Positions 1-64,000 of a stretch of 64,000 nt of DNA are shown here, in pieces (within the stretch, counting starts at the first letter, position 1; each line of letters starts with the position of its first letter). Source of the stretch: an uncultured Chitinophaga sp. (GTDB taxonomy: Bacteria > Bacteroidota > Bacteroidia > Cytophagales > Cyclobacteriaceae); NCBI GenBank assembly GCA_902168205.1, contig CABHOK010000007.1, forward strand, positions 310,001 through 374,000. Reading direction: 5' to 3'. The translations under genes were made by a program, and so were the position numbers. The notes beneath the pieces were generated by a model. The model made no database searches and was not told where the DNA came from. It was given only the letters and a program-made list of their open reading frames with translations.

Positions 1-2035
1 ATCCATTGTTGTTGCCAAAGAAAAGTTGCCCGGTACTACTGCGAAGACAGGCGCTGGGATAGAAGTCGTTCGAAGATAATCCATCCTTTCTGGAGTAGTT
101 AATAAAACGCCTGGTGTGCTGATCATACTTGGAGAGCCCCGTGTTGGCACTCACCCATAGATTGCCGGAGGCATCTGCCAATATCGCCCGAATGGTATTG
201 CTGGCAAGGCCATCCGCTTTTCCATAATGCTTAAACTTATCCTCACCGGATACTTTCACATTTAGCCCGTTGTCGGTGGTGCCGATCCATAGGTTCTTCT
301 TATGATCTTCGTACAAGCTCTGTATGGCACTGCTGCTAAGGCTACCGGACTCTTCTGTTTGAATGAACCATTGGTATATATAGGCATGGTCATGTTCCTT
401 TGTCAGCGCATATAAGCCGTACATGGTACCGATCCATAAAATCCCATCCGAGTCTTCTGCAACACTGCTAACATAGGATGTACGCGTAATATAATTGGGT
501 TTCATTTGTTCGCTCAACACAACAAAGCGCTTCCCGATCTCATCGAAATAGAAAAGTCCGCTTCCTGCTGAGCCAGCCCAAATTATACCGCGCTTATCCT
601 CGTACAAGCAGGACGCCTTATTCTCACCAAACCCACCGGACTGCAGGAAGTAACTGGTGAGCTCCTGTGTGTTAAGGTTTAGCTTGGATACACCGTGTCC
701 GCCAGTGCCGATCCAAAGGTTGCCGTTTCGGTCACAAATAAGAGCGGTCAAAAACTTATTCGTTAGCCGCTGGTTTATGCTTGTGCACTTTTGAAGCGTA
801 CGCGTTCTGCTATCAATTCTGGCCAACCCCACGCCTTCAATTCCCAGCCATACGTTGCCTTGGTGATCTTCTGTAAAACATTTCACACGCTTGCCTGCCA
901 GGTCCGTTGCCGAACTATAGACAGGGTTGAACTTCCCCGCCTGACTGTCTATTAAGTAAGCGCCTCGATCAAATGTTCCGATCCACGTTAATCCTGTGTC
1001 ATCAATGTAAACAGACCGTATGGAATTCGTTGGCAATACCGTGGGATTACCTTCTTCAGCAAGATATTGTGTTAACGCTCCGGAAGTTGTGTTCAGGTAA
1101 TTCAAACCAGCATGCTCGCCACTGATCCATAGATTACCTTTTCGATCAATGTTTAAGGCCACGATGTTATTCCAACTGGCACCAAACTTTTGGGAGCCCG
1201 AGAATATCTGGTTTACAGTATAGTACCCATTTGCCGGAACGAGCTTAAAAATTTCTCCATTTACACTGGTAACCCATATGTTACCTGCTTTGTCCGGAAC
1301 GAGCTGAGTAAGCTGTCGTATCGGCAAACCTTCACCAGCAAAAGTTAAAGGTACTGATATAGTTTTTGTTGTATTGAAAAGCTTGAGTCCACCTTTGGTA
1401 GCACACAACATTTGATCATCGACCCGGAGCATGCTGTTAATATAGTTTCTTGGTGATGAAGCCTTGCCAACGGCAGGATCATGGAGGTACATGAAAATGT
1501 GCGCTTCGGGATCATATATATTTACTCCTCCTCCGTGCGTACCGATCCAAAGTCTTCGTTTCAAATCAAACGACAATGCCGTGATGAAACTATTGTTGAG
1601 ATGATTTTTATTCGATGGCAAAGAATCGACATTGACAAAATGATCTTTCTCAGGATCGTATATACAGAGTCCAAAAGCCGTACCGATCCAGAGTCTTTGT
1701 CTGTCATCCTCCACGATGACGTTAATACTATTATGGCAAAGGCTGGCTTTGTCGAGAGGGTTATGTTCGTATCGATATGCGTTTGTTCCATCATACCGGA
1801 TCAATCCATCTGCCAGACCAAACCACATGAATCCCCGGCTGTCTTTGAAGAAGCAGCGCACGAATGAATTTGAAATTGCCTCTGGGGCAACGGGAGTAAA
1901 GACAACAGGCTGAGTATAGCTGCGTAGAGAACAGCACATGAAAAACAAAATTACAGGCAACACACGACACCAAAATACCTTACTGATGCCCTTACAATAA
2001 CACGTTTTTTTGATATTACGCCAAGTTACATTCAT
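1..2035 (-). CDS. Propeller-type sensor protein (probable hybrid two-component regulator), 3' end outside window
   Basis: An open frame runs from an ATG at 2035 leftward to the window edge without a stop, giving about 678 visible residues. The N-terminus has a signal peptide (residues about 18-36, VFWCRVLPVILFFMCC followed by a Tyr-Thr-Gln cut region). The rest is a run of two-component-regulator propeller blades with repeated signatures such as LWIGTAFGLCIYDPE and LWIGTHGGGVNIYDPE, and the last visible residues (GQLFFGNNNG) resemble the final blade before a Y_Y_Y domain. In Bacteroidota such a periplasmic propeller is normally followed by a membrane segment, a histidine kinase, a receiver and an AraC domain and senses oligosaccharides; that half is not in the window, so the kinase is inferred. 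It is divergent from the GH127/GH51 pair and is the natural candidate to control them. Confidence 0.85.
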   Translation of the reverse strand, partial: MNVTWRNIKKTCYCKGISKVFWCRVLPVILFFMCCSLRSYTQPVVFTPVAPEAISNSFVRCFFKDSRGFMWFGLADGLIRYDGTNAYRYEHNPLDKASLCHNSINVIVEDDRQRLWIGTAFGLCIYDPEKDHFVNVDSLPSNKNHLNNSFITALSFDLKRRLWIGTHGGGVNIYDPEAHIFMYLHDPAVGKASSPRNYINSMLRVDDQMLCATKGGLKLFNTTKTISVPLTFAGEGLPIRQLTQLVPDKAGNIWVTSVNGEIFKLVPANGYYTVNQIFSGSQKFGASWNNIVALNIDRKGNLWISGEHAGLNYLNTTSGALTQYLAEEGNPTVLPTNSIRSVYIDDTGLTWIGTFDRGAYLIDSQAGKFNPVYSSATDLAGKRVKCFTEDHQGNVWLGIEGVGLARIDSRTRTLQKCTSINQRLTNKFLTALICDRNGNLWIGTGGHGVSKLNLNTQELTSYFLQSGGFGENKASCLYEDKRGIIWAGSAGSGLFYFDEIGKRFVVLSEQMKPNYITRTSYVSSVAEDSDGILWIGTMYGLYALTKEHDHAYIYQWFIQTEESGSLSSSAIQSLYEDHKKNLWIGTTDNGLNVKVSGEDKFKHYGKADGLASNTIRAILADASGNLWVSANTGLSKYDQHTRRFINYSRKDGLSSNDFYPSACLRSSTGQLFFGNNNG

Positions 2036-2219
2036 GCGTGTTTGTGATCGCTAGCCCGTGGCAACCAATTGATTTTTGGTTGCATAAATACCCGGTTCTG
2101 GTTCTCTCAATCCAGCGCCATTCATACAAAACCTTAATGAGAGAAAGTCTTCTCTTCACTCGTTTCCTAAGCTTTTGCAATCGGTTGTGTAAAAATAAAT
2201 GTATTATATACAATTACAA

Positions 2220-2250
2220 TTGACTGACCATATTTAATACGTTACCTTTA
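2220..2250 (+). promoter_or_regulatory. Bacteroidota-type promoter for the GH127-GH51 pair
   Basis: TTG at 2220-2222, a 20-base spacer, then TACCTTTA at 2243-2250, one base off the TAnnTTTG consensus. It lies about 70 bases before the ATG at 2323, on the correct strand. Spacing agrees with three other promoters in this window. Confidence 0.45.
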
Positions 2251-2322
2251 TTTTAAGTGTACAAAAAACACTAATATATTCAAATACAATCTCTTCTTAG
2301 GAGACTTGAAAATCCCGATGAA

Positions 2323-4734
2323 ATGAACCGGAACAAACGCACCACGATTAGATTCCTTGTCTTTATTCTGCTCGCGCATTTTTTGACCGGCCTGGCATCC
2401 AGGCATGTTCAGGCGCAATCAAAGCTATATGAAAACACATTTCCTTTAAGTGAAGTCTTACTGCTGGATGGCCCTTTTAAAAAGGCGCAGGACTTAAATA
2501 CAAAAACGCTTCTACAATATGATGTTGATCGCTTGCTAGCTCCCTTTCGTAAAGAAGCAGGTCTTCCGGAGACCGCTAAAAGCTATAGCAATTGGGACGG
2601 ACTAGACGGTCATGTAGGCGGCCATTACTTATCTGCATTGGCCATGACCTATGCATCCACTGGCAATACCGAGTGTAAGAAGAGAATGGACTATATGGTT
2701 GCTGAACTTGCCACGTGTCAGCAAGCTAATAACAAGAATGATACGGACTGGGGCAAAGGCTACGTGGGTGGTGTTCCAAAAAGTAAAGCCATCTGGTCTA
2801 CATTTAAGAACGGAGATTTTCGCGAATATCGCAATGCATGGGTACCGTGGTACAATGTGCATAAAATGTATGCTGGCCTCCGTGACGCCTGGCTGTATGG
2901 CAACAACGAAGAAGCGAAAGATATATTTTTAAAGTTCTGCGATTGGGCCGTTCGTATAACCGATAACCTGAGCGATGAGCAAATGCAGGTCATGCTAGAT
3001 GTGGAGCATGGCGGCATGAACGAAATTTTTGCCGATGCTTATCAGATCACCAAAGATGAAAAGTATATAACAGCTGCTAAAAGGTTTTCGCACAACATGT
3101 TGCTCCATGCCATGAGCACTTCAAAAGATAATCTTGATAACAAACATGCCAATACACAAGTGCCTAAAGCTGTCGGGTTTCAGCGTATAGCAGAAGTGAC
3201 GAACGATAACAACTATGCAAAGGCAGGCAACTTCTTTTGGGAAACCGTTACCACCAATCGCAGCCTTGCGTTTGGCGGAAACAGCAGAAGAGAATTCTTT
3301 CCTTCGGTAGCTGCATCGAGTGACTTTGTAAATGATGTTGAAGGTCCTGAGACATGCAACACTTACAACATGCTGAAATTAACGGAGCATTTGTTCAGGA
3401 CAAATCCGAACGCGGGGTATGTTGACTTTTATGAACGAGCCTTATTCAACCATATACTTTCAACGCAACATCCGCAGCATGGCGGTTATGTATACTTCAC
3501 ACCTGCAAGACCACAACATTACAGAGTATATTCATCGCCCAACCAGGCAATGTGGTGTTGTGTTGGCAGTGGTATGGAAAATCACAGTAAGTACAACCAG
3601 TTTATTTATACTCAAAGCAACGATTCTCTGTTCGTAAATCTTTTCGTTGCATCGCAATTAAACTGGCGTGAAAAAAAAATAAAGATCGTTCAGAAAACAT
3701 CGTTTCCAAATGAAGAACAAACTACGTTCAGCGTGGTTGACGGAGCTTCACGTTTTACTCTCATGGTGCGTTACCCTTCCTGGGTAAAGGAAGGCGATCT
3801 GATTGTTTCTGTCAATGGTAAAAGCGTTCAACATTCAGCGCATCCTTCATCCTATATAGCGATAGATCGTCAATGGAAGAAAGGTGATATAGTGAAGGTA
3901 TCATTGCCCATGCAGAATACCATTGAACACCTTCCTCATCTCCCTGCCTACATTGCAATTCTTCACGGGCCAATTTTACTGGGCGCAAAAACCGGAACGG
4001 AAAACTTAAATGGCATAGTAGCCGATGACAGCCGTTGGGGACATATAGCCAATGGCGAACGTCTTCCGCTGGATAAGGCACCTATTCTCGTAGAAGATGA
4101 TCAAACCAGGATTACGCAGTTAATTCCTGTAAAAGATAAACCACTTAAATTTACGTTTCCCTCGGTGAAGATGATCAATTCTTCTAACCTTGTACTGGAG
4201 CCATTCTACAAAATACATGACGCCCGGTATATGATATACTGGATGGCCCTGAGTACGAAACAATATCAGTCCTATCTCGATTCCATCGCTTTAGTCGAAA
4301 AGAAAAAACTGGCTCTGCAAAAACGCACGCTTGACTTTGTGGCTCCGGGTGAACAGCAACCGGAAGTTGATCATGCTATGCAAAAAGAAAATTCAACTAC
4401 CGGAAATCATTTGAATGAATTTTGGAGGGATGCAAAAGGTGGAGGTTATTTCAGTTACAACCTGACTACCGGAGGAGAAACAGGACTGAGCTTAATGGTT
4501 AGATACTGGGGTTCTGAGTGGGGAAGCAGAAAATTTGATATATACATCGATGACCAAAAGTTGATTACCGAAGATAACACAGGCCGATGGAATCAATCGA
4601 ATTTCATTGATACAGAATACCCGATTCCTGATGCCATGACCAAAGGCAAAAAGAATGTGCGGGTCAAATTCCAGGCGCTGCCGCAGAATACAGCCGGATC
4701 AGTTTATTATGTTCGATTGCTTCGGAAAGAATAG
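2323..4734 (+). CDS. Glycoside hydrolase family 127 beta-L-arabinofuranosidase
   Basis: 803 residues with a signal peptide (first about 31, ending HVQAQ). Residues about 40-560 are the (alpha/alpha)6-barrel GH127/DUF1680 domain; the C-terminal part is beta-rich, including the family's DUF4986-like accessory region. The zinc-cysteine active site of the family (HypBA1) is visible: GPETCN with Glu343 and Cys345, and the adjacent pair Cys412-Cys413 in MWCCVGSG, one of which is the nucleophile. Members release beta-L-arabinofuranose from arabinan side chains or glycoproteins. It is 29 bases ahead of a GH51 arabinofuranosidase and divergent from a propeller sensor, so it is probably part of an arabinoside-induced locus. 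Exact linkage specificity cannot be read from the sequence. Confidence 0.9.
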   Translation: MNRNKRTTIRFLVFILLAHFLTGLASRHVQAQSKLYENTFPLSEVLLLDGPFKKAQDLNTKTLLQYDVDRLLAPFRKEAGLPETAKSYSNWDGLDGHVGGHYLSALAMTYASTGNTECKKRMDYMVAELATCQQANNKNDTDWGKGYVGGVPKSKAIWSTFKNGDFREYRNAWVPWYNVHKMYAGLRDAWLYGNNEEAKDIFLKFCDWAVRITDNLSDEQMQVMLDVEHGGMNEIFADAYQITKDEKYITAAKRFSHNMLLHAMSTSKDNLDNKHANTQVPKAVGFQRIAEVTNDNNYAKAGNFFWETVTTNRSLAFGGNSRREFFPSVAASSDFVNDVEGPETCNTYNMLKLTEHLFRTNPNAGYVDFYERALFNHILSTQHPQHGGYVYFTPARPQHYRVYSSPNQAMWCCVGSGMENHSKYNQFIYTQSNDSLFVNLFVASQLNWREKKIKIVQKTSFPNEEQTTFSVVDGASRFTLMVRYPSWVKEGDLIVSVNGKSVQHSAHPSSYIAIDRQWKKGDIVKVSLPMQNTIEHLPHLPAYIAILHGPILLGAKTGTENLNGIVADDSRWGHIANGERLPLDKAPILVEDDQTRITQLIPVKDKPLKFTFPSVKMINSSNLVLEPFYKIHDARYMIYWMALSTKQYQSYLDSIALVEKKKLALQKRTLDFVAPGEQQPEVDHAMQKENSTTGNHLNEFWRDAKGGGYFSYNLTTGGETGLSLMVRYWGSEWGSRKFDIYIDDQKLITEDNTGRWNQSNFIDTEYPIPDAMTKGKKNVRVKFQALPQNTAGSVYYVRLLRKE

Positions 4735-4763
4735 TTAACATCACATTACTTGCTTCAATTGCT

Positions 4764-6743
4764 ATGTATATATTTTTTGTAAAAACTTACTGTCGATTCG
4801 TAAAATTCGCAGGTTCATGTTTGTGTCTTGTTGTTATTACCTCAATGGTATTTGCTCAATCGGCTGAGCGCACACTCACAAAAGGAAAAAAGATCAGTCC
4901 CGATTTATTTGGTCTTTTCTTTGAGGATATAAATTACTCAGCGGATGGCGGACTATACGCGGAGCTTGTTCAGAACAGATCATTCGAATATAGTCCAACG
5001 GATCGAAGGGATTGGAATCCTTTTTCATTCTGGGAGTATATCACGCCTGATTTTTCGTATGGCTCCATTACGGTTGAAACCAATTCGCCTATACATCCTA
5101 ATAATCCGCACTATATTGTGTTGACTGCAGAGCACGTGGGTGATGCTGGTGTTGGCGTAAAGAATTCAGGATTTGACGGGATCGTTGTCAAGGCAGGTGA
5201 ATCGTATAGTATATCTATGTTTGTGCGCCAGCTGTCAGCGGATCCAATCTCGCTAGCCATTAGCCTGCAAACTCCGAAAGGAAAAGTACTGGCAGAAAGT
5301 AAATTTTCAACATCATCGAAGGATTGGAAAAAATATAGCGCTACGCTAAAGCCAATCGAAAGTACAGATAGTGCATCGCTTGTAGTGCTTGCTACCACCA
5401 GGGGTAAATTAGCGTTGGACGTTGTCTCACTTTTTCCCGAGAAAACATTTAAAAATCGTCCCAATGGATTGAGAGCAGACCTCGCACAATTGCTTGCTGA
5501 TATGAAGCCAAGGTTCATACGGTTTCCGGGAGGATGTCTTGTTCATGGTGATGGCTTGGGAAACATGTACCGATGGAAAAATACCATTGGTCCCATAGAA
5601 CAGAGAATTGAACAAAAGAATATCTGGGGCTATCATCAATCCTTAGGACTCGGCTATTTTGAATACTTTCAATTTTGTGAAGATATAGGTGCAAAGCCGT
5701 TACCGGTATTACCCGCAGCAGTAAGTTGTCAAAACTCCGGAGGAACCTGGCGCATCGGAGGTACCGGGCAGAAAGCATTGCCAAAAGAAGAGATGCAGGA
5801 CTATATCCAGGAAGTACTTGATCTTATCGAATGGGCCAACGGTCCGGCTACATCCACATGGGGCGCTAAGAGAGCCGCAGCCGGCCACCCTGCTCCATTC
5901 AATTTACAATATATAGGTATAGGTAATGAAGACAAGATCACGTCTGAATTTGAAGAGCGTTTCAAAATCATCTATACTGCCGTAAAAGCAAAGCATCCGG
6001 AAATTACTGTGATCGGAACTTCTGGACCGTTTCCGGATGGAGAAGACTTTGAGAAAGGCTGGAGGTTTGCTAATGCTTTGAATGTACCGGTTGTAGACGA
6101 GCACTATTACAAGGAACCTTCATGGCTTATGTCAAACTTAGATCGGTATGATAAGTACGACAGGACGCATGCAGAGATATATTTAGGTGAATACGCATCG
6201 TGGGGAAACAAACTAAAAAATGCAATAGCTGAAGCTGCTTATATGACTGGTCTTGAGCGTAATGGTGACATTGTGCGAATGGCATCGTATGCTCCGTTGC
6301 TTGCAAAGCGTAATCACACACAATGGAAAACGGACATGATATTTTTTGATAACAACCTTGTTTGCCTCACTCCTAACTATCATGTACAAAAAATATTTTC
6401 ACTAAATCAGGGAGATGTTTACTTCGATAAAATCGTCAACCTCGATTCGAACGATACCACCGCAGCAGCATCCTGCGTACAAGACAACGAAACAGGTGAT
6501 ATCATTTTAAAACTGGTGAATGCGGGAAAAGAATCACAAGCTATGAAAGTAAACCTGAAGGGATTCAAACGAATTGTCTCAAAGGCACACTTAACATTGC
6601 TTGCCGGAGATCCTGAAGCAGAGAACACATTAGAAAAACCTGAAGTCATAGTTCCTACAACGTCTAACTTCCAGGCAAGCAAATCATTTAGTTACCATGC
6701 ACCGGCGATGTCGCTAACCGTAATACGTATGAAGACTAAATAA
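4764..6743 (+). CDS. Glycoside hydrolase family 51 alpha-L-arabinofuranosidase
   Basis: 659 residues with a signal peptide ending near FAQS at about residue 32. It has a short N-terminal part of the barrel (SPDLFGLFFEDINYSADGG), an inserted CBM4/9-like beta-sandwich at about residues 110-225, the catalytic TIM barrel, and a C-terminal beta-sandwich. The catalytic acid/base is Glu389 in IGIGNEDK and the nucleophile is Glu476 in YLGEYAS. The enzyme is retaining and removes terminal alpha-L-arabinofuranosyl groups from arabinan or arabinoxylan; the signal peptide places it in the periplasm or on the surface. It follows the GH127 gene by 29 bases on the same strand and probably shares its transcript. 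The inserted carbohydrate-binding region is typical of the long, extracellular GH51 branch. Confidence 0.92.
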   Translation: MYIFFVKTYCRFVKFAGSCLCLVVITSMVFAQSAERTLTKGKKISPDLFGLFFEDINYSADGGLYAELVQNRSFEYSPTDRRDWNPFSFWEYITPDFSYGSITVETNSPIHPNNPHYIVLTAEHVGDAGVGVKNSGFDGIVVKAGESYSISMFVRQLSADPISLAISLQTPKGKVLAESKFSTSSKDWKKYSATLKPIESTDSASLVVLATTRGKLALDVVSLFPEKTFKNRPNGLRADLAQLLADMKPRFIRFPGGCLVHGDGLGNMYRWKNTIGPIEQRIEQKNIWGYHQSLGLGYFEYFQFCEDIGAKPLPVLPAAVSCQNSGGTWRIGGTGQKALPKEEMQDYIQEVLDLIEWANGPATSTWGAKRAAAGHPAPFNLQYIGIGNEDKITSEFEERFKIIYTAVKAKHPEITVIGTSGPFPDGEDFEKGWRFANALNVPVVDEHYYKEPSWLMSNLDRYDKYDRTHAEIYLGEYASWGNKLKNAIAEAAYMTGLERNGDIVRMASYAPLLAKRNHTQWKTDMIFFDNNLVCLTPNYHVQKIFSLNQGDVYFDKIVNLDSNDTTAAASCVQDNETGDIILKLVNAGKESQAMKVNLKGFKRIVSKAHLTLLAGDPEAENTLEKPEVIVPTTSNFQASKSFSYHAPAMSLTVIRMKTK

Positions 6744-7027
6744 CTATATGCCTCAGAAAATAAGTATCTGAAGCACCTGCTTCTCTTAAGAATCGATACA
6801 GTCAGGTGAACACGATACTTTTTATCATAAGAAAAATCCACATCCGCCGGTAAGCATTCTGGACTTTGATGGCAGAGTACCGGAGATCTATGAATCCAAA
6901 ATGAACTTTGCTTTTTATGGGTATATCTGAAAGAAGTAATGTGGGAAATATAGTTCTAATCATCTCCAATAGAATCAAATATAGAATCATCCTTTGTGAT
7001 ATGGCATGTACACGACCGGTCTTACGA

Positions 7028-7666
7028 CTAGATTGCCAGTATCCCAACTCTATACGCATAGTCAATCAAGGCAGCGGTGTTACTTACTCCAAGTTTCTTT
7101 TCCAACCTGTTTCGTTGAGTCTCAACGGTACGCAAAGAGATTTTTGACTGTGTGGCAATCTCCTTATTCGTCAGCCCCTTTGCAATCAGCTTGATAAACT
7201 CCTTCTCTTTCATTGATATACTTCCTACCGCCCTGCTTTTTAATGAAATCAGTTCTTTGATTTTCGCATCATAATCCGAAGGGTAATATATACTGTTACG
7301 GGTTACATGATGTAACGCATCAAGGATAACGTCACCATCAGAACTCTTCGATATATACCCATGAACACCTATTCTCAAGAGTTCAAAAATCAGGATTGGT
7401 TCCTTATATAGTGATATGACAATAATCTTGGGGTTCGTTGCTTTATTCATAGACAATAACTCACGCGCAACCTCCAAACCATCCAGGCGGGGCATATTTA
7501 TATCCAGAAATACGACATCAATGGATTGCTTCCTGCATACTTCCAACACTTCTACACCATCTTCTGCTTCGTACAGCACACCGGAAATTCCAAGAGATTT
7601 AAGTACTGCTATTAGTCCCTTTCTAAAAAGTGGATGATCATCAGCCACAAGCAAGTTTAACCTCAT
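7028..7666 (-). CDS. LuxR/NarL-type response regulator
   Basis: 212 residues. An intact receiver domain occupies residues 1-120 with the acidic pair Asp9-Asp10, phospho-acceptor Asp55 in VVFLDINMPRLDG and a conserved Lys near position 107. A LuxR HTH at about 145-210 has the usual signature (LIAKGLTNKEIATQSKISLRTVETQRNRL). No histidine kinase is adjacent, so it is an orphan regulator here. It stands at the left end of the peptide-modification cluster, divergent from the XRE gene at 7971, and may control it; this is inference from position only. NarL/FixJ-type regulators of this form are common in Bacteroidota. Confidence 0.9.
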   Translation of the reverse strand: MRLNLLVADDHPLFRKGLIAVLKSLGISGVLYEAEDGVEVLEVCRKQSIDVVFLDINMPRLDGLEVARELLSMNKATNPKIIVISLYKEPILIFELLRIGVHGYISKSSDGDVILDALHHVTRNSIYYPSDYDAKIKELISLKSRAVGSISMKEKEFIKLIAKGLTNKEIATQSKISLRTVETQRNRLEKKLGVSNTAALIDYAYRVGILAI

Positions 7667-7970
7667 AACGCATATCGTATTTAATGGACAATGTTGTGTT
7701 AACTAAAGCTATCTACTAATTATCAATTTTTTTGGACACGAATAAATAACACACGTAACTTCTCAATCAAAAATATAACACGATTATCGCCAAGTTATCA
7801 GTCATAGAAGTCGGAAAGAAAAAATGACGTGTAAATACGTCACCTGCTATAGGTAAGAAAGAAACACAAAATACTGGTATACACCTATAATCTACGCATG
7901 TATTGTAAGTTTATATTGACACGACAAATACTATTTTCACCCGCTATATATCATTAACCTAAAAAATTGT
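7667..7970. promoter_or_regulatory. Divergent intergenic region with a TGACGT inverted repeat
   Basis: This 304-base AT-rich stretch separates a LuxR response regulator (minus) from the XRE gene (plus) and must hold both promoters. It contains a perfect 6-bp inverted repeat, TGACGT at 7825-7830 and ACGTCA at 7837-7842, separated by six bases; its size suits a dimeric regulator. I find no exact TAnnTTTG box and no short coding frame with a convincing leader peptide. Confidence 0.3.
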
Positions 7971-8435
7971 ATGACAATCGGTTCAAAGATCAGACGTCTT
8001 AGAGAACAGCGTGGCTTTAAACAAAGTACGGTCTCAAGTGAACTCAGGATGTCGCAGGCAAATTATGCAAAAATTGAGAGTGATATCATTGATGTTAAAA
8101 CAAGTACCTTGATGAAAATTGCAGCAGTTCTGGATATAGAGGTGGCTAGCATTTTCACTGACACCTCGAAGGCAGACATTTCACACTCGCTTCGTGACCC
8201 TGCTAAAGAAGAACTGCTGAACCAAATTATTCGCAGCAAGGAAACAGAACTTGTTGTTTTACGCATGCAAATTGAAAATGACCAACAAAGGATTGCCCGG
8301 CGAAACGAGAAAATTCATGAACTACGCGAACAGCTCAAAAATAAAGAAGCAATTATCGCTGGTCTTGAACAAACAATCGAAGCGTTGAAGACAAAGCTAT
8401 ATTTATATACCGATACCAGTCCAGTCAGTATATAG
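7971..8435 (+). CDS. XRE-family regulator with C-terminal coiled coil
   Basis: 154 residues. Residues about 5-62 form a Cro/C1-type HTH (IGSKIRRLREQRGFKQSTVSS followed by MSQANYAKIE). Residues about 80-140 are a long charged heptad-type helix (KETELVVLRMQIENDQQRIA and onward), predicted to dimerise as a coiled coil. There is no peptidase or sugar-binding domain. The stop is two bases before the ATG of the DUF6734-like gene, so it heads an operon with that gene and two glycosyltransferases. It is probably a local regulator of the peptide cluster, possibly through the inverted repeat at 7825-7842; its signal is unknown. Confidence 0.85.
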   Translation: MTIGSKIRRLREQRGFKQSTVSSELRMSQANYAKIESDIIDVKTSTLMKIAAVLDIEVASIFTDTSKADISHSLRDPAKEELLNQIIRSKETELVVLRMQIENDQQRIARRNEKIHELREQLKNKEAIIAGLEQTIEALKTKLYLYTDTSPVSI

Positions 8436-8437
8436 TT

Positions 8438-9988
8438 ATGCAAGTCTGCCAATTCTTTTTCAAAGATCAGGTTTCGCATTGGCCAACGGAAGAGCAGGCC
8501 GTAAAGAGTTTTGCACTTAGCAACCTGTTACTTCAAAAAGCATATCAAAACGTTACCGTCTTTACCGACAAACCATCCGCACATCTTCTCACGGAGTTAC
8601 TCGGTATTCGCAGCGAAAGCATGGAAATCTTATTGGGTGACATTGACAAAAGTCGAGGTGCACTGACGGATAAGGAAATTAAAGTCCACATCTGGAATCG
8701 GGTGGATCGGCCCTTCCTGCTTGTGGATTCTGATGTTTATTTATGGCGTAGACTTAACGACCACCTTCCTGAGAATGATTTGTTTCTGTTCTGCACCGAA
8801 TCAGGTGATCGGGCATGTTTTCAGGAAATGGTTTCGGTTCGCGAGAAGTATGAAGAAGCAAACACAATGTTTGCAAATACGAAAATCAATGTAGACGCAA
8901 GGTTATATTTCATGACCGCGAATACAAAAATTTGCGGTGGTAATCATCAGATTTACAACAACTATACTAAATCAATACAAGATCTTTTAAGCGAGGAAAA
9001 GCACCCCTTTCCCGCAAAGTATATTAATGCTATTGAACGTTACTTTATTCTGGGTTATTTAAAAAAAATTGGATTGGAATACAGCACCATACTGGATTTC
9101 CCACTCAACTATAAAAGTAATATATATTCAATTTTTGAAGATATAGGGAGGAAAACCGGGGTCACCTGGGTACCCGATGAATTGAAAAGCAAGCGTGATA
9201 TAGGTAACTTTTTATCACTGAAACTGCGCGAACTATTTCCTGCTCATGCAAATACAATAGACTGCTATTATCAGCATGATCACACCAGACACAATAACGC
9301 TGCGATACCGGACAAGGCTCACTCCCCACTTCAACCTTCGTGTACGCAACACTTTCCCAGAACGAAAGCGGCACTGATCGAATTAAAGTACCTGACCGAA
9401 TCACAAATTGCCAATGACGTATCCGATTTTATCACCACAACAGAGTCACTTATAGGAGCGTCTGATGAAAATGCAGAGCTCCTTACAGACGTTTTTAAAT
9501 TCGAACTGACTAAATTTAACAGACCACATCTGACAAATTATTCTACTATACAGGAACGTTCACTTAACCAGTATAAACTATATACTACCGTTGCCGACAG
9601 TAATCACCAGGAGTTCTTGGCAAAACGCTTATACTTTAATCCCGAGGCTTTACTCCACAGAAGTAAGTATAATTGGGCTGTCTACGATAAATCAATACCT
9701 GAGCTTTACGTGTTAAAAGTACTATATAACGTATGCAATGAAGCCGAGCGCTACTATACCATATTTACTCCGTCAACAACTGTTCTGTCGGTAGAATTAA
9801 AGTTAAATGAATTGGATGTTATATTGATCGATGCCTTTCAGCAAGCCGAATCGGTTATCGCAGGCATTGAAAAAGTAATCGAGAGAACTTCGGTAATTCA
9901 GAAAGACTTGCAACGTACGGTTGGATACCTGATTGAGACAATCAAGCAGTTTGCATTCCATGGCATACTAATTCCCGAACAAAAATAA
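8438..9988 (+). CDS. DUF6734-like protein, possible GT-A-fold glycosyltransferase
   Basis: 516 residues, no signal peptide. The N-terminal third resembles the Bacteroidota DUF6734 family: an opening strand (MQVCQFFFKD), a NVTVFTDKPSA segment and the LLVDSDVYLW motif, where Asp97-x-Asp99 looks like the metal-binding DxD of GT-A glycosyltransferases. The C-terminal 230 residues are helical and unrecognised. It is two bases downstream of the XRE gene and ten bases upstream of a GT2 gene, so co-transcription is very likely. DUF6734 genes are, to my knowledge, often seen beside GG-leader peptide genes and C39 exporters in this phylum, which fits the cluster. A sugar-transfer role on the peptide is plausible; the family assignment is from memory of motif style and is only moderately secure. 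Confidence 0.6.
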   Translation: MQVCQFFFKDQVSHWPTEEQAVKSFALSNLLLQKAYQNVTVFTDKPSAHLLTELLGIRSESMEILLGDIDKSRGALTDKEIKVHIWNRVDRPFLLVDSDVYLWRRLNDHLPENDLFLFCTESGDRACFQEMVSVREKYEEANTMFANTKINVDARLYFMTANTKICGGNHQIYNNYTKSIQDLLSEEKHPFPAKYINAIERYFILGYLKKIGLEYSTILDFPLNYKSNIYSIFEDIGRKTGVTWVPDELKSKRDIGNFLSLKLRELFPAHANTIDCYYQHDHTRHNNAAIPDKAHSPLQPSCTQHFPRTKAALIELKYLTESQIANDVSDFITTTESLIGASDENAELLTDVFKFELTKFNRPHLTNYSTIQERSLNQYKLYTTVADSNHQEFLAKRLYFNPEALLHRSKYNWAVYDKSIPELYVLKVLYNVCNEAERYYTIFTPSTTVLSVELKLNELDVILIDAFQQAESVIAGIEKVIERTSVIQKDLQRTVGYLIETIKQFAFHGILIPEQK

Positions 9989-9998
9989 TTATCTGCAG

Positions 9999-10706
9999 AT
10001 GAGTACAACGCCCCGCCTATCCGCGATTGTTCCCTGCTTCAACCAGGGAAGGTATATAAATTTTTCTATTAACAGCATCACGAATCAAACCATACCGGTT
10101 GATGAGATTATTATAGTGGATGACGGCTCTACGGATACACAAACCACAGCATGGATAAAAAGTTACAACCACCCCAACGTAAAAATCGTCTCCCAGAAAA
10201 ATAGCGGCCCGGCTACAGCGCGCAACAATGGCTATAAGTATTGTAATGGTGACTATATATTACTTCTGGATGCAGACGATATGTTCGAAAGGACTTTCGT
10301 TGAGAAAGCCTGCAATGTCTTATGCAAGCATCCGGAAGTTGGTGCTGTTTCTTCGCATGTTTTAAAATTTGGCGATCAGGACTATACCTGGCACCCTACC
10401 GGTGGAGACGTTGCCGGATTCATGTTAGGTATAAACAGTGTTGCCTGTGGATTGATAAGAAGAACTGCATGGGATAGTGCGCATGGATTCAATAGCGATA
10501 TGCGAGACGGCTACGAAGATTGGGACTTCTGGCTTCGCATAACAAAGGCCGGCTGGCTGGTACATATCCTCCCCGAGATTTTATTCTACTATCGTGCAAA
10601 GAAAGAATCCCGTGTTGTTGATACCATCCGGAAGCACAAAGATCTGTACCGTCAAATTCGCTTCAATCATCCAGATATATTCAGTAAGTATTTCGAAGAA
10701 AATTAA
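9999..10706 (+). CDS. Family 2 glycosyltransferase
   Basis: 235 residues with the complete GT2 GT-A core: LSAIVPCFNQGRYI at the start, DEIIIVDDGSTD around residue 41, the SGPATARNNG nucleotide-sugar motif, the metal-binding Asp91-Ala-Asp93 in LLLDADDMF, and YEDWDFWLRI with the likely catalytic acidic residues. No membrane segment is visible, so it is cytosolic. It sits between the DUF6734-like gene and a GT8 gene with gaps of 10 and 12 bases. Since no polysaccharide assembly genes are nearby and a peptide precursor is 2 kb away, glycosylation of the peptide or of a small acceptor is a reasonable inference, not a demonstrated role. Confidence 0.88.
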   Translation: MSTTPRLSAIVPCFNQGRYINFSINSITNQTIPVDEIIIVDDGSTDTQTTAWIKSYNHPNVKIVSQKNSGPATARNNGYKYCNGDYILLLDADDMFERTFVEKACNVLCKHPEVGAVSSHVLKFGDQDYTWHPTGGDVAGFMLGINSVACGLIRRTAWDSAHGFNSDMRDGYEDWDFWLRITKAGWLVHILPEILFYYRAKKESRVVDTIRKHKDLYRQIRFNHPDIFSKYFEEN

Positions 10707-10718
10707 ACCCCATACGCA

Positions 10719-11573
10719 ATGCGATATACCTATGTAACCATGCTATACTCTGACAACTTTCTTCCAGGGCTGTTGGTTCTACATCACTCCCTGAAAAAAG
10801 CTCATTCGAAATATCCCCTCCTCGTGCTGGTGACGGCAAACGTATCGAAGGACATTATCTTCATGATTACATCGCTTGGCATGCAGACCGAGCGCTTCGA
10901 TTTCATTGTGAATCCGGATGCAACAAAGCCCGCACGATTCCGCGAGATGTATAGCAAATTATACATTTTCGGAATGGAGCATTATGATAAGATCGTTTAT
11001 ATAGATTCCGATATGTTGGTATGCGCCAACATAGACATACTGTTTTCAAAAAAACACTTGTCTGCTGCTAATTCCGGGGGCATGCTTCCCGAGCATACCG
11101 ACTGGAAAGATTTAAATGCCGGATTGCTGGTGGTCGTTCCCAACAGGGCAACGCTAAATGACATGTTATCGAAGATTGATTCTGTCACCTCGTCCGATGG
11201 TGGTGACCAGGGCTTTTTACACTCATACTATCCGAATTGGAGAATGGAAGAAGAGCTTCACCTGGATCATGGCTATAATATGTTTCCAGCCATTCTGGAA
11301 CGCTATCACGAGCTTTTTGGATATACCATAGCCACTCCGTTGGACGATCCTTCTACAGAACGTTTAGTTCGCGTAATTCACTTTTGCGGCCCGACAAAGC
11401 CCTGGGATAAAAGATTTGATTATAAAAATTGTCTTGGTATGAATAGAGTAACGGTTGACCTGTGGAGAAACTGCCTGCATGATTTTCTCAGTTTACTACC
11501 GATCAATGCAGTGCGTTTCTTTCATACTTATGGAGTTCAGGATTTTGTAAAGGATGAAGAGTTGATTGTATAG
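10719..11573 (+). CDS. Family 8 glycosyltransferase (glycogenin/LgtC-like)
   Basis: 284 residues. The start MRYTYVTMLYSDNFLPGLLV, the DxD motif Asp96-Ser-Asp98 in IVYIDSDMLVCANI, the DLNAGLLVV segment and the closing HFCGPTKPWD motif are those of GT8 retaining glycosyltransferases that use UDP-sugars. It is the last gene of the plus-strand unit beginning at 7971 and ends 6 bases from the convergent stop of the radical SAM gene, with no clear terminator between. Self-glucosylating glycogenins of this family act on Tyr; the peptide core here holds four Tyr, an attractive but untested link. Confidence 0.88.
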   Translation: MRYTYVTMLYSDNFLPGLLVLHHSLKKAHSKYPLLVLVTANVSKDIIFMITSLGMQTERFDFIVNPDATKPARFREMYSKLYIFGMEHYDKIVYIDSDMLVCANIDILFSKKHLSAANSGGMLPEHTDWKDLNAGLLVVVPNRATLNDMLSKIDSVTSSDGGDQGFLHSYYPNWRMEEELHLDHGYNMFPAILERYHELFGYTIATPLDDPSTERLVRVIHFCGPTKPWDKRFDYKNCLGMNRVTVDLWRNCLHDFLSLLPINAVRFFHTYGVQDFVKDEELIV

Positions 11574-11579
11574 AGAATG

Positions 11580-12812
11580 TTACTCTACTTCGCTATAGTC
11601 GTTATTCAAAATAGCTACCGCTTCCTCAAATGCAATTGCAGATATACCCGATTCCTCTAACACCTCTGCCGGCAGCGATTCAATAATTCTGTTTTGAATA
11701 TGCGTGATGATTTTCAGCAGATCGTAGCAATATATAGATGGGTTGTTGAAAGCATTTTCTTTACTATACCGGTGCGGCAGGAAACCGCCACCACAAATCT
11801 CCACGATTGGGCACCGCTGGCATTTTGCGCACAGCTGCTTATGACTCAGGTTATACATTTTAACCAAGTCTGTTTCCAGTGCTTCCGACAGTTCGGTTGT
11901 AAAAACGTGCGAATTGTCTTTTGTAAATCCATCACCACAAATCTTCAGTATATCCGAAGTTTCTATACTGCCGTTAGTCTCCACAATAAGCACCTCGTTG
12001 TTTCCTCCTCCGATTTGTTCTGATACAAAATCTTTTCCGAGGAGTCCGTGTATAATATGCCGGAAGAAACGGATGGATACACGGTCTTTAGGATCATTAT
12101 ACCAGTATTCAAAGATTTTGATAAACCAGTCTCCGTATGGCGCGCTGACAGAGCCTATATCTTCTTTGCCGGGGGATGGCTTCTCGTAATTGGCGTCTGG
12201 CAAAAGAAAGTCTATATCACGAGCTCCAATAGTCTTGAAATGATTATAGGTTTCAACCGGATCCGATGCTGCATCCACAACACATAGCACGCCCGGGCGT
12301 TCACGAAGGTCAGTAGAATTCAAGGCAACCTGGAGACCTTTTACGATGTTGTTGTACGATCCTCTTCCGGAATGATCGATCCTGAATTTATCATTCTGTG
12401 CGGGCGTTCCATCCAGACTTACCCCTACATATACATTCAATTCTCCGAATAGTTTACACCATTCATCGTCCAGTAAAACACCGTTGGTTTGTACACTATA
12501 TCTGACGCGTACATGCTCACTCAGCATGCTATTGGCTTTAGCAACAAACTTCCTGTAAAATTCATGTCCCGCCAACAGAGGTTCTCCACCGTGAAAAACG
12601 ATGATAAAAGATTCAAGATTATGCTCCTGACAATGATTCCTGATGCGTAGCAGAAGTGCATCAACAACTTCGTCACGCATAAATTTAGGTTGCTTGCGAT
12701 ACGTTTCATCACCCATATTATACATATAGCAATACGTACAATTTAAGTTACATCGGCTTGCCACCTTTATTACTATCGCACTGCAGCGTAAAATTTCCTG
12801 ATCTTTTTCCAT
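11580..12812 (-). CDS. Radical SAM/SPASM peptide maturase, Fxs (FxsB-like) type
   Basis: About 410 residues from the ATG at 12812. The frame is open further upstream to 12929, but that extension would run across the hairpin and into the precursor gene, so the shorter start (MEKDQEILRC) is chosen. The radical SAM cluster motif is Cys21-x3-Cys25-x2-Cys28 (CNLNCTYC), with the GGEP motif in VFHGGEPLL. The SPASM region near the C-terminus has CAKCQRCPIVEICGGG followed by LPHRYS, NPS and YC, the arrangement I associate with FxsB-type maturases. Members of the Fxs, Xye and GRRM groups install three-residue cyclophanes, a C-C bond from an aromatic side chain to the beta carbon two residues later. The precursor just upstream ends in Phe-Tyr-Ser-Arg-Val, the expected FxSxx substrate. 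Unlike actinobacterial FxsB, no HExxH extension is fused; that domain is a separate gene at 18270. Confidence 0.88.
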   Translation of the reverse strand: MEKDQEILRCSAIVIKVASRCNLNCTYCYMYNMGDETYRKQPKFMRDEVVDALLLRIRNHCQEHNLESFIIVFHGGEPLLAGHEFYRKFVAKANSMLSEHVRVRYSVQTNGVLLDDEWCKLFGELNVYVGVSLDGTPAQNDKFRIDHSGRGSYNNIVKGLQVALNSTDLRERPGVLCVVDAASDPVETYNHFKTIGARDIDFLLPDANYEKPSPGKEDIGSVSAPYGDWFIKIFEYWYNDPKDRVSIRFFRHIIHGLLGKDFVSEQIGGGNNEVLIVETNGSIETSDILKICGDGFTKDNSHVFTTELSEALETDLVKMYNLSHKQLCAKCQRCPIVEICGGGFLPHRYSKENAFNNPSIYCYDLLKIITHIQNRIIESLPAEVLEESGISAIAFEEAVAILNNDYSEVE

Positions 12813-12840
12813 TGCTACTATTTTAGTGTTTAGAATAAAG

Positions 12841-12870
12841 GGACAATGAGATAAGTATATCTCATTGTCC
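12841..12870 (-). terminator. Hairpin between precursor and maturase genes (likely attenuator)
   Basis: A perfect 13-bp inverted repeat, GGACAATGAGATA and TATCTCATTGTCC, with a 4-base loop. It lies between the precursor stop (12880) and the maturase start (12812). On the minus strand it is followed by CTTTATTC rather than a long T-run, so it looks like a partial terminator or RNA-stabilising stem. Such stems between precursor and enzyme genes raise the amount of precursor relative to enzyme. Confidence 0.75.
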
Positions 12871-12879
12871 GGGGAAGGT

Positions 12880-13053
12880 CTATACGCGGCTATAGAATTG
12901 TTGGTAATAGCCTTGTGAATAGGCTGCACTCAGATCAAGTCCTCCTATATAGTTTTTGGCAAGATCTTTAACAGCTTCATTTTTGAATGAATCGATTGAC
13001 TGACGAATCATTTCTGACTGTTTTTTTTCGAGTTTAATCTTCTTGGATTTCAT
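12880..13053 (-). CDS. RiPP precursor peptide, GG leader with FxSxx-COOH tail
   Basis: 57 codons, ATG at 13053 and TAG at 12880-12882. The leader is rich in Lys (MKSKKIKLEKKQ) then amphipathic (SIDSFKNEAVKDLAKNY) and ends in Ile-Gly37-Gly38, a double-glycine site. The predicted core is residues 39-57, LDLSAAYSQGYYQQFYSRV, with four Tyr and one Phe. The last five residues, Phe-Tyr-Ser-Arg-Val, fit FxSxx-COOH exactly, the hallmark of Fxs precursors first described in actinobacteria. The C39 exporter at 20161 would cut after Gly38. Its maturase gene follows after 67 bases with a hairpin between. No Cys is present, excluding lanthionine or thioether chemistry. It is too short for routine gene calling and could be missed. 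The core, cut site and modification are inferred from motif agreement among three separate genes. Confidence 0.85.
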   Translation of the reverse strand: MKSKKIKLEKKQSEMIRQSIDSFKNEAVKDLAKNYIGGLDLSAAYSQGYYQQFYSRV

Positions 13054-13111
13054 GTTGTTTGATTTAATGGTTAAACATAAGTTGATCAGTATGCGGCCTT
13101 ACACTGTCCAT

Positions 13112-13142
13112 CAAATCGACTAATTATATCATGCTTTTACAA
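13112..13142 (-). promoter_or_regulatory. Probable promoter of the precursor-maturase unit
   Basis: Read on the minus strand: TTG (13142-13140), a 20-base spacer, then TCGATTTG (13119-13112), one base off TAnnTTTG. It would give a leader RNA of roughly 50 bases before the ATG at 13053. Nearby (13160-13200) are repeated TATAGC/GCTATA half-sites, including ATAGCA-N6-TGCTAT at about 13177-13194, that could bind a regulator. Confidence 0.4.
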
Positions 13143-13275
13143 TAGCAGCGATTTATCATTTTTATAGCTATATAAAATAGCAAAAACATGCTATAACAAT
13201 TGACTTCGCCAATGCTATAAATTACATTCACATGATCGATTGCATAGTATCCCATTTGTAACCAAACTCCATTGT

Positions 13276-15675
13276 ATGTTAAGTAACCATCTTAAGATTG
13301 CCTTTCGAAAACTAGCAAGCCAAAAACTCATCACGTTTATTCATCTGTTTGGACTCGCGACTGCTATTGCATCGTGTTTTCTGATAACGCTTTTTGTAAA
13401 AGATGAAGTTGGATTTGATCGTTTTCATACTAAAAAGGAGTATATATTCAGAGCCGTGCGCGAACATACATTCAATGGTGAATCTCAGATTTCCGCTTTA
13501 ACAAACGGAGCACTGGCAAGTGCACTGTCGTCCAATTTTAAAGAAATTGAAACATCAACAAGGCTACTCCTCAAAAAAGGAGTCGTTTCTCTCGAGAACC
13601 AGGCTGAGTCTTTCGCAGATCAACAATTGGCTTTTGCAGATTCTAATTTCCTTACTGTTTTCGACTTCACATTAGCGAAGGGTAACGTGCGTGACGCGCT
13701 GTCAAAACCCGGAACCATTATATTGTCCAAACAGACTGCACAACGCTACTATGGAGATGCTGATCCAATAAACAAAACCCTTGTCGTAGACAATCAACAC
13801 AGCTTCCAGGTTGTGGGAGTTCTGGATGCTATACCTACCAATTCGCATATTCATTTTGACGCCCTTGCATCCATGGCGACTTTGTACTCTTCCACACCTT
13901 GGTTAAACGAATGGAGACGCAATAGCATCTATACCTATGTTGTTCTTGATGATCCGGCTTCTGTTGTTACGTTAAATGCTGAAATGCCGAATCTGGTAGA
14001 GAAATATATAGGCAAAGAAGCACGGCAAAATGTAAATTATTATTTCCAGCCGTTGCTATCAATTCATCACGACACGAATGTGGTGAGTAATGCTGAACCG
14101 GCCCGCAGTAAAAAGGTAATATATATATTTGCCTGCGTTGGTCTTTTCATTTTGATCCTCGGCTGTATCAATTACGTTAATCTCTCAACGGCATACTCCA
14201 TGACACGTGCCAAGGAAATTGGTGTACGTAAAACATTGGGTGCAAAGGGTAATGCATTGATTTCACAATTTCTGCAGGAATCCGTACTGGTTGCAATTAT
14301 CAGTGTGGTACTTGCACTTTTGCTTACAACATTGACCCTTCCATTCTTCAACGATCTTTTGGGAAGAAATATACCTTTGTGGTCCAGTATAGATACGACC
14401 ATTACTATACTGGCGCTATCACTAATCATTATTGTAGTGGTGGGCATTATAGCCGGTTCTTATCCTGCGTTTTACCTGACACGGTTTCATCCCGCGCTAA
14501 CATTAAAGGGTAAGCTTCTGCAGTCGTCAAAGGGCTTTTCCTTTCGAAAGGCATTGGTAGTATTTCAATTTTCCGTTACAATCATGTTAATCAGTTCAAC
14601 CTTCATCATCCAACATCAATTGAAATTCATGTCTGGTTCAAACCTGGGATTTGACCAGCACAACCTGATACAGATACCATTGCGCGATCCACTCCTGATA
14701 CGCCAACAGGAATCAATAAAACAATCGTTTTTGCGAAGTACACCGGGTATTACGGGCATCACTTCAGCCGATAATCTTTTGGACTTCACATCTCGCGTAA
14801 ATGCACGTCTATTAGGAAGCAGCGATGAAAATGAAGTTTTACTCTCGCGAATTTCCTGCGATTTCAACTTCCTGAAGACCGTAAAGTTAAAGCTATTGGC
14901 AGGCAGAGATTTCTCCCTTCAAAATCCTGCTGATTCACTTGACGCTATTATCATCAATGCACAAGCCGTCAAAAAATATGGATGGAATACTCCGCAAGAT
15001 GCCTTGGGACATGAGCTGGAAGGTGTACGATTTGGAGCCAACCGCAAGAGTAAAATTATCGGTGTTGTAGAAGATTTCAACTTTGCACCTATGTATAGTG
15101 AGATTGAGCCGCTGTTGATTGTTTGTGAGCCCGGCGAAATACGACACCTCATCATCAGGTTAGCTCCGGAATCTGTCAGCGAATCACTCGCATCGATCAA
15201 AAATACCTGGCAGAATATTTCAGGTATATGGCCCTTTACTTTCGATTTCGTTGATGATAAAATTGCCACGTTCTACCAAAACGACGCAAGACTCGAAAAA
15301 CTCTTCAACACGTTCGTTGTTCTTTCCATTTGTATTTCATGTCTGGGACTTCTTGGTCTTGTGATATTTACTTCAGAAAGAAAAGCCAAAGAATTTGGTA
15401 TCCGAAAAATTCTGGGGGCTGATATGTCCAGTATTATGGGACTTCTCGTCAGAGAATTTATGATTTTGATAATAATCGCGAATGTGATTGCCTGGCCAAC
15501 GGCCTGGTGGCTTATGAGCAAATGGCTTGAGGGGTTTGCATATCGCATTTCCATTGAGTGGTATATATTTCTGCTGGCAGGTGGTATAGCGCTTCTGATT
15601 GCATTACTAACACTAAGCTTTCAGATTATTCGCTCTGCATCCACGAATCCATTAAAGGTTCTTAAATCGGAATAG
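13276..15675 (+). CDS. MacB/FtsX-type ABC transporter permease
   Basis: About 799 residues from ATG 13276 (MLSNHLKIAFRKLASQKLIT); an upstream TTG at 13240 in frame is less likely. The layout is that of Bacteroidota FtsX-like permeases: one N-terminal membrane helix (FIHLFGLATAIASCFLITLF), a large MacB_PCD periplasmic domain, a group of membrane helices at about residues 285-430, a second periplasmic domain and a final helix group, i.e. two FtsX units fused. No ATP-binding domain is present and no partner ATPase gene is nearby. Divergent from the precursor gene and convergent with a GT-B gene, it may export or give immunity to the product, but such permeases are abundant in this phylum and the link is positional. 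The last 14 bases overlap the end of the opposite-strand gene. Confidence 0.88.
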   Translation: MLSNHLKIAFRKLASQKLITFIHLFGLATAIASCFLITLFVKDEVGFDRFHTKKEYIFRAVREHTFNGESQISALTNGALASALSSNFKEIETSTRLLLKKGVVSLENQAESFADQQLAFADSNFLTVFDFTLAKGNVRDALSKPGTIILSKQTAQRYYGDADPINKTLVVDNQHSFQVVGVLDAIPTNSHIHFDALASMATLYSSTPWLNEWRRNSIYTYVVLDDPASVVTLNAEMPNLVEKYIGKEARQNVNYYFQPLLSIHHDTNVVSNAEPARSKKVIYIFACVGLFILILGCINYVNLSTAYSMTRAKEIGVRKTLGAKGNALISQFLQESVLVAIISVVLALLLTTLTLPFFNDLLGRNIPLWSSIDTTITILALSLIIIVVVGIIAGSYPAFYLTRFHPALTLKGKLLQSSKGFSFRKALVVFQFSVTIMLISSTFIIQHQLKFMSGSNLGFDQHNLIQIPLRDPLLIRQQESIKQSFLRSTPGITGITSADNLLDFTSRVNARLLGSSDENEVLLSRISCDFNFLKTVKLKLLAGRDFSLQNPADSLDAIIINAQAVKKYGWNTPQDALGHELEGVRFGANRKSKIIGVVEDFNFAPMYSEIEPLLIVCEPGEIRHLIIRLAPESVSESLASIKNTWQNISGIWPFTFDFVDDKIATFYQNDARLEKLFNTFVVLSICISCLGLLGLVIFTSERKAKEFGIRKILGADMSSIMGLLVREFMILIIIANVIAWPTAWWLMSKWLEGFAYRISIEWYIFLLAGGIALLIALLTLSFQIIRSASTNPLKVLKSE

Positions 15676-16636
15676 ATGATCCATTGCGGGCAAGTCGAAC
15701 TATGGCTGACTCTTTTAATGATCGAACAAAAGTCTCTGTTTGCAAATCATTGCGTGATGGAAATATTCGCAGGTATTCTGAAGTTTGTGCGACAAGCTTA
15801 TCATCCTGTGCCTTACTATTTGCTTCCTCAAGTGACGAATAGTAAAATGGATAGTCATCACCAAGATATTCGGTGACTGCCGGAATCTTGTTTACCAGGA
15901 TCGGTGTGTTGCGTGCTATACATTCGATAACAACGTTATTGGCGTTACTGTCATACAGATCATTAAAAACAATGGAGGAGCATAACAAATCATCGTACAT
16001 GGAATTGGACACATGGTTTACAACCTGCACATTACGCACTTCTGAAGGTGATTTTCCTACGTACTGTAACTCCTGCTGAATATAGCGCAACGTATAAGAA
16101 TTTAGCAGCAGCATTTTATCAAGCCCCGATACATCTAAGTCAAAGAACGATGTAATTCTGCGCATCCACGTGCCCGCATGCAATATTCTGCGGGTATCCA
16201 AGAACTCTTGGTAACTAAAAACTCTAAGCGGAAACTCTGTAGGATGTTTTACGCTGCCAACCGGTATATTAAAACGATTAACTTTTTCGCTTACATATTC
16301 TGCTACATACCGCGATAATGTAAAAATTCCGCGGCAGTTACCGGCACTCTCTTCAAATATTTTACTGGAGAATATTGCATCTATAGGCTTTACATCATCT
16401 GTCGCCCATGGACAGACTGCTATAGTACCGTGTATAAAACCAATCCAGGGGCTCGTATATGGAAGTGTACCTGCTTCAATGAACCTGTCTGCTGCATAAC
16501 CAAAACTAGCGTCAATTGATCCATTAAAAATAGCTCCATCTTCGCTGTGAATTTCGTGCAGCGACTCCAGTGCATATTTCCATCCGCTCCGGTGTTCATT
16601 CCAAACCACCTGGTCACGGTAGTCAATTCTTACCAT
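15662..16636 (-). CDS. GT-B-fold glycosyltransferase (GT4-like)
   Basis: 324 residues, no signal peptide. The N-terminal half has a Rossmann-like start with a WIGFIHGT segment and a GIFTLSRYVAEYVSE helix, and the C-terminal half has the sugar-nucleotide site (SNANNVVIECIARNTPILVN followed by VTEYLG), the usual GT4 end motif with a Glu in place of the EX7E core. The start overlaps the end of the GNAT-methyltransferase gene by 14 bases, so the two are translationally coupled. The 3' end overlaps the convergent permease gene by 14 bases. It is the third or fourth glycosyltransferase of the cluster and the only GT-B one; acceptor unknown. Confidence 0.75.
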   Translation of the reverse strand: MVRIDYRDQVVWNEHRSGWKYALESLHEIHSEDGAIFNGSIDASFGYAADRFIEAGTLPYTSPWIGFIHGTIAVCPWATDDVKPIDAIFSSKIFEESAGNCRGIFTLSRYVAEYVSEKVNRFNIPVGSVKHPTEFPLRVFSYQEFLDTRRILHAGTWMRRITSFFDLDVSGLDKMLLLNSYTLRYIQQELQYVGKSPSEVRNVQVVNHVSNSMYDDLLCSSIVFNDLYDSNANNVVIECIARNTPILVNKIPAVTEYLGDDYPFYYSSLEEANSKAQDDKLVAQTSEYLRIFPSRNDLQTETFVRSLKESAIVRLARNGSSIPI

Positions 16637-18119
16637 AAGAACTTACCTTTTGCAGCGTGAAGTATATAAACGTGTATTGTGTATTGAATTCCTTCCACTC
16701 AACCACTTTATCAACACCATCCAAATGTAGCGGCTCTAACAACTGAAACCCATACGCATTTGCCAGTTGAATTACCGAAGCGATGCTATCGCGGTTAAAT
16801 ATATAGCTTGATGCACCATAGGCGGAAATGTGATCTGTATTTATATAGTCCTCCCAATAATCAGTTGAAATGAATAAATAGCCTTCAGTTTTGATGATAC
16901 GGTTCATCTCCCGGAAGCAGGCATGTAAATCGATTCCATGCTCAATAACACTTAAGCATGTAACGCCATCAAAGTACTCATCATCAAAATCGGTTGCCGT
17001 AATATCGCCTGGCTGGTATATAATTGTGCCCCTGGTACTTTTGATTTTGAAAGCCAGGTTTATACACGTTAAATTTTTATAATTATATGCAGCCAGTTGT
17101 GGGAGTATACTTGAGTAGTATTCTCCTCCGGCGTCTAATATTTTCGCGCGCGTATCGGTATACCGAAGAACCGTAGATAAAGCTGCGAGAGAATCCCAGT
17201 TCTTTGGAAGATCTTCATGAAACGGAATCCCCAGGCATTTACTTTCATCCAACGCGGTTATAAAATCAGTGTCCTTTTTTAGTATACCACTGGCGGGATA
17301 TACAGAAGGATGCATAAGATTTTCCCTGCTGATGTAGTGTGTTGCGCGCGACCAATCATAAACCTTCAGATTGCCAAAATGTGAAAACCCCATCGTGGAG
17401 TATACACCGGCACTACCAGCGGGTGCCTGCAAAACCACAGCACGGACACCATCCGAAAGCGTGCTATGTACCAAAGTCTCTAAAATATACCGAAACAATT
17501 CCATCCTGTTTTCTTCCGGATGTATACCAACAGTCAACACCCAGCTCACATCGCGCGAAACAAGGCAGTTTACAAAAGCCACATCTCCTTTGCTGTTTCG
17601 AAATACAACCATATCAAGGCGAGCATTGCTACTATATGCTTTTAGTGATGATTCAATTTTAGAATATAGTTGCCTGCCTCCAACATTTGCTATCGTTTCC
17701 TTATATAGCTCTATAGTTGCAATATTCTTCCCATGATTAACCGCGATATCCGGAAGCTTTCCAGATGTTCCTGTTCCAGGATCTGTAACACAGAGTATAT
17801 CTTCACTATCCCGTATTACAAAATTTTGCTTTTCGAATCGATTGCTGTCACGATCCTGCTCAACCGAAAAAATCTTTATATAGTGTACATCTTCATCGGC
17901 CAGCAGGGAAGCTACATCGCGATTGAGAATTTCATCATTATTTAAAGGACTAATAAAAACTGTTCGGGTATCAGGCCGGGCAGAAAACCAGGTGAACGTC
18001 TCCTCCTGCCCGGCTAGCAGCCGGTCCGAGGTTGTCTTTGCCTGACAGATTGCTTTCTCCAGCATACAATCATGGATCAGCGATTTTAAATTCTTGACTT
18101 CAGAAGTATATACTGCCAT
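16623..18119 (-). CDS. Fusion of a GNAT-like domain and a class I SAM methyltransferase
   Basis: 498 residues. Residues about 140-255 look like a GNAT acetyltransferase fold, with the terminal GVYSTMGFSHFGNLKVY resembling the Tyr-x-x-x-Gly-Phe motif of the family; the acetyl-CoA loop is not clear. Residues about 325-445 are a class I methyltransferase: motif I KILDAGGEYYS (327-335), the FDGVTCLSVIEHGID motif and the EGYLFISTDYWED strand. Residues 1-130 are unrecognised. It leads a two-gene minus-strand unit with the GT-B gene (14-base overlap) and is divergent from the HExxH gene. In this setting N- or O-methylation, possibly acetylation, of the peptide or of a sugar on it is plausible. The methyltransferase call is firm, the GNAT call moderate. 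Confidence 0.75.
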   Translation of the reverse strand: MAVYTSEVKNLKSLIHDCMLEKAICQAKTTSDRLLAGQEETFTWFSARPDTRTVFISPLNNDEILNRDVASLLADEDVHYIKIFSVEQDRDSNRFEKQNFVIRDSEDILCVTDPGTGTSGKLPDIAVNHGKNIATIELYKETIANVGGRQLYSKIESSLKAYSSNARLDMVVFRNSKGDVAFVNCLVSRDVSWVLTVGIHPEENRMELFRYILETLVHSTLSDGVRAVVLQAPAGSAGVYSTMGFSHFGNLKVYDWSRATHYISRENLMHPSVYPASGILKKDTDFITALDESKCLGIPFHEDLPKNWDSLAALSTVLRYTDTRAKILDAGGEYYSSILPQLAAYNYKNLTCINLAFKIKSTRGTIIYQPGDITATDFDDEYFDGVTCLSVIEHGIDLHACFREMNRIIKTEGYLFISTDYWEDYINTDHISAYGASSYIFNRDSIASVIQLANAYGFQLLEPLHLDGVDKVVEWKEFNTQYTFIYFTLQKVSSYGKN

Positions 18120-18269
18120 ACTATTGTTTTACGAGTTGCCCTAAGTTCAACACCAGAGAAGTTTTAACCGACAACACAGTATGAATAAATTATTCTTCAC
18201 AATTATATTTTTATTCGCGATCGTTTTTGACGGGTTAGGAGGAACCATCAATTTGCCTGTAAAAAAACT
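18120..18269. promoter_or_regulatory. Divergent intergenic region with a 48-codon open frame
   Basis: 150 bases between the methyltransferase fusion (minus) and the HExxH gene (plus), presumably with both promoters. A frame from ATG 18181 to TAA 18327 would encode 48 residues starting MNKLFFTIIFLFAIVFDGLGG, a hydrophobic segment followed by a Gly-Gly, but it overlaps the start of the HExxH gene and its tail has no RiPP character, so I do not call it a gene. Confidence 0.25.
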
Positions 18270-19421
18270 ATGGAAACAATATATGCCCCTACCCTGTCTA
18301 ATATTAAGCTTGGTAAAGACACATTAAGAATGCATTCACAGTCGCATGAAGATAAACACCAGACTATATTGCGGGACTTCAAAGGAGTACTTTTGAAAAA
18401 ATGGAATATGCTGATCGAGCTATTGGAGAAGACCGACACCAATGCTCTGACCAGGCTGCAGGGTAAAATCAGTCAGCTCTCAGAAGATCAGTTTACATTG
18501 ATCATTATGGCTCCCGAAGTAAGCTTCAGACTTTTAAACTTCAACGAGCATAGTGTTGTACTGCTAACAAATTTCATCATCTATAGCATGGACGCTGAAC
18601 TGGCAAAGACGAAGGAAGAATTTGACACGAACTCCTATGAAGAACTCTGGACACCCAATGGAGATTTCTTCATTCGCTACAACAAGAAAGACAAAGAGTT
18701 TGTAACGTATGAACCCTATAAGTTGAATTCGATAACACCCATCGATTTCTTTAGTCCCTATTGTGTAAAGCTGACGAACGATGATGTCAATGAAACGAGA
18801 ACTTCAAAACTACTGCCGTATGATTTTGATGAAGCTGAGTCAATCTGTAATTTACTGGAGGAAACCGTTGAGCCACTCATCGGTGTCAATAACGACTATA
18901 TTAAACTGATCAATCATTTTTCAAGAGTAATTATCTTTAATAAAGTTATTCCTGTTACCGGTCCACCTCCCTTTATCTCAGGCTCTGATGCTCTTCACGT
19001 TGGCAGAACTGTAATTTCGAATCCTACTGATGGAGACCTTGAGAAAATGATCGAGGCGTTAGTTCATGAGTCCATTCACTCAAAACTCTATATGATTGAT
19101 GAAACCAAACGGTGGATGCCGAGCTATGATTTGTCTAACAAAATAGGAAGAGTTATACCATCAAGCTGGACAGGAAATATACTAACACTAAACAGTCTTT
19201 TACAAGCTTGTTTTGTCTGGTATGGTTTGTATCACTTCTGGTCCTATGCTTATCAAAATAATCTGTACAACGAAGAACATGCTGTTGGCCGGATGAATTT
19301 TATTCAGGCAGGGTTCAGGAAGTTTGATGCCAACGAACTCATAACAAAATACAACTTAAAACTTGAGCATGAACTGGCGTTGTGTTTTTCAGAGATCAGG
19401 GAAGAAATGTTAGCGAACTAG
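18270..19421 (+). CDS. HExxH protein, probable alpha-ketoglutarate-dependent peptide beta-hydroxylase
   Basis: 383 residues, no signal peptide, so cytosolic. The motif is His266-Glu267-Ser-Ile-His270 in EALVHESIHSKLY, and the following SSWTGN and LLQACFVWYGLYHFW segments match the pattern I know for the HExxH domain that accompanies Fxs radical SAM enzymes (HE-x-x-HSKL, a Trp-Arg/Trp-Thr segment, then a helical FW region). That domain was long listed as a metallopeptidase-like extension and has more recently been linked to iron/alpha-ketoglutarate-dependent beta-hydroxylation of peptides. Here it is a free-standing gene with the metal motif intact. It begins the plus-strand unit that includes a LuxR regulator, the C39 exporter and the HlyD-like gene. 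Alternative: a true zinc peptidase of unknown target. Confidence 0.7.
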   Translation: METIYAPTLSNIKLGKDTLRMHSQSHEDKHQTILRDFKGVLLKKWNMLIELLEKTDTNALTRLQGKISQLSEDQFTLIIMAPEVSFRLLNFNEHSVVLLTNFIIYSMDAELAKTKEEFDTNSYEELWTPNGDFFIRYNKKDKEFVTYEPYKLNSITPIDFFSPYCVKLTNDDVNETRTSKLLPYDFDEAESICNLLEETVEPLIGVNNDYIKLINHFSRVIIFNKVIPVTGPPPFISGSDALHVGRTVISNPTDGDLEKMIEALVHESIHSKLYMIDETKRWMPSYDLSNKIGRVIPSSWTGNILTLNSLLQACFVWYGLYHFWSYAYQNNLYNEEHAVGRMNFIQAGFRKFDANELITKYNLKLEHELALCFSEIREEMLAN

Positions 19422-19437
19422 GAAATGTAAAAAACGC

Positions 19438-20148
19438 ATGAGCAGAACTTCAAGGAAGGAAATTCTACCACCTGGTTTTAAACGAGATGTGGCCATTCAG
19501 TTTATAGCACACGAGAACTCTTTCTTCGCTTTTGCAACTCAGTTCTTAAGGGAGAATCATATAAATAGTATGTTGTTATCGGGCGATGACAGTGAACAGA
19601 TTCTATCTCAAATCGCACGTACAAACGCTGATGTTACTTTCATTTCAATGCGCGGAAATGCGAATAGCCTTGAATTCTCCAGGAAGGTGAAGCGTGTCAT
19701 GCCACAAACACATTGTGTTGTGTACGTTGATCCGGAGGATTTCAAGTTAGAATATTTAGTAAACTTTAATATAAGTGCATACTTATCCTCAGTCGATCTT
19801 TCACTTACAGAAATCGTTCTGTGTGTAGAGACACTTACGGATGGTTATCGATATATAGGGTCTCAAATCCGCGAATCGTTAGCGAAGGTAAATGAGTTTG
19901 AGTTCGACCTGACATACCAGGGTTTCAACCTGACAAAGCAGGAAATTGTTATACTGAACTTGCTTGCCAAAGGGCTTCGCTCCAAGGATATATCAGACCG
20001 GCTGTTCATTAGTCAGAACACATTGAACAATCACAAAACAAACATAAAGAGCAAGCTCAATCTGATGAGCAATCGGGAAATAGTTTTTTTTGCCATGAGA
20101 AACGGTCGGCAACCGAAAAATATTCAAATCGAAAATCCTGACGTTTAA
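19438..20148 (+). CDS. LuxR-type regulator with degenerate receiver domain
   Basis: 236 residues. The C-terminal LuxR HTH (about 160-225) is complete: LTKQEIVILNLLAKGLRSKD followed by ISQNTLNNHKTNIKSKLNL. The N-terminal 130 residues have the receiver fold order, but the position of the phospho-acceptor Asp is Ser (DVTFISMRGNAN where an active receiver has hydrophobic-Asp-x-x-Met-Pro). It therefore probably works without phosphorylation, as other atypical response regulators that sense a ligand or protein. Sixteen bases follow the HExxH gene and 12 precede the exporter, so it is an internal member of the export operon and likely a pathway-specific regulator, perhaps responding to the peptide itself. 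Confidence 0.85.
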   Translation: MSRTSRKEILPPGFKRDVAIQFIAHENSFFAFATQFLRENHINSMLLSGDDSEQILSQIARTNADVTFISMRGNANSLEFSRKVKRVMPQTHCVVYVDPEDFKLEYLVNFNISAYLSSVDLSLTEIVLCVETLTDGYRYIGSQIRESLAKVNEFEFDLTYQGFNLTKQEIVILNLLAKGLRSKDISDRLFISQNTLNNHKTNIKSKLNLMSNREIVFFAMRNGRQPKNIQIENPDV

Positions 20149-20160
20149 TAAAATCCAAGT

Positions 20161-22362
20161 ATGATTTTCAACACTGGGAAGTTTCCTTTTTTTAAACAGT
20201 ATGAGCAGTCTGATTGTGGCATAGCGTGCCTGCGGATGATTGCGAAATACTATGGAAAGGAATATAGGCAGGAGGATTTAACACGACACGTGATCGTTAA
20301 TCGTATTGGTATATCTATTTATGACCTCTCTACCGTTGCCGACAAGATTGGATTTCGCTCCCTCGGAATTGAAACCTCGTGGAAGAATTTAATGACGGAA
20401 GTCCAATTACCGGCAATAGTACATTGGGACGGTGATCACTTTGTGGTGGTCTATAAAATCACCGGCAGCAAAATATATATAGCAGATCCCAGAATTGGCT
20501 TATGCCAATATACTCATGCCGAGTTTTGTATGCACTGGTTGCATCATAAAAAAGAAAACACAAGTCGCGGTGTCGTATTATTGTTAGAACCGTCTCCAGA
20601 CTTTTTCAGCAGTAAGCACACTGCAACCAACCAGAATAAAGCCAGCCTCGGCTTCATTATCAAGAACTCGCTAAAGTTTCGTTTTCATTTTCTCCTGTTA
20701 ATTGTTGGACTGTTGCTTGGCAGCTTACTGCAACTGTTTATACCCTTCATCACGCAGTCCATTGTGGATCTTGGTATAATTCCTCAAGACATTGATTTCT
20801 TACGCATAATCATCCTGGCACAATTGTTTGTCTTTGTAAGTATTACCATTGTTGATTTCCTGCGCACGTGGATTCTCATTCACATCAGTAGTCGAATGAA
20901 TGTTTACATTATATCCGACTTTCTGATGAAGCTTATGAGTCTGCCCATTCATTTCTTTGATACAAAAACAAAGGGAGACATTATGCAGCGCATCCAGGAC
21001 CATGAGCGTGTGCGCTCCTTTCTAACTGATACGTTGCTAAAAAGTTTGTTTTCGCTATTCAGCATTGTTGTCTTATGCACCGTTCTGGCGGCCTATAACT
21101 TCTGGATCTTTACTGCTTTTTTATTACTCACCGTGCTGGAAATGACATGGATCTTCATCTTCCTCAAACACGTACGGAAGGTTGATAATGAAAGCTTTGT
21201 ATATATGGCTGAAGAGCAAGGCAAGCTTCACGAGTTAATAAGTGGAATCAATGAGATCAAACTTCATAATGTAGAGCAAAAGAAACGGTGGGAATGGGAG
21301 TATATACAATCAAAACTTTTTAAGGTAAACCTGAAGCGTTTAAGACTCAACCAGCGTCAAGAGGGAATTGCGCGTACTACCAATTATTTACTGGTTGTAG
21401 TTATTAATTTCATAACCGCTTCGTTGGTATTGGAAGGGAAACTATCACTTGGATCGATGCTGGCTGTCACCTCCATCCTGGGATTGTTAAATGTACCTGT
21501 AACGCAGCTTATCAATTTTGTGCTGCGCGGCCACATAGCCAAGATGAGCCTGGAACGGATGGGACAAATTCATGCGCTTGACAGCGAAAACAAAACTTAT
21601 GGATCCGAAAAACAGTTGCCTGCAGACAGAAGTATATATTTTACAAATGTCGGTTTCTCTTTCGGTGACGACTCATCAAGCTTTGCTTTAGATAACATAA
21701 ACCTTACTATACCTGCCGGAAAAATAACAGCTATTGTTGGTTTAAGCGGCAGCGGAAAGACTACGTTGATTAAGTTACTACTCAAATTCTATGATCCGCA
21801 GCACGGATCTATCCGTGTAGGTCACACAGATCTGAGGGAAATTCAAAGTCCGTTTTGGAGAGCTCACTGTGGTGCTGTGTTACAGGATGGATTTATCTTT
21901 TCAGACAGTATAGCGTCTAATATAGCTTTGGCTCCCAGCATTAGTTACGAAAGACTTAAAACAGCGACCGAGATTGCCAACATTCATGATTTTATAGCGT
22001 CACTTCCGCAAGGCGTTCACACGAAAATAGGACCAGACGGTATCGGCCTGAGTCAGGGACAGAAGCAACGAATCCTGATTGCAAGAGCGGTATATAAGAA
22101 TCCGGAATACCTGGTATTTGATGAAGCTACAAACGCACTCGATGCCCAGAATGAACGCATCATCATGCGCAACCTGGAGAAATTCTACCAGGGAAGAACA
22201 GTAATAATTATAGCGCACCGGCTAAGCACCATCAAGCGCGCAGATCAAATTGTATTGATTGAAAATGGTAAGATCAGTGAATCAGGCACGCATATAACAC
22301 TCATTGATAGTAGGAGTAAATATTATTCACTGGTCGAAAGTCAAATGGAAGTAGTCTCTTGA
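20161..22362 (+). CDS. Peptidase C39-containing ABC exporter (PCAT)
   Basis: 733 residues in the usual three-part order. Residues 1-145 are a C39 peptidase with all active residues: oxyanion Gln13-region, Cys19 in QSDCGIACL, His93 in WDGDHFVVV and Asp109 in IADP. Residues about 165-450 are six membrane helices. Residues about 490-730 are the ATPase with Walker A GLSGSGKTTL, signature LSQGQKQR and Walker B YLVFDEATNALD. Such transporters remove GG-type leader peptides while exporting the core. The only GG-leader peptide gene seen nearby is the Fxs precursor at 12880-13053, which makes this its processing exporter. It is followed after 10 bases by a small HlyD-like gene. Confidence 0.95.
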   Translation: MIFNTGKFPFFKQYEQSDCGIACLRMIAKYYGKEYRQEDLTRHVIVNRIGISIYDLSTVADKIGFRSLGIETSWKNLMTEVQLPAIVHWDGDHFVVVYKITGSKIYIADPRIGLCQYTHAEFCMHWLHHKKENTSRGVVLLLEPSPDFFSSKHTATNQNKASLGFIIKNSLKFRFHFLLLIVGLLLGSLLQLFIPFITQSIVDLGIIPQDIDFLRIIILAQLFVFVSITIVDFLRTWILIHISSRMNVYIISDFLMKLMSLPIHFFDTKTKGDIMQRIQDHERVRSFLTDTLLKSLFSLFSIVVLCTVLAAYNFWIFTAFLLLTVLEMTWIFIFLKHVRKVDNESFVYMAEEQGKLHELISGINEIKLHNVEQKKRWEWEYIQSKLFKVNLKRLRLNQRQEGIARTTNYLLVVVINFITASLVLEGKLSLGSMLAVTSILGLLNVPVTQLINFVLRGHIAKMSLERMGQIHALDSENKTYGSEKQLPADRSIYFTNVGFSFGDDSSSFALDNINLTIPAGKITAIVGLSGSGKTTLIKLLLKFYDPQHGSIRVGHTDLREIQSPFWRAHCGAVLQDGFIFSDSIASNIALAPSISYERLKTATEIANIHDFIASLPQGVHTKIGPDGIGLSQGQKQRILIARAVYKNPEYLVFDEATNALDAQNERIIMRNLEKFYQGRTVIIIAHRLSTIKRADQIVLIENGKISESGTHITLIDSRSKYYSLVESQMEVVS

Positions 22363-22372
22363 ACTTGCCTCT

Positions 22373-22792
22373 ATGAACAATACAAACACTGAAGAAGAGC
22401 TCATGGGTAAAATTCCTGTTTGGGTTGGCACTGTGAGTACCTGGGTATTTATCGCACTGTCCTCGCTTTGTATATTTTGGTTTTTCATCTACAAATTCAA
22501 TACGCGGCAAAAAGGAATATTTACCCGTATTGATTCGTCTTATGTATTATTTGAGTGCAAGGCAAATGGTGACTTTACGTTTAATAAAAAAGAAAATATA
22601 GTACTTACCATTGACCGTCATACTTTTATATCCAGTATAGATAGTATGTATAGTCGGGGAAAAATGCACTATATTATTTTTCAGATGAAGCAGCAATCCT
22701 ATTTTAGCGGACAACAGTATACAGGAACTATCCATCAGAAAAATGCAACGTTCTTCGAAAAGCTTACTGCATTGGGTGATAACAAACACTAA
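22373..22792 (+). CDS. Small HlyD-like membrane partner of the exporter
   Basis: 139 residues. An N-terminal cytosolic stretch (NTNTEEELMGKIPVWVGTVS) leads into one membrane helix (WVFIALSSLCIFWFFIYKF), then about 90 residues of beta-rich sequence outside the membrane. The KIPVWV-helix layout is that of HlyD-type adaptor proteins that pair with PCAT exporters in Bacteroidota, but the normal protein is about 400 residues with a long coiled coil. Here only the membrane anchor and the equivalent of the beta-barrel domain remain. It is not an obvious frameshift product, since the frame is open from ATG to stop and the downstream 98 bases hold no continuation. It may be a minimal adaptor, an accessory subunit or an immunity protein. 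Confidence 0.6.
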   Translation: MNNTNTEEELMGKIPVWVGTVSTWVFIALSSLCIFWFFIYKFNTRQKGIFTRIDSSYVLFECKANGDFTFNKKENIVLTIDRHTFISSIDSMYSRGKMHYIIFQMKQQSYFSGQQYTGTIHQKNATFFEKLTALGDNKH

Positions 22793-22890
22793 CCTTCAAG
22801 AACGAAAAAACGAAGTAGTCTCTCTCACATGCTATTTCCAACCTGTACTAACGAATTTTAGGCTGAATCCTTAATCGGTTCATTCTAAGT

Positions 22891-23229
22891 CTAAGCAACT
22901 TTAAACTGAAGAGCGATCTTGGGTATCTTGTTAAAGAGCTCATTGCGCATTTCATTCGTTTCTTCCAGAGCACGTTTACCGGCAGCCGTCAGCAGGAAGA
23001 GTCGCTTACGGCGTCCGCCACGCTCGCTCGTGGGGTCGCCCATTTTTGAAGTCACCAGGTTCTTATCTTCGAGACGTTTTAATACCGTATGCACGGCACT
23101 GATGTTAAGACTACGCCCCGTCTGTCGTTCGATCTCATCCATCACAGCAACACCGTAGGCATCTTTATATAGCACACCAACCGTAAGCAATACTAATTCT
23201 TCAAGTTCTCCTAAATATGTTCCTTTCAT
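22891..23229 (-). CDS. PadR-family transcriptional regulator
   Basis: 112 residues: LGELEELVLLTVGVLYKDAYGVAVMDEIE and onward is the classic PadR winged-helix opening, with the wing in GGRRKRLFLLTAAG. It is typical of PadR regulators that accompany FtsX-like permeases bearing an N-terminal prefix domain. Here it lies 11 bases downstream of such a permease on the same strand, rather than upstream as is more common. It probably represses its own unit. No sign of a link with the peptide cluster other than adjacency. Confidence 0.92.
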   Translation of the reverse strand: MKGTYLGELEELVLLTVGVLYKDAYGVAVMDEIERQTGRSLNISAVHTVLKRLEDKNLVTSKMGDPTSERGGRRKRLFLLTAAGKRALEETNEMRNELFNKIPKIALQFKVA

Positions 23230-23240
23230 ATACTATATAT

Positions 23241-25874
23241 CTACTCTCGTTTTAACACGTCTGCCGGGTTCACGTTTGCCACCCGTATAGCCTGGTAGCT
23301 TATCGTAAAGAAAGCTATTGCCGCTGCTATAATTGCCGACAACCCAAATAACCATCCATTTATATTTACCCGGTAGGCAAAGCTCTGCAACCATTGTGTC
23401 ATCAGGAAGTAAGCCACTGGCAACGCCACCAGTATAGCGATCAGAATCATGCTGAAGAAATGACGCGAGAATAATACAAAGATGTTTGCTGTTGAACTAC
23501 CCAATACTTTTCGGATGCTCATCTCCTTCTTGCGTTGCTCGGCCGTAAATGTAGCCAAACCAAACAATCCCAGGCATGCCACCAATATAGAGAGAGCAGA
23601 GAAAACGATGGTAACACGACTCATCTTTGTCTCGGCCTTATAGAGTTTCTCCAGGTCATTTCTGAGGAAGAAATATTCAAATGGCCATCCGGGTATCTGC
23701 GCTTTCCATTGTTTGGCAAGCCAATCGATAGTGCCGGGAATGTCATTGCCCGTAATGCGTACAGCCATATACTTGATGCGAACATCAAATGCCCGGGGCG
23801 TTGTATTCAACTGCAGTATCAGGGGACGGATAGGATTATGGCGTGACGTAAAATTAAAATCCTTTACCACACCAATGATGCGATGGGTAGCGCTGTTGTC
23901 GAACGTTTTACCTATAGCCTCTTCGCTGGAAGCCCATCCCATTTGTTTCACAAACGTTTCATTTACGATCAGCGACAATGAATCATCGGTCTTTATATCT
24001 TCAGAAAAATCACGGCCGGCAACAATAGGTATATCAAATGTCTCAGCAAAGTGATGTCGTACAGTCAGGCGTGGAAATGGTCGTGATTCATGCTGCCCTT
24101 CAAATATATAGTTACCCACCTGGTGTTTCGCTCCCAATATTTCTTCAAGCGCTGTTACACTGACGGTATTTTTATTTCGTAAGAATTCATTCTCCACTGC
24201 CTGATAATTTGTTGCCACCGGTGAACGTGTAACCGGGATCATGATAACATTCTCCTGCGTAAAACCTGTATCGCTTTTTCGAAGCATCCGCAGTTGATCT
24301 ATAGCTACACCAGTTCCGATCAATAATATAATAGACAATGTAAACTGAACGATCACCAGGCCTTTACGAAAAGTACCGCCTGACTGAGAATTGATGCTTG
24401 TCTTTAATGCCGTAATCGGTTTGAAACCGGAAAGCACAACGGCAGGATAAAGGCCTGCAGCCACTCCTACTCCTATGGGAAGCAGTGTAAGAAGCGTTAA
24501 ATAAAAAGGTTCGAGTAATGCCATCGGTGTTACATTCATTTCAGTAAATGCATTGAACATCGGAAGCAGTAGCAGCACCAGTGTGATCGCAATGACTACG
24601 GAAAGTACACACAGCAGTATAGATTCAAAGAGGAATTGTCCTACCAGTTGAAACCGCTGGCTTCCCAGCGTCTTGCGCATGCCCACTTCTTTGGCCCGCT
24701 TGGCAGCACGTGCTGTGCTCAGGTTGATGAAGTTTATGCAGGCAATGAGCAAAACAAATATACCTATAGAACCAAAGATATATAGTGTAGTCAGACTGCT
24801 GTTAGGTTGTATCTCATAATCCAGGTGTGATTTCAGGTGTATATCCGTGAGCGGAAACAATTCCAGCTTTACATCTTCCCGAACAAACTCTGGGAAGTGT
24901 TTTTTTACAAAGGCAGGCATGGCAGCTTCCAGGTAGGGCGCATCACTCGCATCGCGGAGCAACAGGTATGTCCAGCAGGGGTTCCAGTACCAATGCCAGT
25001 TTTGTGGTGTACGTGGATCATAAACCTGATCAAGCGTGCGGAAAGACATCAAGCCATCGAATTGAAAGTGTGTGTTCAGCGGTATATCTTCCAGTATACC
25101 TGTTACCAACAAATTTGTATTACCCTGAAACCTCAGATATTTACCTATAGCATGCTCGCTTCCAAAATACTTCCGCGCCATACTTTGCGTCAGTACAATG
25201 GTTTCGGGTTTATCAAGAGCTGTTGGATCTCCCTCAACGAATTTATAGTCGAAAACGTCAAAGACTGTACTGTCAGCACAGAATAATCGTGATTCATTAA
25301 ACTCCTTGGTATTATCAATCGTGGCCATGGCCAGTGTAGGAGCCTGAAAATTGAAGAATCGTACCGCGCTCAAAATTTGCGAACCATGATCCGTTAACAA
25401 CGCTTCGGCTACTGGAAACGGTTGACTGGCCGAGTGCTCTCCTACTCCATCGGATTGCAATACTTCATGCACGCGGTATATACGGTCTGCTTTGGTATGC
25501 ATCCTGTCGAAACTATACTCGTTGCGTATATATAGACTTATCAACAGAAAGCAGGTAACGCCAATGGCAAGACCAAATACGTTTAAAAAAGAATATCCTT
25601 TTTCACGCACGAAACTGCGCTTGAATACAGAGAAGTAATTTCGATACATCATAAAGTTTGGGCTGGATTGGTTGGATGATCGTTTGATATTAGACCATTT
25701 AAAGAAGCGTAGTATATTCCAGGTGTATTGCCAATCGGCTATATGTTGCCCGTGATTCTTCAGGGCACGGACATAGAGTTCGTAAGCATCGCCCTGAATT
25801 TCTTCCAGCAATGCAGGATTGCAATACCACTCCAAAAATCTACTAGCCCATTTAGGCGGTGAGACCCTGTTCAT
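23241..25874 (-). CDS. MacB/FtsX-type permease with N-terminal prefix domain
   Basis: 877 residues. The first about 75 residues (PKWASRFLEWYCNPALLEEIQGD and onward) are the permease prefix domain found in PadR-linked transporters of Bacteroidota. Then come a membrane helix (FLNVFGLAIGVTCFLLISLY), a MacB_PCD periplasmic domain, a helix bundle around residues 380-520, a second periplasmic domain and a final helix bundle ending NVNPADVLKRE. It is about 80 residues longer than the permease at 13276 because of the prefix. No ATPase gene is adjacent. Substrate unknown; relatives are often involved in efflux of toxic or peptide compounds. Confidence 0.92.
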   Translation of the reverse strand: MNRVSPPKWASRFLEWYCNPALLEEIQGDAYELYVRALKNHGQHIADWQYTWNILRFFKWSNIKRSSNQSSPNFMMYRNYFSVFKRSFVREKGYSFLNVFGLAIGVTCFLLISLYIRNEYSFDRMHTKADRIYRVHEVLQSDGVGEHSASQPFPVAEALLTDHGSQILSAVRFFNFQAPTLAMATIDNTKEFNESRLFCADSTVFDVFDYKFVEGDPTALDKPETIVLTQSMARKYFGSEHAIGKYLRFQGNTNLLVTGILEDIPLNTHFQFDGLMSFRTLDQVYDPRTPQNWHWYWNPCWTYLLLRDASDAPYLEAAMPAFVKKHFPEFVREDVKLELFPLTDIHLKSHLDYEIQPNSSLTTLYIFGSIGIFVLLIACINFINLSTARAAKRAKEVGMRKTLGSQRFQLVGQFLFESILLCVLSVVIAITLVLLLLPMFNAFTEMNVTPMALLEPFYLTLLTLLPIGVGVAAGLYPAVVLSGFKPITALKTSINSQSGGTFRKGLVIVQFTLSIILLIGTGVAIDQLRMLRKSDTGFTQENVIMIPVTRSPVATNYQAVENEFLRNKNTVSVTALEEILGAKHQVGNYIFEGQHESRPFPRLTVRHHFAETFDIPIVAGRDFSEDIKTDDSLSLIVNETFVKQMGWASSEEAIGKTFDNSATHRIIGVVKDFNFTSRHNPIRPLILQLNTTPRAFDVRIKYMAVRITGNDIPGTIDWLAKQWKAQIPGWPFEYFFLRNDLEKLYKAETKMSRVTIVFSALSILVACLGLFGLATFTAEQRKKEMSIRKVLGSSTANIFVLFSRHFFSMILIAILVALPVAYFLMTQWLQSFAYRVNINGWLFGLSAIIAAAIAFFTISYQAIRVANVNPADVLKRE

Positions 25875-25947
25875 ATATCTTCCACAAACGTGAAAGTAAT
25901 ATGATATGTTTCATGTTTGTGGATAAAATATATGAATCAGAAAGAAA

Positions 25948-26970
25948 TTACCGCCAACCTAATCCTGGTGCAACGTGCTTCAGTATTGAAGAGAGCACGT
26001 GAATATTGTAATCAACTCCCAGTGTATTGGGTATCGTCAGGAGAAGTGTATCAGCCTCCTGAATAGCCTCGTCTGCAGCTAATTCCTTTATGAGTTTATC
26101 CGGTTCTGCGGCATAGCTTCTTCCGAAAATAGCACGTTTGTCACTTTCGATAAAACCAATTTGATCTACGCGATTAGTTTCCTGTCCAAAGAAATACCTG
26201 TCCTGCTCCGTTACCAATGCAAAAATAGACCTACTTACCGAAATTCTTGGCTCACGCTGGTGGCCAGCTTTCTTCCATGCTTCTTTATAGAGTCTGATTT
26301 GCTCTGCCTGCTGAACGTGAAAAGGTTTACCGCTCTCATCATATTTAAGTGTAGAGCTTTGCAAATGCATTCCATTTTCGGCAGCCCAGATCGCTGTAGC
26401 ATTGGAAGCAGCACCCCACCATATTCTGTTACGCAATCCTTCCGAATGTGGTTCTAACCGTAACAAGCCCGGAGGGTTCGGGAACATAGGATTCGGATTA
26501 GGTTTGGCAAATCCCACGCCTTTTAATTTATCCAGAAATTCCAGCGCCTTTCTACGCCCCATGTCCGCATCAGTTTCTCCTTCAGCGGGTTCGTAACCAA
26601 AATAGCGCCAGCCATCGATTACCTGTTCTGGCGAACCTCTGCTAATTCCCAACTGTAATCTTCCTCCGGATATCAGATCGGCTGCTCCTGCATCTTCCAC
26701 CATATAGAGTGGATTTTCATAGCGCATATCAATCACGCCTGTTCCAATCTCTATCTTCTTTGTTTTTGCACCAATCGCAGATAACAAAGGAAATGGTGAC
26801 CCAAGCTGAGCAGCAAAATGATGCACCCGGAAATACGCACCGTCCAACCCCATCTCTTCACCAGCAACTGCCAGATCTATAGATTGAAGCAATGTATCAC
26901 TTGCCGTACGCGCTTTATAACCCTGCCGATTAGCCCAATGGCCAAAAGACAAAAATCCAATTTTCTTCAT
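25948..26970 (-). CDS. Luciferase-like (LLM class) flavin-dependent oxidoreductase
   Basis: 340 residues with the bacterial luciferase-like TIM-barrel pattern: MKKIGFLSFGHWAN at strand 1, EEMGLDGAYFRVHHF, IEIGTGVIDMRYENPLYMVED and GGRLQLGISRGSPEQV. Members bind FMNH2 supplied by a separate reductase and monooxygenate small substrates. No reductase or pathway partner is next to it; it is followed on the same strand (after a gap of about 120 bases upstream) by an unrelated secreted protein. A single-gene unit with unknown substrate. Confidence 0.9.
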   Translation of the reverse strand: MKKIGFLSFGHWANRQGYKARTASDTLLQSIDLAVAGEEMGLDGAYFRVHHFAAQLGSPFPLLSAIGAKTKKIEIGTGVIDMRYENPLYMVEDAGAADLISGGRLQLGISRGSPEQVIDGWRYFGYEPAEGETDADMGRRKALEFLDKLKGVGFAKPNPNPMFPNPPGLLRLEPHSEGLRNRIWWGAASNATAIWAAENGMHLQSSTLKYDESGKPFHVQQAEQIRLYKEAWKKAGHQREPRISVSRSIFALVTEQDRYFFGQETNRVDQIGFIESDKRAIFGRSYAAEPDKLIKELAADEAIQEADTLLLTIPNTLGVDYNIHVLSSILKHVAPGLGWR

Positions 26971-27092
26971 AGCTTCATCAAAACCTAAAAATAGTTTTGC
27001 CTGTCAAAGATAAAAAATTACGGGGCATGCAATGCGCTATATATACTTGGTATAACTTCGACTAATATCATTGATGAGCTATAGCTGGATGA

Positions 27093-29165
27093 CTATTTGA
27101 TCCACACGGTTTGTGTAAACGCTCCGTTTGCTGCAACATCCCAAGCCTCAAGGCGCACCCATTTTCTTCCGGTGAGATCAATTGATTTATGGAACACTTG
27201 TTCACCGAAAGGCAACGTCTGGTCGAGTATAATTTTCTCACGATATACTTTTGCTCCGTCACCGGAAATGATCTCAGCGTAGTTCATAGGGAAAGTCCAT
27301 TTGAGTTTGAAGTTGACATTGACGTTCTTGTCAGACAATGTAATCTCCTCGCCTGTTGATTTCCCGTTAACGGTAAACTCTGGAATCAACACCTCTCCTG
27401 TTGATGAAAAGAATTTACCTTGCTGCAGCGCATCCAGCACAGGTTGCCAGCCGTCTTTGAATTCCGGAAGCTTATCTGATTTCAGGTAGTTAATGTTCAG
27501 GTGCGCGTACATTTCGTTCTCGGGTTCAATGGTAAACAGATCAGCTTCGGCCAACACCTTCTTGCGATCGCCCCAATTGTTCATATCATCCATCAGCTCG
27601 AGAACACGTTTACCAAGGAATGGAAGTGACAGGTCTGCCGGCATTGCTTTCCAAGCCGCACCGAGGAAATGTTCATCCTTAAAAAAATCAGCCGACCTAT
27701 ATTTATCTGGATATCCGGTTGATCCTTTCGTGCGCGCATGCGCTGTCCAGGCGAGACCATTTTCTTTTTTCAACAACTCAAGCATCTCGCGTTCATTCGC
27801 TATGTGATATACCTTTCCATACTTCGGATCTTCGATTACGAATGGCATACCTTCCTTCCTGGACATTACCCAGTAAACAGGTTTCGGAAAAAAATTCATC
27901 CAGTGTCCACCAAAGAATTCATTCGGTTCTTCCCCGGGAAGCAGCAGTATATCTTTAGACGAGAGTCGTTCACATTGCTCAAACAAGGCATGAAGTTCTT
28001 TCAGGCGAAGACTATCCGGACCAGTAGCATGTGCTGTATAATGAAACTCACCAAGATGAATAATATCAACACCGCTGCGTTTCATCACATCGATAAACGT
28101 TGGCGCCTCGGGAATCGGCTTGTCTGCCAACACAACTTGCATGATAAACTCATTGTGAAAATGACTCGTTAATGTCTTGTATCCGGGCAGCGAACTGAAG
28201 CGATCGTTGTTCGTAAACTTCTTTACTTCTTCGAGTACAGCAGATGAATTTCCTGCGCTCATCAATACGAAAAAATTCAACCGTTGCTTTGTATGTGGCG
28301 GAGCATTAAACCACGGAACAAATCTTCGATCACCATACAGATCTTGTCTGATTCCGATGCCATAACCGTTGATCATTTTACGATAATGATTTCCAGCCCA
28401 AACGAAGTTCAGATTGAATGCCTCGTCAAGCGGATAGAAATACTGGTGAGGTGCCGGGAATACGGCAAGACTTCCTTCACTATTCTCTCCGACTACTGTG
28501 CGATATTTGACTTGTAAATTTTTCGAGCTGTCACCGAGTGTAGGCTTCATCGACTGCATCTGTTCACGCGTGTCGTTCCAGCCGATCTTCTCCCATGTTG
28601 CAGTCTTGGAAATCAAACCGGCATCGTACAAGATCGCTGTTGAATCTTTTTCGGTGGTCATCACCGCAGCTATATTTAGCAAAGGACTTCCATTGTATAT
28701 AGTGATCTCGAAATTTCCGCTGAAGTCAGGAGCTTTCATTGAGCCTATAGTGATCACCGTTCTTGTTCCTATAGAGTGAACAGATGCTGACTGCTTGACG
28801 AACTCGATGTTGTGTGCCTTGAACGGTTTCTTGGGGACTTTATCAAAGAATATATTCCATCCATTTTGTGAAATCAAGTCACGCTTGCCTACCGTGAGTA
28901 CAAATGCCGGATCGAGTGCTGCTGCGATCTGGTGATTATTTTTTCCTTCCTGCAATTCGATGCTTTTGAAAACAGGTTGTGTTGCTGAAAGATCGAGAAT
29001 AATTTTTCCCGTTTTGCCCGTTCCTGCGGGCCATGATAGAGACACAATATTTCCTTTCACGGATGCAGTAGCGCCATTCTTCCTGTTGAAGTTCGTCAGA
29101 TCGACCTTTACCTGTGCCTGCAGTGTGCCAAACGAAAGGAGTGCGAAGAGAATGATATATCGCAT
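27093..29165 (-). CDS. Secreted CehA/McbA-like metallohydrolase-like protein
   Basis: 690 residues with a signal peptide (MRYIILFALLSFGTLQAQ). Residues about 30-310 are beta-rich, sugar-lyase-like in feel. Residues about 345-560 have the order of a PHP/CehA-type amidohydrolase: SHFHNEFIMQ, GVDIIHLGEFHYTA, LLLPGEEPNE, GHWMNFFPKP and GLAWTAHARTKG, giving His and Glu residues spaced as a metal site. Residues about 590-690 are a C-terminal beta domain. It is probably periplasmic and might cleave sugar or phosphoester bonds, but I do not recognise a characterised relative. The assignment of the metal site is moderate, the substrate unknown. Confidence 0.65.
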   Translation of the reverse strand: MRYIILFALLSFGTLQAQVKVDLTNFNRKNGATASVKGNIVSLSWPAGTGKTGKIILDLSATQPVFKSIELQEGKNNHQIAAALDPAFVLTVGKRDLISQNGWNIFFDKVPKKPFKAHNIEFVKQSASVHSIGTRTVITIGSMKAPDFSGNFEITIYNGSPLLNIAAVMTTEKDSTAILYDAGLISKTATWEKIGWNDTREQMQSMKPTLGDSSKNLQVKYRTVVGENSEGSLAVFPAPHQYFYPLDEAFNLNFVWAGNHYRKMINGYGIGIRQDLYGDRRFVPWFNAPPHTKQRLNFFVLMSAGNSSAVLEEVKKFTNNDRFSSLPGYKTLTSHFHNEFIMQVVLADKPIPEAPTFIDVMKRSGVDIIHLGEFHYTAHATGPDSLRLKELHALFEQCERLSSKDILLLPGEEPNEFFGGHWMNFFPKPVYWVMSRKEGMPFVIEDPKYGKVYHIANEREMLELLKKENGLAWTAHARTKGSTGYPDKYRSADFFKDEHFLGAAWKAMPADLSLPFLGKRVLELMDDMNNWGDRKKVLAEADLFTIEPENEMYAHLNINYLKSDKLPEFKDGWQPVLDALQQGKFFSSTGEVLIPEFTVNGKSTGEEITLSDKNVNVNFKLKWTFPMNYAEIISGDGAKVYREKIILDQTLPFGEQVFHKSIDLTGRKWVRLEAWDVAANGAFTQTVWIK

Positions 29166-29397
29166 AAGATTTACAAATCAGATTTAATGAATCAAACAAA
29201 ATAAGAATAAATGAATGCGAGACGAAGCTATTTCTGACGCACGGAACATATTATAGATGAATGAATAACTTGTCTGCTTGAGACAACAAAAAGATGCAGG
29301 CACGTGAATTATATATACATTGGACAACGAATTCGTGAGGACACAACCAGGACACGCTTGTTGATATTTGTGAGACTATAACTGACAAGAAGCCGTA

Positions 29398-29943
29398 ATG
29401 AAAAAACACATACTATTCTTTCATGGTGGTTCATCGGAAGAAGACTACCACGCAGATGCAAAACTTGTCGCTTCACTGAAATCAAATTTAAATTCAGAGT
29501 ACACCATACATTATCCATTGCTGATTAATGATGGAACACCTGACCTCGGCAGGCGCGAGCAAATCAGTCGCGAAATTTCCGAGCGTGAAGACAACATCAT
29601 TTTAGTTGGTCATTCATTCGGAGCTTCGATGCTGCTGGCATATCTTTCAGAAGTAAAAATCAAGAAGAAAATTGCAGGCATTTTTCTTCTGGCCACACCG
29701 TTCTGGAATGGAGATGAAGATTGGGTTCAACCTTTCAAATTGCTACCAGATTTTGCAACACACCTCGATAAAAAAATACCGTTGCACCTGTATCACTGCA
29801 CCGATGATGATGAAGTACCGCTCACGCATTTTACCATTTACAAGCAACACCTTCCGTGGGCATCGTTCCATGAAATTACAACGGGCGGACATCAATTTAA
29901 CAATGACCTTACCGTTATTGCCAACGACATTAAATCAGTATAG
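29398..29943 (+). CDS. Small alpha/beta hydrolase of the RBBP9/YdeN type
   Basis: 181 residues. The opening strand KKHILFFHGGSSEED with the HGG oxyanion segment, the nucleophile elbow GHSFGAS (Ser near residue 79), Asp in TDDDEVP and His in GGHQFNNDL form a complete Ser-Asp-His triad. Size and spacing match the RBBP9/YdeN serine hydrolases rather than larger esterases. It is a single-gene unit convergent with the Gre-factor gene. Substrate unknown. Confidence 0.85.
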   Translation: MKKHILFFHGGSSEEDYHADAKLVASLKSNLNSEYTIHYPLLINDGTPDLGRREQISREISEREDNIILVGHSFGASMLLAYLSEVKIKKKIAGIFLLATPFWNGDEDWVQPFKLLPDFATHLDKKIPLHLYHCTDDDEVPLTHFTIYKQHLPWASFHEITTGGHQFNNDLTVIANDIKSV

Positions 29944-29982
29944 GAGTGCTACTTATATAGTACAACTGTCGGAAGAACATTC

Positions 29983-30456
29983 TTACTTCTGATATTCAAT
30001 TTTGATAATACGCCACACAAACTCCCCCGCACCTGTTTTCACTACGGCTTCGTCACCCACTTCTTTTTTCATCAACGCGTGTGCCATAGGCGAGTCAATC
30101 GATATATAGTCTTTGGCATCATTAATCTCATCCGATCCGACTATACGGAAACGCTTTCGCATGCCTCGCTGATTTTCAACTTCCACCCATGCGCCAAACA
30201 ATACTTTGCCTTCCTGAAAAGATGAATAACTCACCACCTTCAAATCATCTATACATTTACGTAAGTAGAGCACACGCCTGTCAATTTCGCGCAGGCGTTT
30301 TTTATTGTAATGATAATCTGCATTTTCAGAACGATCGCCAAGGCTTGCAGCCCATGCTACTTTTTGCGTGGTCTCCGGACGTTCAACTCGCCACAAATGA
30401 TCCAACTCAGCTTTCAACTTTTCTAAACCTTCGGGGGTAATAAAGGGTGTCTTCAT
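29983..30456 (-). CDS. greB: Transcript cleavage factor of the GreA/GreB family
   Basis: 157 residues. Residues 1-75 form the coiled coil with the acidic tip GDRSENADYHYNKKR (Asp41 and Glu44 hold the catalytic Mg in RNA polymerase) and residues 80-157 are the FKBP-like domain ending EAVVKTGAGEFVWRIIKIEY. The basic, aromatic coiled coil (LDHLWRVERPETTQKVAWAA) is closer to GreB than GreA. It rescues backtracked RNA polymerase. Single-gene unit divergent from the ArsR operon. Confidence 0.92.
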   Translation of the reverse strand: MKTPFITPEGLEKLKAELDHLWRVERPETTQKVAWAASLGDRSENADYHYNKKRLREIDRRVLYLRKCIDDLKVVSYSSFQEGKVLFGAWVEVENQRGMRKRFRIVGSDEINDAKDYISIDSPMAHALMKKEVGDEAVVKTGAGEFVWRIIKIEYQK

Positions 30457-30642
30457 GTTTACCTGTTCACAAAACTATACATGCGCATCGATGTACATTC
30501 ATCGACCGAAAGATCGCACGGCCGTGTCGGAAGCACTTGCATAATCGTCCAAACTTACCGAAATAAATCAAGGTAATCGGTAACACCGAAAACAAATTAG
30601 CGATCCGTTTTTAATCAAATCAAATATTTTTTGCCATTTACT

Positions 30643-30682
30643 TTGCGCAACCAAGTAATTGCACGTATATTTGCAATCACTT
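30643..30682 (+). promoter_or_regulatory. Promoter with overlapping operator for the ArsR operon
   Basis: TTG at 30643-30645, a 20-base spacer and a perfect TATATTTG at 30666-30673 form a Bacteroidota promoter 24 bases ahead of the ATG at 30697. An 11-bp inverted repeat with one mismatch, AAGTAATTGCA (30653-30663) and TGCAATCACTT (30672-30682), lies across the -7 box, exactly where an ArsR dimer would block polymerase. Auto-repression is the simple reading. Confidence 0.65.
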
Positions 30683-30696
30683 AGTTGCACATATTT

Positions 30697-31023
30697 ATGG
30701 AAGTCAGACGCGATATTTTTCAGGCTATAGCCGACCCCACACGAAGAGCTATTATGGTATTGATTGCCGCCCAGGCAATGACACCCAATGCAATCGCTGA
30801 AGAATTTAAAACCAGCAGACAGGCGGTTTCAAAACACATTCAGATTCTTACAGAGTGTGAATTGGTAACACAAGAGCAAAGAGGAAGAGAAATCTATTAC
30901 TCACTTGAAATTGAAAAAATGAAAGAGATCGATAAGTGGTTAAACCAGTTTAGAAAAATCTGGGAAGCACGCTTTCATCAACTTAATGATGTATTATCAA
31001 CCATGAAAAAACAAAAAAAATGA
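30697..31023 (+). CDS. ArsR/SdpR-family repressor
   Basis: 108 residues from ATG 30697 ([20 protein letters not shown]); a TTG four codons upstream is in frame but would put the start in the operator. The winged helix is standard ([30 protein letters not shown], then REIYYSL). No metal-binding Cys pair, so it belongs to the non-metal branch that is commonly paired with AHSA1/SRPBCC genes. The stop overlaps the next start as ATGA. Likely autoregulated through the operator at 30653-30682. Confidence 0.93.
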
Positions 31024-31541
31024 ACAACACTTCGCTATTCGATTTTAATGTTGACAAAGCAACAAAGACTGTATCCATTACGATGGAATTTGATGCAGAC
31101 CTGTCACTGGTATGGGACGCATTTACAATACCTGAAATTCTTGATCAATGGTATGCACCGAAACCCTGGACTTCAAAAACAAAGTACATGGACTTCAAAG
31201 TTGGAGGCAAAAGATTTTACGCGATGGTAAGTCCCGAGGGACAAGAGCGTTGGGCTGTACAGAAATATACTTCTATTAGTCCTAAGACCAATTTCAAAAT
31301 GTTTAATGTTTTTACTGATAAAGATGAGAACCCCGATGTACACGGTTCTGATTGGGATCTGAACTTCAGCGAACATAGCACCGATGGCTCGCAAAGAACA
31401 AAAGTCAACATCAGTATTTATAACGAGTCTCGTGAACGTATGGAGATGGTGCTCGAAGGCTTTAAAATAGGAATGACGATGACTTATGAAAATCTGAAAG
31501 ACCTATTGGCATCCCAACAGCTATCAGGAGCAAAAAAATGA
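31020..31541 (+). CDS. AHSA1-type SRPBCC domain protein
   Basis: 173 residues of one SRPBCC (helix-grip) domain: [32 protein letters not shown] at the start, the [13 protein letters not shown] strand pair and a long closing helix ([23 protein letters not shown]). Such proteins bind hydrophobic small molecules and are classically encoded right after an ArsR-type repressor; overlap by ATGA at both ends shows tight coupling. No enzyme activity is implied. Confidence 0.9.
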
Positions 31542-31747
31542 TTTACGTTTTCAAAACTTCTGTCAAAAACAAAAAGCAGGTCAGGAAACTCAAACCGGAT
31601 ATTAACACTATACTTCCCAATGAAAAATGGAGTTTCGACCTGGAAGACTGCGACAGAATTTTGCGTATTGACTGTGAAGTAAATATAGTCTCACGAGTAA
31701 AAGACTTGCTGCACATTCACAAGTTTTACTGCGAAGAATTGGAATAA
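31538..31747 (+). CDS. Conserved-looking small protein of unknown function
   Basis: 69 residues, start overlapping the AHSA1 stop as ATGA, so it is the third gene of the ArsR operon. Sequence [20 protein letters not shown], then a [14 protein letters not shown] strand and a [14 protein letters not shown] helix-strand end suggest a small beta-alpha-beta-beta-alpha-beta (ferredoxin-like) fold with two or three Cys, somewhat like heavy-metal-associated domains but without CxxC. I do not recognise a function. Confidence 0.7.
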
Positions 31748-31765
31748 GTATATAAACTAAAAATT

Positions 31766-32014
31766 ATGGCACGTATCAATCCTTACATTCACGTCAACTG
31801 AAAATGCAGAAAAAGCATTTACATTTTACAAATCAGTATTGGGCGGAGCGTTTGCGAAAATGATGCGTTACAAAGACCTGTCAAGCCCGGAATACCCGGA
31901 GGAAAAATTGAGATGCCCATGAGAGAGGGTCCCTTTAGTTCTTATTTCGGAATGTTTGCAGACAAATACGGAATTCAATGGATGGTAGATTTCACAAGCC
32001 AGCCGGAAAAGTAA
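31766..32014 (+). pseudogene. Decayed VOC/PhnB-like gene
   Basis: The start MARINPYIHVN is that of PhnB-like VOC proteins, but a stop follows after 11 codons. A frame change restores TENAEKAFTFYKSVLGGAFA and MMRYKDLSSPEYP, then a jump leads directly to GGKIEMPMREGPFSSYFGMF and DKYGIQWMVDFTSQPEK-stop. So the first strand is broken by a frameshift and the middle about 50 residues are deleted, while the ends remain clearly recognisable. It follows the ArsR operon by 18 bases, where intact PhnB-like genes are often found in relatives, so it is a recently lost fourth gene. Confidence 0.8.
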
Positions 32015-32163
32015 ATATAGCATCCATCACAGTTGCCTGAAGTTTCGGTGTAACACTGCTGTTAGTTTTGTCAGACTATACATTGACCTTTAATCACAAA
32101 TGACTAGGAAAATTATCCCGCTGCTGCATTATTGTTCCCAGTTTTTAAACCTGGAAAAATATA

Positions 32164-33246
32164 ATGAGCAACAACCTGGCAGATGTAACGGGCACCAAGA
32201 AACATTTTGCAATTCTTGATGGTCTGAGAGGAGTAGCAGCGTTAGCCGTAGTCATCTTCCATTTCATGGAATGGGTATTTACAGACTTCAGCAAAAACTT
32301 TATAGGCCATGGATATCTTGCCGTTGATTTTTTCTTTTGTCTGTCCGGATTTGTGACTGCTTATGCTTACGATTATAGGATTCAAAAAATAGGACTGCTC
32401 GAGTTTTTCAAAGCACGTCTCATCAGACTTCATCCGTTGGTAGTTTTAGGTTCTGTCCTCGGGCTGCTTGGATTTTTTCTCGATCCCTATAGCTCGGAAG
32501 CCAACGCGTATGGAATTGGAGCGATAATATTATTATTCCTGAGCTCCGTGTTGTTGATACCTGCACCCATGATGGAGGAGCGAGCCTTCAACTTGTTTGG
32601 CTTTAATGCTCCTTCATGGTCGCTGTTCTGGGAATATATAGCCAACATTTTTTACGCGTTGATCCTGTCCAAAATCAATCGCGTGATTTTAATCGTATTA
32701 CTGATCGTGGCTGCTGGTATACTCTCCTTTGTAGCCTATAGGGCAGGCAATTTATTGGGAGGCTGGACAGGTAGTAACTTCCTGGATGGAGGCGCACGTG
32801 TCTTCTACTCCTTTCTTGCCGGCATTCTGATCTTTCGCTATAACCTCATCATCCGAAACAAATTTGGTTTTATACTTCTCGGTATATTTTTAATGCTGGC
32901 TTTTGTTATGCCTGTGTTAAAATGGAGCTGGCTCACGGAACTGCTCATTGTTCTAATCTATTTTCCTTTAATTGTATCGCTGGGCGCAGGCTCTACACTT
33001 TCGCCACGCCTGAAAACACTTTGCGAATTTTCAGGCAACATCTCCTACCCGCTCTATATGACACACTACTGGGCGATCTGGATCTTTGGACATTACTTTA
33101 CAAGCGTCAAGCCGTCTATTAAAGATCTTACGTTTATCATTATAGGTGGAGTAATCTTCCTGATTCTCTTTGCTTACCTGGTTATGCGATTCTTCGATGT
33201 TCCTGTGAGACGACATCTCAATCGGAAAAAATTACTGGCAGAATAA
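32164..33246 (+). CDS. Acyltransferase family 3 membrane protein (OafA/YrhL-like)
   Basis: 360 residues with about ten membrane helices. The family motif is at the start: FAILDGLRGVAALAVVIFHF with the conserved Arg and His, followed by AVDFFFCLSGFVTAY. Members transfer acetyl or other acyl groups to surface sugars or lipids on the outer side of the inner membrane. The C-terminus lacks an SGNH hydrolase domain. Single-gene unit followed by a strong terminator at 33357. Confidence 0.9.
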   Translation: MSNNLADVTGTKKHFAILDGLRGVAALAVVIFHFMEWVFTDFSKNFIGHGYLAVDFFFCLSGFVTAYAYDYRIQKIGLLEFFKARLIRLHPLVVLGSVLGLLGFFLDPYSSEANAYGIGAIILLFLSSVLLIPAPMMEERAFNLFGFNAPSWSLFWEYIANIFYALILSKINRVILIVLLIVAAGILSFVAYRAGNLLGGWTGSNFLDGGARVFYSFLAGILIFRYNLIIRNKFGFILLGIFLMLAFVMPVLKWSWLTELLIVLIYFPLIVSLGAGSTLSPRLKTLCEFSGNISYPLYMTHYWAIWIFGHYFTSVKPSIKDLTFIIIGGVIFLILFAYLVMRFFDVPVRRHLNRKKLLAE

Positions 33247-33757
33247 AAAGATATAGAACATTTAAAAGAGTTCATTAGTATATATCACCAGTATATATTT
33301 TGACTAATGAGTAATACCAGATCACAAAGTATAATTTCCAGATTATCTCCACTGCAGAAAGAGGCCAACCTGAATGGCCTCTTTCTTTTTATCGTCCGTT
33401 ACTAACGCACGACACACGCCCTATCCTATTCATTGTAATTATACACTTCAATCTATCAAATGTTATAACAGATATGATATATATAGTTTGTCTTCACAGT
33501 CGCACAGAAGTATCAAACGGAAACACGGCAGAAAATTCAAAAAAGATTTAAAAGATTATTAGCATTATGCAGGTTTGTGTTCTATACTCACATCCGTAAC
33601 AAGAAAAATCGTTGGCCGAATAGAAATAGCGGAAATGTAGGGCTGAAGGTTGTGCTATAGATGTCAACGCCTATATATAGTATAAAAATCAATCCGTGCT
33701 TCGTGCATTAATAAGATATTCTGCATAAGTCAAATTTCTAACTAAAACCAACAAGTT
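33247..33757. other. 511-base intergenic region
   Basis: Apart from the terminator at 33357-33392 this AT-rich stretch holds no convincing gene. A 62-codon frame beginning inside the terminator at 33374 has the composition of random sequence. The last 200 bases must hold the promoter of the protease gene; no exact TAnnTTTG box was found. Confidence 0.5.
33357..33392 (+). terminator. Rho-independent terminator after the acyltransferase gene
   Basis: Perfect 10-bp stem GAAAGAGGCC (33357-33366) and GGCCTCTTTC (33376-33385), 9-base loop, then TTTTT. It lies 110 bases past the acyltransferase stop. Confidence 0.85.
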
Positions 33758-36178
33758 ATGAGAAAGAGTATACCTATTTTGTTTATTGTCATTCTATTAA
33801 CAACTGTTACTTCGTTTTCCCAACAAGCCTACTTCTGGGCCGGGAACCAAAAACTGATTTTAACTCCCGACCCTTCGCAAACATTAGTGAAAATTAAAAA
33901 GGGTGGTAAAGAAGTGAGTGCATTACTCCAGGAAGCCCGACAATCAACCAACGTTGATAATGCGAGTGAAATGTCTATTGGAGGACAGTCCTTTATTTTA
34001 TTAAAGCAGACAAAAGCAAGTAAGTCGAGCCTGAATGCTGCTGATGTCGAATTTCAATTGCCGGTTTATTATGGCAACGGAGTTCCATACTATCTCAACG
34101 GAGACATTATTTTTCGTCCAAAGAATGGCGTGACCATCGAGCAGATCAGGCGACTGGTAGAGAACGGTATATCGCAGGAAGGAAGCACGGCTCAGCGTAC
34201 CTATTTCTTTAAAGTAACAAAAGGAGAAAATGTATTGGACATCGCGAATAAAATTCATGAGAGTGGTTTAGTGGAGTGGTGTCATCCTGATTTCATGGCA
34301 CAAATAGAAAAACATTTGATTCCTGCCGATCCTACCTATGGAGATCAATACTATCTCAACAACACCGGTCAATTTGGAGGAACAGCCAATATAGATATAA
34401 ATGCTCCGGAGGCATGGGACATCACACGAGGCTGTGACATACGGGTTGCTGTAATCGATGATGGCGTGGAAGATCACAATGATCTGGCAGGAAGAGTACT
34501 GCAGGGGTTTACGGTTTTAAATGCCAATGGCTTCGGTCGTCCCAATGCCGTATGTTCCGGAACAACAGTAATAAATCGCGTTGGACATGGTATGGCTTGT
34601 ACCGGCATAATTGCAGCATCGCATAATACACTGGGCGTTGCAGGCATTGCTCCCAACGCATTGATATACCCTGTGAATATTTTTGTAGGAGGTGAAACGA
34701 TAGCACAGCTGGTAACTTCTATTAACCGCGCGTGGGATCCTGCCTTTGGAAATGCAGATGTTATCAGCAACTCCTGGGGTTTCTGGCAGACAGATATTAT
34801 TCCTGCTATAGAGCAGGAGATAATTAATGCTCGCACTTTGGGGCGCGTAAGAAATGGCGTAACCCGGGGATGCGTTGTTGTTTTTGCATCCGGTAACTCG
34901 CATCCCAGATCAGGATGCCCGGACTGTTTTAACGGCGTTACTTTTCCTGCAAATGTAAATGGAGTAATAACCGTGGGTGCCATTAGTAATACAGGTGCTA
35001 TACATGACTATAGCAGCAGAGGTGCCGAAATGGATTTGGTAGCACCTTCCGGTGGAGCTTCCGGTGTAGCAGATATAGGGGGTTGCAATATTCCAACCGG
35101 AAACATTCGCACTATAGATCGTCCTGGTGCTAACGGATATGATGCAGGAGATTTCTTTAATGGATTTAACGGAACATCAGCAGCAGCTCCCCAGGTATCC
35201 GGTGTGGCGGCATTGATGCTTTCAGCCAGCCCTACATTAACAGAGGCACAAGTAAGAACATTGCTGCAACAGACTGCCACTGATATGGGATCATCAGGCT
35301 TCGACAATACATTTGGCTTCGGACGACTAAATGCTTTCACGGCGGTGAAGGCTGCTATTAACAATGCCGTTCTTTCAGGACCGTCACACATCTGCCCAAG
35401 TGCTACTTTTACAATTACCAGTCCACCGGCAGGGACTACGATCACATGGTCAAGCAGCAACACCAGTGGAGTAACGATTAACAGCAGTGGCGTAGCAACA
35501 CGCGTTGGAAGCTTTACCGGCACAGTTACGATCACAGCAACATTCAATGGTGTATGTGGTGTGGTTGCATTAAGTAAAGCCGTTACCGTTGGTGCGCCCT
35601 CTCCCATTTCAAGTTTAACGGTTCGCATGGGACCTCCATCGGGTAATCAACTTTGCTATAATTATAACTTAGGTATAGCGGTTGGAAATTCCAATCAAAG
35701 TGCACAGGGTGTAACACAATACAATTGGAATTTCGGAAGCTGGGCTCCTTACTTTACAGATTATGATGGTTTGGGAGTATATACATCGGTAGCTATGTTA
35801 ACGGTAAATAGTTCTGCCGCTCCGTCTCAATCTATTTCCGTTACAGCACAAAACAGTTGTGGTATCAGTTCGCCATACTCTAAAACGTTTTATGCCAGCA
35901 GTTGTGGAAGTATGAGTGTTGCATATCCCAATCCGACATCCGATATACTCTCCTTAAGCTTTGACGATGCTCCCGTAGCACTGCCGCAGCAGATAAGTTT
36001 GTATAGCGAGAAAACGCAGAAAGTAGTATATACTATTTCAAGTGAAAAACTTACTACTGCTTTCAGCAACGAGAAGACACTTAACATTCCTGTAAATACT
36101 TTTCCTCGTGGAGTTTATTATCTGCGGGTTGAAAACGGTGATCGTAAAACCGACCAGATAAGGATCGTACTCAAATAG
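33758..36178 (+). CDS. Secreted subtilisin-like S8 protease with T9SS sorting domain
   Basis: 806 residues with a signal peptide (MRKSIPILFIVILLTTVTSFSQ). Residues about 100-185 resemble an inhibitor-type propeptide (VKIKKGGKEV, then a FKVTKGENVLDIANKIHES segment). The S8 catalytic domain spans about 215-530 with triad Asp in VAVIDDGVEDHN, His in GHGMACTGIIA and Ser in FNGTSAAAPQVSG. A beta-sandwich or Ig-like region with many Thr/Ser follows (about 540-720), and the last about 80 residues are a type A T9SS sorting domain (VAYPNPTSDILSLSF through YYLRVENGDRKTDQIRIVLK). It should cross the outer membrane by T9SS and act extracellularly. Single-gene unit closed by a terminator. Confidence 0.93.
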   Translation: MRKSIPILFIVILLTTVTSFSQQAYFWAGNQKLILTPDPSQTLVKIKKGGKEVSALLQEARQSTNVDNASEMSIGGQSFILLKQTKASKSSLNAADVEFQLPVYYGNGVPYYLNGDIIFRPKNGVTIEQIRRLVENGISQEGSTAQRTYFFKVTKGENVLDIANKIHESGLVEWCHPDFMAQIEKHLIPADPTYGDQYYLNNTGQFGGTANIDINAPEAWDITRGCDIRVAVIDDGVEDHNDLAGRVLQGFTVLNANGFGRPNAVCSGTTVINRVGHGMACTGIIAASHNTLGVAGIAPNALIYPVNIFVGGETIAQLVTSINRAWDPAFGNADVISNSWGFWQTDIIPAIEQEIINARTLGRVRNGVTRGCVVVFASGNSHPRSGCPDCFNGVTFPANVNGVITVGAISNTGAIHDYSSRGAEMDLVAPSGGASGVADIGGCNIPTGNIRTIDRPGANGYDAGDFFNGFNGTSAAAPQVSGVAALMLSASPTLTEAQVRTLLQQTATDMGSSGFDNTFGFGRLNAFTAVKAAINNAVLSGPSHICPSATFTITSPPAGTTITWSSSNTSGVTINSSGVATRVGSFTGTVTITATFNGVCGVVALSKAVTVGAPSPISSLTVRMGPPSGNQLCYNYNLGIAVGNSNQSAQGVTQYNWNFGSWAPYFTDYDGLGVYTSVAMLTVNSSAAPSQSISVTAQNSCGISSPYSKTFYASSCGSMSVAYPNPTSDILSLSFDDAPVALPQQISLYSEKTQKVVYTISSEKLTTAFSNEKTLNIPVNTFPRGVYYLRVENGDRKTDQIRIVLK

Positions 36179-36203
36179 CAATTGAACACGCTAGTATATA
36201 TAC

Positions 36204-36237
36204 AAAGAACGGCTACTAAATGTGGCCGTTCTTTTTT
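36204..36237 (+). terminator. Rho-independent terminator after the protease gene
   Basis: 10-bp stem AAAGAACGGC (36204-36213) and GCCGTTCTTT (36225-36234), 11-base loop, followed by further T. It ends the protease transcript before the convergent AAA ATPase gene. Confidence 0.85.
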
Positions 36238-36322
36238 ACTACAAAATGGATATGGTCTTTCGACAAGTATTGATCTATATATTTACAAGTTCATGAAATA
36301 TACCCGGCATCTATAGATAGCG

Positions 36323-39300
36323 TTATCTTCCTCCCTTAATTGCTTTGGCAATGGCCTCTAGGTGGTCGTTAAACGAGCTCAGTTGAATCAACATCTGTCC
36401 GGAGGTGTCGCTCTCGCTCAGCATTCCAAATTTATTATTCTTCACAAAGATCTCCTTGATCTGCTTCCATCGTATCACTTCCTGTTCAGCAAGGAAGCCT
36501 GCAATTTCTTTTAGTCGAAGCAGGTTCGCTTCTGCATCCGATGTCAGGGTCTGAGACTCTCCTTCGTAGTGCGAAAGAATCAACGTGTTTACTTCCTCGG
36601 GATTCATCAGCGGTACAACCTTACCTGCCATCTTATTCATATTCCGGTATGAACCCTGCAGCTTGAAAGCAGGTTCCGTACGGTATGCATCTTTCATGGC
36701 CGCACTCGCTATATATTGCTGGTTCACGAGCATCACGACATCGCGAATCCGGGTGATGTTCCGCAATACTGCGATAGCATCGTCAATTTCCTGCTGGTTA
36801 TAGTTTCCTTCGAGCTCAGGCAACAAATCACTTTTTGTCTCGATGTAACTGACGAGTTTGTATAGATCTTCAAAACTGCGGTTGCTGATGCGTTGCAGAT
36901 ATCGATTCTCGGCAACACAGTTTTCAATGAGACTGAGTCTGAACAACTGGTCAGAACTTCCTATAACATCTCCCAGGTTATATACATCCGCACGGTTCGC
37001 CAGCATATCTGGTATCTTGAATTGTTCACCGCTCTCGGTATAGGGGTTGCCGGCCATTACTACGCAGAAACGCTTTCCGCGCAAGTCATATGTTTTACTC
37101 TCACCTTCAAAAATACCATCCATCTTTCGCTGACCATCCGCGAGTGATATAAATTTCTGCAGAAACTCCGGACTGCAATGCTGGATATCATCAATATATA
37201 GCATCACGTTATCGGCCATCTCAAATGAAAGATTTATTTTCTTGAGTTCTGCACGTGCACCCGATGTTGTTGCTTCCTGTGGATCAATGGATGTGATACT
37301 ATGCCCGATGGTAGGACCGTTTATCTTCACAAAATGTAGTCCCATAGTTTTCGCCAGGTACTCCATCAACGTTGTTTTACCATAGCCTGGCGGCGATACC
37401 AGTAACAGCATCCCCATACGGGCAGTGCGTTTATCGTCACCTGCTGCACCAATTTGCTTCGCGAGGTTGGCACCGATCAATGGAAAGTATACTTCGTTGA
37501 TGAGACGATTACGAACAAACGAACTCAATACTTTTGGTTCGAGCTCGCTGATCTTTAACTGCTGGCGATATTCCTTCACCAATTGTTCCTTGAGCTGATT
37601 GAACGATGTGAATGCCGGAACAATCGTATCAAAGTAACTACGCATCTTCTTCATGAACCGATGGAAGTTCAATATATATTTACCCTCACCGGGTATTACG
37701 GCATGCGTGCCTTTTAGTCCGGTAAGTTCAATGGAATCTGCGGCTGCCCTTTCTCTGTACGGATGATCTTTGAAAAGCAGCAGGCATGCCGCTTCATCAA
37801 TATATAGTTCATCGGTTACGACCGAACGTGTTTGAGAAAATGCCTGCAGCCAGCTTTGAATGATATAAAATCGCTCAGCCGTTTCGAAGCCTGTATTGTT
37901 TAATTCCTGCAGGAACAGCGCTGTCCTTTTCTGGGCCGTTAAGTATTCATCGAATGCTTTTTTGAAATGCAGCGCTTGCTGACTGCAGGTAAAATGCCGC
38001 GTGACCGAAAGTTCAGAATACAGATATAGCGCCACATCGTTGGCGTCTACAGATTCGTATACAATCTTTGACTGCACGAATTGCGTTGACAATTGTTTTT
38101 CTACAAAGCTTGCACGCTTGCTCTGCGGGAAACTTTCCTGTATAGCATAGGCAGCCGTAATCAATTGCTGTAACTTGTTGCGCGAAGCCTCATCCAGTCC
38201 AAACCAGAACAATTGAGCAGCCACACGAACTGCAGGAGAAAACTGAAGTATATGCAGTTCCGCCTGAAGCTTTTTAAGCCCCTGGTATATAATTGCAGCA
38301 TCTGTATTATGAACGCCTTTCAGATACGCTGCGGCATAATCACGCTCCGTACGATCGTTAAGGAAAGTTTCGTAGTTCCATGAATCGTTCTGCTGCAGAC
38401 TTTCCTGATATGTTTGATATGCGAGGTATTCCGAACGGTATATTTCCGCATTTTCAGATATCAACTCCTGCTCCCATATAGCGCGATGCTGGTATAGCGA
38501 TTCAGCAGACACCTGCTTATAGAAGCTTGTTCCCAGGAGATGAAAAAACAAATTCTCATTTCTGCGAATGATCGTGAGATCAAGCACTTGTTTGTTTACA
38601 ATGAACTTGTAATTACCGAGTGCTATTATGTTCTGGCCATCAACAAAAAGATCAGTCTTGTCTTTGAGATTTCGTAAGGCAGTTTCCTGTGCGACCTTCA
38701 CCAGGTTCTCGAGATTTTCTGCTTTCGCTACATCACCGAGTTCCTTTAACTCGTCCATCAGGTTACGCACCTTGTCTACCATCAAATCAGTAGAGAAGAA
38801 TGCATATATACTTTCCTTGTCGTTAAACGACTGTGCTTTGTTTTCAATGTTCTTCAGAACACGCAGGCCGATCTGCTCCAATGCTGTTGTACGCTTATTC
38901 AATTGCGCGATCAGCATTTCCTTTTTGCCGTTGAACGCTTTGATGACCTCGTCACGTTTATCGGCTATCTTCAGAACGAATTCATCAAAGTCGGCAAATT
39001 TACTCTCGAGTTCCTCCACCTGAATGCCCACCTTCGTGAAATACTCTTCACATTTCTCAGGTGTTGTAGAGAGGTCAAGGAAGTTTACCATACTTTGATC
39101 GAGCAACGTAAGCTGTGCATAAAACTGGCCGGTCGACTCCTGCGCTTTCAAGGCAGTCGTTACGCGTACCAATTCTGCTTTCACTTCATTGAGTGATGCG
39201 AATATCAGCGAGATCTTTTCAACGATACGCGTAGTCTGCGTAGTGTCTTCAATTTTGAGACTGTTCAGAATATCGATGAGCATCTCCAGTCCGGTAGAAA

Positions 39301-41164
39301 TCTCTTTTATAGCTTGCTCTACCGGTTGCGCATCGATCACCTTGGTTACAAGGCTTGCTGCTTTCTTGAGCTCGGCAACTTTTTCTGCGTAGGGCGCCAG
39401 AGCCTCCTCCTTCAATAAGAACGTAACCGTATCCTGTGATAGTGAACTGTTATACTGTGCGAGTATATCTTTTAACGCACTAACGGCATTCGTATCAATA
39501 TACCGGATATTCTGCAGATCAATAACAGCACCTTGCATGCTCCGCGTTGTTGCGAGCAGTTTTACAAGTTGATCCAGCGATGTGATGGTTGCACCTTTTA
39601 CATCGATCACCAACTGGTCCACCCGCTTTTGCATGGCCACGAGATTGTCCTTGGCATGCTGCCGTTGCGCCTGCACTTTTGCAAACTCATCAATAGCGGT
39701 GTTGGCTATATTCCGGATTTGCGTCAGCGGAGTAGCGAGATCGAACGTACCGTCATCCTTCAACCAGAAATACGAATCGACAATATCATTCGTGCGCTTG
39801 TGTATATCTTCGTAAAGATCTTCGTAGCTGTCTTCTTTCTGCAAAAGCTGTATTACTTCCTGGCTTTCGCTCATCGCGCTCACTATATCTTTATTTCCGA
39901 TCTTATACAGCACGTTGTTACTCATCGCTGTATTTTCCTGGAGCGTAGCTGTATAAGGCGTTTGCCAGATCTGCACCTGGTGATGTCTCACCGCTTCATT
40001 CTCCGATCGGAAGTAAACCAACATTCCATCACCGAATACGGTAAAGCCATTGCACACGATCGGGGTCTCTACTTGTTGCGCGATCATGTTGTACGACATC
40101 AGTACATATGTATTCGTATACCGCTGATAGAATATATACAGGTAGTCTTCCCCATTGGGAGACGTAACACTGTTGCTATATTCCAGCTCCGCTACATTGA
40201 GTTCGAATATTTTGTGTTCGCCATTTTGCAGATAATAACCATTCGGAAAAACTATACCCTGGTTGTCTGGTAACAACACGCCTGCATCAAGCAGGGTATT
40301 AATGGGAAGGACCTGTTTCGTTCGTACATTAAATATATAGGCACGAAAGTTTTCTCCATACGGTTTTATTTTGATCGGTATGAGATTTCCGAGATCAGCA
40401 TAATGATACTCTGCATCATCCAATTGCTGATCTTTATTTAAGACAGGCTCCGAGTAAATTCCCTTACCTGAATCGGTATTGTTTTCAATTTTAAAAGTAA
40501 TATCACCGTGAACTGCTTCGATGAATACTTTGTCTAAAATTGAAATATGCGGATGTAAACCTAACCTGCGATTAGCGAGATCGGTTTTGATCCAATCGAA
40601 TTCATGCTGTGGTGAACGCTTTACTTCGTGAATACTGCGGTCATCAAGATATACCAGCTTGTCATCCTTGATCAACCATTTAAAAGCTTTTCGGTCGTCA
40701 GGATTTTTGCTGGTTTGAAAAATCATGTAAAGATGATTCTCCGTCTTTACAAACTTGGCAAAGATCGAGTCCCTATAGTACTTGTAAAGATTGCTGAAGT
40801 CTGTAATGAAGCTTTCGTCTTCAATCAGCGTAAGCGGCTCCGGAGCGAAATGATCGCCCGTGAATTTATATATACTGAAAACATCACTGAGCTTGATGTT
40901 TTCACGTAAACCGAAATGAACGTTATACCCGAAGATGGTAAGCTTACCAAAGGCCATGATGCCACGCGCTACACCACTGTTTATAGTCGTGATGCGCTGA
41001 TTGGCGATCAGTTGAAAACCGGTGGTATTGAATATTTCCTTGCGGGCGTTATTCAACTTTGCCAGTCGCTCTGCCAGATTCAACCGTTGTTCTTCCAGTC
41101 GCTTCCGGATAATCTCGTATGTACCGGAATCTAATATCGTATTTGTGTTTTCAGTACCTGCCAT
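36323..41164 (-). CDS. Giant AAA ATPase of the 'DNA repair ATPase' type
   Basis: 1613 residues. Residues 1-470 are a beta-rich N-terminal region; about 470-900 contain long coiled-coil helices (KVQAQRQHAKDNLVAMQKRVDQL region and later); a single AAA module lies near residues 1255-1450 with Walker A LLVSPPGYGKTTLMEYLAKT and Walker B NVMLYIDDIQH, plus a sensor-type VVMAGNPYTE segment. Proteins of this size and layout are labelled DNA repair ATPase in databases, but the operon, not DNA repair, is the better clue: it is the last of five genes with PspA and flotillin, suggesting a machine acting on membrane-bound complexes. No membrane segment is visible. Function unproven. Confidence 0.8.
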   Translation of the reverse strand: MAGTENTNTILDSGTYEIIRKRLEEQRLNLAERLAKLNNARKEIFNTTGFQLIANQRITTINSGVARGIMAFGKLTIFGYNVHFGLRENIKLSDVFSIYKFTGDHFAPEPLTLIEDESFITDFSNLYKYYRDSIFAKFVKTENHLYMIFQTSKNPDDRKAFKWLIKDDKLVYLDDRSIHEVKRSPQHEFDWIKTDLANRRLGLHPHISILDKVFIEAVHGDITFKIENNTDSGKGIYSEPVLNKDQQLDDAEYHYADLGNLIPIKIKPYGENFRAYIFNVRTKQVLPINTLLDAGVLLPDNQGIVFPNGYYLQNGEHKIFELNVAELEYSNSVTSPNGEDYLYIFYQRYTNTYVLMSYNMIAQQVETPIVCNGFTVFGDGMLVYFRSENEAVRHHQVQIWQTPYTATLQENTAMSNNVLYKIGNKDIVSAMSESQEVIQLLQKEDSYEDLYEDIHKRTNDIVDSYFWLKDDGTFDLATPLTQIRNIANTAIDEFAKVQAQRQHAKDNLVAMQKRVDQLVIDVKGATITSLDQLVKLLATTRSMQGAVIDLQNIRYIDTNAVSALKDILAQYNSSLSQDTVTFLLKEEALAPYAEKVAELKKAASLVTKVIDAQPVEQAIKEISTGLEMLIDILNSLKIEDTTQTTRIVEKISLIFASLNEVKAELVRVTTALKAQESTGQFYAQLTLLDQSMVNFLDLSTTPEKCEEYFTKVGIQVEELESKFADFDEFVLKIADKRDEVIKAFNGKKEMLIAQLNKRTTALEQIGLRVLKNIENKAQSFNDKESIYAFFSTDLMVDKVRNLMDELKELGDVAKAENLENLVKVAQETALRNLKDKTDLFVDGQNIIALGNYKFIVNKQVLDLTIIRRNENLFFHLLGTSFYKQVSAESLYQHRAIWEQELISENAEIYRSEYLAYQTYQESLQQNDSWNYETFLNDRTERDYAAAYLKGVHNTDAAIIYQGLKKLQAELHILQFSPAVRVAAQLFWFGLDEASRNKLQQLITAAYAIQESFPQSKRASFVEKQLSTQFVQSKIVYESVDANDVALYLYSELSVTRHFTCSQQALHFKKAFDEYLTAQKRTALFLQELNNTGFETAERFYIIQSWLQAFSQTRSVVTDELYIDEAACLLLFKDHPYRERAAADSIELTGLKGTHAVIPGEGKYILNFHRFMKKMRSYFDTIVPAFTSFNQLKEQLVKEYRQQLKISELEPKVLSSFVRNRLINEVYFPLIGANLAKQIGAAGDDKRTARMGMLLLVSPPGYGKTTLMEYLAKTMGLHFVKINGPTIGHSITSIDPQEATTSGARAELKKINLSFEMADNVMLYIDDIQHCSPEFLQKFISLADGQRKMDGIFEGESKTYDLRGKRFCVVMAGNPYTESGEQFKIPDMLANRADVYNLGDVIGSSDQLFRLSLIENCVAENRYLQRISNRSFEDLYKLVSYIETKSDLLPELEGNYNQQEIDDAIAVLRNITRIRDVVMLVNQQYIASAAMKDAYRTEPAFKLQGSYRNMNKMAGKVVPLMNPEEVNTLILSHYEGESQTLTSDAEANLLRLKEIAGFLAEQEVIRWKQIKEIFVKNNKFGMLSESDTSGQMLIQLSSFNDHLEAIAKAIKGGR

Positions 41165-41304
41165 TAAGGAAAAAGATAAACGCTGATGAACATCTATACA
41201 TCTGTAAAAATTACTGCCATGATCACGGCTGAACCGGGACTCTTATGAAGTCCCGATTCGCGTGTATGATCCGGCTGCGCTGAGAACCATCGATGATTGA
41301 CGTA

Positions 41305-43332
41305 CTACAGCTTTCTGTTCGATAATCCCAAACTACTTGCCAGGTTGGCGAGGTTGAGTAATGACGGACGATCTTCGTCAGAACTGTTTTGCTGCATTTT
41401 CAGAATGAGACTTGAAATGGTCAGGTTCTTGATATCATTCGAAGTTATATTATACTTCACAGCAAAGTCGCGGATGCGAGTCAACAGGTCACCACCATTT
41501 CCACCTTCTCCAAGTATAGCAGTTTTGATCTGGGTTGCGTTTTCACTTTCGTTGATCAAACGATCAAAGCCTTTTGCATTCGAAACCTGGTTCACTATAT
41601 TCTGGAAGAACATGGTCTCCCCCCCTACGATATCAATTTTCGCAGACTTCAACGCCTCGCCTAATATAGCGGCTTGTGCTTCGGCAATCTGTGTTTGCGT
41701 ATTGATCTGTGCCAATGCTATATCTCTTTCTTTTGCAAGCAGCAACTTGAACTCTTCGTGATCTTTTCCGACACCATCGAGTTTCTTCATCGCTTCTGCT
41801 TTTTGCTCGATACCGGCAGCTTCTGCCAACGCTTTTTCTTTGGTTACTTCCGCTTCGGTTAAACCTTCCTTGCGTTTTGCTTCAGCAACTTTCTCAATTA
41901 CGGTAGCATCTACTATACCTTGTCTTTCGGATGCATCTGCTTTGGCCATCATAACCTCTGCTTCAGAAAGTCCTTTCGTTGCTTCTTCACGTGCCTGAGC
42001 TTCGGCTAATATTTTACGGGCCTCCGCTTGTTTCACGGCAGCTTCTTTCTTGGCATCTGCATCAATGATCAACTGTTTCGCTTTTTCTTCGGCAGCTTTT
42101 TTCTCTGCCTCCGCAGCTTTCACGGTATAGATCAGTTTTTCTTCAGCCTGTTGACTGGCCTGTGTTATACCTACAGTCTTCTTACGTTCTACTTCACGGA
42201 AAGCTTCCAGATCTTTTACGCCTTGTTGTTCTTCTACCACACCTTTTTCAAGACGCACGCGATCGCGAATAACATCCTGTATATTCTTGCGCTCAACTTC
42301 TACTGTTTTCTCTTTTTCAATCTGCGCCAGGGTTACAATCTTCTCACGCTCGGTAGCTTCCAATGCACGATCTTTTTCCACACGCTCAGTCTCTACAGCA
42401 TCGGTGCGTTGTTTATTTTTCTCTGCGATGATGATCTGGCGTAATTTATTTTCCTCTTGTACAGCAAGCGATTCTTCTGTCTTGATACGAACGGATTCAG
42501 ACTTGAGTCTTTCTTCTTCTCTTACTTTGAGGATCTCGGCTTGTTCGCGGGCCTTTACGTTGTCAATTTCTCTGCGCTGCTTTTCTTCTTTCTCTGCCAT
42601 CTGACGTTCCAGCTCGAGTATAGCTTCACGTGCTTCAACGTCTTGCTTCTTGATCACTTTCTCTTCTTCACGCTTGATCAGGTTGGCTTTTATATTCTGC
42701 GCAGCTGTAAGCTCGGTAATCTTCTTGATACCTTGTGAGTCGAGTATATTTTGCGGACTGAGAAATTTTATTTCGGTTTGTTCCAGGAAATCGATCGCGC
42801 AGTCGTCAAGTATATATCCGTTCAGGTCAGTTCCGATGATGTTCAGAATTTCAGTTCTGAATTCCCGGCGAGCTTCATATAGTTCGATGAAATCAAATTT
42901 TTTACCTACTGTTTTTAGTGCTTCCGAGAATTTTGCCTCGAAGAGGTTGCAAAGTGTTTCAATGTCGCTGGCTCTTTCGGTACCAATGATCTGGGCTACG
43001 TTCAACACATCATCAACGTTCTTATTTACACGAACGAAGAATGCTACTTTGATATCAGCGCGGATATTGTCTTTACAGATAAGACCATCCTGTTCGAGAC
43101 GATCGATCTGCAGTTTCTTTACAGATATATCCATAATTTCCATCTGATGAAGAATAGGAATTACATACATCCCTTTGTTGAAGGCAACTTTACCACCGCC
43201 AACACCTGTGCGCACAATTGCTTTACCCTGCGGAATCTTTTTGTAGAAAGTCGCGAAGGCAAAGAGAATGATAAAGATAAAGAATACAATTCCGCCAAGA
43301 AGCAATAAGCTAATGCCACCAAGTAGATCCAT
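41305..43332 (-). CDS. Flotillin/YqiK-like band-7 membrane protein
   Basis: 675 residues. One N-terminal membrane helix (LLGGIVFFIFIILFAFATFY), a band-7/SPFH domain (about 40-230; KAIVRTGVGGGKVAFNKGMY, then ADIKVAFFVRVN), and a very long Ala/Glu/Lys coiled coil (about 230-560) with an EA-repeat flotillin core, then a C-terminal oligomerisation region. Flotillins form scaffolds on the inner membrane. It follows an NfeD-like OB-fold protein, the standard YqiJ-YqiK / YuaF-FloT pairing, and precedes the AAA ATPase gene. Probable role: membrane-domain organisation under envelope stress together with PspA. Confidence 0.93.
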   Translation of the reverse strand: MDLLGGISLLLLGGIVFFIFIILFAFATFYKKIPQGKAIVRTGVGGGKVAFNKGMYVIPILHQMEIMDISVKKLQIDRLEQDGLICKDNIRADIKVAFFVRVNKNVDDVLNVAQIIGTERASDIETLCNLFEAKFSEALKTVGKKFDFIELYEARREFRTEILNIIGTDLNGYILDDCAIDFLEQTEIKFLSPQNILDSQGIKKITELTAAQNIKANLIKREEEKVIKKQDVEAREAILELERQMAEKEEKQRREIDNVKAREQAEILKVREEERLKSESVRIKTEESLAVQEENKLRQIIIAEKNKQRTDAVETERVEKDRALEATEREKIVTLAQIEKEKTVEVERKNIQDVIRDRVRLEKGVVEEQQGVKDLEAFREVERKKTVGITQASQQAEEKLIYTVKAAEAEKKAAEEKAKQLIIDADAKKEAAVKQAEARKILAEAQAREEATKGLSEAEVMMAKADASERQGIVDATVIEKVAEAKRKEGLTEAEVTKEKALAEAAGIEQKAEAMKKLDGVGKDHEEFKLLLAKERDIALAQINTQTQIAEAQAAILGEALKSAKIDIVGGETMFFQNIVNQVSNAKGFDRLINESENATQIKTAILGEGGNGGDLLTRIRDFAVKYNITSNDIKNLTISSLILKMQQNSSDEDRPSLLNLANLASSLGLSNRKL

Positions 43333-43376
43333 AGTAAAGGAAAAGTTTAAAGGTTAGAATTTTAGTTGTAAAGGTT

Positions 43377-43390
43377 TATATATATATATA
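43377..43390. repeat. (TA)7 simple repeat
   Basis: Seven TA units in the short gap between the flotillin gene and the OB-fold membrane gene. Such a run can vary in length and lies where it could change spacing within the operon. Confidence 0.8.
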
Positions 43391-43399
43391 GAGTAAAGG

Positions 43400-44080
43400 T
43401 CAAACGATGTTGGACAGTGTGATCTCAGGCACTACGAGGTAAAATTTCTTATCGGATGATTCGTCCATAATCATCACCTCGGCATCGTACGCTATCGACT
43501 CACCTGTTTTACTTTTTACATTGATGCGGATGATATCACTTTGTATTTTCACTTCTGCTGCTCCGATCGTATCGCCTGAAATTGTTGAACGCATCCGGGC
43601 GATTCTTCCCAATAATTCCTGCGGTTCCTCTCCATTATAGCCCATAGCATCATATACTTTGATCAACGGTTTAGTTGCATACCGGGTAATCAGATACGTG
43701 ACAAAGAAAACAGGAAAAAGTATAACGACCGATTTCCAGCCCCAGCTTGCGAGCCCGAGAAATACCGATGATGTTAACGTAATAATCCACGCGATGAATT
43801 TGAAAACAGAATATACCACCATGAATGGCACTTTGCCGATGTTCACAAACTCCAATGCTTTCTGAAAAAAACTTTTGTCTTCCGTTACATCATCACCGTC
43901 AACATCTACATCTGTATCCAGGTCTGCGCCATGTACTGGCAAGTCTGTATCAGCTGCGGCATCTCCGAACAGATCTCCGGCAAAGAATGTAGTGATCCAA
44001 TATATAGCAGTTACGCCCGTGAGAATCGTCATGATCGCATTACTCAGCGGATGAAAAAGCAGGTCGATTATACTTGACAT
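43400..44080 (-). CDS. NfeD-like OB-fold membrane protein (YqiJ/DUF1449-like)
   Basis: 226 residues. Three or four membrane helices (ITGVTAIYWITTFFAG; VFKFIAWIITLTSSVFLGLA; SVVILFPVFFVTYLI) separated by an acidic loop with many Asp (AADTDLPVHGADLDTDVDVD), then a C-terminal soluble OB-fold of about 75 residues (ELLGRIARMRSTISGDTIGA and onward). This is the layout of YqiJ/NfeD-family partners of flotillins. It stands directly before the flotillin gene, 67 bases apart, and after pspA. Confidence 0.82.
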   Translation of the reverse strand: MSSIIDLLFHPLSNAIMTILTGVTAIYWITTFFAGDLFGDAAADTDLPVHGADLDTDVDVDGDDVTEDKSFFQKALEFVNIGKVPFMVVYSVFKFIAWIITLTSSVFLGLASWGWKSVVILFPVFFVTYLITRYATKPLIKVYDAMGYNGEEPQELLGRIARMRSTISGDTIGAAEVKIQSDIIRINVKSKTGESIAYDAEVMIMDESSDKKFYLVVPEITLSNIV

Positions 44081-44104
44081 CGGTACGTTGAACAGGTTAA
44101 CAAT

Positions 44105-44806
44105 TTACGATATACCTAATTTTTGTTTGATAGCCTGAAGATCTCTTTCAATGGATAACGAATCGTCTTTCAGCAGGCTGTCCAATTCTTCTTTCTTACT
44201 ATTTTTTTCACGGGATATTTCACCATACGCTTTCGCGACAGCTTCCTGGTCTTCCACCTTTGATCGCATGCGTTCGAGCATCGAGACTATTCCGTTGTTA
44301 TCGGCCTGGGCGAGTTGTTTGTTTACCTGTTCAGTCGCTTTACTGACTTTCACTCTCGCCTTTAACGTACGCAACTCTTTCTCCCACTTCTCCATATTCT
44401 CTCTAAGAATCTCGGTATTGCGCAGCATTTCCCTGGAAGATTGTTGCAATGCCGTTACCTGCAGGCCGAGCTCTTCCGATTCTATATAGTACTTTTTATG
44501 GAGCGATAAAGCTTCACGCGCAAGCTCTTCAGCCTTGATCAGGTCTACCTGTCCTGACTGCGCTTTTTGCATGATCAATATAGCTTTTTCAGCATAATTT
44601 TTTGACTCCTGTTGAACCTGAAGCTGATTGTTTTCAGTACGTATAGCCAGTGCTTTTACCTGGGCATAAGCTTCAGTTGCTTCGGTAAGATCGGTGCGCA
44701 ATTCACGAAGGCCCTGCTCTGTCATCTTGATAGGATCTTCCATCTTATCAACTGCTGCGTGGATTTCAGCCTGTCCTATTCTAAAAAGTCTTTTGAAAAT
44801 ATTCAT
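44105..44806 (-). CDS. pspA: PspA/IM30-family membrane-stress protein
   Basis: 233 residues, almost entirely helical. MNIFKRLFRIGQAEIHAAVDKMEDPIKMTEQ is the amphipathic helix and start of the PspA/Vipp1 (ESCRT-III-like) fold, with a coiled-coil body (SKATEQVNKQLAQADNNGIVSMLERMRSK). PspA assembles on damaged inner membrane and keeps the proton gradient. It is the second gene of the operon, after the YbjN-like gene, and unlike proteobacterial pspA has no PspF/sigma-54 partner here. Confidence 0.93.
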   Translation of the reverse strand: MNIFKRLFRIGQAEIHAAVDKMEDPIKMTEQGLRELRTDLTEATEAYAQVKALAIRTENNQLQVQQESKNYAEKAILIMQKAQSGQVDLIKAEELAREALSLHKKYYIESEELGLQVTALQQSSREMLRNTEILRENMEKWEKELRTLKARVKVSKATEQVNKQLAQADNNGIVSMLERMRSKVEDQEAVAKAYGEISREKNSKKEELDSLLKDDSLSIERDLQAIKQKLGIS

Positions 44807-44847
44807 GACTGATGATTTTAGATTTTAAATACAATCGTGCATCTAAA

Positions 44848-45240
44848 TTATAGTTTCGAAAAATCAATGATCTGTTGAGAGAATTCGCTCAGTAATAATC
44901 CAAGCGAGTTCAGGGCACTTTCAAATTCATTGAAGTCCAGATTTTGAAGCTGCATGGTATACCGGAACAGTACCCGGTCGCCTTCTTCATTAATAACAAA
45001 AGCACCGTGAATGGTATCCCTGTTTTTTTGAAGTAGTTTTTTGAACATGTCCAGGTTGTCTTGCCGGAAAGAAAAGAGAAACTGCTCCATAATAAGAATG
45101 GGCGGTGCTATACCCAGAATCAGATTATGAATGCCATCGGGTTGATTATCGATTTTCAGAATGCCATGCTGCTCACTCTTATATAGGATCCTACAGTTAA
45201 GCCTGAGTGCGAAATCTTCGATGGTCTCAAAGTGATTCAT
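44848..45240 (-). CDS. YbjN/Tir-chaperone-like small protein, first gene of the PspA operon
   Basis: 130 residues from the ATG at 45240; the frame continues upstream to 45399 but that extension runs through the promoter and into the divergent gene, so the shorter start is used. The pattern (strand-rich middle ILKIDNQPDG, FLFSFRQDNLDMFKKLLQKN, GAFVINEEGDRVLFRYTMQLQN, closing helix) is that of YbjN or type III secretion chaperone-like folds, seen elsewhere next to pspA. An alternative is the DUF2170/YjfI family, which has similar size and neighbours. Probably a regulator or adaptor of PspA. Confidence 0.65.
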   Translation of the reverse strand: MNHFETIEDFALRLNCRILYKSEQHGILKIDNQPDGIHNLILGIAPPILIMEQFLFSFRQDNLDMFKKLLQKNRDTIHGAFVINEEGDRVLFRYTMQLQNLDFNEFESALNSLGLLLSEFSQQIIDFSKL

Positions 45241-45264
45241 GCCGTATAGTTTCTGCTGACTGAA

Positions 45265-45295
45265 CAAATCTATTAAGTACTTTTTAAAATTGCAA
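45265..45295 (-). promoter_or_regulatory. Promoter of the PspA-flotillin-ATPase operon
   Basis: On the minus strand TTG (45295-45293), a 20-base spacer and a perfect TAGATTTG (45272-45265), about 24 bases ahead of the ATG at 45240. Both elements and the spacing match the Bacteroidota consensus. Confidence 0.7.
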
Positions 45296-45307
45296 AAAAT
45301 ATTAGCA

Positions 45308-45337
45308 TTGTGATAATAGAAATTACAATTATATTTG
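45308..45337 (+). promoter_or_regulatory. Promoter of the XRE gene, possibly giving a leaderless transcript
   Basis: TTG at 45308-45310, a 19-base spacer and a perfect TATATTTG at 45330-45337. The ATG of the XRE gene is at 45343, only five bases on, so the predicted transcription start falls at or next to the start codon. Confidence 0.65.
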
Positions 45338-45342
45338 AGGAC

Positions 45343-46020
45343 ATGACGAAGATTGGCGCCAATATTAAAAAGATCAGAACGACCAAAGGACTTAGCCAAC
45401 AGGCATTTGCAGATTTATTTGACCTGACAAGGGGAAATATCTCTTCGTATGAGGAGAACAGGGCTGAGCCGAGGATCGAAACGGTTATACAGATTGCCAA
45501 TTATTTTTGCATACCGCTCAATCAATTCATTACGCAGAACCTCTCCATACACGAGATACTGAAATATAACGGGGATACGTTAATTGAGGATGAAAATAAT
45601 ATCATCAATCTTCAACTCCGGCAGGTGCCATTCATTAATGACGCTATATATATGAAGTGCTCTTACCAGCAATTGTCATTCAATGATCAGGATAACTTTC
45701 CGAAGCTCATTTTGCCGGAAGTAAACAATCGCAATATGGTAGCGCTGAGCTTTAATCCGAATATCGCGCACCACGAATCGCTCCCAAACTATAGTATAGG
45801 TGATGTGTTGATTTTCGAAGAAGTGACCCAACAGAATATTCATCTCTGTCAGCACAAGACAGGTCTTTTTATTGACGGGCATGAGATCATGCTGGGCCAG
45901 TATCAAATGAAAGATGAAAAAATTGACCTTGTCTTAAATGACTTCAAACGGGAGACATTCGACTTCAAGTTTACGCAACGGTTCTGGAAATTGTTTGCAA
46001 CGTATCAGCACGAGAAATAA
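45343..46020 (+). CDS. XRE-family regulator with C-terminal S24-like domain
   Basis: 225 residues from ATG 45343 (MTKIGANIKKIRTTKGLSQQ). The Cro/C1 HTH occupies residues 1-65; the remainder has a LexA/S24-like beta pattern (SLPNYSIGDVLIFEEV, then HKTGLFIDGHEIMLGQYQMK) but I do not see a clear Ser-Lys peptidase dyad, so self-cleavage is doubtful. It is divergent from the PspA operon with promoters 13 bases apart, the typical layout for a local repressor or activator of that operon. Confidence 0.85.
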   Translation: MTKIGANIKKIRTTKGLSQQAFADLFDLTRGNISSYEENRAEPRIETVIQIANYFCIPLNQFITQNLSIHEILKYNGDTLIEDENNIINLQLRQVPFINDAIYMKCSYQQLSFNDQDNFPKLILPEVNNRNMVALSFNPNIAHHESLPNYSIGDVLIFEEVTQQNIHLCQHKTGLFIDGHEIMLGQYQMKDEKIDLVLNDFKRETFDFKFTQRFWKLFATYQHEK

Positions 46021-46419
46021 AAAAGATACTTCTGCATCGATCTGCAACCTGACAACTATATATATATCTTATTGACCTCACGGTATACACCTGCAGGAAT
46101 ATCTTTATACTTATGGCGTAACTCGTTTCAAATCCGGAAACGAAGTCTGACAATCAATCCAATCGGAAATCTTTGCAAGTATAGTCGCTATCTTTTTCAT
46201 AGATAAAAATTAACGGCTGCAAAGTCGAAATTATAACCAGTATTCAGGTTAAGAAAATCAATCAGATCATTAAGATTTTCAAATATACTCATGCTCAAGG
46301 GTAAATATACGCTGATCATTCCCCGCTCCACAGTTTGAAATTCTTAATGATTGGTTTGATTCTCTTTAATTCTGTCGCAGGGAGTGACTCTACCTTTGCG
46401 CACAACAACTCAAGAAAGT
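46021..46419. other. 399-base intergenic region with a candidate promoter box
   Basis: AT-rich, includes a (TA)5 run at 46057-46066. An exact TACCTTTG box at 46391-46398, 21 bases before the ATG at 46420, could be the -7 element for the hydrolase gene, though no TTG stands at the matching -33 position. No gene or RNA is recognised in the rest. Confidence 0.4.
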
Positions 46420-47469
46420 ATGAAAAAGGTTATGACACTTATAGCCGCATCCCTCCTGCTGGCGGGGCAGGCTTATTCACAAACAAAAACAAAAGAAAAA
46501 ATGAAACAGACAGGAGAAAAAGACTTCTATACTTTTCAACTCAGTGATAAAGTAACAAGGCAAAAAGTAACATTTAAAAACCGTTACGGAATTACACTCG
46601 CTGGTGATTTATACTTACCGAAGAATCGCGGCAGTGAGTCGTTAGCAGCGCTCGCCATCAGTGGCCCGTTTGGCGCAGTGAAAGAACAATCATCCGGACT
46701 ATATGCACAGACTATGGCTGAACGTGGTTTTGCTGCGCTTGCGTTCGATCCTTCCTATACCGGAGAGAGTGGTGGTGAACCCCGTAATGTTGCATCGCCC
46801 GATATTAACACCGAAGACTTCAGCGCAGCAGTAGATTTTCTCGGATTGCAAAAAACAATTGACAGAAACCAGATCGGTATCATTGGTATATGTGGATTTG
46901 CCGGTATGGGATTAAACGCTGCTGCCATTGACAAGCGAATAAAAGCAGTTGCTACAACCAGTATGTATAACATGAGTCGCGTAATGGCAAACGGATACTT
47001 TGACGGACTTACGGCAGAGCAACGCGCCAACATGTTGCAGCAACTCGCAGAGCAACGCTGGAAAGATGCAGAACAGGGAACTTATGCTCCGAGCTCAAAC
47101 AGATTACCTGAAAAACTACAAGGTAACGAACCTCAATTTGTTGTAGACTATTTCAATTACTATAAAACACCACGCGGTTTTCATCCTCGCTCTATCAACT
47201 CGAATGCTGCGTGGACAGCTACCAATCCATTGTCGTTTATGAATTTTCCGTTGCTAACCTATATTAAAGAAATAGCGCCACGTCCGGTGTTGCTCATTGC
47301 AGGTGAGAATGCACACTCGCGTTACTTCAGCGAAGATGCGTATAAAGCAGCCAACGAGCCTAAAGAATTGGTAATTATCCCCAACGCAAGTCACGTTGAT
47401 TTGTATGACCGTGTGAATGTTATACCGTTTGATAAGCTGGAGAGTTTTTTTAGGGAGAGTTTGAAGTAG
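46420..47469 (+). CDS. Secreted alpha/beta hydrolase (DLH/YcjY-like)
   Basis: 349 residues from the ATG at 46420, chosen because it gives a clean signal peptide (MKKVMTLIAASLLLAGQAYSQ); an upstream GTG at 46384 is in frame but adds a non-signal extension. The hydrolase core has VTFKNRYGITLAGDLYLPKN, the nucleophile position in GICGFAGMG (Cys instead of Ser in the elbow, G-x-C-G-x-A-G), Asp in LIAGENAHSRYF and His in NASHVDLYD. A Cys nucleophile is as in dienelactone hydrolase-type enzymes. Substrate unknown. Single-gene unit sharing a two-way terminator with the catalase gene. Confidence 0.85.
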   Translation: MKKVMTLIAASLLLAGQAYSQTKTKEKMKQTGEKDFYTFQLSDKVTRQKVTFKNRYGITLAGDLYLPKNRGSESLAALAISGPFGAVKEQSSGLYAQTMAERGFAALAFDPSYTGESGGEPRNVASPDINTEDFSAAVDFLGLQKTIDRNQIGIIGICGFAGMGLNAAAIDKRIKAVATTSMYNMSRVMANGYFDGLTAEQRANMLQQLAEQRWKDAEQGTYAPSSNRLPEKLQGNEPQFVVDYFNYYKTPRGFHPRSINSNAAWTATNPLSFMNFPLLTYIKEIAPRPVLLIAGENAHSRYFSEDAYKAANEPKELVIIPNASHVDLYDRVNVIPFDKLESFFRESLK

Positions 47470-47532
47470 AGGTAAATTTTTAAGATTGGAAAATTGGAAG
47501 ATTTAAGATTTAAAAATTAGGTATAAGTATAT

Positions 47533-47569
47533 AAAAGTATAAAACCACCTTGCGGTGGTTTATACTTTT
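47533..47569. terminator. Bidirectional terminator between hydrolase and catalase genes
   Basis: Core stem AAACCACC/GGTGGTTT with a TTGC loop, extended by AAAAGTAT/ATACTTTT flanks with one bulged base. Located between convergent genes, with T-runs usable in both directions. Confidence 0.8.
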
Positions 47570-47586
47570 ATGATGACTTGTTCTTT

Positions 47587-49776
47587 TTATGCGGGGACCT
47601 TTCGGTTTTTTTCGCGGTCCCAGAATCGGTGAAGGGCTATTGCCTGGATGAATGTTGATGCAAGTTTTTTGGTGTTGTCGTGTAGTATAATGCCTTCGCG
47701 CAGGGCGGTCTTCTCGCTCTTGTCTTCTGGTAACTTTTTGACAAAGTACGTTTGCTGAAGCATTTGTAAAGCATCGGCATCGGCTGCTATAGCTTTGCAA
47801 TGTTTAAAGGCTTCGTTGAGAAAATGTACCGCGGCTGGTTCGGCAGAAAGTGTGGCTACGCTGTTAATTCCCGAAGGCACATATACTGCATCATAGAATA
47901 CTGATGCACCGGTGAGAAATGTTTTGCTGACAGCGATCTCCGCACCATTCTCTGCTATAATTTTCCCCAGTTTAGGAGCAATTACTTCTACAATCGCGCC
48001 TTCATTCTCAAGTGCTTCGCGTACAAGGGTCAACGATGGTTCATGAACACCATCAGCAGCAAGTATAGCAATCTTCCGCGTACGAATCGAATCTTTAATT
48101 GTGCCGGTCATACTTAACGACTCTGACCGGGCAAGAGAACCTTCCTTCACAATCGGCTGATAGCTTTGAGAATCTGCGTCAGCCGGTATACTTTGATTAA
48201 GATGACCATTCAGTGTTTTAGGAATTGACAAACCTAACCCGTGCGCTACTTCATTGGCAAGGCCATTGTCTACGTGTGCCAGTATAACAAGCATTCTTTC
48301 GCGTACCGATACTGTCTCAACTTTACCTAACTCAAATCGTAAGGCATCTACTATATGATTCTTCTCCGGCTCGGACTGACTGTTATAGAACAACCGCGCC
48401 TGACTGAAGTGATCCATGAAGCTGGGACTTCGTTCACGCACTTTGCGCGCATCTACTTTCTCAGCATACGAAGCAAAACCTCCTTCCAACGCTTTTGCCT
48501 GAAAAGGACAACCTCCACCAAGTGAATTAGGACTATAGCTTGTCTTGCCACGATTAATGGTTTGCCGCATATAGCCATCACGTTGGTTATTGTGAATGGG
48601 TGCCACCGGCCGGTTAATCGGTATCTCGTGAAAATTCGGACCGCCCAGGCGAATCAGTTGCGTGTCGGTATAGGAGAATAATCTTCCCTGCAGCAGTGGA
48701 TCATTAGTGAAATCTATACCGGGCACAATGTTCCCTACATGGAAAGCAACCTGTTCAGTCTCGGCAAAGAAATTATCCGGATTACGATTCAACGTTAATT
48801 TACCGATGCGCTCAACCGGCACAATTTCTTCCGGAATAATCTTGGTAGGATCGAGCAGATCGAATTCAAATTTATGTTCATCTGCTTCCGGAACTATCTG
48901 CACGCCTAACTCCCACTCCGGGTAATTACCGCTCTCTATAGCCTCCCATAAATCTCTTCGGTGAAAGTCAGGATCTTTACCGGATATATTCTGCGCTTCA
49001 TCCCAGGCAACGGAGTGTACACCCAAAAGAGGTTTCCAGTGGAACTTAACGAAATGCGCTTCGCCTTTTTCATTTACCAACCGAAACGTGTGTACACCAA
49101 ATCCCTCCATCATCCGGTAACTTCTTGGTATAGCACGATCACTCATCAGCCACATGATCATGTGCGTTGACTCGGGCATCAATGAAATAAAATCCCAGAA
49201 TGTATCATGCGCAGATGCAGCTTGTGGCATTTCATTATCCGGTTCAGGTTTTACAGCATGAACAAGATCAGGGAACTTGATTGCATCCTGGATAAAAAAT
49301 ACAGGCATGTTATTACCTACCAGGTCAAAATTACCTTCGTCTGTATAGAACTTAACAGCAAAGCCTCTTACATCGCGGGCCAGATCGGTTGAGCCGCGCG
49401 ATCCTGCTACCGTAGAGAACCGTACAAATACAGGCGTAACTTTATCGGGGTCTGTCAGAAAACTTGCCCGGGTATATTTAGCCAATGATTTATATACCTG
49501 GAACACACCGTGCGCGGCAGAGCCCCGCGCATGAACTATACGCTCCGGAATTCTCTCATGATCAAAATGAGTAATCTTTTCCCTAAGTATAAAATCTTCC
49601 AGGAGTGTGGCACCGCGTGATCCGGCCTTCAGTGAATTTTGATCATCGTTAATGCGTACACCCTGGTTGGTTGTCATCAATTCATTCGAACTATCTTCTT
49701 TGTGTACTTCCAGTCCAACAATTTTATCATTGACAGGATTCGTATCCGAAGCTGATACATTTTTTTTCTTTGCCAT
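47587..49776 (-). CDS. katE: Large-subunit monofunctional catalase (HPII/KatE type)
   Basis: 729 residues. The haem catalase core holds the distal His82 in ERIVHARGSAAHG, the Asn in GNNMPVFFIQDAIKFPD and the proximal Tyr in RLFSYTDTQLIRLGG. Residues about 560-720 are the C-terminal class I amidotransferase/DJ-1-like domain of clade 2 large catalases (KIAILAADGVHEPSLT, VYVPSGINSVATL). It decomposes hydrogen peroxide in the cytosol. It lies 42 bases downstream of a YciF-like ferritin-fold gene on the same strand, suggesting a shared oxidative or stationary-phase unit. Confidence 0.96.
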   Translation of the reverse strand: MAKKKNVSASDTNPVNDKIVGLEVHKEDSSNELMTTNQGVRINDDQNSLKAGSRGATLLEDFILREKITHFDHERIPERIVHARGSAAHGVFQVYKSLAKYTRASFLTDPDKVTPVFVRFSTVAGSRGSTDLARDVRGFAVKFYTDEGNFDLVGNNMPVFFIQDAIKFPDLVHAVKPEPDNEMPQAASAHDTFWDFISLMPESTHMIMWLMSDRAIPRSYRMMEGFGVHTFRLVNEKGEAHFVKFHWKPLLGVHSVAWDEAQNISGKDPDFHRRDLWEAIESGNYPEWELGVQIVPEADEHKFEFDLLDPTKIIPEEIVPVERIGKLTLNRNPDNFFAETEQVAFHVGNIVPGIDFTNDPLLQGRLFSYTDTQLIRLGGPNFHEIPINRPVAPIHNNQRDGYMRQTINRGKTSYSPNSLGGGCPFQAKALEGGFASYAEKVDARKVRERSPSFMDHFSQARLFYNSQSEPEKNHIVDALRFELGKVETVSVRERMLVILAHVDNGLANEVAHGLGLSIPKTLNGHLNQSIPADADSQSYQPIVKEGSLARSESLSMTGTIKDSIRTRKIAILAADGVHEPSLTLVREALENEGAIVEVIAPKLGKIIAENGAEIAVSKTFLTGASVFYDAVYVPSGINSVATLSAEPAAVHFLNEAFKHCKAIAADADALQMLQQTYFVKKLPEDKSEKTALREGIILHDNTKKLASTFIQAIALHRFWDREKNRKVPA

Positions 49777-49818
49777 GAACGAAACGGTTATATAATGATT
49801 GAGATATAGTCTTTGCCA

Positions 49819-50373
49819 CTATTCCGTGGCAGCATCGTAGTTAACTGTGTTTTCAGCAATCGCTGTAAGAAGTTCATCGGTCTCTTTTTCTTCCGCTAAT
49901 GTTTTGGCGAGAATAACCGCGATGTCGTCACGACCAATCGTTTTGGCAAGCTGTGTTAAACTGCCGTACGCTGCTATTTCATAGTGCTCAACTTTTTGCG
50001 CAGCGATAATAAGACCTACGTCACGCGTAGCTGTACCTTCATCGGTATCTTCAATGATACTTTCTCCTTCCAGCACAAGTCCTTCCATTGCATCACATTT
50101 CTTGGCCTGGATCTTCTCCTGCAAAAGTTCAAATACCTGTTCGAGTCTTTCAACATGCAGCTGTGTTTGCTGCAGGTGATTGGCAAATGCTTCTTTCAAT
50201 CCATCGGAAGTGGCGGCACGCTCCATCTTTGGCAGCGCCTGGGTAAGATGTTTTTCTGCCCAGTAGATATCTTTAATCTCATCGGTGAAGAGAACCAACA
50301 GAGCTGATTGAAACTCTTCTCTGGTTTGCACTGCAACTTTTGCCTTCGTAGTTTTTTTGGTTGTTGTAGCCAT
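49819..50373 (-). CDS. Ferritin-like YciE/YciF (DUF892) protein
   Basis: 184 residues. A Lys-rich N-terminus (TTTKKTTKAKVAVQTREEF) leads into a four-helix bundle with the DUF892 pattern FTDEIKDIYWAEKHLTQALP, HLQQTQLHVERLEQVFELL and QKVEHYEIAAYGSL, including the Glu and His residues of the di-metal site. Such proteins are stress-induced and often sit beside catalase genes, as here. Precise activity is unknown. Confidence 0.93.
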   Translation of the reverse strand: MATTTKKTTKAKVAVQTREEFQSALLVLFTDEIKDIYWAEKHLTQALPKMERAATSDGLKEAFANHLQQTQLHVERLEQVFELLQEKIQAKKCDAMEGLVLEGESIIEDTDEGTATRDVGLIIAAQKVEHYEIAAYGSLTQLAKTIGRDDIAVILAKTLAEEKETDELLTAIAENTVNYDAATE

Positions 50374-50749
50374 GGGTAATTTTTTTAGTACAGAACTACG
50401 GGAAATAATTATGCCGCTGGCGTAGTGTGGTGTTTATACTTAACCAGTTATATACTCATCGCATGGAGCACGCGTGAATTCAAAACACCATCTTACTATT
50501 CGCAGACTATATGTTATTAAATACAATCAATTTGAGTTGATCTTTGTTGCGTTGAAACAAATCCTGCAGCCGTCATCTTTGATCCTGGCATGGTTTGAAC
50601 CTTCCTTGATTCCCTTCAAACCCACATTTCCGGGCAAATTCGCGGGGCGACATAAATAATTTATCCGCTTCCTTGCAAACGTTTGAAATACTCGCTATAT
50701 ATGCATGAGGTTAATAAGTGTTCATAAAACACTTCAATAAAAGCAATCC
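50374..50749. other. 376-base intergenic region, divergent promoters
   Basis: Lies between the YciF/catalase unit (minus) and the ECF sigma gene (plus). A 61-codon frame at 50474-50659 has no recognisable features and is probably chance. No exact promoter box was found. Confidence 0.4.
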
Positions 50750-51418
50750 ATGGCTGAGCAAAGTCTACATGTTCAAGAAACCTTCCGGGAAACTGGTTCA
50801 GACCAGTTTGTTCAGCCTGAAGTGAGCACTTCCGAGGGACAAGTCTGGATTGATTTTCTGCAGGGTAATGATAAAGCACTTGTCTCACTCTATCATCAGT
50901 ACGCAAATAAACTCTTTAATTACGGCAGGCAGTTCACACATGATAAAGAGCTTATCGCGGATACTATACAAGATGTTTTTTTAACATTGATCCGAACGCG
51001 ATCAAAGTTGAGTGTGGCAACCTCGGTAAAATTTTATCTGTATGCTGCCTTTCGAAGATCGCTTGTGCGACAACTCAAACACAACAGCAAGTTTGTTCTT
51101 CCGGAAGATATGGAAGATGAAAGCTTTCAGATCTCAATCAATGCAGAGTATCTCTCGGTCAATCCGAATCTGAACAACGACCAGAAAAAAATTGTAATGC
51201 ATTTTTGCAACAAGCTTCCTTCGCGACAGCGTGAGGCGTTGGTCCTGCATTATTTTGAAGATCTGAACTATGCCGAAATTGCCAAGGCGATGAAGTTATC
51301 TACTACCAAATCAGCGCGCACTATGGTATATCGTGCCCTTGATTCTTTATCGCAGCTTCTTTCCACATGGAAAAAAGAATTGACAATATTTATTAGCTTT
51401 CTTTCACTGTTTTTTTAA
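50750..51418 (+). CDS. ECF RNA polymerase sigma factor
   Basis: 222 residues. Sigma-2 is at about 45-110 (LVSLYHQYANKLFNYGRQFT, then IADTIQDVFLTLIRTR) and sigma-4 at about 150-205 (LPSRQREALVLHYFEDLNYAEIAKAM). It has a C-terminal hydrophobic tail (ELTIFISFLSLFF). The order sigma, FecR, STN-bearing SusC, SusD is the standard trans-envelope signalling set of Bacteroidota: binding of substrate to SusC frees the sigma factor through FecR. Confidence 0.93.
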   Translation: MAEQSLHVQETFRETGSDQFVQPEVSTSEGQVWIDFLQGNDKALVSLYHQYANKLFNYGRQFTHDKELIADTIQDVFLTLIRTRSKLSVATSVKFYLYAAFRRSLVRQLKHNSKFVLPEDMEDESFQISINAEYLSVNPNLNNDQKKIVMHFCNKLPSRQREALVLHYFEDLNYAEIAKAMKLSTTKSARTMVYRALDSLSQLLSTWKKELTIFISFLSLFF

Positions 51419-51670
51419 TTCAGAATCTCCCGCTGCGGTATACCTGATATACATATATCGGGTATCATACCATCTATATATAGCCCTCCTGTAATGATAG
51501 CGTGTTGATCGCAGGCTGAACGTTAGTGCTGCCTTGCCTCATTTTCTGCCCCGAAAACATTTTTTTACTCTTTCTGAAAAAAAGCCTGCAAACGATGTAG
51601 TCATTTCATCGCGGTGTGTCTCTATATATCCAAAGAGAAGACTTAGAGACTAAATAATATACCCTCCCCT

Positions 51671-52711
51671 ATGGCATTTGACCCGCAGACTGAGACCGAC
51701 TTTCTAAAACATGAATATTTTGTGCAGTGGGTTCTGTCCCCCACCAAAGAGTCATCCGCATACTGGCAACACTGGCTTAAACAAAATCCCGACAAGGTAG
51801 AAATGCTGGGCGCTGCCCGCGATCTGCTGCTTTCATTCGAAATGAAGGAGACGCACAGTATGGACGATACTACCTACTATAAAATCCTGGATAACCTCCT
51901 TCAGGAAAATGCTAAACAAAAAGATAACGATACTTCGGGGCGTTCCAACGGGTGGCTGCTGGCAGCGGCATCGGTCATCATTTTCTCAAGCATTGCACTG
52001 GTTGGTTATTTCACGTTAACAAAGGATAAAGACACCGCTCCTATAGCACAAGCGATCGAGTATAATTATGAGTCGGTACCGGGCGGAGTAAAGAAAACCA
52101 TTATGCTGCCGGACAGCTCGATCGTTACCCTTAACTCCGTTAGTGAACTGAAATACCCAACTCGTTTTTCTGATACAGTACGGGAAGTATATCTCACCGG
52201 GCAAGCGTTCTTCGAGGTAACAAAAAATGCACGTGCTCCCTTTATCGTACATACCAAAAAATTTTCTACGTGTGTACTGGGTACTTCATTTGATATTCGC
52301 TCATATGAAGGTGAAAAGAGCAACCACGTAGCGGTAGTAACCGGTAAAGTGCGTGTGATGACGCTGGAAGGCAATTCGCAATTGCTGTTGCCCCACGACA
52401 TGACAAGCTATAATGAGAATCAAAAGACACTGAAGAAGTCAACGTTCGATCCTGCTTTCCTGTTAGCCTGGCGCAAAGGTATAATTGTCTTCGATCACGC
52501 CACATTCGAAGAAGTGACCACCTACCTGTCGCGATGGTATGGCGTTGATTTTAACATTGAAAAAGATTTCAAAGTAAAGGGATTATATACAGGCGAGTTC
52601 AACAAGGAGCCGCTGATCACGGTACTAAACGGTATATCATACTCCTCGCATTTTTCATTTCGCGTGGATGGCAAGACTGTATACATATCCAAACCTAAAC
52701 CAAACCTATAA
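51671..52711 (+). CDS. FecR-type anti-sigma factor
   Basis: 346 residues. A cytosolic N-terminal domain (about 1-90), one membrane helix (GWLLAAASVIIFSSIALVGY), then a periplasmic FecR domain (SVPGGVKKTIMLPDSSIVTL, VYLTGQAFFEVTKNARAPFI, FSTCVLGTSFDIRSY) and a C-terminal DUF4974 domain (FDHATFEEVTTYLSRWYGVD). It receives the signal from the STN domain of the SusC encoded next and controls the ECF sigma factor encoded upstream. Confidence 0.93.
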   Translation: MAFDPQTETDFLKHEYFVQWVLSPTKESSAYWQHWLKQNPDKVEMLGAARDLLLSFEMKETHSMDDTTYYKILDNLLQENAKQKDNDTSGRSNGWLLAAASVIIFSSIALVGYFTLTKDKDTAPIAQAIEYNYESVPGGVKKTIMLPDSSIVTLNSVSELKYPTRFSDTVREVYLTGQAFFEVTKNARAPFIVHTKKFSTCVLGTSFDIRSYEGEKSNHVAVVTGKVRVMTLEGNSQLLLPHDMTSYNENQKTLKKSTFDPAFLLAWRKGIIVFDHATFEEVTTYLSRWYGVDFNIEKDFKVKGLYTGEFNKEPLITVLNGISYSSHFSFRVDGKTVYISKPKPNL

Positions 52712-52743
52712 CGATGATGCACGCTGATGACTCAACCTGAAAG

Positions 52744-52775
52744 TTGAAGAGCCGGATATAATCCAGCTCTTCGAA
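52744..52775 (+). terminator. Hairpin between fecR and susC genes
   Basis: Stem GAAGAGC-c-GGAT (52746-52757) pairs with ATCC-a-GCTCTTC (52761-52772), one mismatch, 3-base loop, no T-run. It probably acts as an attenuator or stabiliser separating the low-level regulator genes from the highly expressed susC. Confidence 0.55.
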
Positions 52776-52849
52776 TGCAACTCCCCCAGGATTTCGCAGG
52801 TCGCCGGGAGATGCCGCAAACATTTGTATAACACAAACATATCAAAGGT

Positions 52850-55800
52850 ATGATACCATCATTACTTAAAAAAGTACTGACCATGACGAAGTATGCATTT
52901 TATGGTCTGATTCTACAGTGCACGACAATGACCGTTCTATTGTCCTATAACGGCACCATGGCACAACGTAAAAGCATGAAGAACATCTATGTCACGATCA
53001 ACGTACAGCATCGTCCCATAAAAGATGTTTTCCATGAAATCGAAAAGGCAACCGGTTTGCATTTTGCCTACAACAATGTAAACCTGAAAGCAACGGACAG
53101 TCTTTCCATCACAACCGAAAAGAAAGACCTGGCTACGCTGCTGGGCGAGATCGCGGGGAAAACCGATCTTCGCTTCAGACGCATCAACGACAATATACAT
53201 GTAACCCGTGTTGAAGAATCGAAAGAACCAACACCACCGGTTACCGAAATCACGCAGCGGCAGATAACCGGTACCGTTACGTCTTCGGATGATCAATCGG
53301 CTATGCCCGGTGTAAATGTTGTTGTAAAGGGAACAACGAACGGCACAGTGACCGATGCCAGTGGAAAGTATACTATAGATATACCCGATGACAACGCAGT
53401 GCTTGTATTCAGCTTCATTGGTTTCCAGACGACAGAGGTTCCAGTCGGTACACAATCTGTTCTGGATGTAACACTCACAGCAGATGTTACCGCGCTGGAT
53501 GAAATTGTTGTTATCGGTTATGGTTCGCAAAAGAAATCGGACCTCACCGGTTCGGTTGCTATTGTCGGCACGAATGAAATCAGAAAATATGCAACAAATG
53601 ATATAGCGCAGTTACTGCAGGGACGTGCCGCCGGTGTTGCTGTTACCAGCGATGGACAGCCAGGCGCTTTCCCCAGTGTTCGCATTCGCGGTATAGGAAC
53701 ATTCGGAGACGCTGAACCGCTCTATGTGATTGACGGTGTACCCATCGGTACAACCCCGCGCGACTTCAACCCGAATGATGTTGAGTCGATACAGGTGTTG
53801 AAAGATGCATCGGCCGGAGCTATATATGGATCGCGTGCAGCAAACGGTGTGGTGATCATTACTACCAAGCAGGGAAAAAAAGAAACACCTTTACGGGTAG
53901 AGTATAATGCATACTATGGTGTTGATAAAGTCTGGCAACACATGCCCGTTACCAACCGGGTACAGTACCAGATGCTGAACAACGAGTCGCAGTTGAATGG
54001 CGGTGGAACGCTGGCACCGGGTAACGATCCTAATTCTCCGTTGTTCATCAGCAACATTGATACCGACTGGCAGGATGTTGGTCTCAAAACCGGTATACGC
54101 CAGGATCATAACCTGAATTTCTCCGGGGGAAGTAAAACATCAACCTATAATTTGTCGCTGGATTACCTGAACAACCAGGGAACATTTGTCGGCAATGGCC
54201 CTTCTTTCAATCGCTACGCTATACGCATTAACTCAACCACGGAGAAAGGTATTTTCAAAATAGGCGAATCGGTATACTATACGCATTCGCATGAAAATGC
54301 ATTAACAAACTCGGCAGCATTTCTGAATGGTAACAGACCTCCGCTCATCAATGATTTACTCATGGCCATTCCTACCATGCCATTGTATGACCCCAACCGC
54401 GTTGGTGGTTATGGTGGAACTTCATCCAATGTAGAGCGTGCTATTGTATTAAATATACCCGGACTAAACAGCCTCGTGAAAAATTATACCGATGTCGATC
54501 GGATTTTTGCGAATGTATATGCCGAGACAAAATTGCTTAACAAAAACGGTCACCGCATCAACTATAAACTGAACCTGAGCTACGATAAAACATTTGCGCG
54601 CGATTATTTCTTCCAACCCGTGCTGGACCTGGGCTTCTTCTTCCAGTCTGCCATACCACGACTGGATGAAGGAACCCGGATATATACCACTGGCCTCGTT
54701 GAAAACACGATAACGTACCAGAAGACCTTTGGTCGTCATGGTATAGATATACTTGCAGGACAGATGTACCAGGCTGGCAGCACGGATGTACAAAGTGGTC
54801 ATACTGAAAACCTGTCAAGTCCCTATTACCCCGTGCTCGATAATGGAAGTAACAAGTCAGCCAGTGGTTCTTCGTATCGCAATACACTTTCATCTTTCCT
54901 CGGCCGCGTAAACTATAATTACGATGACCGATATTTACTGACCGCTACTATTCGCAGAGATGGATCTTCACGCTTTGCTCCATCCAACCGGTATGGAAAT
55001 TTCCCATCCGTTGCATTGGCCTGGAAACTTCACAACGAAAAAGTATTTCAGTTACCGGCATTCATCTCCGAACTGAAGGCGAGAGTGAGTTATGGTGAGC
55101 TCGGCAATCAAAGCATTGGCGACTACCTGTACGCAGCAACCATAAACCCAAACTTGTCCTATAACTATAATGGGCAAAAAGTAACAGGCGCAACACAAAC
55201 AGCCTTGGTTGATCCCAACATAAAATGGGAGTCTAAAATAACCAGCAATGCCGGTATAGATGTAGCATTCCTGGAAGGCAAATTTGATCTGACGGTAGAG
55301 TACTATCGTAACAAAACAAAAGATGTACTGGTAGGTGTACCGATCCCGGCCTCCACTGGTTCCAACGGCAATCCCGTTGTGAATGCGGGAAGTTTACAGA
55401 ACACAGGCTTTGAATTCACGGTAGGTTATCACAAGAAGACCGGTGAGTTTACATTCGACATTTCTGCGAATGCCTATACACTGAAGAACAAAGTACTCTC
55501 CCTCGGAGGTTTCGATGAACCGGTATACGGTGTAGGTTCCAAAACGCAGGTAGGAAGCTCCATCGGTCAGCATTTCGGCTATAATGTGGAAGGTATATTT
55601 CAATCACAGGACGAAATCGCGAGCCATGCGTTTCAAAATGCAGGCACAGCACCGGGTGATTTGAAATTCACCGATCAGCTCACGGTAGATACCAATGGTG
55701 ATGGTGTTCCGGATGCAGGCGACAACGTAATCAATGCAGAAGACAGAGTATATCTTGGAAGAGCATTGCCTAACTTTTACTATGGCTCCAACTTCTCGGC

Positions 55801-56260
55801 CAGCTACAAGAATTTCGACTTGACGCTTTTCGTTTCCGGCAGCACTGGCAATGTAATCAACAACTGGACCTATCGATTGCTGATGCATACGACAGACTAT
55901 ATGAACTATCATGAAGATGCATTGAACCGCTGGACACCTGCCAATACGAATACGGATGTTCCGCGCCTGGTAACGGGTGACCCGAATAACAACGGAGGCG
56001 ACAACAACCGGAAAGACTGGCTTCAAGATGGAACATACCTCCGGATCAATACACTTTCGTTAGGGTATAAATTGAAAGATAATCTTGTAAAAGGACTGAC
56101 GAACTCCAGAGTATATATCACGTGTCAGAATTTATACACGTTTCAAAAGTATAAAGGGTATAACCCGGACTTCACCTCCGGTGTTTGGAATCCTGGTTTC
56201 GATGCCGGGTCATATCCTAAACCAAGAACGATTATGGTAGGTGTACAACTTGGCTTCTGA
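52850..56260 (+). CDS. SusC-type TonB-dependent transporter with STN signalling domain
   Basis: 1136 residues. Signal peptide (about 1-38), then an STN domain (about 46-118; HRPIKDVFHEIEKATGLHFA), a carboxypeptidase-like domain (about 130-215; ITGTVTSSDDQSAMPGVNVV), the plug (about 220-345; LDEIVVIGYGSQKKSDLTGS is the TonB box region) and a beta-barrel to the C-terminal Phe. The STN domain contacts FecR, so this SusC is both importer and sensor. With the GH43 enzymes downstream its load is inferred to be arabino-oligosaccharides. Confidence 0.96.
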   Translation: MIPSLLKKVLTMTKYAFYGLILQCTTMTVLLSYNGTMAQRKSMKNIYVTINVQHRPIKDVFHEIEKATGLHFAYNNVNLKATDSLSITTEKKDLATLLGEIAGKTDLRFRRINDNIHVTRVEESKEPTPPVTEITQRQITGTVTSSDDQSAMPGVNVVVKGTTNGTVTDASGKYTIDIPDDNAVLVFSFIGFQTTEVPVGTQSVLDVTLTADVTALDEIVVIGYGSQKKSDLTGSVAIVGTNEIRKYATNDIAQLLQGRAAGVAVTSDGQPGAFPSVRIRGIGTFGDAEPLYVIDGVPIGTTPRDFNPNDVESIQVLKDASAGAIYGSRAANGVVIITTKQGKKETPLRVEYNAYYGVDKVWQHMPVTNRVQYQMLNNESQLNGGGTLAPGNDPNSPLFISNIDTDWQDVGLKTGIRQDHNLNFSGGSKTSTYNLSLDYLNNQGTFVGNGPSFNRYAIRINSTTEKGIFKIGESVYYTHSHENALTNSAAFLNGNRPPLINDLLMAIPTMPLYDPNRVGGYGGTSSNVERAIVLNIPGLNSLVKNYTDVDRIFANVYAETKLLNKNGHRINYKLNLSYDKTFARDYFFQPVLDLGFFFQSAIPRLDEGTRIYTTGLVENTITYQKTFGRHGIDILAGQMYQAGSTDVQSGHTENLSSPYYPVLDNGSNKSASGSSYRNTLSSFLGRVNYNYDDRYLLTATIRRDGSSRFAPSNRYGNFPSVALAWKLHNEKVFQLPAFISELKARVSYGELGNQSIGDYLYAATINPNLSYNYNGQKVTGATQTALVDPNIKWESKITSNAGIDVAFLEGKFDLTVEYYRNKTKDVLVGVPIPASTGSNGNPVVNAGSLQNTGFEFTVGYHKKTGEFTFDISANAYTLKNKVLSLGGFDEPVYGVGSKTQVGSSIGQHFGYNVEGIFQSQDEIASHAFQNAGTAPGDLKFTDQLTVDTNGDGVPDAGDNVINAEDRVYLGRALPNFYYGSNFSASYKNFDLTLFVSGSTGNVINNWTYRLLMHTTDYMNYHEDALNRWTPANTNTDVPRLVTGDPNNNGGDNNRKDWLQDGTYLRINTLSLGYKLKDNLVKGLTNSRVYITCQNLYTFQKYKGYNPDFTSGVWNPGFDAGSYPKPRTIMVGVQLGF

Positions 56261-56308
56261 TCGAAGCTGAACTTCTACCCTATACGCTAACTAAAAACTT
56301 TGAAACAC

Positions 56309-57850
56309 ATGAAAAAAGTTATATACCTTCTATTAACAATAGCACTGGTTGCGTGTGACGATAAACTGGATATATCAAACCCCAACCGCCAGACTACTTC
56401 AGACTTCTGGCAAACAGAAAGTCAGGCTATAGCTGGCTGCAATGCTATATATGCTACCCTGATCATTGACGGAACCTATACCCGCATGACGCCCGCGTTA
56501 AGCGATGGGCGTGGTGATGATGTTACAGGCGATAGTCCGTGGCCGGATCTTGTTCAGGTTTCCAACTTTACAATACCCACTACGTCCGGACCGGTGCAAT
56601 GGATCTGGGCAGATTATTACCGCGTGATCTGGAGAGCCAACCAGGTATTGGAAAATACGGCGAGCATTGACATGGACGAAGCGCTTAAGAACAGAATATT
56701 AGGACAGGCACATTTTCTGAGAGGTCTCTCCTACTTTAAACTCGCTAACTTCTATAAGATCGTTCCGCTGGTGCTGGCAACTCCGAAAACACCGGAAGAC
56801 TATTACCCGACAACGGCAACAGAAGAAGAACTATGGAACCAGATATACGCTGATTTTCAGCAAGCGAAAGATTTACTCCCGGCTTCCTATAGTAATGTTA
56901 CCGGGCTCGATGCAGGACAAATTGGTCGTGCAACACAGGGTGCTGCTACCGGTATGCTTGGCAAATCGTATCTCTACAGAAAAGAATGGCAGAAAGCGGC
57001 TGATCAATTCAAAGAGTTGATTGACGGAGGCAGATATAGTTTGGTAGCCAACTACCGCGATAACTTTACCGATGCGAATGAGAACAATTCAGAGTCTTTG
57101 TTCGAAGTTCAATTTGCAGATCCATCGCAGGTTGGTGGTACCGTTATGAACTGGGGTGGCGATCCGGCTGCCAACTGGAAGCAGGCTTCCGCACAGGCGT
57201 GCACATACTCTATGGACGGTCGCGGCTATTCTGATTTTCTCCCGACACAATGGATTTACAACGAGTACAAGTTGGAGCGCACCAAAGATGACAAATCTGA
57301 TCCGCGCCTGCTGGCAACCATTGCTTCGTATGAACCGGATGATAACTCCACAACGGTATATGGGGATGCATGGCCCTATGCACCCGATAAAATATATCCG
57401 CGCAAATATACCAATGATGGCAAAGCAGGTTATGCAAATGAGTATGATCTGAATTCAGGAATAAACTATCGCGTGCTCCGGTATGCGGATATATTGCTGA
57501 TGTATGCGGAAGCTCTGAACGAGCTAAAGCAAACAACCGCTGCCTATCCCTATATTCAGCAAGTACGAGACCGCGCGAATCTTCCTGACCTGGCCACAAC
57601 CAAACCGGGCATGACACAAGATGAAATGCGCGACCAGATTGCGCACGAACGTGCATTGGAGTTTGCCATTGAAGGCCAACGGATCAACGATATCATTCGC
57701 TGGGGCTGGTTCTATGATGCCAATAAACTCGCCATGCTGAAAACTCACGATGCAGACTTCAATTTGTGGAGCCCGGGCAATGAATACCTGCCGATTCCGC
57801 AGACGGAACTCGATGTCAACAAAAAACTATCACCGAACCCGGCAAACTAA
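56309..57850 (+). CDS. SusD/RagB-type surface glycan-binding lipoprotein
   Basis: 513 residues from ATG 56309 (MKKVIYLLLTIALVACDDKL); the lipobox is LVAC with Cys18 as the lipid site. The SusD TPR fold is seen in ILGQAHFLRGLSYFKLANFY, MLGKSYLYRKEWQKAADQFKEL, YADILLMYAEALNELKQ and the terminal LPIPQTELDVNKKLSPNPAN. It caps the SusC barrel and binds glycan at the cell surface. It starts 48 bases after susC. Confidence 0.96.
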   Translation: MKKVIYLLLTIALVACDDKLDISNPNRQTTSDFWQTESQAIAGCNAIYATLIIDGTYTRMTPALSDGRGDDVTGDSPWPDLVQVSNFTIPTTSGPVQWIWADYYRVIWRANQVLENTASIDMDEALKNRILGQAHFLRGLSYFKLANFYKIVPLVLATPKTPEDYYPTTATEEELWNQIYADFQQAKDLLPASYSNVTGLDAGQIGRATQGAATGMLGKSYLYRKEWQKAADQFKELIDGGRYSLVANYRDNFTDANENNSESLFEVQFADPSQVGGTVMNWGGDPAANWKQASAQACTYSMDGRGYSDFLPTQWIYNEYKLERTKDDKSDPRLLATIASYEPDDNSTTVYGDAWPYAPDKIYPRKYTNDGKAGYANEYDLNSGINYRVLRYADILLMYAEALNELKQTTAAYPYIQQVRDRANLPDLATTKPGMTQDEMRDQIAHERALEFAIEGQRINDIIRWGWFYDANKLAMLKTHDADFNLWSPGNEYLPIPQTELDVNKKLSPNPAN

Positions 57851-57857
57851 ATTATGA

Positions 57858-57904
57858 ATTGATAAAGTGTTTTTTGTCCTCGGAGACAGGAACACTTTAT
57901 CAAT
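57858..57904 (+). terminator. Long hairpin between susD and the first GH43 gene
   Basis: Perfect 14-bp inverted repeat ATTGATAAAGTGTT (57858-57871) and AACACTTTATCAAT (57891-57904), with a 19-base loop that holds a smaller TGTC/GACA stem. Without a good T-run it is more likely an attenuator or RNA stabiliser giving more SusCD than enzyme. Confidence 0.6.
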
Positions 57905-57996
57905 ATACTATATCCGACCGGGAAAATATAAACATGATGACTGATCGCATGCATTGCAGTTGTCTGGTTGTCCCGTCAAAAAATACTAAACAGACT

Positions 57997-59472
57997 ATGC
58001 TATATCTGAAATATACTTCTATCGTGTGTGTGCTTTTTGTGGTGGCCATCTGTATAACATCATGCTCAAATGATGATCCGGATACCGATGGCACAGACAC
58101 TGTAATCGTAACGCCTCCTGCTTTTAATATCGATAACATCAACGATACCTATGCGGATGTAGCACCGTTCAGCAACTATGCCAAATGGGGACCTTACAAC
58201 GTTCACGATCCTTCCATTATAAAAGATGGTGACACGTATTATTGCTATAGCACGGATGTAGGCTTCGGCACAGAAGTTCCGCCCGGTATACAGATCCGAA
58301 AGTCGAAAGATCTTGTTGAATGGCAATATGTAGGATGGGTTTTCGATGGCTTGCCGAAGAAAGGTTCTGATTTTATCAAGGCAAACGGAGGCACGCCTTT
58401 CAATGCTTTGTGGGCGCCCTATATTCTGAAAGTCGGAAGCGAATATAGACTATATTACTCGCTTTCGTCAGCCAAGCCACGACTGAGTGTAATTGGTCTG
58501 GCCACCGCATCAAACCCGATCGGCCCGTGGATAGAAAAAGAGATCGTTGTTACTTCGCTGGATAACAACACGATTCAGACTAATGCTATAGATCCTACGG
58601 TACTTGTTACGCCCGGTGGTGAGCACTGGCTATATTACGGCTCTGCCTGGGACGGTATATATATCGTTAAACTGAATGCAGCTACTGGTCTGCCAGCTTC
58701 TTCAGGCGACAAAGGTAAACGTATAGCACAGCGCGGTTTTACGAATGGCACTGTGAATGGAAACCTGGAAGGTCCGGAAATCATTTACAACAGTACGTTA
58801 AAAAAGTATTTTCTCTTCGTGGCGTACGACTGGCTCTCGACCAAGTATAATGTTCGTGTAGGAAAGTCGGATGCACCGGAAGGTCCTTTCTATGATTTTG
58901 ACGGAGTAGATCTGAATATAGAACAAGACCACGGCCCGATGATTATAGCACCGTACCAATTTAAAGGACATGGCGGCTGGCAGGGAACTTCACACTGTTC
59001 CGTGTTCAACGATGGTGAGCAATACTATATAGCCCATCAGGGACGACCGGGAGTTAACTTCTACTTTATGGATTTACACGTCCGTAAATTATTCTGGACA
59101 AGCGATGGCTGGCCCATTGCATCACCGCAGCGTTATGCGGCAACGGAGCAGACACCCATCACGGAAGAGAATCTCGCGGGCACCTGGGAAAAGATCACAC
59201 TGGGCTACAACGTAGTGCCTGGGTACTCTGCTGAACAAACGTCTCCGGATATGCAGGTAGCTGTCAATTTTATTCTCGGCAGTGACAAGACGATCGATGG
59301 AAATGCAAATGACACGTGGTCGTATCGTGCTCCCTGGATAAGATTCCACTGGCATGATGCTACTACCGATAGTGTATATGTAGAACGCGGCAGAGATTGG
59401 GAGAATAAAAAAGCTTGTCTTGTGTTTACTGGGTTAAATACCGAAGGCACTGCCGTGTGGGGAAAAAAATAA
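57997..59472 (+). CDS. GH43 endo-alpha-1,5-L-arabinanase lipoprotein
   Basis: 491 residues from ATG 57997, selected because it gives a lipoprotein signal (MLYLKYTSIVCVLFVVAICI then TSC, Cys23); longer in-frame starts would begin inside the hairpin upstream. The five-bladed propeller has catalytic base Asp71 in NVHDPSII, pKa modulator Asp199 in NAIDPTV and acid Glu258 in NLEGPEII. The C-terminal about 100 residues (LAGTWEKITLGYNVVPG and onward) are the beta-barrel domain typical of arabinanases. It should sit on the cell surface and cut arabinan for SusCD import. Confidence 0.9.
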   Translation: MLYLKYTSIVCVLFVVAICITSCSNDDPDTDGTDTVIVTPPAFNIDNINDTYADVAPFSNYAKWGPYNVHDPSIIKDGDTYYCYSTDVGFGTEVPPGIQIRKSKDLVEWQYVGWVFDGLPKKGSDFIKANGGTPFNALWAPYILKVGSEYRLYYSLSSAKPRLSVIGLATASNPIGPWIEKEIVVTSLDNNTIQTNAIDPTVLVTPGGEHWLYYGSAWDGIYIVKLNAATGLPASSGDKGKRIAQRGFTNGTVNGNLEGPEIIYNSTLKKYFLFVAYDWLSTKYNVRVGKSDAPEGPFYDFDGVDLNIEQDHGPMIIAPYQFKGHGGWQGTSHCSVFNDGEQYYIAHQGRPGVNFYFMDLHVRKLFWTSDGWPIASPQRYAATEQTPITEENLAGTWEKITLGYNVVPGYSAEQTSPDMQVAVNFILGSDKTIDGNANDTWSYRAPWIRFHWHDATTDSVYVERGRDWENKKACLVFTGLNTEGTAVWGKK

Positions 59473-59654
59473 AGACGGAGTTGGCTTAAGCCCCGATATC
59501 GAAGTTCAGTCTGTTACTTTTTAAGAGCACTGTTAATAGCAGCGTATAGCTATATATACCGCTGGATGAAATGGCTATGTCAAAATTTTCCAGTGGATTA
59601 AATCAAGGTATACCGTATCAAAAAATTAGTATCCACCAACTAAACTTTAATTAT

Positions 59655-60929
59655 ATGATTCACTCCTGTAAATCCTGTTGTATGGCGTCCCGGAGGTTGT
59701 CATGCAACGCAGTAAAAATTCTCTTTATCCTTATCGTATTAACCGCTACTGCTTTAAAAGCACAACCCCCCAGTCATGATCCCTCCACCATGGTTACGAG
59801 CGGAGGACGTTACTGGATATTTACTACCGGTGATGGCGTTTGGTGTATGTCTTCGAGCAACACCAATTTTACAGATTGGCGTGCCGAGCCAACTCCCTAT
59901 ACCAAGACGAGCTGGCCCTCGTGGATCACAACATACGTTCCTAACTTTGCCGGAACATTCTGGGCACCGGAAGTTGTATTTGTAAACAATCAATACCGGC
60001 TATATTATTCATGCTCTACATTCGGATCAAAGAATTCATGCATTGGTCTGGCAACAGCAAATTCACTCTCCGGCCCGTGGACAGATCAGGGTGTCGTGGT
60101 CTATTCCAACTCCGGCACATCTGAAAATGCCATTGACCCTGCTATATATGCAGGAAGTTACCTGGTATATGGTTCATTCTTCGGAGGTATACGGCTAGCT
60201 GCGATCAGCTCTACCGGCAAACCGAGAAACTCCACACGCTATGCTTTAGCGAGTGGTGATTGTGAAGCACCCTATATAGTAAAGAACGGAAGCTACTATT
60301 ATCTTTTCATTAACCGCGGTGCGTGCTGCCAGGGTATCAATAGTACAACGTACAGAATCCAGGTTGGTCGCTCCGCCAGTATAACGGGTCCTTATTTAGA
60401 TAAGAATGGAAATGACCTGAACAATGGTGGTGGTACAAACCTGGTTGTAACAACGGGCCGGTATATAGGCCCGGGACATTTCGGCTATGGCCAGGGAAAA
60501 GTAACGTATCATTTTTATGATGGTAATGATAATGGCAACGCCAAACTCCGAATCACTACATTGAGCTGGAGTAACGGCTGGCCGGTAGTGAGCGGTGGTG
60601 GCGCGCGTGTAGCTGCAGACGAACAACTTGCCGAAGATGATTTAAAAACAGAACTCAGTGAAATCGTTTCGTTCTTCCCGAATCCTGTAAAAGAAAATAT
60701 ACTCACGGTGCGCACACGACTGCCGGAAAAAGCAACTGTGCAGGTAAAGCTGATGGATTTAAAAGGAAATGAGGTATATACCGAAGAACTTGGAATCCGT
60801 ACAGCAGAAGAACTCGATCATGAGATCAATGTTTCCACATTGAAAAAAGGTATATATATTATTCACCTTACCAAAGAAAATTCAGAAGGAAACGCTAAAA
60901 CAATTTCATCGAGAGTAACGATAGAATAA
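59655..60929 (+). CDS. GH43 arabinanase with T9SS sorting domain
   Basis: 424 residues from ATG 59655; the next ATG (at residue 10) is an alternative. The signal peptide runs to LKAQ. Catalytic residues are Asp42 in HDPSTM, Asp161 in NAIDPAIY and Glu204 in CEAPYIV, and WAPEVVFVNNQYRLYYS is the arabinanase blade 2. The last about 75 residues (VSFFPNPVKENILTVRTRLP through FSSRVTIE region) form a type A T9SS sorting domain, so it is exported outside the cell, unlike the lipoprotein GH43 upstream. Closed by a strong terminator. Confidence 0.9.
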   Translation: MIHSCKSCCMASRRLSCNAVKILFILIVLTATALKAQPPSHDPSTMVTSGGRYWIFTTGDGVWCMSSSNTNFTDWRAEPTPYTKTSWPSWITTYVPNFAGTFWAPEVVFVNNQYRLYYSCSTFGSKNSCIGLATANSLSGPWTDQGVVVYSNSGTSENAIDPAIYAGSYLVYGSFFGGIRLAAISSTGKPRNSTRYALASGDCEAPYIVKNGSYYYLFINRGACCQGINSTTYRIQVGRSASITGPYLDKNGNDLNNGGGTNLVVTTGRYIGPGHFGYGQGKVTYHFYDGNDNGNAKLRITTLSWSNGWPVVSGGGARVAADEQLAEDDLKTELSEIVSFFPNPVKENILTVRTRLPEKATVQVKLMDLKGNEVYTEELGIRTAEELDHEINVSTLKKGIYIIHLTKENSEGNAKTISSRVTIE

Positions 60930-60964
60930 TAGTTATTTCGTACGAACACACTTCATATTAAGAT

Positions 60965-61002
60965 AATAAAGGCATGCAATCTATACTTTGCATGCCTTTA
61001 TT
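60965..61002 (+). terminator. Rho-independent terminator after the arabinan operon
   Basis: Perfect 15-bp stem AATAAAGGCATGCAA (60965-60979) and TTGCATGCCTTTATT (60988-61002), 8-base loop, followed by TATTC. It separates the GH43 gene from katG. Confidence 0.85.
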
Positions 61003-61153
61003 TATTCAATAGCAACCCATTTTGGAATGTTGTATTAGAAGATTCCATGGCCGGGTTTGATTTTATAGACAAATCCTATACATTCATAAAGACAATCGAT
61101 TTGATCAATAGCCGCGATCTCTCGACTTTAGGTGCCTCAAAACAAATATGTAA

Positions 61154-63418
<2,265 letters not shown>

Positions 63419-63440
63419 TAATCAGTAGTTTGTTGTGAAG

Positions 63441-63470
63441 GGAGGTTCGCGCAAGCGGCCTCCTTTTTTA
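63441..63470 (+). terminator. Terminator after katG
   Basis: Stem GGAGG/CCTCC with an inner CGC-GCAA-GCG tetraloop stem and a T-run. Located 23 bases after the katG stop. Confidence 0.8.
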
Positions 63471-63533
63471 TTATAGTATATTTGAAGCGGTTGCGTATAA
63501 GGCTATATATAGCTTTACTTTTTTTGCACACTC

Positions 63534-64000
63534 TCAATTAAAAGACTGCCTGAATTCCAAAGGCGAAAGTTTCGTTTTGGTTTTGAAGAACTTACTGAAC
63601 GACTGCGAGTGTTCAAAACCCAAAGCGTACGCAACTTCTCCTACCGACAGACTGGTAGTGGAAAGCATCTCCTTCCCTTTTTCAATGAGCTTATCATGAA
63701 TGTGCTGCTGCGCATTTTTTCCGGTGAGTATACGGAGCATGTCGCTCAGATAGCTCGGTGATATATTTAACTGATCGGCCAGGTATTTAACGGTTGGTAT
63801 ACCGGACGCTTGCCCGCTGTCAAAGTGCTTCGTGAGTATATCTTCAAGTTTCAATAGTATATCATTACTGGCGGCCTTGCGTGTAATAAACTGCCGCTTG
63901 TAAAAACGATTCGCATAATTCAGCAACAGCTCCAGTTGCGACATAACTACATCCTGACTAAAATCATCGATCCGGCTGTTCAACTCTAATTCAATCATTT
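63534..64000 (-). CDS. AraC-family regulator, 5' end outside window
   Basis: At least 154 residues on the minus strand, open to the right edge. The visible part contains a helical linker and the complete AraC/XylS double HTH (GIPTVKYLADQLNISPSYLS, then SLSVGEVAYALGFEHSQSFSKFFKTKTKLSPLEFR). The N-terminal sensor domain lies outside. It is convergent with katG, so a regulatory link is possible but not shown. Confidence 0.88.
   Translation of the reverse strand, partial: MIELELNSRIDDFSQDVVMSQLELLLNYANRFYKRQFITRKAASNDILLKLEDILTKHFDSGQASGIPTVKYLADQLNISPSYLSDMLRILTGKNAQQHIHDKLIEKGKEMLSTTSLSVGEVAYALGFEHSQSFSKFFKTKTKLSPLEFRQSFN

Follow-up and report, generated by a model that had tools for sequence, protein, structure and literature searches.

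A putative three-residue-cyclophane RiPP locus with predicted Tyr-x-Gln/Arg staples and a separate HExxH protein in an uncultured Chitinophaga sp.

Several described systems resemble parts of the locus reported here. The Chl system (ChlB, PDB 9gm3 and 9gmc; ChlH, PDB 8s5f) provides the best PDB match for both its maturase and its HExxH protein. The radical SAM and HExxH parts are fused in Chl, whereas our locus encodes them in separate genes. The HExxH part of ChlB places beta-hydroxyls onto Asp and His, and this hydroxylation depends on a preinstalled cyclophane, as described in the accessible part of PMC12636437. The YhhAB system (NF041707) is the best NCBIfam match of our maturase. According to the available text of PMC11002830, YhhB makes Tyr-Arg and His-Arg links to the Arg C-beta; the YhhA peptides of the plasmid clusters that we fetched read Y-D-R, H-H-R and H-N-R, which matches these links, and two of the YhhB proteins included here have an HExxH region at the C-terminus. 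The Fxs system (TIGR04269) is the second NCBIfam match, and its HExxH gene adjoins the maturase in locus L058. PflC and PosC from Pseudomonas are HExxH oxygenases whose substrate is a RiPP precursor; they hydroxylate Gln strings and cut the backbone (PMC12636437, available part), and Gln residues are also found in the core of our precursor. That likeness is one of description. The pfl genes listed in the available part of PMC12636437 do not include a radical SAM maturase.

We analysed a 64,000-nucleotide stretch of the Chitinophaga sp. genome (hereafter, the window). All four parts named in the original prediction, namely a peptide, a maturase, an HExxH protein and an exporter, were found at 11580-22792. 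Judged from sequence comparisons, the locus probably (about 70%) encodes a RiPP of the three-residue-cyclophane type, in which Tyr residues are stapled to Gln or Arg at +2, a ChlH/SjiH-like oxygenase modifies the core and the leader is cut at the GG site during export. Counting against this reading are the maturase and HExxH scores under the NCBIfam cut-offs, the rarity of an HExxH gene among the rows of the maturase clade, a weak structure model, some peptides that break the residue rule and a gene order split in a way not seen in L031. The nearest relative, locus L031 from a Chitinophaga MAG, contains the regulator, peptide, maturase, HExxH and exporter genes in the same direction within 5.7 kb (8938-14650). 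The corresponding proteins are 36% (regulator), 56-57% (maturase), 35% (HExxH protein) and 47% (exporter) identical to those of the window. In the window, the five shared genes form two halves on opposite strands, with permease, glycosyltransferase-like and methyltransferase genes between them. Because the maturase, the HExxH protein and the exporter all match strongly and their counterparts adjoin in L031, the cluster appears to be more than a chance assembly. The broader claim of a cyclophane-type RiPP cluster with a GG leader, C39 export and an aKG-HExxH-type protein in Bacteroidota was supported.

The maturase is encoded on the reverse strand. Its listed reading frame opens with GTG at 12929 and runs into the precursor; translation more likely begins with the ATG at 12812, giving a protein of 410 residues (11580-12812) with the motif CNLNCTYC and a C-terminal Cys set. 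The top three NCBIfam matches are all cyclophane maturase families: YhhB (NF041707, 370.8 bits, 74 bits short of the cut-off of 445), FxsB (TIGR04269, 357.5 bits, missing the cut-off of 370) and XyeB (225.7 bits). YhhB also scored above FxsB in each of the seven relatives' maturases scanned, and none of the eight proteins, including that of the window, reached either cut-off. In the PDB, the nearest structure was the radical SAM domain of ChlB (9gm3, E 5e-74). These matches point to a triceptide-type maturase of the YhhB/FxsB/XyeB kind. An anaerobic sulfatase maturase was rejected (TIGR03942, 197.8 bits vs a cut-off of 349.45), and the protein lies outside that family, as the original prediction required.

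In a tree of 37 maturases, from which three long outgroup rows of a first tree were left out, 24 rows, all from Bacteroidota and including the window, parted from the 13 others with a support of 99/99. Across this branch were FxsB, HaaB, YhhB, cyanobacterial and Rhizobium proteins, together with Bacteroidota loci L053, L054, L056 and L057. The position of the YhhB rows sets our maturase apart from the YhhAB system. The window maturase grouped with those of L031 and L032 (a Spirosoma plasmid), with a support of 98/95. A clade joining the window and L031 with three FxsB/HaaB rows was rejected (p-AU 0.000235; the clade was named before the test, yet after the first tree had been seen). Close maturase relatives (E 1e-94 or better) were present in seven genomes besides the window's own, of 395 phylum genomes sampled, and all belonged to the Bacteroidota clade. 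In phage records, the five top-scoring proteins shared 24-28% identity with the L031 maturase. Hence, the part of the original prediction that called for a radical SAM/SPASM cyclophane maturase stood, whereas its FxsB-like character did not: the cut-off was missed, YhhB scored higher and the clade was rejected.

The precursor (13053-12880, reverse strand) is a peptide of 57 residues that matches no family in NCBIfam or Pfam. Its leader (residues 1-38, 12940-13053) ends with Tyr-Ile-Gly37-Gly38, the Gly-Gly site that had been predicted, and aligns with the leaders in L031, L035, L051 and L052; the whole precursor is ~ 50-53% identical to the L031 peptide. The three YhhA peptides that we fetched differ in having no GG site. 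The core, LDLSAAYSQGYYQQFYSRV, occupies 12880-12939 together with the stop codon and ends with F53-Y54-S55-R56-V57, which is literally the FxSxx tail noted earlier. When the 19-residue core was shuffled, a Phe at -5 combined with a Ser at -3 arose in 0.8% of cases, and any aromatic residue at -5 with the same Ser in 4.4%. Gln or Arg stands at +2 of four of the five core aromatics, a level reached in 0.1% of shuffles, and Phe53 is the sole exception.

The peptides of relatives were collected by rule: among ORFs of 45-140 residues on the strand of the maturase, we took the one ending closest to the start of the maturase gene (at most 400 bases away) and counted its last 30 residues. Of 30 maturases, 27 had such an ORF, giving 25 distinct peptides. 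Gln, Glu, Arg or Lys was found at +2 of 48 of the 72 aromatics, a count that none of 5000 shuffles reached, in a sample that includes three loci outside the clade (L054, L056, L057) and some picks that resemble chance ORFs or wrong reading frames (L031, L021, L022, L038), and with shuffles that ignore kinship between peptides. By the same rule, these residues occurred at 7/72 for +1 and 12/72 for +3, and Ser at +2 at 3/72, below the shuffle mean of 9%. In 20 hand-chosen cores, 49 of 59 aromatics fit aromatic-x-[Gln/Glu/Arg/Lys] (0/2000 shuffles); these cores were picked by eye, some with trimmed N-termini, and leave out the near-duplicates L022, L023, L027, L029 and L052, as well as L038 and L053, which offered no convincing candidate, L039 (misfit) and L054 (mixed). 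The clearest cases are a Chryseobacterium peptide reading YAQS-YSQS-YTEH-YGQS-YSRQ, L036 (YTESTYVRR), L034 (WTQ, WTK) and L035 (YDR, FLR). Peptides that speak against the rule were L039 (YVW, WST) and parts of L032 (YTP, YDT) and L021 (YKP).

These counts bear on the Fxs reading of the original prediction, in which Phe53 would be joined to the Ser55 beta carbon at the FxSxx C-terminus. The literal tail and an FxsB score just short of the cut-off speak for it, as do FxsB-annotated neighbours that show F-x-S (FNS in L058, repeated FSS in L065), the former next to the HExxH gene mentioned above. However, an FxSxx end was found in none of the 26 other rule-chosen small ORFs (29 other maturases), as far as searched, and that of L038 ends with YPSLY, so the expected relatives with such a peptide next to the maturase did not appear. 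The F-x-S unit of the window precursor is absent from L031, whose core reads TYSQSYSRS; SYSRS stands there for FYSRV, with no Phe. In the alignment, Tyr54-Ser55-Arg56 pairs with YSR of both L031 and L026, and Ser replaces Phe53 in both. Since the FxsB/HaaB clade was rejected, F-x-S is unconserved and aromatic-x-[Gln/Glu/Arg/Lys] prevails, the Fxs label fails and is replaced by a Tyr-x-Gln/Arg reading; we regard a Phe53-Ser55 bond as improbable.

Because aromatic-x-[Gln/Glu/Arg/Lys] is common among relatives and Ser at +2 is rare, the tail is better read as Tyr54-Ser55-Arg56. This is a Tyr/His-x-Arg unit as in YhhA, and a Tyr54-Arg56 bond would resemble the published Tyr-Arg link of YhhB; the window differs in having Gln as well as Arg at +2. 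On the Tyr-x-Gln/Arg reading, the staple sites are most likely Tyr45-Gln47, Tyr49-Gln51 and Tyr54-Arg56, as suggested by the relatives' peptides.

The HExxH protein (18270-19421, forward strand, 383 residues) is free-standing, as originally predicted, and has its HESIH motif at residues 266-270. It scored 33 bits against TIGR04267 and its L031 homologue 37.1 bits, both under the cut-off of 40. A phmmer search matched it to ChlH (8s5f, 2.6e-4), and a profile built from eight relatives reached ChlH at 5.9e-22 and SjiH at 9e-12. In Foldseek, four ChlH chains followed by SjiH were the top matches (best 8s5f, 2.7e-4, TM-score ~ 0.4), with a weak AlphaFold model as the query (pLDDT 64.2, pTM 0.51). 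The His of LLHA in ChlH corresponds to Gln312 in the window protein; Gln is also found in L031, L057 and SjiH, and His in L056 and others. A plasmid search returned a sole match, a 31% identical stretch in Rhizobium etli. The comparisons suggest that the protein is related to ChlH and SjiH and is a putative oxygenase of the aKG-HExxH peptide-hydroxylase type.

HExxH is also a metallopeptidase motif, and the protein could be a peptidase acting on the peptide by trimming or cleavage, with the maturase stapling it as proposed. The TIGR04267 score under the cut-off would fit such a role, and the related PflC hydrolyses its own peptide when the leader is absent (PMC12636437, available part). In contrast, the solved relatives ChlH and SjiH come from RiPP oxidation systems, the ChlH entry being titled an alpha-ketoglutarate-dependent oxygenase, and leader removal is already covered by the C39 exporter. 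A peptidase role thus seems a little less probable even than the Fxs reading.

An HExxH partner is seldom found in the clade of the window maturase. Among 21 relative loci with a close maturase, some of them short, 14 had an exporter homologue and one (L031) an HExxH homologue; 20 of these loci belong to the tree clade, and L022 was not in the tree. Within the DNA examined, an HExxH gene lies beside the maturase in only two of the 24 clade rows, the window and L031. With the window HExxH protein as the query, one of 395 phylum genomes (its own) and one of 79 from the genus of L031 (L031 itself) gave a match, and a search with alignment A2 found one of 390 genomes of the order (again its own). 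Since HExxH matches are so sparse, the maturase-HExxH pairing within the clade is rare. In 294 Chitinophagaceae genomes, a maturase match (1e-60) occurred in eight and an HExxH match (0.001) in ten, four of which were above the cut-off. Both were present in five genomes, at most 0.9 kb apart (hypergeometric P 7.6e-7), and in all of these pairs except L031 the maturase falls outside the window clade.

Immediately downstream of the HExxH gene lie a LuxR-type regulator (19438-20148, forward strand), which has a Pfam GerE domain and no receiver domain and whose homologue comes first in the L031 gene row, and the exporter (20161-22362, forward strand). The latter contains Peptidase_C39 (109.4 bits), ABC_membrane and ABC_tran domains. 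Its Cys19, His93 and Asp109, which we take to be the catalytic residues, sit in the motifs SDCG, GDHF and ADPR, so the C39 exporter with Cys-His-Asp was found as described. The domains and the GG site of the precursor are consistent with a PCAT acting on a GG-leader substrate, and cleavage is predicted. A 139-residue protein follows (22373-22792, forward strand); L031 has a 176-residue protein in the same position, and the two sequences are dissimilar.

The genes between the two halves encode an FtsX/MacB-type (ADOP) permease (13240-15675, forward strand), a glycosyltransferase-like protein with weak matches and no Pfam match (15662-16636, reverse strand) and a protein with a C-terminal methyltransferase domain (16623-18119, reverse strand), which was found only in its own genome among 29. 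The original prediction included several glycosyltransferases, a methyltransferase and two permeases in the system. No blastp homologue of the permease, glycosyltransferase or methyltransferase genes was found in L031 or in the other relative loci searched, at thresholds of 1e-5 or 1e-4; they do not belong to the shared set, we rejected them as core parts, and the membership of all three intervening genes is doubtful. Further downstream in the YhhB plasmid clusters are a GNAT gene and a glycosyltransferase gene of family 2/A. The best match of YhhB-cluster proteins to the window GT2 was 4.9e-5 with 26% identity, ordinary for that superfamily.

The region from 6750 to 25944 (~ 19 kb) had no DNA match in 20-40 kb pieces of four same-genus genomes, and both of its flanks match one of these genomes, G001, at 85-93%, in a different order. 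The region is taken as an accessory block. No close match to the maturase (1e-30 or better) was found in six same-genus genomes, and 28 relatives likewise lacked two other genes of the block at the thresholds applied. There were no Rfam matches in 7000-26000 and no tRNA across the whole window. That the locus is a rearranged remnant of an acquired cluster whose expression has been lost is the least probable of the readings weighed here: the accessory block and the splitting of five genes that are contiguous in L031 would agree with it, but all five are open and the inspected motifs are kept.

Under the stapling reading, the 57-residue precursor would be produced in larger amounts than the maturase, to which a hairpin separating their genes would contribute (12841-12870, reverse strand; 13 bp, -20.1 kcal/mol, followed by a T-rich tail). 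We infer that the hairpin is an attenuator, in a region where loose terminator-like sites number 12 vs 8.1 (sd 3.1) in shuffles. The radical SAM/SPASM enzyme would recognise the leader and abstract an H from C-beta of residue three in aromatic-x-[Gln/Arg], and this carbon would be bonded to the ring, forming staples at the three sites proposed from the relatives. For triceptides, the accessible part of PMC12257519 describes H abstraction from an aliphatic residue followed by attack on the aromatic ring. The separate HExxH protein would then oxidise the stapled core, and the C39 exporter, judging from its motifs and the GG site, would cut after Gly38 and release a 19-residue product of ~ 2252.02 Da with three staples, plus 15.99 for each oxygen. 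The LuxR-type protein may control the genes. As a default guess, the product is a secreted peptide acting on neighbouring bacteria.

A more far-reaching proposal, to which we give somewhat less than an even chance, is that the Bacteroidota maturase clade staples aromatics to C-beta of a Gln, Glu, Arg or Lys residue at +2, and that in the window Tyr-Gln and Tyr-Arg staples follow one another, with a separate ChlH/SjiH-type oxygenase carrying Gln in place of His oxidising the core before GG export. The partner residues named for cyclophane links in the available text of PMC11002830 are Arg, Asn, Asp, Ser and Ala, and that of darobactin is Lys (PMC9055067, accessible part); neither Gln nor Glu is named. 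Staples of the Tyr-Gln and Tyr-Glu types would thus count as a new kind of link within the accessible portions of the open-access literature. Among the open-access papers searched, we recognised none that describes this maturase clade, and the words cyclophane and triceptide are absent from the available text of a Bacteroidales RiPP mining paper (PMC10352776). Cyclophanes made by radical SAM enzymes, oxygenases of the aKG-HExxH type and GG/C39 export have each been described before; what appears new is that they occur together with the present maturase clade and its residue rule.

The present analysis replaces Phe-Ser with Tyr-Gln/Arg as the predicted bond and offers aromatic-x-[Gln/Glu/Arg/Lys] as a testable rule for a Bacteroidota maturase clade that is left unassigned at the cut-offs of the NCBIfam models applied here. 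Triceptide bioactivities were termed not yet elucidated in a 2025 paper (PMC12257519, accessible part), and xenorceptide is named in the available part of a 2026 review on outer-membrane antimicrobials. If the proposal is true, the set of residues stapled by cyclophane maturases would be wider, exported products would become available for activity assays, and the maturase and HExxH genes of the locus would form a natural pair in which to examine whether stapling or oxidation comes first.

The accessory block of the window spans about 19 kb (6750-25944), and both of its flanks were present, in rearranged order, on contig 156 of G001, a genome from the same genus. Among the relative loci, Mucilaginibacter sp. 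SG564 carried three related maturase genes (L021 3684-11221; also L022 and L023), two of which were arranged in tandem. These maturases were accompanied by several near-alike GG-leader peptides with GTFSR or GTFSK in them. At another relative locus, L038, the match to the C39 exporter (7313-8442) was split across two separate frames, and the cluster may therefore be damaged.

Genes for HExxH proteins were also observed in other settings. Two of them, in L056 (7351-10691) and L057 (8756-11192), lay close to maturases placed outside the window's clade, and the peptides of these loci consisted of repeats of FDR/FNK or FSR units. On Rhizobium plasmids, a free-standing HExxH gene was paired with a radical SAM gene (L050 2709-6634 and L063 1010-5273); the upstream protein in L063 had 632 residues and contained many MHGQTHS/MHDQTHS units. 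In two Chitinophagaceae genomes (L082 4210-8619 and L084 4648-8016), the HExxH genes adjoined small ORFs and large enzyme genes, the latter being distinct from the window-type maturase. Three alphaproteobacterial plasmid clusters of YhhB, a known triceptide maturase (L068, L069 and L070), had two downstream features in common, a family 2/A glycosyltransferase and a gene of the GNAT family.
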